Source: a virus. Taken from it: DNA of 41,260 nucleotides. A program made the position numbers and the translations under genes. The stretch covers positions 1 through 41,260 of IMG/VR virus record IMGVR_UViG_3300032287_002340, one strand, 5' to 3'. Every line of letters starts with the position of its first letter. Within the stretch, counting starts at the first letter, position 1. Below are positions 1-41,260 of the stretch, in pieces. The notes under the pieces were generated by a model. It was given only the letters and a program-made list of their open reading frames with translations. It made no database searches and was not told the DNA's origin.

Positions 1-1506
1 AACGAAAAGCAAGTAGCTACTGTAAAAGAAACTTTGCAAAATGGAGATACGGCTGTGTCGCCTTCTGCAACAGTTGATGTGCAGAGCGAAGCGTTAGGGG
101 ACGGAACTTATCTTGTACGAGAAGTAACAGTTCCAGAACTTTTTGAAGAAAAAACATTTACTATCCAAAAACCAGACGTTATTCCCGAAAAGTTTAGGTC
201 TGCAATTCCTATTGAAACGGAAAGTTCAAATAAGATTGGGGAAGCGAGTAAACCAGCCTTGGCAGATGGGGAACTTGAAAGATCTGTTCAACAGACAAAT
301 GAATTTGTCTACAAAGAACAAATTATTAGACGTGATATACAAAGTGACGTTGATCTACCGGAAGTTCAACGGGCTTATGTGGAAGGGACCGTAGCTAACG
401 TAAACGAAAAACTATCATCTAGCCCAGTTATTGAGACAGGTTTCCTTATTTCAGAATCTGTAGCTACCCCTATTGGGGATGATAAATTTGTAGTACAAAC
501 AGTTAAAGTTAATGAGTGGCCCACACTTACAAGCTCCGAATGGGATAACGAGCTTCAAGTACAGGTACAGAAAACGGAACAGTTCGTTGCTCCATCTTCG
601 AGTTTTACTGAAGTAAATACTTCTTACCGCGCAGTAAATAAAGATAGATCTCTGAAGGTTACGGAAACTGAGCCTACAGCGGCTCTGTCATCATATTTGA
701 TGAGTTTCCCAATTCAAGTTGATGTCCAACTACCGGATGTACTTAAATCTATTTCTGTTGTTTGGTCAGAAGATATAGCTGTTGGGTCATACGATTCTCA
801 GTGGGTGGGGTTTAGTGCTGGAACATCTTATAGTTTGAGTGGGAGTGAAAGTGCCAGCGCCGAATCTTCAGCTAGTATTAAACCAGAACTCATAATTAAT
901 ATAGAAAGACCTTGGGGTTCCGATTTATCCGCAACGGCATATTATTTTTTCATAAAAGCAAATAATAATATAATAAGTGAGTCTGACTTTTTGGCTAAAT
1001 TAACTGGTATAGTAGGTGGTGGTGTACTTCGATGGCCGTCATTTAAACCTATTTCTCATACTATTGTATTAACTGGTGGTACCGCCGAGGTTCAGGCTAA
1101 AGTAAACTGGAGCGCAAGTAGATCCGGCTCAAGCGAAAACAACACTTACGATAAAACAGTGGGAGACGGTACTAGCTATCGTATTGGGACATCTTTAAAT
1201 GCTGTGACAATTCCTCCAACAATCCACGATGATATTTCAATTGTTAACGCTCAACAGAAAACAAAAACAGTCTCAGCTACTTGTACTTCAGGAACTGGTC
1301 CAACAACGAATTTTCCAGTTGTTCTTACATTAGCTTCTGCTTCTCATACTCTAACAGCTGATGTAAGCCCAAAACAACTGGACGCTACAAGCACCCCCTC
1401 AATCCCGACATCCGGCTATTATGTTATTAAATCGGAAGTTGTGCCTTACAAATGGGGCTGGGCCCGCTGTTCTGCTGTAGTTCTTGACGCATCAGTACTA
1501 GCATAA
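1..1506 (+). CDS. Virion-associated protein, 5' end cut by window
   Basis: The reading frame is open from base 1 (Asn-Glu-Lys-Gln...), so this is the C-terminal 501 residues of a longer protein; the TTG at 34 is not needed as a start. The protein is rich in Ser, Thr and Val and looks beta-structured. It holds two related stretches, each pairing a glycine-aspartate turn plus Val-rich strand (GDGTYLVREV near residue 35, GDDKFVVQTV near 160) with a following TEQFV/ETESS-like segment. It ends in an aromatic stretch (YKWGWARCSAVVLD). Co-directional small genes and the adaptor follow, so a tail or other virion surface role is likely. I recognise the general architecture from uncultured environmental phages but cannot assign a defined function. 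Confidence 0.7.
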   Translation, partial: NEKQVATVKETLQNGDTAVSPSATVDVQSEALGDGTYLVREVTVPELFEEKTFTIQKPDVIPEKFRSAIPIETESSNKIGEASKPALADGELERSVQQTNEFVYKEQIIRRDIQSDVDLPEVQRAYVEGTVANVNEKLSSSPVIETGFLISESVATPIGDDKFVVQTVKVNEWPTLTSSEWDNELQVQVQKTEQFVAPSSSFTEVNTSYRAVNKDRSLKVTETEPTAALSSYLMSFPIQVDVQLPDVLKSISVVWSEDIAVGSYDSQWVGFSAGTSYSLSGSESASAESSASIKPELIINIERPWGSDLSATAYYFFIKANNNIISESDFLAKLTGIVGGGVLRWPSFKPISHTIVLTGGTAEVQAKVNWSASRSGSSENNTYDKTVGDGTSYRIGTSLNAVTIPPTIHDDISIVNAQQKTKTVSATCTSGTGPTTNFPVVLTLASASHTLTADVSPKQLDATSTPSIPTSGYYVIKSEVVPYKWGWARCSAVVLDASVLA

Positions 1507-1518
1507 TACTCTAAAAAT

Positions 1519-2070
1519 ATGGCTGAAGAAGATAAGGACGATTTCCGTGCGAAAGAAAGTGCCGCGCGTGAAGAAAGACGTGCGAAGGAAAATGCTTCGC
1601 GCGAAGAAAGACGCGCAAAAGAACAAGCAGTGCGTGATGAGCGACGCGCTAAAGAAGCTGATAGCCGCCAAAGAAGTCAGGGAAAAACCCCAAAAGGAAC
1701 ATCAGAAAGAAAAGCCGCAAGAGAGGAAGCTAAAAAGTATGACATCGATACAAAAGGGATGTCTACTAGAGAAATTAAAGGGGCGGTGTCCGAAGCCAAA
1801 GTGGTCGAGGAAGACATGATGAAGTTTATCGAGAAGAGTCTCGGAAACTTTATGGCTAAAAAAGGCGGGGAAGTCGCCCCAACAAATATACCAGCTACGA
1901 CCACTAGCAGAATAACAGAAGATAAACCGTCTCCAATAACACCAGTAGGCGGCACTCCAAGAGGTAAAGGAGGCGGTGGTTCTGATATACCGCCTCCTCC
2001 TCCAGAAGGTACACATGTTCTTGGATCAATTGACGGAGAGATTAAATGGCTCCCAACGGGCCCCTGTTAG
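1519..2070 (+). CDS. Charged coiled-coil virion-region protein
   Basis: The 183-residue product has three parts. Residues 1-55 are a highly charged Arg/Glu/Lys helix made of 11-residue repeats. Residues 55-115 are a helical Lys/Glu-rich middle. The C-terminal third is low-complexity Gly/Pro/Thr (a GGGGS run, then a run of six prolines), closing with GSIDGEIKWLPTGPC. A short GxIDGxIxW C-terminal motif is often seen in small phage tail-region proteins. The gene starts 12 bases after the previous stop and its end overlaps the next gene by 25 bases. Function is unknown; a scaffold, linker or tail accessory role is a guess from position. Confidence 0.65.
   Translation: MAEEDKDDFRAKESAAREERRAKENASREERRAKEQAVRDERRAKEADSRQRSQGKTPKGTSERKAAREEAKKYDIDTKGMSTREIKGAVSEAKVVEEDMMKFIEKSLGNFMAKKGGEVAPTNIPATTTSRITEDKPSPITPVGGTPRGKGGGGSDIPPPPPEGTHVLGSIDGEIKWLPTGPC
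1549..1656 (+). repeat. 33-bp tandem repeat encoding RAKE units
   Basis: Three consecutive 33-base units (from 1549, 1582 and 1615) plus a partial fourth encode an 11-residue repeat of the form AKE-x-A-x-R-(E/D)-ERR. The units differ mostly at synonymous positions. The product is a highly charged helix. Confidence 0.75.
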
Positions 2071-2627
2071 TTATGAGCGAGGAAGAAATAATTCGTATTA
2101 AATATGATGGTAACAGGGTTATTGTGAAAAGAAACCCCGAAACGTTACAAGTACAAAATGTGGTCTTTGGATGTGGTTCGGTGCAAGAAAATTTTCCATC
2201 AGAAGGACAGCCCCCGCAGAAACCAACTTCATTTAATTATTCGTTTTCGGTTTCTAGTATTACTAATATAACGGGCATGCCGGAAGGAACTACTGATTTA
2301 ACAGCATCAGCATGCTATGCGTTTGCAGGATCAGTTATCGATCGAGATGAAACTTCAGGTTATGGTACTACCGCAGTGGCCGATTTAATAACTAGCCATG
2401 AAGGTCAGTGCGGGTTATTTATTCGTGTGACAGCTATTGGTGTTTTTGGGGCCGATGCTGACGGCTTTGGCAGCGGGGTGATTGGTCCTATCCCACCAGA
2501 ATCAATTTTTGGGACGCACACCATTCCCTTCCAGTTTTGTACTTATGTTTATTCATATGATGAAGATGGCATTTCGGTTACAGATACATATTGTAGTACT
2601 TGGTCATCCACACTTACCATCTCATGA
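2046..2627 (+). CDS. Hypothetical virion-region protein
   Basis: The 193-residue product is beta-rich, with many Thr, Ser, Gly and aromatic residues and no membrane segment. The start at 2046 is favoured by a GGAG at 2035-2038 seven bases upstream; an alternative ATG lies at 2073, just after the stop of the preceding gene. The end forms an ATGA overlap with the next gene, so the pair is probably translationally coupled. The sequence from about residue 60 (FNYSFSVSSI) to the end resembles a single jelly-roll-like or immunoglobulin-like domain by composition only. It belongs to the tail/virion gene run and has no recognised family. Confidence 0.6.
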   Translation: MAPNGPLLVMSEEEIIRIKYDGNRVIVKRNPETLQVQNVVFGCGSVQENFPSEGQPPQKPTSFNYSFSVSSITNITGMPEGTTDLTASACYAFAGSVIDRDETSGYGTTAVADLITSHEGQCGLFIRVTAIGVFGADADGFGSGVIGPIPPESIFGTHTIPFQFCTYVYSYDEDGISVTDTYCSTWSSTLTIS

Positions 2628-3016
2628 GTTGCCCACACGCCACGCCAATTTCAGAGCGAGTGAACTCCTGCGGCCTTAACCTGTACGGTGGAAGGCCATC
2701 AGCAGGAGTTTGCGCCGGATGTATGGCTCGTAACGAGAACACGCCGGAACACGCTGAACGGGTTAAATCTAATTCCGACACCCCATCGCTACCCCAAATG
2801 GCCAAAACTTTGGGCGAGTCCTTGCTGAAATTTGCTGGTTCCGGCTTCCCGATTCCTGATCCCGAAACCTATAACGCCCGACTCGAAACCTGTAAAGGCT
2901 GCGAGTTTTGGGATGAAACTGGTTTTGCCAAAACTGGACGCTGCAAAAAGTGTGGCTGTTCCACACAAGCCAAACTACGAATGGCTACAGAAAAGTGTCC
3001 TATTGGCAAGTGGTAA
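2624..3016 (+). CDS. Cysteine-rich zinc-ribbon-like protein
   Basis: The 130-residue product starts at the ATG of an ATGA overlap (2624). A TTG 24 bases upstream would add eight residues but is less likely. Cysteines cluster at the N terminus (Cys-3, Cys-16, then CAGC near 30) and strongly at the C terminus, where CKGCEFW, RCKKCGC and a final EKCPIGKW follow each other. The CxxCxxW...CxxCGC...CPxGKW pattern recurs in small proteins beside phage head-tail genes and probably binds zinc or another metal. The middle has a predicted amphipathic helix (MAKTLGESLLKFAGSG). The enzymatic role, if any, is unknown. Confidence 0.7.
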   Translation: MSCPHATPISERVNSCGLNLYGGRPSAGVCAGCMARNENTPEHAERVKSNSDTPSLPQMAKTLGESLLKFAGSGFPIPDPETYNARLETCKGCEFWDETGFAKTGRCKKCGCSTQAKLRMATEKCPIGKW

Positions 3017-3018
3017 AG

Positions 3019-3057
3019 AATTACTTGACAACTGATAGCCGACAGCCTACCCTCTGA
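3019..3057 (+). promoter_or_regulatory. Candidate promoter, AATTACTTGACAA element
   Basis: The short gap between the cysteine-rich gene and the 42-residue gene contains AATTACTTGACAA (3019-3031), with a perfect TTGACA. A weak -10 (TACCCT) follows after 17 bases. Almost the same 13-mer lies upstream of the large terminase gene (16767-16779). The -10 is poor, so this is a candidate only. Confidence 0.35.
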
Positions 3058-3063
3058 CCTGTA

Positions 3064-3192
3064 ATGAAAACTAAGACCAAAAAGCAAGTAGCCTACCTGC
3101 TCAGTAAAGTTAGCCCCCTTAGTAATAAGGAGCAGGGCAAACTGAAGGGTGAGCTTCACAGCGGTGAAGTCAAAATCAAACCCAAAAAGTAA
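3064..3192 (+). CDS. Small basic hypothetical protein (42 aa)
   Basis: A 42-residue, Lys-rich product begins MKTKTKKQVAYLLSKVSPLS and ends in a lysine-rich tail (KIKPKK). Its TAA overlaps the ATG of the next gene (TAATG), which is typical of coupled genes in this genome and supports it as real. The composition suggests nucleic acid binding or a small virion component. Similar 'VAYLLSK.SPL' mini-proteins occur next to phage connector genes to my knowledge, but no function is established. Confidence 0.6.
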   Translation: MKTKTKKQVAYLLSKVSPLSNKEQGKLKGELHSGEVKIKPKK

Positions 3193-4136
3193 TGCCCGCC
3201 ACTACGGTAAATCAGCTGGTTCCGATGCTCAGTCAGTACATCGAACCAGACGGCGAGTTCAAGACAAGCCTTAATCAGGTCTTGTCTCGTATCTACAATA
3301 TGGGTACGTACCGTGATCTTACTATCCAGTACAGTCTTCCTGTTGTTGACAACTGCGTTACGTTGCCCGACGAAGCGGACTCCGTACTCCACACTATCGT
3401 CAATAACCAGCCCGTACCTGTACGCTCTCTGTGGCACGATTTCAAATCAACGGGCATGGGGGTTGGTGCAGCCGACCTTACTTGGGGTTTGGTTGACGCT
3501 GGCTTCCACCCGTTGAAGCGGTTGATTACTACCGCTACAAATACTTTGCACATTGTTCCGTCCGACCAGTCGCCGACGAAAACCAACTTCAATCCTGATG
3601 ACGGTGGCGAGATCGTGGTCACAGCGACAGACGGAGACAAGATCTACCAGTCAACTACCGATACCGTATCCGATAACGATGTGCCTCTCACTTTTGCAGA
3701 GGATATCAACGCTGTGATTAGCATCCGTTTCGACGGTCTCACAGACGCTTACGATATCCGCACGGACGCACTCGATTCCGATACCACAATTGCCACAGTC
3801 GGACCGGATTCCGGTGTCACTCGCTATCGTAGGTTCAGACTGAACCGCTCAACCAACGACGAGACTGTCGTTCATGTTCTCTGCAAACGAGCCTTCCAAC
3901 CCGTGCGCTCCGATAATGACATCGTGTATGTCGGAAATGTCGGTGCTTTGAAGCACGGTCTTATGGGTCGCTTGATGGAGGACAACGCTGATATTGAGCG
4001 TGCCGAATACCACTGGAACAAATGCATGCAGCTGATGGAAGAAGAAGCCGCCACCTCAAGGGGCGCTGCCATTCCGAGGCTGAATGTTGATCCATACGGT
4101 ACTGGCAACCTTAATCGTATTTACCAACTGTACTAA
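3192..4136 (+). CDS. Head-tail adaptor, tail tubular protein A-like
   Basis: The 314-residue product begins with a helical segment typical of podovirus adaptor proteins (a run ending RIYNMGTYRDLTIQY near residues 35-49) and continues into beta-rich domains (TLPDEADSVLHTI; DGGEIVVTATDGD). A long C-terminal helix follows (residues about 268-293, from NADIERAEYHWNKCMQL). The helix-sandwich-helix layout and length match gatekeeper or adaptor proteins of the T7 gp11 type, which form a ring under the portal. The assignment rests on fold-level resemblance rather than a sharp motif. The gene is linked to its neighbours on both sides by TAATG overlaps. Confidence 0.55.
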   Translation: MPATTVNQLVPMLSQYIEPDGEFKTSLNQVLSRIYNMGTYRDLTIQYSLPVVDNCVTLPDEADSVLHTIVNNQPVPVRSLWHDFKSTGMGVGAADLTWGLVDAGFHPLKRLITTATNTLHIVPSDQSPTKTNFNPDDGGEIVVTATDGDKIYQSTTDTVSDNDVPLTFAEDINAVISIRFDGLTDAYDIRTDALDSDTTIATVGPDSGVTRYRRFRLNRSTNDETVVHVLCKRAFQPVRSDNDIVYVGNVGALKHGLMGRLMEDNADIERAEYHWNKCMQLMEEEAATSRGAAIPRLNVDPYGTGNLNRIYQLY

Positions 4137-4660
4137 TGATAGTCATCAAACCTTCCGGTGAAGACCGGAAACAAGCACGCGCTGAAGCCAAAGCGATGGG
4201 TGTGCTCAGGGGCTCAATCGCAAGAGGTCGGGGCAACGAGATCGGAATGATGGGCGAGATGCTTGTCCACCGCGAGATCGGAGGCAGTAGAGTAGGCGAC
4301 ATAAACTTCGCTTACGACATCACTATGCCAGACGGCGTAACCATTGACGTAAAAACGACTAAGGCCGCTAGTGTGCCGGAACCCCATTATGTGGCTCGCG
4401 TGTACGGTGCAGAGTCCAGTGCAGAAAAGATAGGCAGCAAGTGTGATGTCTACTATTTCGTTAGGTGTAACCAACAAATGACTCTCGCCACTATTATTGG
4501 TTGGTTGCCAGCAAAAGAGTTTATTGCGAAAGCAACCTTCCTGCCTAAAGGCAATGTCGATCCGAATGACGGCAAGCTATCTTTCTCTGATGAGTTTGTG
4601 GTACCCATCTCAGAACTGAACCCGCCCTCCGTGAAGATCACGAAGAAGCGGGTTCGTTAA
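4136..4660 (+). CDS. PD-(D/E)XK superfamily nuclease
   Basis: The 174-residue product carries a compact PD-(D/E)XK signature: a helix with conserved Glu (GEMLVHREIG, residues about 40-49), an Asp in FAYDITMPDG (about 58-67), then IDVKT (about 70-74) giving the D-x-K catalytic pair. A hydrophobic strand (VYYFVRC) and a tryptophan-containing strand (IIGWLP) complete the core. This fold is used by phage resolvases, VRR-NUC enzymes and restriction-like nucleases. It lies next to the replication cassette but on the opposite strand, ending four bases from the convergent primase-helicase. A DNA-processing role (branch resolution or host DNA degradation) is likely; the substrate is unknown. Confidence 0.75.
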   Translation: MIVIKPSGEDRKQARAEAKAMGVLRGSIARGRGNEIGMMGEMLVHREIGGSRVGDINFAYDITMPDGVTIDVKTTKAASVPEPHYVARVYGAESSAEKIGSKCDVYYFVRCNQQMTLATIIGWLPAKEFIAKATFLPKGNVDPNDGKLSFSDEFVVPISELNPPSVKITKKRVR

Positions 4661-4664
4661 TTTC

Positions 4665-6821
4665 TTAGAAGTCGCCACCTTGGTCGATGTCGTATACTTC
4701 TGAGAGATCGATCTCCCAGATCTTACCGCCACCTTGACCCTTGCTCCGTACCGGACGGACGTTCTTGTTGTGCTGACTTACCTCTTCGAGGACCGTCATG
4801 CCGCGACGGACGAACTCCAGATTTCCGCTGTTGCCGACGCTACGACCGCCGTTACATTCTTGTAGCACAACGGTGAACTCAGTAAGAGTGCCGCGCCACT
4901 TGGTAAGAGATACGGTTTCACGGACCTTCTTAGCGAAGAACTCGACCATCTCCGCAATGGCAGAGCGGGAGCTGTTGTCGTAAGCTGCGGCTTCGATGAA
5001 TGAGTCGATATAGGTCTTAACGCCGAATCGGTTGGAATCCTTTATCTCAATCGGTACCTGCCAGTCGTAAAGCCACTTGAGGAAGAACGGCAGTTCAGTG
5101 TTGATCGTGTTCTCGACGAATTCATTTGAGCCGAACTTCACCTTGTGTCCGCTGTTGATGCGCAACGCAATGATCTTGTCTCGGTTGCTGCTGTCAAGTG
5201 ACGGCAGGGCGGCAAGGGAGTTGGCATCAAGGTTGAGGGACATCATAACCCTACCGGACCAAGGCAGCGGAATAGCATCCGCATACTTCGCATGGTACTC
5301 AAGCCTAGGGTTGGCTACACATCTTTTGGTAAGCTCGACGAACTTGCGCTGGTCGGCGTAGGTCGCTGCTGCTGTCTGGTCATCTACAACCCAAGCGGCA
5401 GATCCGCAGAGGTCGCGGTTGAAGCTGGTCTTGCCTGACAGATAGTCCGAGGCATCACTAAACCCGCCGACCGAAGCACCAATAATTTTGTTGGTGAGTA
5501 GGGTCTTACCGTGTCCGGCTGGTCCCAATAGGATCATCAGTTGCCCTTGATCGAGTCGGCATTCAAGCACCGCTTTGTACAGGCGTTGGAACCACGCTAG
5601 GAAATACGGCAGCGTTTCCTTGCCATCACTGTCCTTTGCAAAGAACGGCATGAGATATGAATGAATCCACGGCCAGTTAGCTGGATCTCCATTGTCGGCT
5701 GGCTGCACGGCGTTTGCCCTACAGTTGTTGAGGATCTTTCTGCCGTAGTAGTCAACCACTCGCTCTTTGGAGAACACGACAGGCGCGACCTCTTCGACAC
5801 GGCAGTCGTTGGAGATAGTGAGGATAGCTTGTTCGATCTCCGACACCGTTTGGTTCTTCTTGAGCTTAGGGCTGAATCCAGCCTTACGGAGTTCGAGCAC
5901 CAGTTGTTCTTTCGGTATTGCCACAGGTCCGCCATTAAGGAGCTTGTAGAATGACTTTCCGTTGAACCAGTACTGGTCTAGTAGAGTAGACAGTTTCTTC
6001 TCCTCGTACTGGTCAACGAACTTCTTACCGAAGATCGAACCCCACGACTTGAACCCTGTACCCGCACGGTCTGAGTAGCAGATCATTCCGTCTTCCCGTA
6101 CCTGACAGCCGTCGCGGTCGATGCCGTCGTCAATCCAGAACAGTGGTCCGCGAGCACCTACGGTAAACTCACCTTTCCATCGGTTCGGGAACTTACGCGC
6201 AACTTCCGCTGCAATGTCATCGAGCGGGATGTTGGTTTCGTCGGTCTTGATTGGTGTATCGTTTGCCGATTTGAGCAACACGGTACGAACAAAGGATATG
6301 GCAATAGGGTCCCCGATACGGGTCCAGTCTGCGCCCAACTCGAAGTACTGCGACACCTTCAAGCTGGTCTTGTCGAAACCAGCAAGCAGCATCGATGCTT
6401 TGAGCGCGTCACTCAATCGCTTCATAAAGGAGTCGGCAAGTGCTGGAGCGAGTGGGAGTGGCTTGTCAAATTCCCACACAAGTCGGATGTAACCGGACTG
6501 AGTTTTGGTACGCCATGTTGGCATGTGTCCGCCCTCGCAGCGGATCTTGAGAGTCTCGTCGATCTTGTCCCAATCGACAGGAGCGTCGAAGTCAGCGACA
6601 AATCCGTGTATCTTATGTACTGGATTGTCTTCGCTGATGCGGGCGTTTGGGCTGTCGCCCTCTGCCATAGAATAGAAACAATGGTCGGTGTTTGCATCGG
6701 CGCACCATGCCCGATACTCAGCCTTAGAGGCAAATTGTGGTTTGTTAAATGATAGAGTTGATGGGTCGTCGATTACGGTTACTGTAGTTGCGCGATGATT
6801 TTTAAGGTATCTGTATTTCAT
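4665..6821 (-). CDS. Primase-helicase, VapE/SF3-like
   Basis: The start is placed at the ATG giving MKYRYLKNHR (6821), 40 bases after the polymerase stop; an upstream TTG at 6902 would overlap the polymerase gene. The product is about 718 residues. The N-terminal third resembles primase-polymerase domains used with phage helicases (HGFVADFDAP supplies paired acidic residues; WRTKTQSGYIRLVWEF follows). The C-terminal half is an SF3/AAA+ helicase with Walker A GPAGHGKT (near residue 431) and Walker B-like AWVVDDQ (near 475). It probably unwinds the fork and primes for the adjacent polymerase. It is the last gene of the leftward replication operon. Confidence 0.85.
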   Translation of the reverse strand: MKYRYLKNHRATTVTVIDDPSTLSFNKPQFASKAEYRAWCADANTDHCFYSMAEGDSPNARISEDNPVHKIHGFVADFDAPVDWDKIDETLKIRCEGGHMPTWRTKTQSGYIRLVWEFDKPLPLAPALADSFMKRLSDALKASMLLAGFDKTSLKVSQYFELGADWTRIGDPIAISFVRTVLLKSANDTPIKTDETNIPLDDIAAEVARKFPNRWKGEFTVGARGPLFWIDDGIDRDGCQVREDGMICYSDRAGTGFKSWGSIFGKKFVDQYEEKKLSTLLDQYWFNGKSFYKLLNGGPVAIPKEQLVLELRKAGFSPKLKKNQTVSEIEQAILTISNDCRVEEVAPVVFSKERVVDYYGRKILNNCRANAVQPADNGDPANWPWIHSYLMPFFAKDSDGKETLPYFLAWFQRLYKAVLECRLDQGQLMILLGPAGHGKTLLTNKIIGASVGGFSDASDYLSGKTSFNRDLCGSAAWVVDDQTAAATYADQRKFVELTKRCVANPRLEYHAKYADAIPLPWSGRVMMSLNLDANSLAALPSLDSSNRDKIIALRINSGHKVKFGSNEFVENTINTELPFFLKWLYDWQVPIEIKDSNRFGVKTYIDSFIEAAAYDNSSRSAIAEMVEFFAKKVRETVSLTKWRGTLTEFTVVLQECNGGRSVGNSGNLEFVRRGMTVLEEVSQHNKNVRPVRSKGQGGGKIWEIDLSEVYDIDQGGDF

Positions 6822-6861
6822 AAACGTTGTGTCGGTTGATGACGTGCCGACTGCACGGTTG

Positions 6862-8634
6862 TTATTTGGTATAGTAATCAAGAATGTGCCCCTCAGCAGC
6901 AACCGGAATATCCGGAATCCACTGCGGTGGCGTGTGCATGATTTCTAGGATCTTTGCAAGAGCTTCTTCGGCTTGTGCCTCCGGTACTTCGCAAACCATT
7001 TCGTCATGGACGTGTAGGATAACTGGAAATCCTGCCGCGTCAACGCGGAGCATCATGTCTGAGAAGATGTCTCTGGCTAAACCTTGAGACAAGTTTTCAG
7101 TAAGGATGCCGCCCCACAGGGGGAAGTCCCGCAGTTGTCCGTTACGGACGATCTTTCCAATGTGGCGGAATCGATTTACCGAACCAGCCTCCTTCATCCG
7201 CTTAATCTTTCCGTAACGGAGTGATCGACCGGACGGAAGCTCTAGCTCGAAGGGCTCTCCGACAGCACAGGCGGTTGCCATATTTTGGTCGAGTGAACGC
7301 CAGAACTTTGGCACTGTGGGCATACGCTCGCGGTACAGCTTAACTGCTTTCTCTGCTTCTTCGATGGGCATACCACTGAATGTAGAGAATTTGGTAGCTC
7401 CCATTCCGTATCCGCAGCCCAACGCGATTGATTTCACCTTGTGCCGCAGCTGCTTGTCATACTCTTTCAACGGACCGTTGTCAGGATTGTGTAGCCCCAA
7501 CAGCACACCGAACGCATGGTAGATGTCGTCCGAATCGCGAATGAGATCGAGGGCTTTTCTGTCTTCAGCAAGCCAGCACAATGTACGTACTTCGATCTGT
7601 GACAAGTCGGCAACGATCAGCTTGTAGCCTTCTTTGGGTCGGATCATATGGCGGAAGTTGACTCCGAACATCTCGTCTCTCGGAAGGTTTTGCAGGTTAA
7701 GGTTGCCGCCGCTGCCGCTGAATCGGGCTGTCGGATTAGCTCCACAGTACATCAATCCACCGTAATACCTGCCGTCAGGCATCGTACCGGAATCGAACGC
7801 TTCGAGCTTGCGGAGGAATGCGTTGATGCGGCGGTAGTTTTGCACGCCCCTTGCCCACGGACATGCGTCTTGGAATGCAGCAAACCATTTGTCAGCATCT
7901 TCATTACCAGCAGCAATAGAGGCTGGTGGTTCGATGCCTTGCTTACGGCACTGCTCGTTGAACGCTTTGCGCGACAGCGGAGTGTGCTCCGAAATCCACG
8001 GGATGGACTGCTCTGCGTTGAATAGCTCAGTGCGGATATTCTCAAGGTTCTTCTTGAGTAGTTCAGTGTCAATCGGAATACCGCGTTGCCCAACCCTGCG
8101 GTTAAGGTAGCTGATATCCCGCTCAACTTGAGGCCACTGACCAGACAATTCTTGCCACAAGCGAAGACAGAGTTCGGAGTCTTTAACTGCGTACTCGGTG
8201 ACTTCTTTTTTGAAGTCGTCTGTCATCGCGCCCCATTGCTTGCCCTTCATGTTGTCGCGGGTAGTCTTGTTGACTTCCAGACCGAACACGGTTGCCGAAG
8301 CGTTTTTAAGGGATCTCGGTAGACCCAAGAACGCAGTCATGTCTGCGGTACAGTGCCACTCAGACGGACTGCATGGCTTGAACCAACCGACCTCTACACC
8401 GTACAGATAAAGGCTCTGATCGAAAGCGGCGTTGTGAGAGAGCACAACACGGTCGGTAAGGGTCGACCAATCAAATTCTCTCGGACATCCGGCATAGACA
8501 AACCCATCATCGCCTACAACTGTAACCATATAGGCATCGAATAGCGGGTGTGAGAAATAGCCTCTAGGGCCTAAAGTTGTGATGGAGCAATCTCCATCGT
8601 AGTAGGACTCGAAGTCCACTGCGTAAGTTATCAT
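6862..8634 (-). CDS. polA: Family A DNA polymerase with 3'-5' exonuclease
   Basis: The 590-residue replicative polymerase is complete. Exonuclease motifs: Exo I AVDFESYYD (residues about 5-13), Exo II SHNAAFDQSL (about 63), Exo III YAVKDSELC (about 147). Polymerase motifs: A VADLSQIEVR (about 339), B RHKVKSIALGCGYG (about 394-407), C HVHDEMV (about 541). Motif B aligns with Escherichia coli Pol I R754-G767 and places leucine where Pol I has Phe762. The ATG at 8634 is preferred over 8664, because the longer form would start inside a hairpin and add ten residues ahead of the first exonuclease strand. It lies between the primase-helicase and the putative ssDNA-binding protein. Confidence 0.97.
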   Translation of the reverse strand: MITYAVDFESYYDGDCSITTLGPRGYFSHPLFDAYMVTVVGDDGFVYAGCPREFDWSTLTDRVVLSHNAAFDQSLYLYGVEVGWFKPCSPSEWHCTADMTAFLGLPRSLKNASATVFGLEVNKTTRDNMKGKQWGAMTDDFKKEVTEYAVKDSELCLRLWQELSGQWPQVERDISYLNRRVGQRGIPIDTELLKKNLENIRTELFNAEQSIPWISEHTPLSRKAFNEQCRKQGIEPPASIAAGNEDADKWFAAFQDACPWARGVQNYRRINAFLRKLEAFDSGTMPDGRYYGGLMYCGANPTARFSGSGGNLNLQNLPRDEMFGVNFRHMIRPKEGYKLIVADLSQIEVRTLCWLAEDRKALDLIRDSDDIYHAFGVLLGLHNPDNGPLKEYDKQLRHKVKSIALGCGYGMGATKFSTFSGMPIEEAEKAVKLYRERMPTVPKFWRSLDQNMATACAVGEPFELELPSGRSLRYGKIKRMKEAGSVNRFRHIGKIVRNGQLRDFPLWGGILTENLSQGLARDIFSDMMLRVDAAGFPVILHVHDEMVCEVPEAQAEEALAKILEIMHTPPQWIPDIPVAAEGHILDYYTK

Positions 8635-8653
8635 GTGTCGTGAGGATAAAGTG

Positions 8654-8692
8654 AACCCGCACAATACACCTAGTGAGTGTACTGTGCGGGTT
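8654..8692 (-). terminator. Strong stem-loop between coiled-coil gene and polA
   Basis: Two 16-base arms (8654-8669 and 8677-8692) pair with a single mismatch around a 7-base loop. The structure fills most of the gap between the stop at 8701 and the polymerase start at 8634. There is no proper T-tract after it on the minus strand (only TTT), so it may be a partial terminator, an RNA-processing site or a stabilising hairpin. Confidence 0.55.
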
Positions 8693-8700
8693 GGGTGTAG

Positions 8701-8931
8701 TTATTCTACTTCCAGATCAAGCTCCAGTTGTTCCGGAGCAAGTCGGATGCGGTCCATCTCGTTATCGAGGGCAGTTGCCACAAGATTCAAAGATGCTTTC
8801 TGGACCATCAGCTCAGTAATCTGATCGTTGAGTTGGCGAATGTCGCCCTCGATCTTAGTGATTACGGCGCGGATGGAGTCCGCCTCCCGCTTGAGGAGTG
8901 CGAGTGGGTTATCAAGTACGATCGCGCTCAT
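8701..8931 (-). CDS. Small coiled-coil protein in replication operon
   Basis: The 76-residue product is almost entirely helical with heptad spacing (ALLKREADSIRAVITKIEGD, then LNDQITELM), ending in an acidic Leu/Glu tail. The start overlaps the stop of the putative ssDNA-binding gene (ATGA), so the two are coupled. A strong hairpin separates its stop from the DNA polymerase start. No family is recognised. Position suggests a replication accessory or assembly role. Confidence 0.65.
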   Translation of the reverse strand: MSAIVLDNPLALLKREADSIRAVITKIEGDIRQLNDQITELMVQKASLNLVATALDNEMDRIRLAPEQLELDLEVE

Positions 8932-9554
8932 TGGTCTCCTCCTTTGGTAAGACGTGCCGCAAATTCTGCGACTTCGACGGGTGCATCGTCCTTGGTGTGT
9001 GCAAGGGTAGGAACATACCAGCTGTATTTCCCTTTGGACATCAGTTCAGTACCGAAGTTCCAGAAGCGCGAAGCGATAGGAACGTTGGGGTTGAACGTCG
9101 AGAAGGTGAACAGACGCTTGTAGGTCAAGCGGTATGCGTCCTTCTGAACGGTGATGCGACCGATCTGGTAGTTGGTATCGCCGATCGGGTAGGGGAACAG
9201 CGTGTCATCTTCTCCAACCTGTGGGATGAGGAGGATGATTTCTGCGAACTCAGTCACGTCGTAGCTGCTTTCGGCAGCGAGTGCTTTCGCATCCGATTCG
9301 TTGGACACAATCTTGGGAATGTAGTCCTCGCCGAATGGGACGTCTTCTTTCCACCGCTTGATAGCTCCGATCACGACTACCGGAGTTTTCTGTTCGGCTT
9401 CAAGGAGAACGGAGTCCTTGTCGATAACGACTGAACCGATAGGCCCTTCAATCTCCGACATCTTTTGGATGACGTTGAGGCGTGGGATATCGATGTCTTG
9501 TGCGGCAAATGCCAGACCAGTCGATGTGCTTGTGCTTAGTGCTTCTGTACTCAT
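8928..9554 (-). CDS. Putative ssDNA-binding / replication accessory protein
   Basis: The 208-residue product has a short Ser/Thr-rich N terminus, then a beta-rich body (PRLNVIQKMSEIEG; GSVVIDKDSVLLE; VVVIGAIKRW) and aromatic strands (YRLTYKRLF; YSWYVPTLAH). No sharp motif is visible. It sits between a Cas4-like DUF2800-type nuclease and a family A polymerase. In many Firmicutes phages that slot is held by DUF2815, an OB-like single-strand-binding protein. The function is inferred from position and beta content, not from sequence identity. The upstream gap carries an A-rich leader (AACAAGAAATAGTAATATG) and no Shine-Dalgarno site. Confidence 0.5.
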   Translation of the reverse strand: MSTEALSTSTSTGLAFAAQDIDIPRLNVIQKMSEIEGPIGSVVIDKDSVLLEAEQKTPVVVIGAIKRWKEDVPFGEDYIPKIVSNESDAKALAAESSYDVTEFAEIILLIPQVGEDDTLFPYPIGDTNYQIGRITVQKDAYRLTYKRLFTFSTFNPNVPIASRFWNFGTELMSKGKYSWYVPTLAHTKDDAPVEVAEFAARLTKGGDQ

Positions 9555-9627
9555 ATTACTATTTCTTGTTTCTGATCGGTTGTTGCTTGTTGCTTACTAA
9601 AGGGGACAGCCGTAACTCCCTTTCTCC

Positions 9628-10773
9628 TCATTTTGAGGAAAGTGTGTATCGCGTTGAACCAACCTCGACAACGCCGAGATCAATAGCTTCTTTCTCGAAG
9701 CTGTCAACAACAAAAGATTTTTTTCCTTTCGGAGCCTTATCATGCAGGGCTTTTGAGAGTTGACCCATTGTCAAGTCAGCGGCCTCAATGATCTCATTAA
9801 GTTCAAGTCCGTGCTTAATTGCGAGCTGCGCAAGGTAGTTTTTCTCGATGGTCTTCTTAAGCGCACCCATTGACTTGAGCTTGAGGGTCTCGAATTCAAT
9901 GCCTTCGTGCGCCATGCCTGTAGCCTTATGCTTGATGCCGGATGCCCAATTCTCTACGATCTTGGCTACGACATAGAGTTTTTCAATTGTATTCGGATCG
10001 TCAACCTCACCGGAAGCAATCGGTCCATCCGGTAGCAAGTCTGGTCTGTACCGTTTAGCAACCTCGATTGCGACTGCGCCCAATGCCGGACAGTGCTCCT
10101 CATGTCGGCAGAAGCGGCAGTTCACGGTAGGGTTAAGGTCATCGATGTCGATGGTCTTGTTTTCCCATTTCGGTCTGGTCGTTTCGGCTTTCTTGATAAC
10201 AGTAGAAATCTGTTTGCGCAGGTCGTCCATCTCGAACCGATGGAAAGTACCGACAAGGATCTCATCGCGCTTTGGGATTAGGAATGCAAAGTGGATGGTC
10301 TCCAATTCCGGATACATCTGGAACGCCGCAAGTACGTACGCTTTTGATTGCCAGTTAATCAGTGGCTCGTCGATCTTGCTGATGCCAGTCTTGTAGTCCA
10401 CCTGAAGACCGACGTTTCCTTTCCAAGCTACGATGTCGGATGTGCCGAATGTCGGTGTCTCGCAATCGAGATCCAGTACAAGGCGCATCTCACGATTGAT
10501 CGTTACGCCGTCAGTACCGCCGAAGACGTTCTGGAAGACCTCATCCTCTTCAGCCACCATGCGCTCGTAGATCTGTACTTCGTCGTCGTCCATAAGGGCG
10601 GACGGATCGCGTACCTCAAGTGCCTCATGGATGCGTGTGCCTTTATCGGAGGCTGCGTTCTTTCCGTCCTTACCGTGGTATCCGGCGCAGAGCGAAACAT
10701 ACTTGAGGGATGAGGGGCCGAACTCAGCGTGTGCTCGTTCGGAGTGGTCTGGTGTACTGGTTTCTGGATTCAT
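9628..10773 (-). CDS. Cas4/RecB-like PD-(D/E)XK nuclease (DUF2800-type)
   Basis: The 381-residue product has the motif series of RecB/Cas4-family nucleases: GTRIHEALE (catalytic His, about 44-52), GTSDIVAW (Asp, about 109), VDYKTG (D-x-K, about 124-129) and QSKAYVLAA (QxxxY, about 140-148). A later CxxCxxxxxC cluster (CRFCRHEEHC, about 218-227) could be part of an iron-sulphur site, though only three cysteines are evident in it. The last third is helical. Such enzymes act as 5' or 3' exonucleases in phage recombination. The start is in ATGA overlap with the upstream helicase stop. The stop codon sits in a small hairpin (9625-9639). Confidence 0.88.
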   Translation of the reverse strand: MNPETSTPDHSERAHAEFGPSSLKYVSLCAGYHGKDGKNAASDKGTRIHEALEVRDPSALMDDDEVQIYERMVAEEDEVFQNVFGGTDGVTINREMRLVLDLDCETPTFGTSDIVAWKGNVGLQVDYKTGISKIDEPLINWQSKAYVLAAFQMYPELETIHFAFLIPKRDEILVGTFHRFEMDDLRKQISTVIKKAETTRPKWENKTIDIDDLNPTVNCRFCRHEEHCPALGAVAIEVAKRYRPDLLPDGPIASGEVDDPNTIEKLYVVAKIVENWASGIKHKATGMAHEGIEFETLKLKSMGALKKTIEKNYLAQLAIKHGLELNEIIEAADLTMGQLSKALHDKAPKGKKSFVVDSFEKEAIDLGVVEVGSTRYTLSSK

Positions 10774-12062
10774 ATTTGCGTGTGAAGTGTGTCCAGAGAC
10801 AAACGCTTTTGTTCCAACTTGTCAACAATTTTTTCTTCGATTGTTTTCGAGGCAACCAAAACCCTTTGAATTGCAGGGCTTTTTGCGTTTGCTCGATGGA
10901 TGCGGCCCAACGTTTGGATGTAGTCTTTGACGTTAAATGTCGGCGAGATGAGGCTCATTCTCGGATGGTTGCCGTCTGTGTCGTGTAGTGAAACACCTAC
11001 GCCTCCGGCAGCGATGTTGCAGATGATGACTCTGGACTCATTGTTCTGGAACCGTTGCACGTTGGCTTCGCGGTCGTCGGCAGATTGTCCACCGACAATG
11101 GTACAGGATTCAGGGATAAACTCTGTGAGCGATTTGACTGTATCCACAAAGTTCACGAACACGGCTACGCTGTATCCTTCGCTGCACGCTTCGGCTACCA
11201 TGTCCACGATGTCTGGCACCTTCGCGGCTTCGGCAAGTTGTCGTGCACGAAGGATCTCCACTAGGATGTGTGGGCTTGCTCCGCCGTCCTCCATAAATTG
11301 ATCTACGATTTCCGGCGTGACTCCGTGATCGCGGTAGAATTTAGCAATGTCGCCCAATGATGAGAATGCTAGTGGCTCTGTGATAACATGGTTGTCAGTA
11401 AACGCCGTAGGTAGATCTTTCGGGGTTAGCTTAACACAGTTGCGTGTGTAGAGTTCTCGGTTGAGATCGACGAGTTTTGATACTGGTCCGGCTACCCAAT
11501 TATTCCAAGGGTCTTTGCGGCATCCATATTTCATCATCCATGATTGCCAGCTTTTTAGATTGCCGTCCGGTTTGTTGAGTGAGTGAACCCCCAACACAAA
11601 ACCAATACCCCTCATCTCTGTAGGGTCTTGGCATGCGGTAGCGGACAGCAGCAGGTTGTACATGCCAGCCTGTTTGGCGGCGATCATCATCTGCGCGTTC
11701 TGGCTGAACGGGGATTTGCATTTGTGGCACTCATCCCAAATCAAAAGAGTTTCTTGGGGTAGTTGCCAGCGAAATAGCTTCTTGCCAGCTTTGACAAGGA
11801 ACTGATTACCCCTCTTCAGTTTCTCGTAATTAAGGATAAAGACGGGCGCCACTCCGACCTCAGCAAGTTCGCGCTCCCAATGGGGGATAACAATCTTCGG
11901 GCAGATTACCGCTACTGGTATCCCCATCTCTTTAGCCACACGGCAAGCAATAACTGTTTTACCTACTCCAGTATGGCTTGAGTCCAGAGCAGCCCTACAG
12001 TTCGCCAGAGACCGTCGCAGAAAATCAACAGAGCTGAGTTGTTTGGGAAACAGCGTTTTCAC
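10770..12062 (-). CDS. SF2 (SNF2/DEAD-like) helicase
   Basis: The 430-residue ATP-dependent DNA translocase shows motif I HTGVGKT (about 29-35), motif II DECH (about 109-112), motif III SAT (about 139), a second RecA domain with VIICNIAAGGVGVSL, and motif VI QTLGRIHRA (about 383). It starts with GTG, in a GTGA overlap with the upstream gene's stop. An SF2/SNF2 enzyme alongside DUF2800, polymerase and VapE-type genes is a recurring phage replication arrangement. Its likely job is fork remodelling or branch migration. Length is near minimal for this family, with no accessory domains. Confidence 0.92.
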   Translation of the reverse strand: MKTLFPKQLSSVDFLRRSLANCRAALDSSHTGVGKTVIACRVAKEMGIPVAVICPKIVIPHWERELAEVGVAPVFILNYEKLKRGNQFLVKAGKKLFRWQLPQETLLIWDECHKCKSPFSQNAQMMIAAKQAGMYNLLLSATACQDPTEMRGIGFVLGVHSLNKPDGNLKSWQSWMMKYGCRKDPWNNWVAGPVSKLVDLNRELYTRNCVKLTPKDLPTAFTDNHVITEPLAFSSLGDIAKFYRDHGVTPEIVDQFMEDGGASPHILVEILRARQLAEAAKVPDIVDMVAEACSEGYSVAVFVNFVDTVKSLTEFIPESCTIVGGQSADDREANVQRFQNNESRVIICNIAAGGVGVSLHDTDGNHPRMSLISPTFNVKDYIQTLGRIHRANAKSPAIQRVLVASKTIEEKIVDKLEQKRLSLDTLHTQI

Positions 12063-12325
12063 TCTGACGTAATAATCAAAAGGTTTTCGTTGCGATCAAT
12101 CGATACAATCTTTTTATCGGGCAGCTTTGGGTGATACTCCCGCAATGATGTACCGACACTAATGAACGGCCCACCGGACGGATCGACGAACTCGATTTGC
12201 GGCACGCCGCCAAAGCTAATTATTGGGCTCACAAACGAGATCAAATACTTTTTTGGCTTGAGTTTCGTAAGTGTACATGAATGGCCGTAACGACCAATGA
12301 TCTTAAATGGTTCAATTTTCTTCAT
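12059..12325 (-). CDS. Hypothetical protein (88 aa)
   Basis: This small beta-rich protein has a basic start (MKKIEPFKIIGRYGH) and an IEFVDPSGGPF turn. The ATG is in TAATG overlap with the upstream zinc-ribbon gene's stop, and the TGA overlaps the GTG start of the helicase, so it is translated as part of the operon. No known family. The strand-rich pattern is compatible with a small OB- or SH3-like fold, but this is not demonstrated. Confidence 0.6.
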   Translation of the reverse strand: MKKIEPFKIIGRYGHSCTLTKLKPKKYLISFVSPIISFGGVPQIEFVDPSGGPFISVGTSLREYHPKLPDKKIVSIDRNENLLIITSE

Positions 12326-12549
12326 TACTTGTTACTTGTTTTACGGTTTCTAATTTTACGTTTGATGATGTCGAAGAGAGACATGTGTGCGATAATTGTA
12401 TCGAAATGTCGAAGACTTTTTTCGCACGACGGACAGACAGGTTCTCTCAGCCGTTCATCCGGTGCGTTGTTGCGGCGTCCCTTTCGACCGCACACCTTAC
12501 AAGCGTAGCGGCGTGATGGCAGCTTAGTAGAACTCTGGTGGTTTGACAT
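12325..12549 (-). CDS. Small zinc-ribbon protein
   Basis: The start at 12549 (MSNHQSSTKLPSRRYACKVC) is chosen because the longer form would overlap the upstream gene by over 100 bases. The 74-residue product has CKVC and CPSC pairs about 26 residues apart within a basic context (GRKGRRNN), so a single zinc ribbon is likely. The C terminus is Lys/Arg-rich. It may bind nucleic acid. It overlaps the upstream gene by 26 bases and is coupled to the downstream gene by TAATG. Confidence 0.6.
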   Translation of the reverse strand: MSNHQSSTKLPSRRYACKVCGRKGRRNNAPDERLREPVCPSCEKSLRHFDTIIAHMSLFDIIKRKIRNRKTSNK

Positions 12550-12769
12550 GTCTAAAAGGGTTTCCGCTTTTGGGTGGCTCTTCACCGTCCATCCAGAACG
12601 TTGCTGCTTTGGTTGTTCTGGCAAAGCCGACACATTTCAGGATCTCAAAAGACTCTGACGGGTGTTGTTCGCAGAGACGCATGGCTTCTGCGTGTGCGGC
12701 TTCGAGTGTGGCGTGACGCACTCGTGGTGCGCTATTGCTGTATCGGTATACGTAGTAGTATGGTTTCAT
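12524..12769 (-). CDS. Hypothetical protein (81 aa)
   Basis: The ATG at 12769 (MKPYYYVYRYSNSAPRVRHA) begins four bases after the upstream stop and is preferred to in-frame ATGs further upstream. The pattern, an aromatic strand then a helix (TLEAAHAEAMRLCEQHP) then a strand (FEILKCVGFA) and a tryptophan-containing end, suggests a small alpha/beta fold. Function is unknown. It is one of the short genes between the tRNAs and the helicase. Confidence 0.6.
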   Translation of the reverse strand: MKPYYYVYRYSNSAPRVRHATLEAAHAEAMRLCEQHPSESFEILKCVGFARTTKAATFWMDGEEPPKSGNPFRHVKPPEFY

Positions 12770-12773
12770 CTGC

Positions 12774-12983
12774 TTAGTTGTAGTTTTCATCCCTGAAAAG
12801 TTTATTGAGTTTGCTGACAGCTTTGCCGGAATGGATGACGTTGATGTCGTTGTAAAGCTCAATCAGCAATCCTCGAAACTCGTCGCGTTGCTCAGTAACT
12901 GACGCAAGCGTACGCCGTTCAAGTTCGAGTAGTTTTTTATAGTACTCTATTTTGTCGGTCGCTGTCATTGCGTCAATTATCAT
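12774..12983 (-). CDS. Small coiled-coil protein with VTEQRD motif
   Basis: The ATG at 12983 has an excellent ribosome-binding site (AAAGGAGG five bases upstream), which decides the start over the ATG at 12968. The 69-residue product is a charged helix (KIEYYKKLLELERRTLASV) followed by VTEQRDEF and a second helix. The same VTEQRD core occurs in the neighbouring upstream gene, so the two may be diverged paralogues. No known function. Confidence 0.65.
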   Translation of the reverse strand: MIIDAMTATDKIEYYKKLLELERRTLASVTEQRDEFRGLLIELYNDINVIHSGKAVSKLNKLFRDENYN

Positions 12984-13176
12984 CGCTCCCTCCTTTCACG
13001 GCGGCGAGGGCATGCTTGACCCTTTCAATAAAAGCCTCCTTGGATTCATGGTCTGTTGTAACAAGTAATTCCAAAGCCTCCGCCAGCCTGTCGCGTTGCT
13101 CTGTCACGGCGGTAAGTTCAGACTCCAGCCGATCCAGATCAAACGCGCTGATTGTTACATCATGTGTCCTGCTCAT
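12973..13176 (-). CDS. Small coiled-coil protein with VTEQRD motif
   Basis: The 67-residue helical protein contains LDRLESELTAVTEQRDRLAE, a heptad-rich segment, then a charged tail. It overlaps the downstream gene by 11 bases and the upstream gene by 17. Short coiled-coil proteins with a T-E-Q-R-D core are common in phage early regions, where they are unassigned. Confidence 0.6.
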   Translation of the reverse strand: MSRTHDVTISAFDLDRLESELTAVTEQRDRLAEALELLVTTDHESKEAFIERVKHALAAVKGGSDDN

Positions 13177-13372
13177 TGTTCCTGTTTCGTTTTAGTTGTT
13201 TCTGGTTTTCGTTATAGAACTTCGTGGCCATTTCAGAGTAATACCGTTCGAGCAGCAAGCCCACAGCATCCTCTACTGTGGAATAGTCCGTCTCGAAGAA
13301 CTCCTCTGGAATCATCATGCCAATGCGGCCCAACATTTGGGCGCATCTTTTGTCGGTGTCTTCTTCGCTCAT
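13160..13372 (-). CDS. Hypothetical acidic/helical protein (70 aa)
   Basis: The start at 13372 (MSEEDTDKRCAQMLGRIGMM) is in ATGA overlap with the upstream stop. A longer in-frame version would run through the upstream gene. The product has an amphipathic helix around VEDAVGLLLERYYSEMATKF and a basic Asn/Gln-rich tail. No recognised family. Confidence 0.55.
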   Translation of the reverse strand: MSEEDTDKRCAQMLGRIGMMIPEEFFETDYSTVEDAVGLLLERYYSEMATKFYNENQKQLKRNRNNEQDT

Positions 13373-13599
13373 TGTTTCAGTTTCTCGATTTCTTGAATCA
13401 GCTTGCCCACAGCCTTCGCGATGTGGGGCCACTCATCAAGGTCAAAGCGAAGATTTTTTTCATCGCCCTCTTCTGGAAATTGCCTCATTTCAATAAACGG
13501 TCCAGCGGCTTCGTCCACGATGCTGATCTCTGTGGCGAGTTGGCTAAAGATTGATTCGCCTTTTGGCAGCACTGTTATTCTTGATGTTATTGTGTTCAT
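13369..13599 (-). CDS. Hypothetical protein (76 aa)
   Basis: The first good start is the ATG at 13599 (MNTITSRITVLPKGESIFSQ); an ATG at 13617 would add six residues. Neither has a convincing Shine-Dalgarno site. Strands at the N terminus (ITVLPKGESI; EISIVDEAAGPFIEM) precede an acidic stretch and a C-terminal helix. This is the first small gene after the tRNA pair, and its stop overlaps the next gene. Confidence 0.55.
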   Translation of the reverse strand: MNTITSRITVLPKGESIFSQLATEISIVDEAAGPFIEMRQFPEEGDEKNLRFDLDEWPHIAKAVGKLIQEIEKLKQ

Positions 13600-13649
13600 G
13601 TTCCTGATCGGTGTCATTTTGTGTTTAGTTATGTTTGGTTCCTATTTAG

Positions 13650-13663
13650 TTCCCGTGCGGGAA
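13650..13663. other. Short hairpin in gap beside tRNA genes
   Basis: The palindrome TTCCCG-TG-CGGGAA lies in the 153-base gap 13600-13752 between the tRNA-Thr gene and the next small gene. A related TGCGGGAA recurs at 13741-13748, close to the tRNA 3' end. It may be a processing or termination signal. Nothing else is clear in this gap apart from a doubtful plus-strand mini-ORF. Confidence 0.35.
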
Positions 13664-13752
13664 TGCAGCCTTTTTGCTCAGAGTGCGCGGCTCGATCCAC
13701 TGACCGCTACTGCCAAAACTGTCGTGTTTCTCCCTCACGGTGCGGGAAATTG

Positions 13753-13827
13753 TGGAGCCCCTTGACGGAGTCGAACCATCATATCAAAATTACAAATTTC
13801 GTGTAATAACCGTTATACTAAAGGGGC
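13753..13827 (-). tRNA. tRNA-Thr (UGU), CCA encoded
   Basis: Reading the minus strand from 13827, acceptor arms GCCCCTT and AAGGGGC pair fully, position 73 is T, and CCA is encoded (13753-13755). The D region contains AACGG; the anticodon stem CGAAA/TTTTG encloses loop TTTGTAA with anticodon TGT (Thr, ACA codons). The T arm is GATGG-TTCGACT-CCGTC. The fold is standard though AU-rich in the anticodon stem. It lies five bases from the tRNA-Met gene and is probably co-transcribed with the replication operon. Confidence 0.9.
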
Positions 13828-13833
13828 GGAGAT

Positions 13834-13910
13834 TGGTTGCAGGGGTGGGAGTCGAACCCACACTTGCCAGCTTATGAGACTGGTGCAGCACCGCTACTGC
13901 ATGCCCTGCG
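13834..13910 (-). tRNA. tRNA-Met (CAU), initiator-like C1-A72, CCA encoded
   Basis: Reading from 13910, acceptor CGCAGGG pairs with CCCTGCA at six of seven positions, leaving a C1xA72 mismatch. Position 73 is A and CCA is encoded (13834-13836). The anticodon stem CCAGT/GCTGG encloses loop CTCATAA (anticodon CAT). The T arm is GTGGG-TTCGACT-CCCAC, and the D loop has the GG pair. The unpaired 1-72 position is the hallmark of bacterial initiator tRNA, but the three G-C pairs at the base of the initiator anticodon stem are absent. Position 8 reads C rather than U. It may be an elongator Met, a lysidine-dependent Ile2, or a chimera. Confidence 0.85.
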
Positions 13911-13918
13911 GTTTGTTG

Positions 13919-14113
13919 TTAGATGCAGTTGTCCTCAAGGAACTCACGCTTGAACATGGACTCCGTGATATCGGGATGCCATGCCATGTAGGTCATGACT
14001 GTCCGAAACACTGTAATGAGTTCGTCTAGCGGAGCGTCTCGCGGAAACGAGAACTCCATCTTGCTTCCCTCGCTGGGGATCTCAATTGTCAGTTTTATTC
14101 GTCGTTCGTTCAT
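13919..14113 (-). CDS. Hypothetical protein (64 aa)
   Basis: A basic strand-rich start (MNERRIKLTIEIPSEGSKM) is followed by a helix (PLDELITVFRTVMTYMAWHP) and an acidic end. The ATG overlaps the stop of the phosphohydrolase-like gene (ATGA). The layout of strand, PxxxxLDEL and helix is common among small phage proteins of unknown function. It directly precedes the tRNA pair. Confidence 0.6.
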   Translation of the reverse strand: MNERRIKLTIEIPSEGSKMEFSFPRDAPLDELITVFRTVMTYMAWHPDITESMFKREFLEDNCI

Positions 14114-14913
14114 GGTTGTGGGTCTGGATATTTGATGTCGCAGTCTTCACAGATGTATCCGTAAAGCCAATGATAAATTTTACGGCGACCGCATTTGCAT
14201 TCGTCGTCGATTGGGGATTCCTCTTTAAGGTCGCAATCTGCGACCTCTTTAAGATCACAATTTGTGATCTTGCGGCGGTAGGTTCCGTTACGGACAATTG
14301 CTGGCGTCATCCAATCTGAAACGTACACAGGCAACCAGTGGTCTTCACCGACATACACTTCATCACCGTCCTGTAGTTTATCGCCCTCTCTCAGGAGGAC
14401 GTGGTATTCTGGTATAGTGTCTTCGTCAAGCGGACCCCAAAAGTCTTCGTACGACTTATTGTCTTCGACATGTTTAGTTGGTGGCTCTTCGTCTTCGCCA
14501 CGAATCCATTTAAGGATGTCGTTCATTAACTCCTCATCAAGCTCAAACCCACCTACTTTCGGAGAACCTTCCTCAGTTTCGTCGTTAGTGGGTCGCTTGT
14601 TCCTGTCATCCTGTAGCTTGCCACATACCTCTGCATCCATAAGGATGTTCGCGCTACAGGCAATGTGCGCCAGATGCGTGATACCGGATTCAGGGTCCAG
14701 TGATTCGCCATCACGCCATGCGTTTAGGTGGCGCAGGATCGCGTTGACATAAGTGCTGGCGCAAACTCCAGTCTCGCGCCAGTTCCACGGACCGTACTTG
14801 TCTGCGCCCAACTTGTGGACCCATGCGGTCTGTTCCATTGCATACGGTGGGACTAATCCCAACGGGGCTTTAAGGGAGCCCGCTTGCCCTTTGGGGTCAT
14901 TGTATTGTTTCAT
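14110..14913 (-). CDS. dATP/dGTP pyrophosphohydrolase-like (DUF5664) with added C-terminal domain
   Basis: The first 95 residues carry the DUF5664 pattern: LVPPYAMEQTAWVHKLGADK, then YGPWNWR, ILRHLNAWRDGE, and SGITHLAHIACSANILM. This MazG-like all-alpha domain is known in phages as a dATP/dGTP pyrophosphohydrolase-type fold and would affect nucleotide pools. The remaining 170 residues are not typical: an acidic linker, a VREGD/EVYVGEDHW-like module, a tandem NCDLKE/DCDLKE repeat (about 215-231), and a zinc-ribbon-like end with CKC and CEDC pairs. Its start is coupled to the upstream 59-residue gene (ATGA). The C-terminal extension may be a regulatory or modified-base-binding module; that is inference. 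Confidence 0.75.
   Translation of the reverse strand: MKQYNDPKGQAGSLKAPLGLVPPYAMEQTAWVHKLGADKYGPWNWRETGVCASTYVNAILRHLNAWRDGESLDPESGITHLAHIACSANILMDAEVCGKLQDDRNKRPTNDETEEGSPKVGGFELDEELMNDILKWIRGEDEEPPTKHVEDNKSYEDFWGPLDEDTIPEYHVLLREGDKLQDGDEVYVGEDHWLPVYVSDWMTPAIVRNGTYRRKITNCDLKEVADCDLKEESPIDDECKCGRRKIYHWLYGYICEDCDIKYPDPQP
14221..14271 (-). repeat. Tandem 24-bp repeat forming two hairpins inside a gene
   Basis: Two 24-base units start at 14221 and 14245. Each contains a dyad: 14228-14235 with 14239-14246 (AGGTCGCA/TGCGACCT), and 14251-14260 with 14262-14271 (AAGATCACAA/TTGTGATCTT). The arms differ between the units at two positions, and each change is matched in the partner arm so that pairing is kept. 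Confidence 0.7.
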
Positions 14914-15089
14914 AGTGCTAGTTCTGCTTTCCTATTTCTGATTGCTGTATCGAGATCGTTAATCTCCTTGCTGAGATTCGGCGTGTGTGGCCAGTTCTCT
15001 TTCTTGAGTTTGCGGAAGTACTCGCTCTTCAGAGCCTTCAGTACTGTGTCCTGCTTTTCCTTTTCGGAAGATGTTGTCGAAGTTTTCAT
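14910..15089 (-). CDS. Small charged helical protein (59 aa)
   Basis: The 59-residue product starts MKTSTTSSEKEKQDTVLKAL and continues as a Lys/Glu-rich helix with a tryptophan (KKENWPHTPNLS) and a final helix. The stop overlaps the ATG of the DUF5664-type gene (ATGA), strong support for a real coupled gene. About 130 bases of its coding sequence also encode the C-terminal part of the neighbouring GKGS-motif gene in another frame. No known function. Confidence 0.6.
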   Translation of the reverse strand: MKTSTTSSEKEKQDTVLKALKSEYFRKLKKENWPHTPNLSKEINDLDTAIRNRKAELAL

Positions 15090-15153
15090 AATAAGTGGTT
15101 AGGTCTACTTTGCGAGGGGTGCTTCCCTTTCCTGCTCCTACGGTATTAATCAT
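14959..15153 (-). CDS. Small GKGS-PR / NFDxIF motif phage protein
   Basis: The ATG at 15153 gives MINTVGAGKGSTPRKVDLTT, then YYENFDNIFRK. A GKGxxPR motif followed 10-15 residues later by (N)(F/W)DxIF defines a very common unassigned family of small phage proteins. The recognisable part ends by residue 33. The remaining 30 residues are low-information and overlap the 59-residue gene in another frame. A TTGACA lies about 35 bases upstream. Function is unknown. Confidence 0.55.
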   Translation of the reverse strand: MINTVGAGKGSTPRKVDLTTYYENFDNIFRKGKAGHSTEGSEERVLPQTQERELATHAESQQGD

Positions 15154-15165
15154 GGCGACCAACCA

Positions 15166-15192
15166 CCTACCCGACAAAAGACGGGCTGTCAA
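15166..15192 (-). promoter_or_regulatory. Weak candidate promoter within the leftward operon
   Basis: On the minus strand, TTGACA (15192-15187) follows the stop of the 77-residue gene and precedes a CCCGTC...CGGG hairpin and the GKGS-motif start. The -10 spaced at 17 bases (TAGGTG) is poor. It could be an internal promoter, an attenuator-like structure, or neither. Confidence 0.25.
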
Positions 15193-15199
15193 TTATTTT

Positions 15200-15433
15200 T
15201 TATTGAAAAAGTTCGTCCTCCAAAAGGACTACCAATTCCTTAAAGGTTTGAGCGGAATCAACGATGGTGTCGTCCGGCAAATCAAACTCTTGACCGACCA
15301 TGTCACGGAACACCTCAAACTCGTCTGGTTCAAAGAACGCCTCAAGCTCTGCTGCCATCGGCAGTTTCATTTTGTAGCGAAGGATGTCCTCAAGGATAGC
15401 CGTGAGGGCGTCGATGATGTATGTGCGGTTCAT
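15200..15433 (-). CDS. Acidic hypothetical protein (77 aa)
   Basis: The small acidic helical protein contains IIDALTAILEDILRYKMKLP, EAFFEPDEFEVFRDM, and a terminal LVVLLEDELFQ. The ATG overlaps the resolvase stop (ATGA), implying coupling. The high negative charge resembles DNA-mimic or inhibitor proteins in size and composition only. No family is recognised. Confidence 0.6.
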   Translation of the reverse strand: MNRTYIIDALTAILEDILRYKMKLPMAAELEAFFEPDEFEVFRDMVGQEFDLPDDTIVDSAQTFKELVVLLEDELFQ

Positions 15434-15936
15434 GGTTCGGTGTCCCTATAGTATCGGGAAATTAGAGCGGCGTCAACTATTCCGTCATGTGGGGTTTTAC
15501 TGCGGCTTGACGCAAACCATTTTTCTTTAGGCCACAGATCGTTGGCTTTCTTGAGCGCAGTCACTTTGGTCATGCCTTTCGCAAGTCTCTTGCCGAGCAT
15601 GACATCCTGCCACTCCTTCACCTGTATCCTGCGCACTGCATACTGTTTCGCTTCGCACGCACCTATGATCTTGCCAAACGATATGCTCATGGACCTCATC
15701 GCTTGCGAGGATTTAGCGTGTTTCAAAGGCTCTTCGATGCAGACAATAAGGTTCTTGCGATAGGGTTCGAGCCACCACAGCACAGCATAGATATCGACTT
15801 CGGTCTTGCCGTCAAACGTATTGGTGGGCATCGCTGTGTACGCAATGACATCGCCGCTCCAGTTGCTGACGGCACATAAGCCACCGCTTATTCCGTTGTC
15901 GATTCCGACAATGACGGTGTCCTCATTCCTCTCCAT
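15430..15936 (-). CDS. ruvC: RuvC-like Holliday junction resolvase
   Basis: The 168-residue RNase H-fold nuclease shows the expected acidic residues: GIDNG (Asp about 13), CIEEP (Glu about 68) and HDGIVDAA (paired Asp about 151 and 155). The sequence between has the helix and strand spacing of phage RuvC homologues (SISFGKIIGACEA; VKEWQDVMLG). It would resolve branched DNA before packaging. It lies downstream of the small terminase in the leftward operon, overlaps the upstream gene by 14 bases and is coupled to the next gene by ATGA. Confidence 0.9.
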   Translation of the reverse strand: MERNEDTVIVGIDNGISGGLCAVSNWSGDVIAYTAMPTNTFDGKTEVDIYAVLWWLEPYRKNLIVCIEEPLKHAKSSQAMRSMSISFGKIIGACEAKQYAVRRIQVKEWQDVMLGKRLAKGMTKVTALKKANDLWPKEKWFASSRSKTPHDGIVDAALISRYYRDTEP

Positions 15937-16147
15937 AAAGCGCGGTCTCTAACAGCTCGTCCAATGTGCCTTCCTCGTACATGTCCCTAAACAGCTGCTT
16001 CGCATTGGGCGTGAGTTGGGTAATGATTCTTCCGTCGGTCATTGTAGATAAAAGGAACATGATGTATGGCCTACCTGCACTGTCCAGTTGGGCGATGGCG
16101 TCTTCAACGTTGTCCAACGAACCACCTTCAAAATCTGCGTCAATCAT
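15923..16147 (-). CDS. Hypothetical protein (74 aa)
   Basis: The acidic, mainly helical protein runs MIDADFEGGSLDNVEDAIAQ, a YIMFLLSTM strand, then LTPNAKQLFRDMYEEGTLDE. The start overlaps the small terminase stop by eight bases and the end overlaps the resolvase start. The context, between small terminase and resolvase, suggests a packaging or resolution accessory. No family is recognised. Confidence 0.55.
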   Translation of the reverse strand: MIDADFEGGSLDNVEDAIAQLDSAGRPYIMFLLSTMTDGRIITQLTPNAKQLFRDMYEEGTLDELLETALYGEE

Positions 16148-16754
16148 CGTCAGCCTCCTCTGCGTCTATGACCACAGAAGCGGAGCCGCCGTTTGTTGCC
16201 TTGCTGTTGTTGAGGATCGAGACGTCGATGGTAAGCGAACCGGACCCACCGCTGCCGCCTTTCGGATTGAGGCCGAGGTTGCGCCGGATGAGCTGATCTA
16301 GCTCGCTGAGTTCCCGTACAGTTCGCGGACCTCTGACGTTAGCTAGATTGTCTCGTAGCATTTTAATGGCAGAGGCGGCGACATAAGCCTGATACTTGTC
16401 CGCCGGACTGGACTGGTTCTCTGCCACCTCAAGTAACGACTGCTGCTCTTGGTCGCGTGCTGCCAGTTTGGCGTCGGCTACCACAGCGGTTGTAGATTCC
16501 TCAAGGTTCTTGGCAAAGGGTTCGGTTTCGTCTGGTGTGTCGAGTACAACGTCTTTGAGCCAACGGCACACGGTATCGAAGCTGATGTCCAGCTCTTCGG
16601 CGATGCGCATTTTAATTACGCCGCCCTTGTACATCTCAATGGCGCGTTGGATTTTCGCTGCTTTGGCTTGACGCTTTTCGGCTTGCGCTTGGCGTAGCTC
16701 TGCGGTCGGCGACAACTTTTTTTCTTTTGCTTTAGGCATCGTCAGGACCGACAT
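16140..16754 (-). CDS. terS: Terminase small subunit
   Basis: The 204-residue product has a basic N-terminal region (KKLSPTAELRQAQAEKRQAK), then a helix-turn-helix, IKMRIAEELDISFDTVCRWL (about 53-72), as in small terminases that recognise packaging-site DNA. Long helical segments suitable for oligomerisation follow (residues about 85-150), then a Gly/Ser-rich linker (GGSGGSG) and an acidic tail. Its divergent placement 53 bases from the large terminase supports the assignment. The start is 16754 or, equally plausible, the ATG at 16739 (MPKAKEKKLSP); no Shine-Dalgarno site decides. Confidence 0.8.
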   Translation of the reverse strand: MSVLTMPKAKEKKLSPTAELRQAQAEKRQAKAAKIQRAIEMYKGGVIKMRIAEELDISFDTVCRWLKDVVLDTPDETEPFAKNLEESTTAVVADAKLAARDQEQQSLLEVAENQSSPADKYQAYVAASAIKMLRDNLANVRGPRTVRELSELDQLIRRNLGLNPKGGSGGSGSLTIDVSILNNSKATNGGSASVVIDAEEADDD

Positions 16755-16766
16755 AACGTCAAAAAC

Positions 16767-16801
16767 AATTACTTGTCAAACCTTTTTTGTTTAGCTATGT
16801 T
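16767..16801 (+). promoter_or_regulatory. Candidate promoter for large terminase gene
   Basis: AATTACTTGTCAA (16767-16779) nearly matches the element at 3019-3031. TTGTCA (16773-16778) is followed after 17 bases by TATGTT (16796-16801), a fair sigma-70-like pair placed six bases ahead of the ATG at 16808, which would give an almost leaderless mRNA. The same bases read TTGACA on the minus strand, so the site may also serve the divergent small terminase gene, although its -10 there is poor. Confidence 0.45.
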
Positions 16802-16807
16802 GCCCAC

Positions 16808-18619
16808 ATGGGCCGACCGCGAAAATACGATCCAGACAAAATAACAACTTCAGTACTCGAACCGAGGATTGATCCTGCCAGTAACAAGATGGATGTCGGG
16901 GGTTTCCTGATTCCGATTACCAATACGATTACCGCATTGCTGTGGGGCTTCGCTAACCACCCGTCCAACAAAGCCAAAGAGTTTTACTTCTGGCGGGTCG
17001 CCGATCTGCTGTGGAACAGGGACGACCTACCGGAACACATGTTCCTTAAGCATCCGTGGGCGGAACAGATCATCCGTGAGTGTATCGAGAACAAGTACCT
17101 TGCAGTAGGTGGTGCTGCGTCGAGCGGCAAGAGTCACACCCTCGCTGGCTACGGCATCATCACATGGCTGGCAAAGCCGAGGGATACCCTTGTTCTGATG
17201 ACCAGCACCACTTTGCGGGAAGCCCGTAAGCGGATCTGGGGTTCGGTTATCTCGCTGCTGTCCGTCATTGACGGAGCCCCGATCAATATTCGGGATTCAA
17301 TCGGATCGGCGAACTACATTGATGAGAACGGTCAGACCTTCGACAGGGCTGGTTTATCCCTCATTGCTGCGGAGAAGAGCCGTACGCGAGAGGCGATTGG
17401 CAAGTTCATTGGTCTCAAACAAAAACACGTACTACTAATTGGTGACGAATTAGGAGAACTCAGTGAAGCGATCCAGCAAGCGGCTCTTGCCAACTTGAGT
17501 AAGAACCCCCGATTTGAGTTCAAGGGTCTCTCTAACCCCGCTAGTCGCTTCGACGCGTTCGGTATCTGGTCAACGCCAAAGGACGGTTGGGAGTCCATCA
17601 CGCCGGACGTGGACGACGAGTGGACCACAAAGTGGGGTGGTAGATATGTTCGGCTGGACGGAGAGCGCAGCCCCAATGTGGCGGCTGGCTACACGGTTTA
17701 CCCGTTCCTGCCGACGATTGAGAAGATCGCGGAGGATAAGGCACTATTGGGTGAGAACAGCAGGGCCTACATGCGAATGGTCCGTGCCGTGTTCTTTGAC
17801 AGCGATGAGGCGGAGGGTATCTACGGCGAGTCCGAGATTCTAAAGGCCAGTGCCATGAAGCGTACGGAGTTTGTCGGGCCTACTACCTTGCTTGCTGGAG
17901 TGGACCCCGCATTCACCAACGGAGGCGACAGAACGATCCTGTACACAATGAGGGTTGGTCAGTTCACGGACGGGCAGTACGGCGCACAGTTCGAGGATTA
18001 CTACCATCTGAACGACGACGCTACCAATAAGGCGGTGCCGAGAACGTACCAGATCGTCCACCAAATTAGAGACATGTGTAATAAGTTAGGGATCAAGCCG
18101 GAGAACGTAGCGGTTGACTCGACTGGTGCTGGCTCTCCGTTCTGCGACGTGCTTGCCGGAGAATGGTCAGATCAATTCCTGCGCGTCCAGTTCGGTGGCA
18201 AGGCTTCGGACAGACGGGTGAGTATGAACAGCAGACTTACAGGCGAGGAGCTGTACACCAACCGCGTGTCGGAGCTTTGGTTCGTCGGCAAGGAGTTCCT
18301 GCGTACCCAACAGCTGCGCGGAATCTCAGACGTGCTGGCGAAGGAGATGTGCGTCCGCCGCTACGAGATGGTCAAATCCGGTACCCTGCGAGTCAAAGTC
18401 GAAACCAAAGCCGAACTCAAGCAACGGATGGGGCAGTCACCGGACATCGCGGATGCTGCCTTTATCACGCTCGATCTCGCAAGGCAGCGGCACGGACTCT
18501 TTGCGGTGGACCCACCCAAGAAGACAGAGGCAGGTCTATTTGGTGCATCAATGCCGAGAACCCTAAAGGATCTTGACGTAGTCAGTAGGTCGAAGCACGC
18601 CCATCTGGTGTACGATTAA
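16808..18619 (+). CDS. terL: Terminase large subunit
   Basis: The start is the ATG at 16808 (MGRPRKYDPDKI); an upstream TTG at 16787 lies inside the promoter-like region. The product is 603 residues. The ATPase domain has Walker A GGAASSGKS (about 102-110), Walker B VLLIGDELGE (about 207-216) and motif III LSNP (about 243). The RNase H-like nuclease domain has GVDPAF (Asp about 366), AVDSTGAG (Asp about 436) and a final DAAF (about 548), the three metal-binding acidic positions. It packages genomic DNA into proheads with the divergent small terminase. A short hairpin follows the stop. Confidence 0.95.
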   Translation: MGRPRKYDPDKITTSVLEPRIDPASNKMDVGGFLIPITNTITALLWGFANHPSNKAKEFYFWRVADLLWNRDDLPEHMFLKHPWAEQIIRECIENKYLAVGGAASSGKSHTLAGYGIITWLAKPRDTLVLMTSTTLREARKRIWGSVISLLSVIDGAPINIRDSIGSANYIDENGQTFDRAGLSLIAAEKSRTREAIGKFIGLKQKHVLLIGDELGELSEAIQQAALANLSKNPRFEFKGLSNPASRFDAFGIWSTPKDGWESITPDVDDEWTTKWGGRYVRLDGERSPNVAAGYTVYPFLPTIEKIAEDKALLGENSRAYMRMVRAVFFDSDEAEGIYGESEILKASAMKRTEFVGPTTLLAGVDPAFTNGGDRTILYTMRVGQFTDGQYGAQFEDYYHLNDDATNKAVPRTYQIVHQIRDMCNKLGIKPENVAVDSTGAGSPFCDVLAGEWSDQFLRVQFGGKASDRRVSMNSRLTGEELYTNRVSELWFVGKEFLRTQQLRGISDVLAKEMCVRRYEMVKSGTLRVKVETKAELKQRMGQSPDIADAAFITLDLARQRHGLFAVDPPKKTEAGLFGASMPRTLKDLDVVSRSKHAHLVYD

Positions 18620-18626
18620 CGCAAGT

Positions 18627-18650
18627 AAGTTGCAATATAAGCAACTTTGT
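18627..18650 (+). terminator. Short hairpin after large terminase
   Basis: AAGTTGC (18627-18633) and GCAACTT (18641-18647) pair perfectly around AATATAA, followed by TGT. It lies eight bases after the stop. The stem is short and the T-tract weak, so it is a modest terminator candidate. Confidence 0.4.
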
Positions 18651-18769
18651 TGTCGGCGAACGACGACAGCGGCGAAATGTGGTCGATCGGGTACAGATTT
18701 GCCTAACCATAATGCAAGTGAATTGCAGGAGACGCACGTCAGAAAAGTTTGAAAAGTTCTAGGAAGTGT

Positions 18770-18830
18770 GGTAATTCATAATAATTCAGTAATTCAATCA
18801 ATATGAATTAATGAGTTATTATGAATTACC
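18770..18830. repeat. AT-rich nested dyad with five TAATTCA heptamers
   Basis: The 255-base gap between the large terminase and the convergent zincin-like gene holds an outer perfect 15-base inverted repeat (18770-18784 with 18816-18830) and an inner 7-base dyad (18790-18796 with 18804-18810). TAATTCA occurs in direct orientation at 18772, 18782 and 18790, and inverted at 18804 and 18822. Repeated heptamers in an AT-rich dyad suggest a replication origin, an operator, or a bidirectional terminator. Confidence 0.75.
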
Positions 18831-18862
18831 TAAAGGCTAGAGAATTATATATGGGCCTTTAG
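18830..18862. repeat. Inverted repeat CTAAAGGC/GCCTTTAG
   Basis: Perfect 8-base arms (18830-18837 and 18855-18862) flank a 17-base AT-rich loop, directly abutting the larger dyad. The plus strand continues with AAAAA, not T. It may extend the adjacent regulatory structure or help terminate the converging transcripts. Confidence 0.5.
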
Positions 18863-18873
18863 AAAAATCAGTT

Positions 18874-19158
18874 TTACATTTTTTCACTGACCCTCTGCCA
18901 AGCGGGCCAAAACAGTTCGTCCAAAGCGCGAACGATCGGTTCTTGGTTGTAGGTATCGCTGTATGCGACACCTGACAGGTACAGCGCAGCCTCGACCATC
19001 TCGTGGCGCAGCGTCTCCTTAAAGAGCTTCGCATCCTGTATCGTCTTCCTGTCCAGCTCAATGACTTTGCTGTCCGGTATGTACTGACCGTACGTGTCTT
19101 CCAGATCCTTGACCTTAATCGGTATCCTGTATCCGGCGATGTGCACACTTTTGAGCAT
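18874..19158 (-). CDS. Degenerate small zincin-like protein (HExxE)
   Basis: The 94-residue product resembles small phage zinc-peptidase-fold proteins (ImmA/IrrE-like size and pattern). A beta pair (SVHIAGYRIPIKVKDLED) and strand KVIELDR lead into a helix FKETLRHEMVEAALYLSGV, where the usual HExxH is HEMVE. A later EPIVRALDELFWPAW supplies the position of the third ligand. With His replaced by Glu in the motif, it may be inactive or bind a different metal. It is the only minus-strand gene inside the rightward virion block and lies next to the AT-rich dyad. An anti-repressor or regulatory role is possible but speculative. Confidence 0.6.
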   Translation of the reverse strand: MLKSVHIAGYRIPIKVKDLEDTYGQYIPDSKVIELDRKTIQDAKLFKETLRHEMVEAALYLSGVAYSDTYNQEPIVRALDELFWPAWQRVSEKM

Positions 19159-19164
19159 CAGGCA

Positions 19165-19190
19165 AAAGGGTACAGGATAAAGGGTACAGG
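19165..19190. repeat. Direct repeat AAAGGGTACAGG x2
   Basis: The 12-mer occurs at 19165-19176 and 19179-19190, a 14-base period (more than one helical turn), between the zincin-like gene and the next plus-strand gene, about 35 bases ahead of a TTGACA (19227-19232). It could be a regulator-binding pair. Confidence 0.5.
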
Positions 19191-19254
19191 GTCCAGTTCA
19201 ATGTCAGAAAATTATTGCTTGATTTCTTGACAAAAATAAACCAGTATCTCCCTC

Positions 19255-19545
19255 GTGCCCGCTCAATTCAAACGAACCCCCGACGGTAAGATCAAATACC
19301 ACGGTGAATTGTTTTCCGGTTTTAACAAGCCGAGGAAGGCCCCTGCTGGAGACCCTAAAAAATATGTCGTGTTGGCGAAGAGCGGCGACAAGGTTCGCAA
19401 ACTGAAGTTCGGTCAGCGCGGCTACAAGGATTTCCTACAACACAAGAGCGAGAAGCGTCGCGCTAACTTTAAGTCTCGGATGAACTGCTCATCCGAAAAG
19501 AACAAACTAACGCCCAAATGGTGGGCGTGTAACTACAACTGGTAA
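19255..19545 (+). CDS. Small basic conserved marine-phage-type protein
   Basis: The 96-residue protein starts with GTG at 19255. It is strongly basic: FKRTPDGKIKYHGELFSGFN, then YVVLAKSGDKVRKLKFGQRG and HKSEKRRANFKSR, ending KLTPKWWACNYNW. A VxxxGKxxxxxFGxxG / H-x-x-x-RRANFxxRH / TPxxWAxxxxW pattern is shared by small phage and giant-virus proteins of DUF5754/DUF5872 type, from memory and at pattern level only. Its place at the head of the ejection-protein genes suggests a virion or DNA-associated role. CTTGACAA lies 28 bases upstream. Confidence 0.6.
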   Translation: MPAQFKRTPDGKIKYHGELFSGFNKPRKAPAGDPKKYVVLAKSGDKVRKLKFGQRGYKDFLQHKSEKRRANFKSRMNCSSEKNKLTPKWWACNYNW

Positions 19546-19550
19546 TTGAT

Positions 19551-21014
19551 ATGGCTGCCCAAAGAGAAATAGAAGAATCGACGTCGGATAAGAATCTGCG
19601 TATCTATGGAACTAGAACTCCAAACGTTGAAGACAAACGCCGTCTTGAAGCATTCATGAAGGCTAAGGATCAAGCATATATGCAGAGCGGCGGCGGTGCT
19701 GGCGGGAGTGAACCAGTTAAGGATGGGCTCGATGAATTGGGCAACCCTGTTTCCACTGTAGGTATGCCTGATAAAGAAGCCTTTTTCGCTAAAGGCCGCG
19801 CACTAGATAAAAAGCAACTTGAGGGGTATAAGAGTTTCGGCGATAAGTCTAGAGGCGAAGCAATCAACGCGGTCAGGAAACTTACTGGTCAATCTCCTAT
19901 TGCTAACACACCAAAAGAGTTTGAGGGTCTTGTAAATAAATCTCTTGGGTTCGGCACACAAAGCGCACTCAACACACCAGAAGGTCGTCAACGTGCTATC
20001 AGTTCCGGTATCGGAGCTGGCCTCTCCGCTCAAGATGCTACAGCTAGAGTCCAACAAGCGTATGACTCGTTGAAGAACATTAACAAAACGATTAGTGCCG
20101 CGCCTGTAGGTCAAACCCCCTCGATCGAACAGTACGGGCCCCCGAAGCAACTCGCTGGGTCATCTGCTGTAACTGGTGCTGGTGCACCGACTACATCGAA
20201 GCCCACTACACCAACCACGCCAGCTGTTAATATTGAGGCTACTCCCGTTGAAGAGGGTACCGTTTCTACTCTTGCTGGTGCTGCTCGCGGTGCCGCACTG
20301 CCATCAGCCCTTGCAGCTAAAGGAGCACTTACACTCCCTAGTTACGTTAGTGGCCTACAGCAGACAGCAGCTACCGCACCTAAACTCTCTACAGCCCAAC
20401 AAGGATTGGCTGCTGCGGAAAAAGGAGTTAAAAACGTAATGCGTTTGGGTGGCAACAAAGTACCACTCGCCGGATCTCCGTACGAGAGTGCTTTGGGTAA
20501 AGCAACAGGTAAAGTTACGCAAGCCGCAGCCGAAGTAAGCGCAGCTGAGAAAGGACTTAGAGCTGGCGCTGCTGCTGAAAAGCTCGCACCAGTTGCAAAA
20601 GTTGCGGGTAAGATTGCACCTGTTGCTAAGGTGTTGGGCAAAGCAGCAACACCGCTTGCAGTTGGAGCTGAACTTTATGATACTGGTCGTTTTGCTTTTT
20701 CGCCTGAACAACGTGAGAAGATGACACGCGAGGTTGAAGCAACCGCCGAAAAAGGTGCGCTTCGTAGCGCATTAGGTGGAGCCATTAGCCCCATGAAAAC
20801 AATTTTGGGTACTGGCAAACTAGCCGGAGAGGCTCTTCAATCCGGTAGCCTCGCCCGTGAGTCGGTTGCAGCCGCAGATACCGCGCAGCGTCTCTTCGAC
20901 GCACGCCTAGCCGCGCGTAGGGCTGATTATTCTGACGAAGAGTTCAAGGCACTACCTACAAAAGAAAAGGCGTCTTACATGAAAGATCTTCGCAATAGAA
21001 TTAAAGCTCAATAA
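19551..21014 (+). CDS. Putative internal virion protein, Ala-rich
   Basis: The 487-residue product has a Gly-rich N-terminal segment (SGGGAGG), a Pro/Thr-rich linker (about 205-240) and an Ala-rich helical core (KVAGKIAPVAKVLGKAATPL near 355-375) with amphipathic or mildly hydrophobic helices. It ends in charged helices (LFDARLAARRADYSDEEFKA). Such Ala/Gly-rich helical proteins are typical of podovirus ejection proteins that enter the host membrane during DNA delivery. It is the first of three tightly spaced genes, the last encoding the giant protein, resembling the gp14-gp15-gp16 order of T7-like phages. The homology is not shown. Confidence 0.5.
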   Translation: MAAQREIEESTSDKNLRIYGTRTPNVEDKRRLEAFMKAKDQAYMQSGGGAGGSEPVKDGLDELGNPVSTVGMPDKEAFFAKGRALDKKQLEGYKSFGDKSRGEAINAVRKLTGQSPIANTPKEFEGLVNKSLGFGTQSALNTPEGRQRAISSGIGAGLSAQDATARVQQAYDSLKNINKTISAAPVGQTPSIEQYGPPKQLAGSSAVTGAGAPTTSKPTTPTTPAVNIEATPVEEGTVSTLAGAARGAALPSALAAKGALTLPSYVSGLQQTAATAPKLSTAQQGLAAAEKGVKNVMRLGGNKVPLAGSPYESALGKATGKVTQAAAEVSAAEKGLRAGAAAEKLAPVAKVAGKIAPVAKVLGKAATPLAVGAELYDTGRFAFSPEQREKMTREVEATAEKGALRSALGGAISPMKTILGTGKLAGEALQSGSLARESVAAADTAQRLFDARLAARRADYSDEEFKALPTKEKASYMKDLRNRIKAQ

Positions 21015-21016
21015 TT

Positions 21017-21775
21017 ATGGCAGAAATGGCTACTAGCGAAAAGGACGATTCGTTTTCGTACGAAGACGACATTACACCATTGCGTCGTCAGTATTTTGAT
21101 ATAGCTCGCAATACGGGTCTTCCTGTATCCGTGCAAGCTAAACTGGTACGTGGCAGTATTGCTGAACTACAACAAGAAAAGGAACAAGACCTTCAGCTAC
21201 AGCAACGTGCTGTTACTTTTGAGAATACTAAACTACAACTTGAGAATTCCCGTAGAGAGTTCGCCAGTCAACAGCAAGGTATGGCTTCTTTGGGTAAACT
21301 TAAAAAAGAACTTGAGTTAGCTGTTACAGGAGTTCCGGAAGACCAAAGGCGTCAAGTTATTAGTATTATCGGAATGAATAATGCTGATGTTATATCTCGC
21401 AATCCGATAGCTAAATCGATGTTTGACTCCGCGACTAAAAGCTCCGGAAGTAAAAGCGGTTCTTCTCAGCAGTCTCTAGTTAAAGGGCTAATGAGCGATC
21501 TCGACAGCGCCAAACTAGCTAAAGATTATGGTGGTAAAACTATTGATGCGTTTGACGACGAGGGTAGCGCTGGTAAAGTGTCAACTGTAATCGACTTGTT
21601 CGGATCTCCAGAGGATCAGCAACAAGCCGCAGAAGCTACGCCAAAACAAAAACTCGACATTGCTCGTAGAATCCGCACAGGATACTACAAGTCACAGCTC
21701 ACTGGTAGTTCCTCGCCACAACAGACTCAATCACCTAGATCACTTTTTTCTCCTAAAGTTAACCCCGCTGAATAA
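21017..21775 (+). CDS. Putative internal virion protein, coiled coil
   Basis: The 252-residue product starts two bases after the previous stop. It has an acidic N terminus, then a helix-rich region with a strong coiled coil (LQQEKEQDLQLQQRAVTFEN to QLENSRREFASQQQ; about 50-100). Ser-rich (SGSKSGSSQQS) and Pro/Ser-rich (SSPQQTQSPRS) low-complexity stretches follow. Position between the Ala-rich and giant ejection proteins suggests a second internal virion component. No enzymatic motif is visible. Confidence 0.5.
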   Translation: MAEMATSEKDDSFSYEDDITPLRRQYFDIARNTGLPVSVQAKLVRGSIAELQQEKEQDLQLQQRAVTFENTKLQLENSRREFASQQQGMASLGKLKKELELAVTGVPEDQRRQVISIIGMNNADVISRNPIAKSMFDSATKSSGSKSGSSQQSLVKGLMSDLDSAKLAKDYGGKTIDAFDDEGSAGKVSTVIDLFGSPEDQQQAAEATPKQKLDIARRIRTGYYKSQLTGSSSPQQTQSPRSLFSPKVNPAE

Positions 21776-21801
21776 GCAAAACAACACACCAAATTCCCAC
21801 C

Positions 21802-24800
21802 ATGCTGGAAATTAAATCATACGACGACTGGTCCGAAGACGAAGAAGAACTCGATGCGGATCAGGTAAATAACCTGAAGAAGTACACAGACTATGTTAGG
21901 TCTAGTTACTACAAAGCAGGACAACTCAATGATGAGACCGACTCCGAAATCCAAGCTGGTGTTGCGGATAGGCTGACTGAGGACGGTGTATTTTCAGACG
22001 AGACCACCGACGAAGAACGGCAAAGTGTCTTCTCAAGTATTGTAGGCCCAAAGCAAAACACGGATACTGATGCTCGTTTTGTCTTCGAGCACCTTCGCAC
22101 AGGCAGCGAAGATACCATCGACCCCAATGATACGAGGTCGCTCACTCTTTCCAAGTATCTCACACTAAGGCAAGCCGCGCCAGATCAAGCAGAGGAGCTT
22201 CGCCAATCTGTTGACGAAATCCTTTCTGACCGTACGCTGGTTAAACGCTCGAAGATCTCGGCGGTTGATCGCGGCGACTACAGCATGGTAGCTATTGACG
22301 AGGACGACGGAAGTCGTTCGTTATATACTGGATCAACAGCGAAACCAGACAGTGTACCAAATGAAGTTGATGCACTACTGACAGCGGGAGCTATCTCTTC
22401 TTCCGATCTTTACAAAGTAAATAGCGCGGTACAATCTCTGAACGGAGGACTGAGTAATGTTGCTGAAGCATCCCGTTACGAGATGTTCCGAAACACAGTC
22501 GGTAATATTGCCAAAAACGATAGCGATCTGAACTCACTTATTCAGAGTACGGCGGCTGGTAAAAAAGAGGAGAAGGTAGCGGAGCTACGCACAACTGGTG
22601 AAACTATTCTCGAAGGTACCAAGACGGCAATCGCATACCCGTTCGTAAAGTTAGGCGAACTTGTTTACGAAGGTGGTGCTGCCCTCATGGGCAAAGAGGA
22701 AGATAAACCTAAGTATGCTGAAGGCACAAAGGTTTCTGAAGTTCTGGCGAGCAATAAAGAGATCGCTAAAAAATTCTCCGCAGAGGAGATCGAGAAATTT
22801 AGTGATGCCCTCACTACCAAAGTAGCAGGTGCAGCTTACCGCGCCGATAAGCCGGAGACTGGTATCGCAACGGATTCAATGGGCAACACAATCATTGCTA
22901 CTCAACTTCTTGCAAACAAGCAGGAGTTTGAAAAGGCAGTGGCCGCAGCTCCGCTCAATGCGGACCAACAGAAGCAAGCACGTGTGGAGCGCGAAACACT
23001 ACTCACACAATCAGCTGGCGACCTCAAGAAAGTTATCCTTGATGAGGAACCTGATGCTGCTGGTGTGTATGCCAAAGCGAAAGCTGACGGTCTCACTGAT
23101 GCTCAGTTTGTTGAGCAGTGGGTTAGCGACCCGAAGAACTACGATGGTTTTAATACCAGACTTGAGCAGTTTGGTAAGAGTGCATGGAAGACCCTCGCCG
23201 AAATACCGTTGGGTGTCGCGGCACTGAGCGGCAACGAGTGGGCTGCTAAAGAGATGGGCAAGATGATCGACGACCAATCACGCAGACAGGAGTACTCCCG
23301 TCTGTTCGGTGATGAGTACGGTCTCGGATTCCAGATCATTAACACAATCCCGCAAGTAGCCACCGATATCGGTCTGACAATCGGCACCGCTGGTGGTTTT
23401 GCTGGCGCAAAAGCACTTGCCAAAACAGGAGCAGCTTCCGCTCGTTCCATGCTGCGTACCACATCCAAATTTGCTTTGTCGAATGTTGATGAAACAGCGA
23501 CCGCTGCATTCCGTGAAGCATCGACAGTCGGTGGTGAGGCCGCTTTGGGTAACGCTTTCCGCGAAGTTGGTCGTAGTCTAGCTACTAGCTTCGGTGAGAA
23601 CGCACCCGTATTCGCCACATCATTTGTTCGTTCGGCTGGCTCTACGTATGGTTCTATCTACAACCAGCTGCCAGATACAATGAGCCACGAAGAGAAGCAT
23701 AAGAATGCTCTCGGATACTCACTGGCTTCCGGTCTCTCTACTGCCGTTATCACCACAGGTATGAGTGCGTTGGGCAAGGGTGGTGTTGAAGACATCGCCA
23801 CCAAACGCATCAGAGCTATGCTCGGTGGTGAGACGGACGAAGCTGTCTTGGCTTCCGGAGGTCGCGTTGTGCCTGTCGATAAGATGAATTATCGTCAAGC
23901 TAAAGCTGTCTACGAAAACCTCAAGAACGAAAGTGTCGGTGTAACAGACGCCGCTTTCCAGAAGGCGATGCGCGGTGCGATCAGTAGCACGTATAAGAAC
24001 TGGGTTAAAACAACGATGGGTGGCACCTTGAACGAAGCCCTTGAAGAGTCTATCGATCAGTCTATCCAAATGAAACTTGAGGACGCCGCTCTCGATAAAG
24101 AGACACCGCTGTCCGAGAAGATCTCTCAAGTGTTTAATGCTGGACTAATTGGTGGTGCGTTGGGCGGTATCTCCGCCGGAGCTACACAGTTCGGTCCTGT
24201 TAAGAAGTCCGAACTCAGCATGGTCTATGAGGCCCGCGCTTCCGCTCTGGAAGGTGTTGCCAAAAAACTTCGCGAGACCAAGAGCGATGCCACCGCTACT
24301 TTTGTACAACGCCAGATCGATGATGCCAGAGCCCGTGCGAATGCGTCACTCCAAGCGGATATCCAAGCTGAGAAAGCAAAAGAGATGAGGGCCCAAACCG
24401 AGAAGATGGTGGACCCTAACGAAAAGCAACTGTCTAACGTCGAGGAAGAAGAGATGGAGATGACCATGCTCGGCGACCTCGTCGGTCAACGGGTATCCGC
24501 TGCTGGTGTTACTGGCATCCTTGAGACAGGTGATGACGGCATGATGCGCATCACAACTAAGAGTGGAGACATTCTTAATCTCGGCTCGAAATATGAAAAG
24601 GCTTCTGGTCGTGTCAGTGCTTATCCGAAGTTAATGACAACGGCTGTTGCTCAAGATGGTGTGCCAGCTGGAACTCCGTATATCACACGCGGTAAGAAAG
24701 ACAGCACACGTATCGCTATGCCAGCGGTTACGGAAACGAATAAGCCGGAGAACTTCTTGGGTGTCATCAAAGATGAGGAGGGCAATATCCAACAGCTTGT

Positions 24801-27800
24801 CGTAAAGGGTGCTCCACTCCTCGCGAACCAAGGAATCACAATGGATGTTAAGATCAGCAACGGGTATCAGATGAACAGTCTGGCTCGTTACTATAATGTT
24901 GATCTCAACTCACTTCAAGATCTCACTCCCCCGCCAGTTGAAGCGGCTGCGGAGGAAGAGGCAGAGACTGAAGAGACTGCCGCCGTTAGCACAACTGGCG
25001 TAGTGGTAGCGCCAGACATTGATGCTCAACTCTACAAATCATTTATGGCTGGTGATTCGTCTAAGGCCAGATTCAAACAGAAGGCGATGGCTCTTACCGC
25101 AGATGACTTGAACTCCATGTCTTCCGCAGCTACCTCTTTCTTTGACCGCATTACAGCGGACGATACAATCACGCCCGAAGAGAAGAAAGGGTATCTCCAA
25201 AAAGCTGAGGAGTTCAAAAACAGAATAGCTCTGGCCTCTAAGATCATTGCAGATAAAGCAGAGAAAGACGCAGTAGCCGAACAACCCGCACTCACAGACG
25301 AAGAAAAGAAACTGATCCAAGAGGAACTCGATGATGAACTCTCTTCTGGCGGGGAGGAAGGAGCAGCCCCAGCGAAACAAGTAAGCAAGAAATCTAGAAC
25401 TACCCCCGCAAAAGCCGCTGCCAAAGAACCTACTGCACCAAAACAAACAATCGAATCAGGGTTTGATTCAGATAACCTTGTTTTGGCAGAGAGCGATATC
25501 ATTAAGAAGCGTAAAGCTCTGGTTGGCTTGTTTAACAAACTCGGTAGTGCGCCTGTAGTTACTACAGATAGTGGCGATATGACCCTAGAGGCAGCGGATA
25601 AATATAGAAGCAGCCTACAGACAGGACTTGATCTAGCTGACAACGAGGACTCGGCACAAGAGTATGGTTCAAAGCTCTCCACACTCCTTAAGAACATTGC
25701 GTTGGGTAAGAAGAAACTTGCCTCCCGTACCGCTCGACTCAGACAGAAGATCGAAGAATCTCTTTCCCTTGATGTCGAAGCAGACAGCGAAGCTACTACT
25801 GAATCTCAGAAGGAGCTTGAGTTTATTCTGTCCTCAATAACTCCGGCACTGAAACAACCAGTCGAAGCTAAGGAGAAGAGGATCAAGCGTGAAGCCGGAG
25901 AGGACTGGAGCACAGAGGATAAACTGAATCTCTTCCGTAATGAAGCAGAAGAGAAAGCATTTAATCAACTTGTTGATAATGGTTTTGTGATCTCCAACCT
26001 CTATGATTGGGGTGCTTCAGTTGCTGGTAAAGTACAAGAAGCACTAGGTCTCGGCGATGTCCTATTGTTCACTAAGAAACGATTTGCTGATGATCCAACT
26101 AACCCTAACAAGTATCTTAAAGGGAAGCATATCTTGCTTCGTCGAAAAGTTCTTGAGCGTTTCCCGCTTGTTAAAGTTAATACGAAAAGCACACCCGCTA
26201 AGACGAAGAAGAACTACACGAACTCAGAGACAGGGGAGTACAAAGCACTCGACATTCCTGTATTCCGTGACGAGAACTTGGATATCATTAGTGGTGGGTT
26301 TACAAACGATGTGCATGTTACGAGAGCACAGATCGACCAGAACATCGAGACCTTCATCCCAAAAGATCTCATCGATAAACATGATGACCCAAGTGATACT
26401 TTCAGGATTAATCAATCTATTGATTTTGACCGCGCCACTGGTAGGGTTATGTCGGTCATCGATCCTGTAACGTTGGAGCCGATCCGCTTCTCTGGTCAAA
26501 GTTACCATACGACTATGGCTAACTACGCACCGCTTCGCGGTAAACAGATGATGTCTTTAGTTAGTGCGATTATACCGCCGACAGCCTCTCGTCTGGTTAA
26601 TGCTGGCCCCACACCAGCAGGTAGACAATCTATCGAAGGTCGTGGACTTCCAGCTAAAGAATATATTAATGACTTCCAAGCATTCTTAGGTGGTCAATAT
26701 GTAGACGAGGAAGGTAACGTCGTTAAGAATAAAGGTAGGGGGTACTCACTCCTTAAAAGTTCCTTTGGGTTGGACGACAATTCAATCGCAGATCTATCTT
26801 CATACGCTCTTGCTGACTATGCTGTCCAAGTGTATGAGTTTGCAATTGGAACTGAACTAAAAAGAAGTCTAGTTAATGCGTTGCAGTTCGACGGCAATGC
26901 TGCGCTTGTAAAGAAACTAGAGAAGGCAGCGAAAGTTGAAGGCATTGTTCCGCCCGTTGTTGTACCCAAAGAACGAATCGAGTATATTAGAAATAGACTT
27001 AGCACAGATAAGCTGTTTGAGTTAGCTGGTGTTACCGTTAAAACGCTACGGGATATTAATCCTGTTAAAGTTGTATCAAATTTCTTCTATACAAAAAGCA
27101 CCTCATCAATCGCCTCAGTTATTCTTGAGTTGTACCCGCAGTTTTCTGGTGGATCACCACAGGCAGTAATTGCTAAGTATGCTGAAGCACTCTTCAATAA
27201 AGTAAACGACCCGAAAGGAGATCTCTATACTGGCGTCAAGAAAGCCCAAACTATTTTGGGTTATTACGGTCGTCTGTATCAGAAGCAGGAGATGAAAGCG
27301 GGTATTCGTAAAGAACAATATACCCCACTTGGTCCAGAGAGTACCGAAGCATTAGACAGATTGGTCTATACTGGCAAGCTAGATAATACTTCGCTTGATC
27401 CTTTATTCATGTCCAGTCGCGAGATGTATGATGACAGTACTGACGCTGCTATTGCATACGGCGACACCTTGCGCAATGAACTAATTAGTGCTGTCAACAA
27501 TACACCAGAGCTTCAGTCGGAGCTGCAAGATATTGTATCTCTATTCGACGAGGGGCTATCACAACGACAAGGTGCTAACCTTATTGATGCACTTAATAAT
27601 GTAATCACTAATCTAGGTGGCGACAACAGAAACGTTGCCCTCAGTATTGTGCAGCGCCTACGTAGGGGCGAGTTGGAGTCTGGCTTGAAAGCTGCTGGTA
27701 TCATGTCTGAGTTGGGTTGGTTGCCTCCTGTTGCAAACTTCACTGCGGTGCCGCCTACTGTAGAATCGCCAGCCGAACTTGAGTCACCGACAGCATCTCG

Positions 27801-30800
27801 TGAACGCCTTGCTGAAATTATTCAGTCCGCAAAAGATTCTTCTTATCGCGCCGGAGGAAAGACAACGCCACAAGAAGAAGCACAATACCGCCGTGCGATT
27901 GCACAAGCGGTTGAGCTAGTTCAACCAGAAGTACTCGCAGCTTCGGCTCGTGCCGAAGAGTTGCAACGCAAGGCCGAACTCCGTTCGCGCTACGCTAATT
28001 CCCTTGATTCTATAATCAATATATTCACTAGCCAAAAAGGTGCAGATAAGTTTAACGCTGTTGTAACCAAACTAAACAGCGACATAAAGAACTCACAGAG
28101 TAGACTTGAAGCGATCGACGGAGAGCTGGAAGATATTGGTGCCGACCTCGAAGAAGCAACGGCTGCCGTAGCTACGGCAGAAAGCCGCATCCAAAAGTCT
28201 CTGAAGAAAAAGAAAACAGAATCTGTTGATCCTGTTTCGGCTCGCGACATGGCAGTAAGCAATCTTAAATACTCCCAACGCGGAGAGGCTAAACTCCGCA
28301 GAGAGCAAGACGTACTCACCAAGTTCATCGAACGAATCTCTCCCATAGCTAATGCTTTGGATTCTCCAGCCAAACTTGATTCGGTCTTCAAGGCAATCAA
28401 TGATGCACGTAATAAAGCTAATCAAGAAGCTACGCACTACACTAAAGCGTCTCGACAGTCTTTGCTGAAGGCGAAGAATATTGCAAGATATACCGCTGCC
28501 GTGCCGACGTATACGACACTTACCAGAAGAGCGGCTGGTGCTGTAGATACTCAAGCATCAAGGGCTATCATCGATGCCAGAAAGTTGAAGATGGCAGCAG
28601 ACACTGAGAGAGCTAGGGCAGCAGCAATGCGTCTGTACGAAAATAAATCTTCGTTGTACAAAGCAGCCAACGATGTTAACAGCGAAGCGCAAGAACGCGC
28701 AGCTCGCCAGCAGAACGCTGAAGACATGCTCCGCTACGGTCTCTACTCGAACGACCCTGAGAGCGTACTTGACGCACTCAAGATCATCAGTAAGAGCAAC
28801 GTGGAATCACATCGTGAAGTTGCGAAACTTCTGCTGCTTGCTCCTGACTTTGTGCGGAGCGTAGGATTCCAAGTGGTTGATCTCCGCGCTGATTGGGCTG
28901 GCATCTACGACTCCGGCACAAACACCGTGCTCGTCAACCTTGCCGGACATAACGGCAGGGGTCTCGCCGATGTGTTGCTGCATGAGTATCTACACGCAGC
29001 GACTGTTACATACTTCAACAATCCTCGTAACGCGGAACAACGTGCCGCTGTCGCACGCATCAACCAACTCCGTGAGTTGGCTACTGTTCAAGCTACTAAG
29101 AGCGGCATGATGCGCTATGCCCACGTCCGTCGTGGTCTGTCTAACAACGCAGAGTTCCTTACCTACACCCTCACGGCCCCTGAATTCCAAGCATCCCTTG
29201 CGACGTTCACACCTGTCGGTCAGCGTTCGCTACTCAGCCGATTGGTTGATGCGATCCTGTCGTTCTTCGGTAAGCAAAACACGCTACTCAATAAGTCTGT
29301 TAAGGAGTTGCTCGACTTCTCCGAGATGGCTCTCGCCAACTTCCACACCTTCAACATTAGTTCTGCTCGGGATCTCGATGCGCTAAGTGAAGCAGCACAG
29401 GATATCAAAGCGGATATCGAAGATAAAGAATACTTCGATAGACTGATCCAAGACATCAACAATGATAGACCGCAAGACTTCTATCGCAGTGAGTCGGAGA
29501 CCAACAAACCATTTGATGCGCTCGAAGAAGTTCGCCGCATCATGCCAGCTGGTATGTCGATTGATATCGACGACACAATGGTCGGTGCGATGGGGGCACG
29601 CCGCAGCAAGCCGAATACTATTATTGTTAACAGCAAACTCATTAATGATCTCGGAGCTGGTCTCTCCCCATCAAACGCGAGGGCCGCTGTTCGTACCGCA
29701 GTTGATGAGGAACTCGCACACCTTGCTTCATACAGTGTGTTTACTGAAGAGGACTTTACAAACATCGCTGACCAAATGGGTGAGCGTATGCGTAACCTCG
29801 TGGCTGACATGCTATACTCGAACACGGAACCAGACTTCGAGACACGGCAAGCACTCATTGCTGCCGACCGCGAGTCCGGTGCCCTGCGCGATTCAGACCT
29901 AGCCGCTGAGTTGGTCCGCTCCGAGATGACACGCATGGCTGTGGGCCGTACTCGTGAAGAACATATCGCGTTCCTGTACACTAGCCCTTCGCTAATGGAC
30001 AAGTTCCTTGAAGCAGTAAGGGCATTCATTCAAACGCTGAAGGAACGCTTTACTGCCAGCCCAACTACTAGCACCGCTGCAAAGATCTCGCAAGCATCCC
30101 GCATGTTCCGCTCACTGCGTAACGGCGGTATCTTGCCGGAGCCGCAGCCAGCTACAGAGGGTGAGATGGGTGACAGCGTTGCGTTCTTCAATGTGCTCGA
30201 TGGCAACGTTGAAGAAGGACAGGAAGACCGTACCCGATTCATGCTTCCGGTTGCAGGAACCAACAAAGGCAAGGTCGATTCCTTCTGGCAAGCTGCTCAG
30301 AGAAAGATGTACGATCTCCCAATTGAACTTCGTAAGTTTGTCGATAAGCGCGACGGCACTATCTCCGAGATTGAATACACTCTCGAAGACTTCAAGAAGA
30401 CGTTCCCTAGACTCAGAGATCAAGCGGTTAACTCCGGCATCCCTATTGAAGACATCGGTAAGCTGTTAGGTACTACTGCTCCGGCTGTACAAGGCGAGGC
30501 ACGCAAAGAAATCCAACGCAAGGTTCGTGAGTTCAAGAAAGAGAACGCTGACAAGGAAAACCTTCAGCGTCTCGCCGAGGATTACGAGGCAGAGATCAGC
30601 CAGCCAGAAGCTGATAAGTTCTATGCTGAGTTCCGTAAAGATCAGAAGGCTCTTGAGGATAGCCTCAGAGCTAAAGGGTTTACACAGCTAGTCGATTATC
30701 TCGTAGAGTTCAGACAGCAGATCAACAAGTACAAAGCGGTTATCAACTTCGACAGCACCAACGATGTGTACCTTACCCGCACATTCAAGTTCTTCCACTC

Positions 30801-33165
30801 CGAGGGGTGGGCCCTCGCCGCTAAAGCTGGCGGTGTGCTTGAGGTTGACGGCAAGGTACTTGACTTCAACAAGCTGCGCGTTGCCGCTGCCAAACACTTT
30901 GAGTGGGAGGTGGAGAACGACGCTAAAGAAGCAGGTCAGACTCTTACTCAGGAACAAAAGGAACGCAAGACTATCGAGGCACTAGACAAGTATCTCCTCA
31001 ACCTTGAGAAGGAAGCTGAGGAATCCAAGCAACTCGGTGCAATGAATACGATCAAGCGTGACGTTAATCGTTTGCTCCGCAAAAAGGATTTCGATGAGCC
31101 ACTTCGACTCCTGCTGGGCGAGGTGACTGATCCGTTTGAGAACGCTGTCCGCACTATCTTCAATGTCGGTAGGCTCGCTGCAAACGATAGGTTCCTGCGC
31201 AACTTTGCACAGACTGCAATAGATAGCAAACTCGCAAATCGTGAGGGCGGTAAAGACATGGAGCTGTTGTTCCACCCAAGTCAAAACGCTGAGTTGGGCG
31301 ACCTTGCTGGTCTGTATGTCCGCAAAGATATTGCAGCTGCTATCCGTCAAGAACTCGGACCGAAAGGTAGGGACCAAGAGACTCGCTCGATGGGTGTTAT
31401 CAACGGCTTCGGTCGTGTGATGTCGAAGTTCTCAGGTCTTACGATTACTACACAGACACTCGGCTCGGTTGGTTTCTACCCCCGTAACATCTTGGGTGGT
31501 ATCGCACTGACAACAGCACAAGGTATCGTCAATCCGATCTACGCCAAAGAGTCTTTCCGACTTGCCGTTATGTCGAGCCTCCCACTTGACGCAGCTAAAG
31601 CTGACTCCAAAGAAACGCGAGACACAATCCGTAGGCTTACCGAACTCCAGATCTTGGGCGATGAAACCCGTGGTCGTATTGCAATGGACATGCTTCGTGG
31701 TTTTGCCGCTACGACAGACGAGCAACTCGAAGAGCTAGTCAACGACATTGTCGATGCGCAAACGTCCGGTAAAGTTGACAAGATCCTAACCAAGTACAAG
31801 ATTAAACAAGTAGGCCAATCAACCGTTGACTTCCTCGCCGGACTTAACAACATCATCGACAGTGCATTTAAGTTGAACGCATATGCGTACGAACTGAACG
31901 TACTTAAAGATGCTTACGGCAACACTGAACCGCTTGCCAAGTTGGAAGCTGAAGCGGCACGTAAAGTGAAGCTGACATTCCCGACACACTCGCAGCAGAT
32001 CAGCTTTGCCAAGTCGTTCAACAGATCGCCGTACGCTATGCTCGTGCTTCCGTTCGTTCGATGGAAGACGGAGGTGTTGCGAACCATACTTAACACAGTA
32101 CCGCTTGCAATGCAGGAGATCAACTCCGGCAACGAGACTATCAAAGCTCGCGGCATCAAGCGTATGGTCGGCTTTACTAGCACCATGCTAGGCGGCGGCG
32201 TGCTCTTCGGGGGTATGTTCGCCACCTTGTTTAGCTTCCTCACATCCGATGATGAGGAAGAAAAGGGTTCCGGACGTAAGCTGACCGACGATGAACTCGA
32301 TGCGATCCGCGATGGCTTGCCGAGCTGGCAGCATAACCACGGTATCTTCGCCCGACTTGTTGGCAAAGACGGGGTGCAGGTAATCGACATGTCGAACATC
32401 CTACCGTACAGTCAAGTGACAGACATCGCCAAACTTGCAATGCGCGGCAATATCAAAGGCATGGCTGACTACATAACCGGAGAACTGATCGGCACACAGA
32501 TTGCAGCTAACGCGCTACTTGAAGTGTCCAATAACAGAACCGATTTCGATCAACCGATTTGGTTGTCTTCGGACAATGCGGTGGTATCGTTTGGTAAGAT
32601 GATCGGACATGTCATCAAGGGTACCTTGCTTCCGTCTGCTGCCAAGAAAACTATTGAGGTACTTAGATTCGGACAGCAAGACAAGACGGAACTTATTGTC
32701 GGCGAACTCACAGGTGCTCGCCCGATGATCCATAAGATTCCTGACATTGAGTATCGAGCCATGAGTAAGATCAAGAAGTCTATGGATGAAACAGTTTCTC
32801 TGTTGTATCCGCTGTCTTCCGGCAAGGCATTCGATCCGAACGATGTCGAAGGTGTTATTGATAAACATCAAGCTGCATCCAACATTAACCAGAAGAGACT
32901 ATTTGATTTCATGACCAGCATGAAAACGATTGGCTCTACTGACGAGTCGCTTATGCGTACCGCTGCACAGATCAAGATCAGTAAGCAGCGCATGGGCAAC
33001 GCGATGAACGGATTGAATAGTCCGTGGGCACCGAACGATCAATGGTTCCAGAAGATGTACCAGAATAAGATCCGAGTTGGTGAACAGAACCCCGACGAAA
33101 TTGCAAGCAAGATCGCCGAGGTTGTGTCACGTAAATCAGATCAGTACAATTCAGCTATTGAATAA
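21802..33165 (+). CDS. Giant multidomain ejection / polyvalent protein (3787 aa)
   Basis: One uninterrupted frame of 11.4 kb. Residues about 1-230 are acidic; 230-870 are Ala/Gly-rich helical with mildly hydrophobic stretches (DIGLTIGTAGGFAGAKALAK near 515). Acidic/Pro linkers lie near 1040-1065 and 1173-1213. A long coiled coil is near 2100-2140. A zinc-peptidase domain has H2394-E-Y-L-H2398 with a downstream Glu in NAEFLTY (about 2450). A second, similar domain near 2570-2770 has EELAH (2636-2640). The C-terminal third is helical, with a membrane-type segment (LGGGVLFGGMFATLFSFLT, about 3460-3478) before a charged SDDEEEK. Giant injected phage proteins of this kind are described as polyvalent proteins or T7 gp16-like ejection proteins. 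A role in DNA delivery, with the peptidase cleaving cell wall or host protein, is inference. Confidence 0.85.
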   Translation: MLEIKSYDDWSEDEEELDADQVNNLKKYTDYVRSSYYKAGQLNDETDSEIQAGVADRLTEDGVFSDETTDEERQSVFSSIVGPKQNTDTDARFVFEHLRTGSEDTIDPNDTRSLTLSKYLTLRQAAPDQAEELRQSVDEILSDRTLVKRSKISAVDRGDYSMVAIDEDDGSRSLYTGSTAKPDSVPNEVDALLTAGAISSSDLYKVNSAVQSLNGGLSNVAEASRYEMFRNTVGNIAKNDSDLNSLIQSTAAGKKEEKVAELRTTGETILEGTKTAIAYPFVKLGELVYEGGAALMGKEEDKPKYAEGTKVSEVLASNKEIAKKFSAEEIEKFSDALTTKVAGAAYRADKPETGIATDSMGNTIIATQLLANKQEFEKAVAAAPLNADQQKQARVERETLLTQSAGDLKKVILDEEPDAAGVYAKAKADGLTDAQFVEQWVSDPKNYDGFNTRLEQFGKSAWKTLAEIPLGVAALSGNEWAAKEMGKMIDDQSRRQEYSRLFGDEYGLGFQIINTIPQVATDIGLTIGTAGGFAGAKALAKTGAASARSMLRTTSKFALSNVDETATAAFREASTVGGEAALGNAFREVGRSLATSFGENAPVFATSFVRSAGSTYGSIYNQLPDTMSHEEKHKNALGYSLASGLSTAVITTGMSALGKGGVEDIATKRIRAMLGGETDEAVLASGGRVVPVDKMNYRQAKAVYENLKNESVGVTDAAFQKAMRGAISSTYKNWVKTTMGGTLNEALEESIDQSIQMKLEDAALDKETPLSEKISQVFNAGLIGGALGGISAGATQFGPVKKSELSMVYEARASALEGVAKKLRETKSDATATFVQRQIDDARARANASLQADIQAEKAKEMRAQTEKMVDPNEKQLSNVEEEEMEMTMLGDLVGQRVSAAGVTGILETGDDGMMRITTKSGDILNLGSKYEKASGRVSAYPKLMTTAVAQDGVPAGTPYITRGKKDSTRIAMPAVTETNKPENFLGVIKDEEGNIQQLVVKGAPLLANQGITMDVKISNGYQMNSLARYYNVDLNSLQDLTPPPVEAAAEEEAETEETAAVSTTGVVVAPDIDAQLYKSFMAGDSSKARFKQKAMALTADDLNSMSSAATSFFDRITADDTITPEEKKGYLQKAEEFKNRIALASKIIADKAEKDAVAEQPALTDEEKKLIQEELDDELSSGGEEGAAPAKQVSKKSRTTPAKAAAKEPTAPKQTIESGFDSDNLVLAESDIIKKRKALVGLFNKLGSAPVVTTDSGDMTLEAADKYRSSLQTGLDLADNEDSAQEYGSKLSTLLKNIALGKKKLASRTARLRQKIEESLSLDVEADSEATTESQKELEFILSSITPALKQPVEAKEKRIKREAGEDWSTEDKLNLFRNEAEEKAFNQLVDNGFVISNLYDWGASVAGKVQEALGLGDVLLFTKKRFADDPTNPNKYLKGKHILLRRKVLERFPLVKVNTKSTPAKTKKNYTNSETGEYKALDIPVFRDENLDIISGGFTNDVHVTRAQIDQNIETFIPKDLIDKHDDPSDTFRINQSIDFDRATGRVMSVIDPVTLEPIRFSGQSYHTTMANYAPLRGKQMMSLVSAIIPPTASRLVNAGPTPAGRQSIEGRGLPAKEYINDFQAFLGGQYVDEEGNVVKNKGRGYSLLKSSFGLDDNSIADLSSYALADYAVQVYEFAIGTELKRSLVNALQFDGNAALVKKLEKAAKVEGIVPPVVVPKERIEYIRNRLSTDKLFELAGVTVKTLRDINPVKVVSNFFYTKSTSSIASVILELYPQFSGGSPQAVIAKYAEALFNKVNDPKGDLYTGVKKAQTILGYYGRLYQKQEMKAGIRKEQYTPLGPESTEALDRLVYTGKLDNTSLDPLFMSSREMYDDSTDAAIAYGDTLRNELISAVNNTPELQSELQDIVSLFDEGLSQRQGANLIDALNNVITNLGGDNRNVALSIVQRLRRGELESGLKAAGIMSELGWLPPVANFTAVPPTVESPAELESPTASRERLAEIIQSAKDSSYRAGGKTTPQEEAQYRRAIAQAVELVQPEVLAASARAEELQRKAELRSRYANSLDSIINIFTSQKGADKFNAVVTKLNSDIKNSQSRLEAIDGELEDIGADLEEATAAVATAESRIQKSLKKKKTESVDPVSARDMAVSNLKYSQRGEAKLRREQDVLTKFIERISPIANALDSPAKLDSVFKAINDARNKANQEATHYTKASRQSLLKAKNIARYTAAVPTYTTLTRRAAGAVDTQASRAIIDARKLKMAADTERARAAAMRLYENKSSLYKAANDVNSEAQERAARQQNAEDMLRYGLYSNDPESVLDALKIISKSNVESHREVAKLLLLAPDFVRSVGFQVVDLRADWAGIYDSGTNTVLVNLAGHNGRGLADVLLHEYLHAATVTYFNNPRNAEQRAAVARINQLRELATVQATKSGMMRYAHVRRGLSNNAEFLTYTLTAPEFQASLATFTPVGQRSLLSRLVDAILSFFGKQNTLLNKSVKELLDFSEMALANFHTFNISSARDLDALSEAAQDIKADIEDKEYFDRLIQDINNDRPQDFYRSESETNKPFDALEEVRRIMPAGMSIDIDDTMVGAMGARRSKPNTIIVNSKLINDLGAGLSPSNARAAVRTAVDEELAHLASYSVFTEEDFTNIADQMGERMRNLVADMLYSNTEPDFETRQALIAADRESGALRDSDLAAELVRSEMTRMAVGRTREEHIAFLYTSPSLMDKFLEAVRAFIQTLKERFTASPTTSTAAKISQASRMFRSLRNGGILPEPQPATEGEMGDSVAFFNVLDGNVEEGQEDRTRFMLPVAGTNKGKVDSFWQAAQRKMYDLPIELRKFVDKRDGTISEIEYTLEDFKKTFPRLRDQAVNSGIPIEDIGKLLGTTAPAVQGEARKEIQRKVREFKKENADKENLQRLAEDYEAEISQPEADKFYAEFRKDQKALEDSLRAKGFTQLVDYLVEFRQQINKYKAVINFDSTNDVYLTRTFKFFHSEGWALAAKAGGVLEVDGKVLDFNKLRVAAAKHFEWEVENDAKEAGQTLTQEQKERKTIEALDKYLLNLEKEAEESKQLGAMNTIKRDVNRLLRKKDFDEPLRLLLGEVTDPFENAVRTIFNVGRLAANDRFLRNFAQTAIDSKLANREGGKDMELLFHPSQNAELGDLAGLYVRKDIAAAIRQELGPKGRDQETRSMGVINGFGRVMSKFSGLTITTQTLGSVGFYPRNILGGIALTTAQGIVNPIYAKESFRLAVMSSLPLDAAKADSKETRDTIRRLTELQILGDETRGRIAMDMLRGFAATTDEQLEELVNDIVDAQTSGKVDKILTKYKIKQVGQSTVDFLAGLNNIIDSAFKLNAYAYELNVLKDAYGNTEPLAKLEAEAARKVKLTFPTHSQQISFAKSFNRSPYAMLVLPFVRWKTEVLRTILNTVPLAMQEINSGNETIKARGIKRMVGFTSTMLGGGVLFGGMFATLFSFLTSDDEEEKGSGRKLTDDELDAIRDGLPSWQHNHGIFARLVGKDGVQVIDMSNILPYSQVTDIAKLAMRGNIKGMADYITGELIGTQIAANALLEVSNNRTDFDQPIWLSSDNAVVSFGKMIGHVIKGTLLPSAAKKTIEVLRFGQQDKTELIVGELTGARPMIHKIPDIEYRAMSKIKKSMDETVSLLYPLSSGKAFDPNDVEGVIDKHQAASNINQKRLFDFMTSMKTIGSTDESLMRTAAQIKISKQRMGNAMNGLNSPWAPNDQWFQKMYQNKIRVGEQNPDEIASKIAEVVSRKSDQYNSAIE

Positions 33166-33249
33166 ACAACCGAGCAGTCCACTGACGAAGCATACTCCGC
33201 ACCAGAGGAACCACCCGCCGACGAATAGGAATCCTATCAAGTCAATCAC
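33151..33249 (-). CDS. Micro membrane protein (32 aa)
   Basis: A GTG start overlaps the upstream stop (GTGA) and has a good ribosome-binding site (AAGGAG seven bases upstream). The 32-residue product is almost entirely hydrophobic: it begins MIDLIGFLFVGGWFLWCGVC and continues FVSGLLGCLF, enough for one long or two short membrane helices, with Asn-Ser at the end. It overlaps the last 15 coding bases of the giant gene in convergent orientation. It could be a holin-like, superinfection-exclusion or regulatory peptide; nothing in the sequence decides. Confidence 0.5.
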   Translation of the reverse strand: MIDLIGFLFVGGWFLWCGVCFVSGLLGCLFNS

Positions 33250-33398
33250 TTGGTAGCTCCTTTCTTTGCGGCTTGCACTGCGAGGAATCCCTTACGCATT
33301 GCTTTAAGTTCTTTGATGTCACGCTCATGGAACCAACGAAGCAGTTGGCTTTTCTCTGCGAACTCTAAATGTGGCGATGTAGTTCTCTTAGCTGGCAT
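33246..33398 (-). CDS. Small basic protein (50 aa)
   Basis: The 50-residue product starts MPAKRTTSPHLEFAEKSQLL and continues as a basic helical protein (RWFHERDIKELKAMRKGFLA). It is coupled on both sides: TAATG with the 71-residue gene upstream and GTGA with the membrane peptide downstream. Its 3' end carries the Shine-Dalgarno site for that peptide. Nucleic acid binding is plausible from charge only. Confidence 0.55.
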   Translation of the reverse strand: MPAKRTTSPHLEFAEKSQLLRWFHERDIKELKAMRKGFLAVQAAKKGATK

Positions 33399-33613
33399 TA
33401 CAGTTTATATTTAATACCGAAGTTAGCTACGCGCACATTCCAGAACTTGTCGCCCTTACCTACTTGCTTGTGCTCCACTAACAGGTGCCCGTTATCAATC
33501 GTGATCTTCGGTTGGCACTCGCAATCAAGGTGTATCCTGTGCTCTAGTTTGGAATCCTTATTGGGTATGCTGTGTATCTGACTATTCTTGTGGTGCTTAT
33601 TTGTTATATTCAT
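33398..33613 (-). CDS. Small CxC hypothetical phage protein (71 aa)
   Basis: A hydrophilic, His/Lys/Asn-rich N terminus is followed by LDCECQPKITIDNGHLLVEH and a lysine-rich end. The C-x-C-x-P...G-x-L-(V)-x-H pattern is frequent in small uncharacterised phage proteins and may bind metal. It is coupled to the downstream 50-residue gene by TAATG. An ATG follows an A-rich leader. Confidence 0.6.
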   Translation of the reverse strand: MNITNKHHKNSQIHSIPNKDSKLEHRIHLDCECQPKITIDNGHLLVEHKQVGKGDKFWNVRVANFGIKYKL

Positions 33614-33614
33614 A

Positions 33615-33899
33615 TTATTGTTCTGTTATGTTGTGTACTTTGTTTGTTCCGTCAATGAATACCCCGATCTCGTCAGCGACTCTGTCTTCGTGTGCTTCAG
33701 AGAAACCATCTTCCGGAAAGGCGCACGCCGAAAGCACGCACTCGATGAATGCGTTAGCCATTCGTGCGAACTTCAACGAGCTAGATCGTATGGACATGCC
33801 GTTGACATAGGCCGTGATGATCGGACCAGTTCTGGACGGTGCGGATTCGAGTGCGATGATGACGTGACCAGCATCGATTTGTGTCTGTCTATTTTTCAT
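33615..33899 (-). CDS. Hypothetical protein (94 aa)
   Basis: The alpha/beta protein has AGHVIIALESAPSRTGPIIT, then helices around LKFARMANAFIECVLSACAF and an acidic segment ending VADEIGVFIDGTNK. Two bases separate its stop from the next gene's start codon region. No family is recognised. It belongs to the leftward accessory block. Confidence 0.55.
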   Translation of the reverse strand: MKNRQTQIDAGHVIIALESAPSRTGPIITAYVNGMSIRSSSLKFARMANAFIECVLSACAFPEDGFSEAHEDRVADEIGVFIDGTNKVHNITEQ

Positions 33900-33918
33900 T
33901 TGATGTATTGGATAGTGT

Positions 33919-34599
33919 TTAGTACGAGTGGAACTTCATGGCATGATCGAATGCCTGACCCAAGATACCGGATGCAGGACCGTGTTCGTCAAGCATTTTG
34001 AATATCTCCTGTTTCTTTTCCGGCTGTATCTTTTTGATTAGAGACACCAGACCTAGCATAGAATCTGATCCACCTGTCGAGCTGTAGATATCAGATATCC
34101 CGTACTCGGTGTCCAATGAACCAGAGAGTATGTGGTGGTTAAGCGAAGTACTCGCGATCCCGTCGAGTGCGTCAGCAATAATTACGTTTTTAGTTTGGTT
34201 GCTATCAAGTGAACTCATTCCGTTTCTGTCTTTATCAAACCCATAGTGAAGACAGTCCGATGTCTCTAACCATAACCGATCTATCATACTATCTTCTATA
34301 TCTTTAAACGCCCAACTCCACAGCCCCGAGTGCACTACTTTTTTTAGTATATCGGAATATGCTGCGGCAACCATGTGCCCGTCACCGTAGTGAGCGTAGA
34401 CACGGTACCCCTTGACGTGGACGGCGGACATATACTGATGCTTCCTACTCGATGACGCATAAGAGTACATGGTGAATGAAGTTAACATTACCTTTGACCT
34501 ATTGCCATTAAGCATGTCGCTCTCCCACTCAAGCACTCGCTCTCGTATCTTATCAATGGGTTCTGTTTTGAACCTACGTCTGAACTCGTTTTTATTCAT
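33919..34599 (-). CDS. Hypothetical protein (226 aa)
   Basis: A basic helical N terminus (MNKNEFRRRFKTEPIDKIRE) is followed by an alpha/beta body with aromatic-rich strands (YMSAVHVKGYRVYAHYGDGH) and a helical C terminus (MLGLVSLIKKIQPEKKQEIF). Codon use looks more AT-rich than in the neighbouring VWA gene, which may mean separate acquisition. No catalytic motif is visible and no family is recognised. It is the gene immediately downstream of the MoxR-VWA module and could be a target or cofactor. Confidence 0.6.
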   Translation of the reverse strand: MNKNEFRRRFKTEPIDKIRERVLEWESDMLNGNRSKVMLTSFTMYSYASSSRKHQYMSAVHVKGYRVYAHYGDGHMVAAAYSDILKKVVHSGLWSWAFKDIEDSMIDRLWLETSDCLHYGFDKDRNGMSSLDSNQTKNVIIADALDGIASTSLNHHILSGSLDTEYGISDIYSSTGGSDSMLGLVSLIKKIQPEKKQEIFKMLDEHGPASGILGQAFDHAMKFHSY

Positions 34600-34629
34600 G
34601 TCTTATTTTATTTTAGTTGTTTTATTTTA

Positions 34630-36054
34630 TCACAGGGCGGGGATCATTATGACCTCTCCGATTTTAAACTCATGCGCTGGCGTGCAAGTTGACAGCCAGA
34701 GCAGTGGATAGTCCACATGTGGAAGACTGTAGAGATCGCCTGAGCAACCGTCCGTCAGGTACACCATGACGTCCGGCTCGTCCACGTTCTTTGCTACCCA
34801 ATCGAATGCAGGTCGGAACAAAGTACCGCCACCACCCTTCATGGTACGCGGCACTGTACCGCCAGCCTCAAGGCTGATGACATCGGCCACCTCATGGGAG
34901 ACAGACAGCAGGTGCATACGCTCCGGCTTGAGTTCATCCAACACTGCTTGTGCCTCATCCAAGAAGCGAGCGAAGGTTGCCGAACCTACCGAGCCGGAGG
35001 TGTCGAGGACGAGCACGATGTCACCTGCCCTGCGGGTGCGGCGACCTGCGGATGCGAGGCCCGTTGACTGGAAGATGGGCGCATTGAATGGGGCATCCCA
35101 TCCGTTGCGGCTGCTCTTGGTCAGCCACTCACGGAGAAGCTCCGGCCAGCGGAGGGCAGAGCTTTGCGTCCTCTGCTCCGCCACCCGCTTTGCCATATCG
35201 CCACTCAGTCCTTGTGTCCGGCGGTCGATCTCGTCAGCGATTAGGATTCGGTCGTTGTCTTGCTCGGCTTTCTCGATGACTTCCTCTTTGGTGCGCTCGC
35301 CGTCTGCTTCCGGCTCGAACGTATCCGCTGCTCCAGTGCCGACAAAGTCCGACAGATCATCCGTACTGCTGCTTCCGTCAGAGTTGGTATCACTATCACC
35401 CCCAGCGTCAGGACTACCAGTATCGTTGTCTTGATCGTCGCCTTTGCTGTCTTCGTCACTGTTGTCATCGCTGTCGTCATTAGTGTCATTGTCTTGTTGG
35501 TCGTTAGTGTCATTGTCTTGTTGTGGTTGTTGGTCATTGTCGTCTTGTTGTGGTTGTTGGTTGGTGTTGTCTGGTTGCTGCGGCTTTGGTTTGCACAGCT
35601 CACGGTAGAGTTGCTCCGCCGATTTGTCGGCAGACAACTCTTCGTTGAGTAGCACGCCATCAATCAGGGGGAACACCTCCTTCTTGAGTTCGCGATTCCG
35701 CATTGCGATCATCGCATTGATGATGTAGTCGGCGGACACATTGGCGAGTTGCTGATCCTTGAGATCAGCTAACCGCCAGCCGTGACCGAGCAAGGCGTGC
35801 AACGATTCGTGAACCAACAGGAAGGCAATGAGGCCGGAGCCGTTAGGCTTCGATGCCAGCTTGTCTATGCCCTTGCGGTTGAGGATCAGTCTCACGCCAT
35901 CGGTTGCACCGTACGGCACAACGTCTGTCCACTCCCAACGGAGGGACATCAGCTTGCTGTAGGCGAGGAACCAATGGCGACTGACCAGCCGCATCGCAAC
36001 GGATAGCGGATGGTTTGTATCGAATGATGATGGATCTATTGTATTTGTTTTCAT
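34630..36054 (-). CDS. Zincin-VWA protein (DUF2201-like)
   Basis: The start is the ATG at 36054 (MKTNTIDPSSFDTN), downstream of the DUF3150-like gene's stop; the product is 474 residues. The N-terminal domain has HESLHALLGH (about 81-90), an HExxH zinc motif as in the DUF2201 putative metallopeptidase domain. A long Asp/Asn/Gln linker spans about 155-235. The C-terminal VWA domain has the MIDAS motif DTSGSVG (about 349), a Thr in GTLFRPAFDW and YLTDG (about 430). Such proteins pair with MoxR AAA+ ATPases as ATP-driven chaperones that remodel or load metal into a target. Both partners lie just upstream. Confidence 0.88.
   Translation of the reverse strand: MKTNTIDPSSFDTNHPLSVAMRLVSRHWFLAYSKLMSLRWEWTDVVPYGATDGVRLILNRKGIDKLASKPNGSGLIAFLLVHESLHALLGHGWRLADLKDQQLANVSADYIINAMIAMRNRELKKEVFPLIDGVLLNEELSADKSAEQLYRELCKPKPQQPDNTNQQPQQDDNDQQPQQDNDTNDQQDNDTNDDSDDNSDEDSKGDDQDNDTGSPDAGGDSDTNSDGSSSTDDLSDFVGTGAADTFEPEADGERTKEEVIEKAEQDNDRILIADEIDRRTQGLSGDMAKRVAEQRTQSSALRWPELLREWLTKSSRNGWDAPFNAPIFQSTGLASAGRRTRRAGDIVLVLDTSGSVGSATFARFLDEAQAVLDELKPERMHLLSVSHEVADVISLEAGGTVPRTMKGGGGTLFRPAFDWVAKNVDEPDVMVYLTDGCSGDLYSLPHVDYPLLWLSTCTPAHEFKIGEVIMIPAL
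35460..35590. repeat. Low-complexity tandem repeats encoding Asp/Gln/Asn linker
   Basis: Imperfect repeats of GTCATTGTCTTGTTG and TTGTGGTTGTTGG units encode the acidic/glutamine-rich linker of the VWA protein. Length variation by slippage would be expected here. Confidence 0.7.
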
Positions 36055-36073
36055 TTGTATTAGTGGTTGTTGA

Positions 36074-36949
36074 TTACAGACCGAGGGCAGCGAGAGTCTC
36101 GTCGGCTTTGACCGATGCAAGCTCTGCCTTTTGGGCAATGCGGACACGCTCATCTTGGGTAAGCTCACCCATTGGGGTGGTCGCTGCCTCTGCTACCATG
36201 TCGATGACAGCGTCGATCTCTGGCAGCTCAAGGAAGTTGAGCTTCTTCACACGCAGGGCTTCCTCGCGCAGCTTATCGAACTGCGTAAGGTGCAAGCGTG
36301 ATGCGTTGCGCATCCGGTCAGCGAACTCGGCAATGACTTCTTTGAGGTCATTGATCGGGCCAGCATGGGAAGCACGAAGCATCTCGTCAACCTGCCGTTG
36401 CGAGTCAGCACGCACGCGGTTGGCAACCTCTTCGGTGAGGCCGACAAGCACGGCATCGTTGACCGCAACAGGTTGATTGATGACGGTCAGGCTCATGGTG
36501 AACTTGCTCGCCACCTCTGTGGCAGTAGGGATCTGCACCTCATTGACGAAGCTACCGAGTTGGCTATGTAACGCAGTAAGCAAGTCAGGATAGGTAGCAA
36601 GGATATCCTCGCGAACGGTATCGAGTTCTGCCTGTGCATCATCGAAGATGTTCTGTACTTCGGCAACATCCTTAATGCGGATGTAGATACCTCCGGTTGG
36701 GCAGAGCGAACCACAGCGGCGGATCTGTACTCCGGTACGCTGTTGCAAGCTAATTGCCCGACCGACTGCCGTGCCCCTTGCAGTGAGGATCGTGTTGTAC
36801 ACACGAGCCGCATTGCGGTCAGCCCCTGCCGATGTCACCGCTCTCGCAGTAGCACTGCGGTTGAGGGCATTAGTTGCGGGTGCCGTGGTGCTGAAGTGGC
36901 AGAGCACGATGGATTGAAACGCCTTGAGTTGTGTAGTTGTAGTAGTCAT
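36074..36949 (-). CDS. Middle protein of MoxR-VWA module (DUF3150-like)
   Basis: The 291-residue, mainly helical protein has a Thr/Ala-rich N terminus. A beta segment around CGSLCPTGGIYIRIKD precedes long helices, including VQNIFDDAQAELDTVREDIL, VANRVRADSQRQVDEML and LREEALRVKKLNFLELPEID. Size, helicity and position between a MoxR ATPase and a DUF2201/VWA gene match the DUF3150 proteins found in the same slot in other phages. The family call is from context and general resemblance, not from a motif. It is probably the adaptor or substrate-specificity subunit. The start follows an A-rich leader (AATAGAAAGACAACATG). Confidence 0.6.
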   Translation of the reverse strand: MTTTTTQLKAFQSIVLCHFSTTAPATNALNRSATARAVTSAGADRNAARVYNTILTARGTAVGRAISLQQRTGVQIRRCGSLCPTGGIYIRIKDVAEVQNIFDDAQAELDTVREDILATYPDLLTALHSQLGSFVNEVQIPTATEVASKFTMSLTVINQPVAVNDAVLVGLTEEVANRVRADSQRQVDEMLRASHAGPINDLKEVIAEFADRMRNASRLHLTQFDKLREEALRVKKLNFLELPEIDAVIDMVAEAATTPMGELTQDERVRIAQKAELASVKADETLAALGL

Positions 36950-36988
36950 GTTGTCTTTCTATTTTGTTTGTTTTGTTTTGTTGTTTGC

Positions 36989-38059
36989 TTATGCGAGGAT
37001 GAGGTCACGGGATTGTGGATGCTCATCCAGAGGGATGCCTCGGCGAACGGCAGAGCGTGCACCGAATTCACGAATGTCGCCACGGCAACGGAGCAGGAGG
37101 GACACAAGCCAGTCGAAGCCGCCGCTGTGGACAGCGACTGCGACATCCTTGACGCCCCTTGATGCACCAGCTAGGCAAGCGGACACGAGGGCGAACTGCT
37201 CTGCCGGATCGTCCGATACCTTGAACCCGTCAGGGTTGGTGCGGAGTGACTCGATGTCGGGCAGCTTGTCCACATGTTGGAGGAATGCAAAGTAGGTACT
37301 TGCCGAACGATCACCGATGCTGCCTCGAACAGCTGATCGGTAGGCGTCCGTTGATACCTTGCGGATGGGCTCAAGCAAGGCGACTGCTTCCCATGTACGG
37401 GGACACGGATGCGGTGCGCCATCGTACGGCATGGTGATGGGCGGGTTGAAGTGGTCGAGACCATCGCCGCCTGTCGTACCGAACTTGAGGAAGGTGGGGA
37501 CATGAGATCCGCACGCTGCCAACTTCGGGTTGCTGTCGTACCACTCAAGCCAGTCGGATACATTCGGCTCAAGCACTACCTTGATGCACCGCTCGGTGAA
37601 CGGGGCGTCCTCCACTGCGGCACGAGTGCCGTCCTCACGCCTGTTGCCAGCGACAACGACGAAGACATTGGAGCCCAACTTGTGGGGCCCAACATACCTG
37701 TCACCGGATGCAGGGTACAGGCTACGAAGCAGGGCACGCACCGCAGGGTCGTAGTCAGGCAGCTCGTCGAGGAACAGCAGGATTGGTTTGTCACCGACCC
37801 GCTCGAAGGTGGGCCAGATAGTCGGCGCGGCAAACTTCATGTCGCCGTTGGCTTGTGGGATGCCGTAGCCGATCACCTCTTGTGGGCCTTGCCCGTTGAG
37901 GTTCACATACCACACCTCGCGCTCCATTTTGGTGGCGAGTTCATTGCACACGATGCTGGTCTTGCCAGCCCCGCCCCTGCCTACGATCATGAGGAATCGG
38001 TTGGCAAGTAGGGCGGCGTTGGCGATGGCTACGATGTCGGATGGTTTAATAGTTGTCAT
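36989..38059 (-). CDS. MoxR-family AAA+ ATPase
   Basis: The 356-residue product has Walker A GRGGAGKTS (about 27-35), Walker B ILLFLDELPD (about 93-102), and sensor 1 within FVVVAGNRREDG (about 138-149), followed by FTERCIKVVLEPN. The insert pattern after Walker A (WYVNLNGQGPQEVIGYGIPQ) is typical of MoxR/RavA-type ATPases. It should form a ring that works with the downstream VWA protein, using ATP to remodel a client. It is the first gene of the three-gene module. The leader (AACAAAAATAATATG-like) lacks a Shine-Dalgarno site. Confidence 0.9.
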   Translation of the reverse strand: MTTIKPSDIVAIANAALLANRFLMIVGRGGAGKTSIVCNELATKMEREVWYVNLNGQGPQEVIGYGIPQANGDMKFAAPTIWPTFERVGDKPILLFLDELPDYDPAVRALLRSLYPASGDRYVGPHKLGSNVFVVVAGNRREDGTRAAVEDAPFTERCIKVVLEPNVSDWLEWYDSNPKLAACGSHVPTFLKFGTTGGDGLDHFNPPITMPYDGAPHPCPRTWEAVALLEPIRKVSTDAYRSAVRGSIGDRSASTYFAFLQHVDKLPDIESLRTNPDGFKVSDDPAEQFALVSACLAGASRGVKDVAVAVHSGGFDWLVSLLLRCRGDIREFGARSAVRRGIPLDEHPQSRDLILA

Positions 38060-38088
38060 ATTATTTTTGTTTGCTTTTGTGTTAGGGT

Positions 38089-38116
38089 GCCGACCATTTG
38101 TGCTGTCGCAGTCGGC
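38089..38116 (-). other. Inverted repeat upstream of MoxR gene
   Basis: GCCGAC (38089-38094) and GTCGGC (38111-38116) form a 6-base stem with a 16-base loop in the 105-base gap before the ATPase gene. It may be an operator or a weak terminator for the preceding gene. There is no T-tract. Confidence 0.3.
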
Positions 38117-38164
38117 GTTGCGATCATCTGTAATTCAGTTTCCTGAAGGGGTCAATACCTTTTC

Positions 38165-38365
38165 TCAATTATTTTCTTTTGAGATTGTGGCAAGCCGTAT
38201 GGTAGCGGCCAAGTGGATGGCACTGCCTGTATCCGGCAACGCTTCAAGCACCTTGCCGTTGTGGATAGGGTAGACCGCAACGGATTGGAGGTCGTTGTTG
38301 TCGTCGGTTATCGCTTGGAAAACAAACGGCATTCCTTCTGGCAGGATCTCTCGTATTACTCTCAT
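38165..38365 (-). CDS. Hypothetical protein (66 aa)
   Basis: The beta-rich small protein contains MRVIREILPEGMPFVFQAIT, SVAVYPIHNGKV and AIHLAATIRLATISK. The start is in ATGA overlap with the upstream gene's stop. No known family. Confidence 0.6.
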   Translation of the reverse strand: MRVIREILPEGMPFVFQAITDDNNDLQSVAVYPIHNGKVLEALPDTGSAIHLAATIRLATISKENN

Positions 38366-38646
38366 GGTTCCTCCTCTCTGAACTTCATGAATGCGTGAGC
38401 TAACCCGTCGATGAGTTCGTCGAGTTCCTCATACGGATTAGCCATCGGGTGACAGCTACCTTGAATGAACTCGTCGATCGGTGTCCACACTTCAAGCTCA
38501 CGCTGATCAGCGAGGGCTTCATGGTGTCCGCTATCCTCATCGGCGAGGATAGCATTGCGGATACGGCTACCACTCCAGTCGTCGTGCATCGACGAGAGGA
38601 AGAATGATGCCGCTAGTTTGTATGCTTTGTCGTGTATTGTATTCAT
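38362..38646 (-). CDS. Hypothetical protein (94 aa)
   Basis: The acidic, helical protein contains AYKLAASFFLSSMHDDWSGS near the N terminus and a C-terminal helix ELDELIDGLAHAFMKFREEE. It is linked to both neighbours by ATGA overlaps, forming a three-gene run. Function is unknown. Confidence 0.6.
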   Translation of the reverse strand: MNTIHDKAYKLAASFFLSSMHDDWSGSRIRNAILADEDSGHHEALADQRELEVWTPIDEFIQGSCHPMANPYEELDELIDGLAHAFMKFREEEP

Positions 38647-38882
38647 TTGTTTGTGTTGTTAGTTAGTATGAATCCCATACACTCATCAGTGAGTATGAAC
38701 TTCATGTATTTATCAGTGATGTCTTTCAACGCACTCTCGATAGCGTCCGCTCTGTAATTGTCTTCGATAGATTCGGCTGCCAGTTCGGCTTGGAGGCGGA
38801 AATCCTCGATGAAGTCCATCAGCTTTCGGGCGGTCTGCCCAACCGATTCGAGTTGTTTGTGTTGTTCCTGTGTTGTTTCCAT
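38643..38882 (-). CDS. Hypothetical coiled-coil protein (79 aa)
   Basis: The acidic helical protein begins METTQEQHKQLESVGQTARK and has a second helix rich in Ala/Glu (QAELAAESIEDNYRADAIES). The ATG is preceded by an A-rich leader, CAAATAGAAAACAAATATG, with no Shine-Dalgarno site. It heads the three-gene ATGA-linked run above. No known function. Confidence 0.55.
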   Translation of the reverse strand: METTQEQHKQLESVGQTARKLMDFIEDFRLQAELAAESIEDNYRADAIESALKDITDKYMKFILTDECMGFILTNNTNK

Positions 38883-38964
38883 ATTTGTTTTCTATTTGTT
38901 TAGGTTAGTGCTCCAACTATGCGGCAAGCTACGCAGTATCCATCATGCAGGATACAGGCTTCGG

Positions 38965-39036
38965 TTATGGGCGTCCAATGCTCGCAAGGATCGCAAGGAT
39001 CATGTAGATGCAGAGGAATATGATTGGTGGTTCCAT
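38965..39036 (-). CDS. Micro membrane peptide (23 aa)
   Basis: The ATG at 39036 encodes a 23-residue peptide with residues 4-20 hydrophobic (PIIFLCIYMILAILASI) and an Arg-Pro end. Its N terminus (MEPPIIFL) resembles that of the adjacent 31-residue peptide (MIPELTIIFL). Two such peptides in a row, in a stretch with no larger gene, argue for real micro-genes. The size is below reliable prediction limits. Confidence 0.4.
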   Translation of the reverse strand: MEPPIIFLCIYMILAILASIGRP

Positions 39037-39059
39037 ACTTATGTTGCTGTCGTTTGACT

Positions 39060-39155
39060 TCAGTGTTTGAACCTTGTGTTGTCGTTGTCCTGCAACAGGG
39101 CAGAGATAACGACAGCTAGCAGGATCAAGAATATGATTGTTAGTTCTGGTATCAT
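39060..39155 (-). CDS. Micro membrane peptide (31 aa)
   Basis: The ATG at 39155 lies nine bases after the GP88-like stop. Residues 6-21 form one membrane helix (TIIFLILLAVVISALL), followed by a polar tail (QDNDNTRFKH). The tail after one membrane span is the usual topology of small phage membrane proteins. It is a likely relative of the downstream 23-residue peptide. Confidence 0.45.
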   Translation of the reverse strand: MIPELTIIFLILLAVVISALLQDNDNTRFKH

Positions 39156-39164
39156 GTTGTTGGT

Positions 39165-39842
39165 TTATTGGATAACGAATCCAGTTGTGTCATGCTTTGC
39201 CTTTCCTTTTGTAGTCAACCCGACGATGACTTTAGACGGGTCGAGGAACCGGAGATCATTCTCATCGCCGCTGATGACAGGCTTGCCCTTCCATGTATCC
39301 GGTAAGGACGAGCCGAACACAGCAGCGACATTGCCACCAGCCGCAAGCACTTTGGCTACATCAGCGTCATTGCATTCCGATCTGGAGAATGTGAGGTGGT
39401 AGTTGGCGGGAAACTCTCCGTTGATGTAGCGCAGCATGCGGGAGAAGTGTTTGGTGTAGTCATAGAAGATCTGATCTCCGAACATTTCTATGATAGCATA
39501 CTTCTCCCACATCAAATCACTTGTGAGGTTGAGGCGGAAGCAAGGCGTCATGCCGTTGCGCTTTGACTTCTTGATGGCTGCTTCGATGTCGTCAACGAGC
39601 ATGCCCATGAACTTGTCACGATCTGCAAAGAACATCGTGGTCTTCTTTAGTCGTGCAGTCTGGACAGATCCCATTGCACCTCTGCCAGCGGTATTGAGAC
39701 AGGCTTCACGACAGCCAGCAGATGAGGATGCACATACATTCCTGCCGGATAGGGATGCAGGAATCAGGTGCAGTCCGTAGGTGTCGTAGCCTTTGGACTT
39801 TCCCTTAAGGGTTTTGTAGTTGGATGTTGTCAGTAGTTTCAT
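39165..39842 (-). CDS. GP88-like phage protein
   Basis: The 225-residue product matches, at pattern level, the phage 'gene product 88' family (PF17338-like). A short N-terminal strand region is followed by three clustered cysteines (Cys37, Cys44, Cys48 in CASSSAGCREAC), an LNTAGRG turn, VQTARLKKTTMFFADRDKFM, and an alternating beta/alpha body (PCFRLNLTSDLMWE; IFYDYTKHFSRML; YHLTFSRSE). The cysteine cluster followed by a TIM-barrel-like order recalls radical-SAM-type proteins, but CxxxCxxC is not present. The biochemical role is unknown. It is flanked by a copy of the 70-bp cassette and by the two micro-peptides. Confidence 0.7.
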   Translation of the reverse strand: MKLLTTSNYKTLKGKSKGYDTYGLHLIPASLSGRNVCASSSAGCREACLNTAGRGAMGSVQTARLKKTTMFFADRDKFMGMLVDDIEAAIKKSKRNGMTPCFRLNLTSDLMWEKYAIIEMFGDQIFYDYTKHFSRMLRYINGEFPANYHLTFSRSECNDADVAKVLAAGGNVAAVFGSSLPDTWKGKPVISGDENDLRFLDPSKVIVGLTTKGKAKHDTTGFVIQ

Positions 39843-39869
39843 ATTTCTATTTGTTTTCTATTTGTTTTG

Positions 39870-39940
39870 CATGTTCATACCTATGAACCGCGTGCTACCC
39901 TTATTCCGCTCAACGGAATAAGGGTAGTGTCGCGAGTCAC
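39870..39940 (-). repeat. Intergenic cassette copy 1 (operator dyad + stem-loop)
   Basis: It contains GTTCATA-CC-TATGAAC (39873-39888) and a perfect 13-base stem-loop (39896-39926, arms TACCCTTATTCCG and CGGAATAAGGGTA). It ends in CGCGAGTCAC just after the Api92-like stop and runs into the A-rich leader of the GP88-like gene. It is shared with copies at 40457 and 41067. Confidence 0.85.
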
Positions 39941-39943
39941 ATG

Positions 39944-40423
39944 TTATTCTTCGTCACCTTCGGTTAGTTGTTCCATGTCATAGCCGAAGTAGTACACAGC
40001 GAACTCATTGATCTCGTCGTTGTCGTCGGTGTCCTCTTCGTGCGACATGCCATTCGATATGTGTGCCGTGCCAGCAAAGCCCATGCCGAACTCGACATAA
40101 CGCAGCACGAACTTATCATTCGGGAACTGCTCCGATAGGGCAGCGATTGCTTGGCAAGGCGGGGCCCACGCAGTCATAAAGGGCGCAGAGAAACCGCACG
40201 AATCAGACACCAATAGATTAGCAATTTCTCGCTGTTCATTCTCATCGAGATCCCACTTCGTGCCCCAATTACTAACTCTCCAGTCATACCATCCGCTACC
40301 TTCGAGTAGTTCAGGTGGTGTTGGCTTGATATTCTGAAACGAGAATCCATTCTCTTTCAAGTAGGATGCTAGTTCGGGGGAGCAGTCTTCGATTGTCAGT
40401 ATGTTTTCGCACCAGTTTGGCAT
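39944..40423 (-). CDS. Api92/DUF1281-like ferredoxin-fold protein
   Basis: The 159-residue product begins MPNWCENILTIED, the signature opening of phage Api92-like (DUF1281/YubB ferredoxin-like) proteins. It continues with WYDWRVSNWGTKWD (about 45-58), FSAPFMTAWAPP (about 78-89) and LSEQFP (about 96). The matching order of N-W-C-x-N, W-G-T-K-W-D and W-x-P-P makes the family assignment secure. The C terminus is acidic. These proteins occur in phages and plasmids with no established function. The gene lies between two copies of the 70-bp cassette. Confidence 0.85.
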   Translation of the reverse strand: MPNWCENILTIEDCSPELASYLKENGFSFQNIKPTPPELLEGSGWYDWRVSNWGTKWDLDENEQREIANLLVSDSCGFSAPFMTAWAPPCQAIAALSEQFPNDKFVLRYVEFGMGFAGTAHISNGMSHEEDTDDNDEINEFAVYYFGYDMEQLTEGDEE

Positions 40424-40456
40424 TGTTCTATTTTTCTATTTGTTTTGTTTTGTTTT

Positions 40457-40528
40457 GCATGTTCATACCATATGAACCGCTTGCTACCCTTATTCCGTTG
40501 AGCGGAATAAGAGTAGACAGCGAGTCAC
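40457..40528 (-). repeat. Intergenic cassette copy 2 (operator dyad + stem-loop)
   Basis: GTTCATA-CCA-TATGAAC (40461-40477) and a 13-base stem with one mismatch (40485-40515) are followed by GACAGCGAGTCAC. The stop codon of the 74-residue gene is embedded in this conserved end. The other side joins the A-rich leader of the Api92-like gene. Confidence 0.85.
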
Positions 40529-40749
40529 TTGCTTTCGAGTTCCTCTAATTCTTTTCTCGTCATGAACCTTACTCGGTATGTCAACTCGGTATCGGCATAG
40601 CGTTGCTTGCGCCATTCGATATGTTGCTTGATGGCGTCGGTCAACTCGCTGCCCATGAATAGGCTGTTGATTCCGTCCGACCATTCGACTCTACCTATTT
40701 GGATCATGCTATTCATTCTGCTTATTGTTTTGTCCATATCTGTGCTCAT
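40525..40749 (-). CDS. Hypothetical protein (74 aa)
   Basis: The helical, charged protein begins MSTDMDKTISRMNSMIQIGR and contains LTDAIKQHIEWRKQRYADTE and a basic/acidic C terminus (RKELEELESK). It starts 11 bases after the upstream stop, so the two genes form a pair. Its stop lies in cassette copy 2. No known family. Confidence 0.55.
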   Translation of the reverse strand: MSTDMDKTISRMNSMIQIGRVEWSDGINSLFMGSELTDAIKQHIEWRKQRYADTELTYRVRFMTRKELEELESK

Positions 40750-40760
40750 AGGATTCAGGG

Positions 40761-41045
40761 TTAGATGTTTGGGGCATAGGACTTCACAAGATACGACTCC
40801 GACACACGCCGATTCCGACGATCGATTTGGCGATCAAGGATTTTAGCCAGCGAGGTGACGGCTCGGTTATGGTGGCCTACGGTCGGCGCATCTAACTCTA
40901 CGCTTACCGATCTTTCCGTGACGGACACGATGCGGATCGGGAACGATCGGCGTAGTGCCCATCTGGTGGTGGATAGTGTAGCTGATGGGACATGAAACGA
41001 CTCGTCCTCGATGTTGGTGGTGTATTTCCATGTAGTTGTTCTCAT
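40761..41045 (-). CDS. Hypothetical protein (94 aa)
   Basis: The start at 41045 (MRTTTWKYTTNIEDESFHVP) follows the A-rich leader (CAAATAGAAATAGAAATATG) of cassette copy 3; a longer start would run into the cassette. The product is beta-rich up to SVSVELDAPTVGHH, then basic and helical (LDRQIDRRNRRVSES). It is encoded together with the 74-residue gene. No known family. Confidence 0.55.
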   Translation of the reverse strand: MRTTTWKYTTNIEDESFHVPSATLSTTRWALRRSFPIRIVSVTERSVSVELDAPTVGHHNRAVTSLAKILDRQIDRRNRRVSESYLVKSYAPNI

Positions 41046-41066
41046 ATTTCTATTTCTATTTGTTTT

Positions 41067-41138
41067 GCGTATCCATACCATATGAACCGCTTGCTACCCT
41101 TATTCCGTTGAGCGGAATAAGAGTAGACAGCGAGTCAC
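41067..41138 (-). repeat. Intergenic cassette copy 3 (degenerate operator + stem-loop)
   Basis: The stem-loop (41095-41125) is identical in sequence to copy 2. The operator-like dyad is damaged on one side (ATCCATACCATATGAAC, 41071-41087), keeping only the inner CATA/TATG. The stop codon of the next gene lies in the conserved GACAGCGAGTCAC end. Confidence 0.85.
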
Positions 41139-41260
41139 AGAGACAGCGGGCTGTAAATCCAGACCATACTCTCAAGAGCATGCTTCCCGAATCGCTCGTA
41201 GTCTACGACCCCATAGTTTATCAGCTCACGCAGCTCGCCATGCGTCATGAGTGTGAAACA
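41135..41260 (-). CDS. C-terminal part or whole of a small protein, cut at window end
   Basis: A minus-strand frame is open to base 41260 and ends at 41135. It could start at the ATG at 41248, giving a 37-residue product (MTHGELRELINYGVVDYERF then a C-terminal WIYSPLSL), or extend beyond the window. Its stop lies inside cassette copy 3, as for the gene before copy 2. No family can be assigned. Confidence 0.5.
   Translation of the reverse strand, partial: CFTLMTHGELRELINYGVVDYERFGKHALESMVWIYSPLSL

Follow-up and report, generated by a model that had tools for sequence, protein, structure and literature searches.

Three consecutive genes on the minus strand of the window, the whole stretch of 41,260 nucleotides from a freshwater phage that we analysed, encode, in order of transcription, an ATPase, a helical middle protein and a VWA protein (Table 1). 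We think it rather probable that their products form a single ATP-driven machine of the MoxR/VWA type, which is carried by mobile elements and acts in the early or middle phase by remodelling a client outside the virion. A sequence-only reading had described a MoxR-type AAA+ ATPase, a DUF3150-like helical protein and a DUF2201 protein with HExxH and MIDAS motifs; the three genes are as described, and both their conserved order and their proposed role as a MoxR/VWA-zincin remodelling module are supported by our comparisons. Machines of the MoxR-VWA kind are known from respiration, chelation and one archaeal virus; among the core features of N4-like phages is the metallopeptidase-VWA pair, still unexplained. 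The pair of a MoxR ATPase and a metallopeptidase-VWA protein has been described already (N4 gp24/gp25; jumbo phages), but we found in the literature no earlier description of an obligate DUF3150 third part common to phages and plasmids.

Table 1. Features of the module and its surroundings in the window
Feature	Coordinates	Strand	Basis
MoxR-type AAA+ ATPase, 356 aa, subunit 1	36989..38059	-	PHROG_1297 'ATPase', E 3.9e-46; profile reaches midasin AAA+
Walker A, residues 27-35, G.GGAGKTS	37955..37981	-	G27, G29, G30, G32, K33, T34, S35 invariant
Walker B, residues 94-99, LLFLDE	37763..37780	-	L94, L95, L97, D98, E99 invariant
DUF3150-fold helical protein, 291 aa, subunit 2	36074..36949	-	Profile-profile comparison, AlphaFold2, fold match
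Zincin-VWA protein (DUF2201_N + DUF2201), 474 aa, subunit 3	34630..36054	-	Pfam; start from relatives
Zinc-peptidase motif HESLHALLGH, residues 82-91	35782..35811	-	H82, E83, H86, H91 invariant in ten relatives
Asp/Asn/Gln/Ser-rich linker, zincin to VWA, approximate limits	35335..35589	-	Low complexity, poor conservation in alignment
MIDAS DTSGS, residues 351-355, site completed by T411 and D435	34990..35004	-	Invariant in ten relatives
Promoter-like/leader element TGCGTAGCTTGCCGCATAGTTG (TGCGTAGCTT element), then A-rich leader and ATG of the first operon gene	38914..38935	-	
Small ORF, 79 aa, first gene past the element	38643..38882	-	Operon context
Small ORF, 94 aa	38362..38646	-	Operon context; 4-nt overlaps with neighbours
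Small ORF, 66 aa	38165..38365	-	Operon context; several phages have relatives of it immediately ahead of the ATPase
Accessory ORF after the trio, 226 aa, fast-evolving	33919..34599	-	ORF real, has relatives
ORF of 94 aa, final gene of the run	33615..33899	-	Kept in most close relatives

The catalytic motifs of the two outer proteins (Walker A and B, HExxH and DxSxS...T...D) are invariant in the viral relatives. On the ATPase, which shows 58-77% identity in its relatives, Pfam AAA_5 scored 14.7 bits (cut-off 22), set against the PHROG_1297 match, and its arginine-finger-like residues are, like both Walker motifs, invariant in ten viral relatives. The VWA protein scores over the cut-offs of DUF2201_N (PF13203; E 2.1e-13, 50.9 against 23.2 bits) and DUF2201 (PF09967; E 1.8e-17, 64.1 against 26.4 bits). 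Because its relatives start only at what is residue 39 of the ORF as listed, we place its start at ATG 36054, 20 nt past the middle gene, and not at GTG 36168, which shortens the protein from 512 to 474 residues. PHROG_1314, the family of the VWA protein, carries the label 'HNH endonuclease', which we rejected, as its LUZ7 member consists of DUF2201_N and DUF2201. The DxSxS of the MIDAS site is retained in distant relatives, and HExxH is found in all 32 viral relatives; it is missing in 7 of the 51 bacterial ones, and proteolysis therefore cannot be the function common to all.

The middle protein is a divergent relative with the DUF3150 fold and not a member of the Pfam family. Pfam DUF3150 (PF11348) matches it below the cut-off of 24.9 bits (E 0.0023, 17.8 bits), as it does that of L010 (20.8 bits); profile homology and fold are nevertheless shared, hence the name that we use. 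Comparison by hhalign with true DUF3150 proteins from IncC-type and Vibrio plasmids gave an E-value of 1.9e-10 over 225 columns, and with the plasmid middle proteins 2.3e-11, while a control of alignment A4 against the DUF3150 alignment (A8) was negative. The AlphaFold2 model (pLDDT 83.9, pTM 0.76) retrieved, in a Foldseek search of BFVD, a phage 'DUF3150 domain-containing protein' at E 1.1e-7; the fold search of the PDB gave no significant match, nor did direct tblastn against GenBank phages give any. A profile also matched a kinesin coiled coil (E 6.7e-4), which we discarded as helical similarity. Pfam DUF3150 matches in two loci (L122, L123) were rejected as well, their ORFs resembling flagellar motor genes.

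Gene linkage within the trio is far above chance. With the VWA gene as bait we recovered 32 viral contigs, and the middle gene was present in all 31 that reach upstream; with the middle gene as bait, 16 of 17 viral contigs showed the ordered trio (the remaining one is truncated at its end), as did 50 of 52 bacterial loci, most of them from Burkholderiales. A VWA-domain gene partner of the ATPase is present in both the viral and the bacterial bait sets. Linkage across phages, on which the sequence-only reading had staked its proposal, is thus very strong. The trio keeps 48-88% identity among relatives and is under strong purifying, not diversifying, selection, with the middle gene as constrained as the ATPase gene (dN/dS 0.05-0.10 for both). 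In trees of the ATPase and of the VWA protein the phage trios form one clade, and a single joining of DUF3150 to the pair is not resolved by the deep forks. That DUF3150 accompanies the pair in phages as in conjugative plasmids also gives the machine a defined composition for purification.

The ORF of 226 residues that follows the trio had been put forward as a candidate fourth member, but we do not count it as core, because its linkage is confined to the close clade, it evolves fast (21-27% identity) and it is swapped between near-identical phages; it was not found in any more distant contig that bears the trio, and none lies directly after the VWA gene in two loci (L041, L045). Direct tblastn of its product against GenBank phages gave no match, and the fold search with its model (pLDDT 72.7) no meaningful one. 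Ahead of the run, the element TGCGTAGCTTGCCGCATAGTTG matches once in the window, with 0 matches expected in shuffles, and about 30 copies occur in related viral loci, every one on the module strand and some directly ahead of either the middle gene or that of 226 residues; its presumed function is that of a promoter or leader. The module and the replication genes occupy the same strand, the terminase and the giant gene the other one, and the module has the promoter-like element in common with the small genes ahead of it. Since the window is a fragment, with genomes of relatives reaching 66 kb, the expression class of the module is one that we infer. As for the phage itself, membership in the N4-like Schitoviridae was rejected, because its terminase matches two uncultured Caudoviricetes records only and the best matches of its polymerase are non-Schitoviridae; likewise, the 3787-residue protein was rejected as an N4-type virion RNA polymerase, as it showed no match in the PDB and no clustered motifs.

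These data bear on an alternative in which the trio would be a chaperone and protease for virion assembly, folding or trimming structural proteins. This was the published proposal for the pair in jumbo phages (Iyer et al. 2021; PMC7824862), and such a role has been shown for the tails of the Acidianus two-tailed virus (ATV), whose p618, itself part of the virion, binds the VWA protein p892 (PMC4124505); besides, the gene run is invariably tail-to-tail with the gene for a giant, perhaps virion-borne, protein. We nevertheless hold it unlikely, since a purely virion role is argued against by the carriage of the trio on conjugative plasmids, which make no virion, by its early-type strand and by the promoter-like element that it has in common with the small upstream genes. 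The job of the trio cannot, given those plasmids, lie solely in virions, and the homologues gp24 and gp25 of N4 are middle transcripts (PMC4193335). The presence of a version of the trio in many conjugative plasmids suggests a shared tool of mobile DNA inside the host.

The neighbours of the trio lend some credit to a second possibility, namely that it assists replication or recombination of the element itself and would remodel DNA-bound proteins such as SSB, the annealing protein, a polymerase or a helicase. The trio adjoins ssb-bet-exo on IncC and Vibrio plasmids, recT-ssb-toprim lies upstream of it in Simplicispira, and in LUZ7 and XC38 a helicase and a DNA polymerase directly follow the ATPase/zincin-VWA pair. 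In the phages of the window, however, the module is far from the polymerase and helicase genes, among small uncharacterised genes, and deletions in SXT of bet, exo and s067, s068 and s070, the last three being presumed counterparts of the trio, reduced transfer at most ten-fold (PMC2791158). We regard this possibility as conceivable but rather doubtful.

The same deletions, by which SXT transfer in the strain tested would depend little on the presumed trio, could fit a role in counter-defence, with the machine extracting or cleaving a host defence complex; so could its conserved carriage by both phages and conjugative plasmids and the fast-evolving, swapped gene behind it. Against this, none of the window proteins matched a known defence or anti-defence system among PADLOC models, and selection on the trio is purifying, so that we deem counter-defence improbable. 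The sequence-only reading had suggested either counter-defence or modification of a host complex; an early or middle, non-virion context is compatible with such host targeting but does not show it. More speculative still would be a general mobile-DNA tool of phages, IncC-type plasmids and Burkholderiales plasmids in which the DUF3150 trio is an ATP-dependent unfoldase-protease of three subunits that dismantles a host complex blocking incoming DNA, with the variable downstream phage gene tuning the target.

For the remodelling machine that we favour, NorQ-NorD offers a model (PMC13036017). By analogy, the ATPase would form a ring, the VWA domain would dock on it via its MIDAS face, and ATP hydrolysis would twist the adaptor and thereby remodel the bound client, which would also be cut where the zincin, a predicted peptidase, is intact. 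DUF3150, judging solely from its linkage and constraint, may be a third structural or client-selecting subunit. The context points to work in the early or middle phase, during establishment of the element and processing of its DNA, on a complex of host or element proteins rather than in virion building. In SXT, SetCD turns on the recombination operon together with transfer (PMC4344509).

Like the trio of the window, NorQ-NorD, RavA-ViaA and ATV p618-p892 have a MoxR ATPase acting with a VWA adaptor; unlike it, they have no reported zincin domain and no DUF3150, and they serve other clients. The likeness to RavA-ViaA that had been drawn from the sequence holds as an analogy only: in the PDB the ATPase profile finds midasin, not RavA, the VWA profile finds nothing, and no RavA or ViaA chain was reached by either at E 0.01. 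The pair of Iyer et al. shares with the window a MoxR ATPase adjoining a vWA domain fused to an N-terminal metallopeptidase of the same broad DUF2201 type, but a DUF3150 partner is unreported there and none was detectable in the PA5oct-like record that we searched.

Trios are also found on plasmids. That of Burkholderiales plasmids, which adjoins type IV secretion (VirB) or PRTRC genes, has three genes in the same order with a homologous middle protein, although this is 12-19% identical to that of the window and HExxH is sometimes lost. IncC and related conjugative plasmids carry three analogous parts (a CobS-like ATPase, DUF3150 and a CobT-like VWA protein) with HExxH and MIDAS, but ssb-bet-exo is interspersed and the ATPase and VWA proteins belong to a deeply separate, distant branch, so that an equal function of the IncC-type and phage trios is an assumption. 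It is these relatives that bring to mind the insertion of a cofactor or metal, as by cobaltochelatase CobN with CobS-CobT or by NorQ-NorD, because they match CobT in Pfam over the cut-off and resemble CobS, and because there is, near the IncC trio, a gene for ribonucleotide reductase maintenance. Their CobS match is, however, far below the cut-off (104.7 against 558.6 bits), the window proteins match neither CobS nor CobT in NCBIfam and Pfam (with a sub-threshold Cob-chelat-sub hit of 22.3 against 779 bits), and we saw no metalloenzyme client or chelatase subunit adjoining the trio; metal insertion is accordingly very improbable.

Finally, gp24 and gp25 of N4, which are core genes of Schitoviridae, encode a homologous ATPase (PHROG_1297) and zincin-VWA protein (PHROG_1314), adjacent or near to each other, with a short unrelated ORF that may lie between them, and differ from the window in that no DUF3150 gene was detected in the Schitoviridae records searched. 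Because N4 and the IncC-type plasmids are workable models, a core gene set that has long been unexplained is now testable.

The sequence-only reading had proposed a MoxR ATPase/DUF3150-like/zincin-VWA module in this linear virus record of 41,260 bases, and our analyses confirmed and extended it: three minus-strand genes lie where the module was placed. The ATPase matched PHROG_1297 (E 3.9e-46), with a score below the cut-off for Pfam AAA_5, and both DUF2201_N and DUF2201 scored above cut-off in the zincin-VWA protein. The GTG start listed for the latter, at 36168, falls within the middle gene; because its relatives begin at residue 39 of the listed ORF, we place the start at ATG 36054, which leaves a gap of 20 nt after the middle gene.

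Coordinates of the module and of the features around it in the window
Feature	Position	Strand	Remarks
226-residue gene	33919-34599	-	in related records: L006 8327-8941, L007 8327-8953
Zincin-VWA protein	34630-36054	-	trio gene 3; ATG start
Helical middle protein, 291 residues	36074-36949	-	trio gene 2
AAA+ ATPase, 356 residues	36989-38059	-	trio gene 1
22-nt element TGCGTAGCTTRCCGCATAGTTG	38914-38935	-	before first gene of module operon
GP88 family gene (PF17338)	39165-39842	-	upstream of module
DUF1281_C gene	39944-40423	-	upstream of module
80-nt repeat	39860-39939, 40449-40528, 41059-41138		ahead of three early-type genes
Giant gene, 3,787-residue protein	21802-33165	+	HEYLH motif at residue 2394

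The middle protein scored under the DUF3150 cut-off, and identity between the middle proteins of phages and those of plasmids is just 12–19%. Nevertheless, hhalign aligned these two groups over 240 columns (E 2.3e-11), and the middle protein with accepted DUF3150 proteins of conjugative elements over 225 columns (E 1.9e-10); a control comparison using the 226-residue family gave no match. Its AlphaFold2 model (pLDDT 83.9, pTM 0.76) found no counterpart among solved structures but did match a phage protein that bears the name DUF3150 (E 1.1e-7). Judging from profiles and predicted structure, the middle protein is a divergent member of the DUF3150 fold. In close pairs, the dN/dS of its gene is 0.05–0.10, a constraint as strong as that on the ATPase.

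Relatives with 52–88% identity lie on other IMG/VR contigs, and a conserved gene order across phages was found with two independent baits. With the middle gene, the order ATPase-middle-VWA appeared in 16 of 17 viral contigs, the remaining one being cut at its end; with the VWA gene we retrieved 32 contigs, and the middle gene was present in all 31 that reach upstream, directly preceded by the ATPase in most and swapped with it in one. Plasmid middle proteins retrieved the full ordered trio at 50 of 52 bacterial loci, which are mostly from Burkholderiales and hence not independent; also represented are Rhodocyclus, Dechloromonas and metagenome bins with the labels Bryobacterales, actinobacterium and Alphaproteobacteria. 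IncC-type and Vibrio plasmids carry true DUF3150 genes, situated with their partners among ssb, bet and exo. These partners are an ATPase of CobS-like type and a VWA protein of CobT-like type, the latter likewise containing HExxH and MIDAS; relatives of this DUF3150 occur in 1,168 plasmid records. Trees separated the CobS/CobT type from the DUF2201 type, whose side comprises the ATPases and VWA proteins found in phages and Burkholderiales; phage trios form one clade, and deeper forks lack resolution.

The 226-residue gene, proposed as a fourth member, did not hold that place. It follows the trio in close relatives, although with 21–27% identity while its neighbours keep 48–88%, and it was not found in distant trio contigs; in L041 and L045, two related loci, another gene comes directly after the VWA gene. 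L006 and L007 come from phages that are almost the same, yet their versions of this gene differ through replacement (59% identity; dS 0.95 versus 0.03–0.16 in neighbours); this points to an exchange of alleles under pressure from the host. Its model matched no solved fold. The gene is accessory, and perhaps host-specific.

The module shares its strand with the replication genes, opposite to the terminase and the giant gene; the latter lies tail-to-tail with the module in each relative long enough to tell, and its product gave no useful-score match in Pfam, PHROG or PDB. The 22-nt element is likely a phage promoter or leader: copies in the related records L030, L031, L033-L035 and L037-L041 precede small upstream genes, the middle gene or the 226-residue gene; all share the strand of the module and lie ca. 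25–45 nt ahead of start codons (consensus TGCGTAGCTT[AG]CCGCATAGTTGNAGC). Most genes at minus-strand starts (38882, 39842, 40423 and others) have no Shine-Dalgarno site and show A-rich leaders, where AAACAAATAGAAA is frequent (5 copies versus 0.03 expected). The 80-nt repeat holds a perfect hairpin, CTTATTCCG-N5-CGGAATAAG (RNA fold z -5.0 to -7.6); L030 has five copies, and L034 has palindromes of different sequence (TTAGTTAG...CTAACTAA) at similar places.

Sequence shows the composition of the trio and the conservation of its catalytic motifs. By analogy with NorQ-NorD (PMC13036017), the MoxR ATPase would form a ring on which the VWA adaptor docks and is twisted by ATP-driven action; the zincin would cut or hold a client, with DUF3150 as a putative third subunit. 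HExxH is kept in all 32 viral relatives and missing in 7 of 51 bacterial ones, which rules out cutting as a function common to all. At L027, L096 and a further five loci on plasmids or in genomes, the VWA protein of the trio has lost HExxH and kept MIDAS; the zincin can therefore decay.

A purely virion-building role is unlikely, because conjugative plasmids carry the trio yet make no virions. The recombination operon of the conjugative element SXT is switched on along with transfer (PMC4344509), and deleting s067, s068 and s070, which we tentatively infer to be its trio genes, lowers transfer at most ten-fold (PMC2791158). If that match is right, the trio is conserved yet dispensable in one laboratory host, a pattern that fits a role in establishment or counter-defence and fits redundant DNA processing as well.

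Within the open-access literature searched, the word DUF3150 did not occur in any paper. Related pairs have been described: N4 genes 24 and 25, encoding one AAA+ and one vWFA protein, are core in N4-like phages (PMC4193335, PMC7650795) and belong to the middle transcripts (PMC4193335). The label 'HNH endonuclease' on gp25-type proteins (PHROG_1314, e.g. 6468-7673 in the related record L004) appears wrong, as these are DUF2201_N plus DUF2201 proteins. Iyer and colleagues described a MoxR and metallopeptidase-vWA pair in jumbo phages, with a proposed role in virion assembly and processing (PMC7824862); for a virus, the precedent from experiment is ATV p618-p892 (PMC4124505). Genes for both the ATPase and the VWA protein are also present in Schitoviridae and a PA5oct-like phage, in which no DUF3150 was detected. 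The trio is a three-part version of an already known kind of system.
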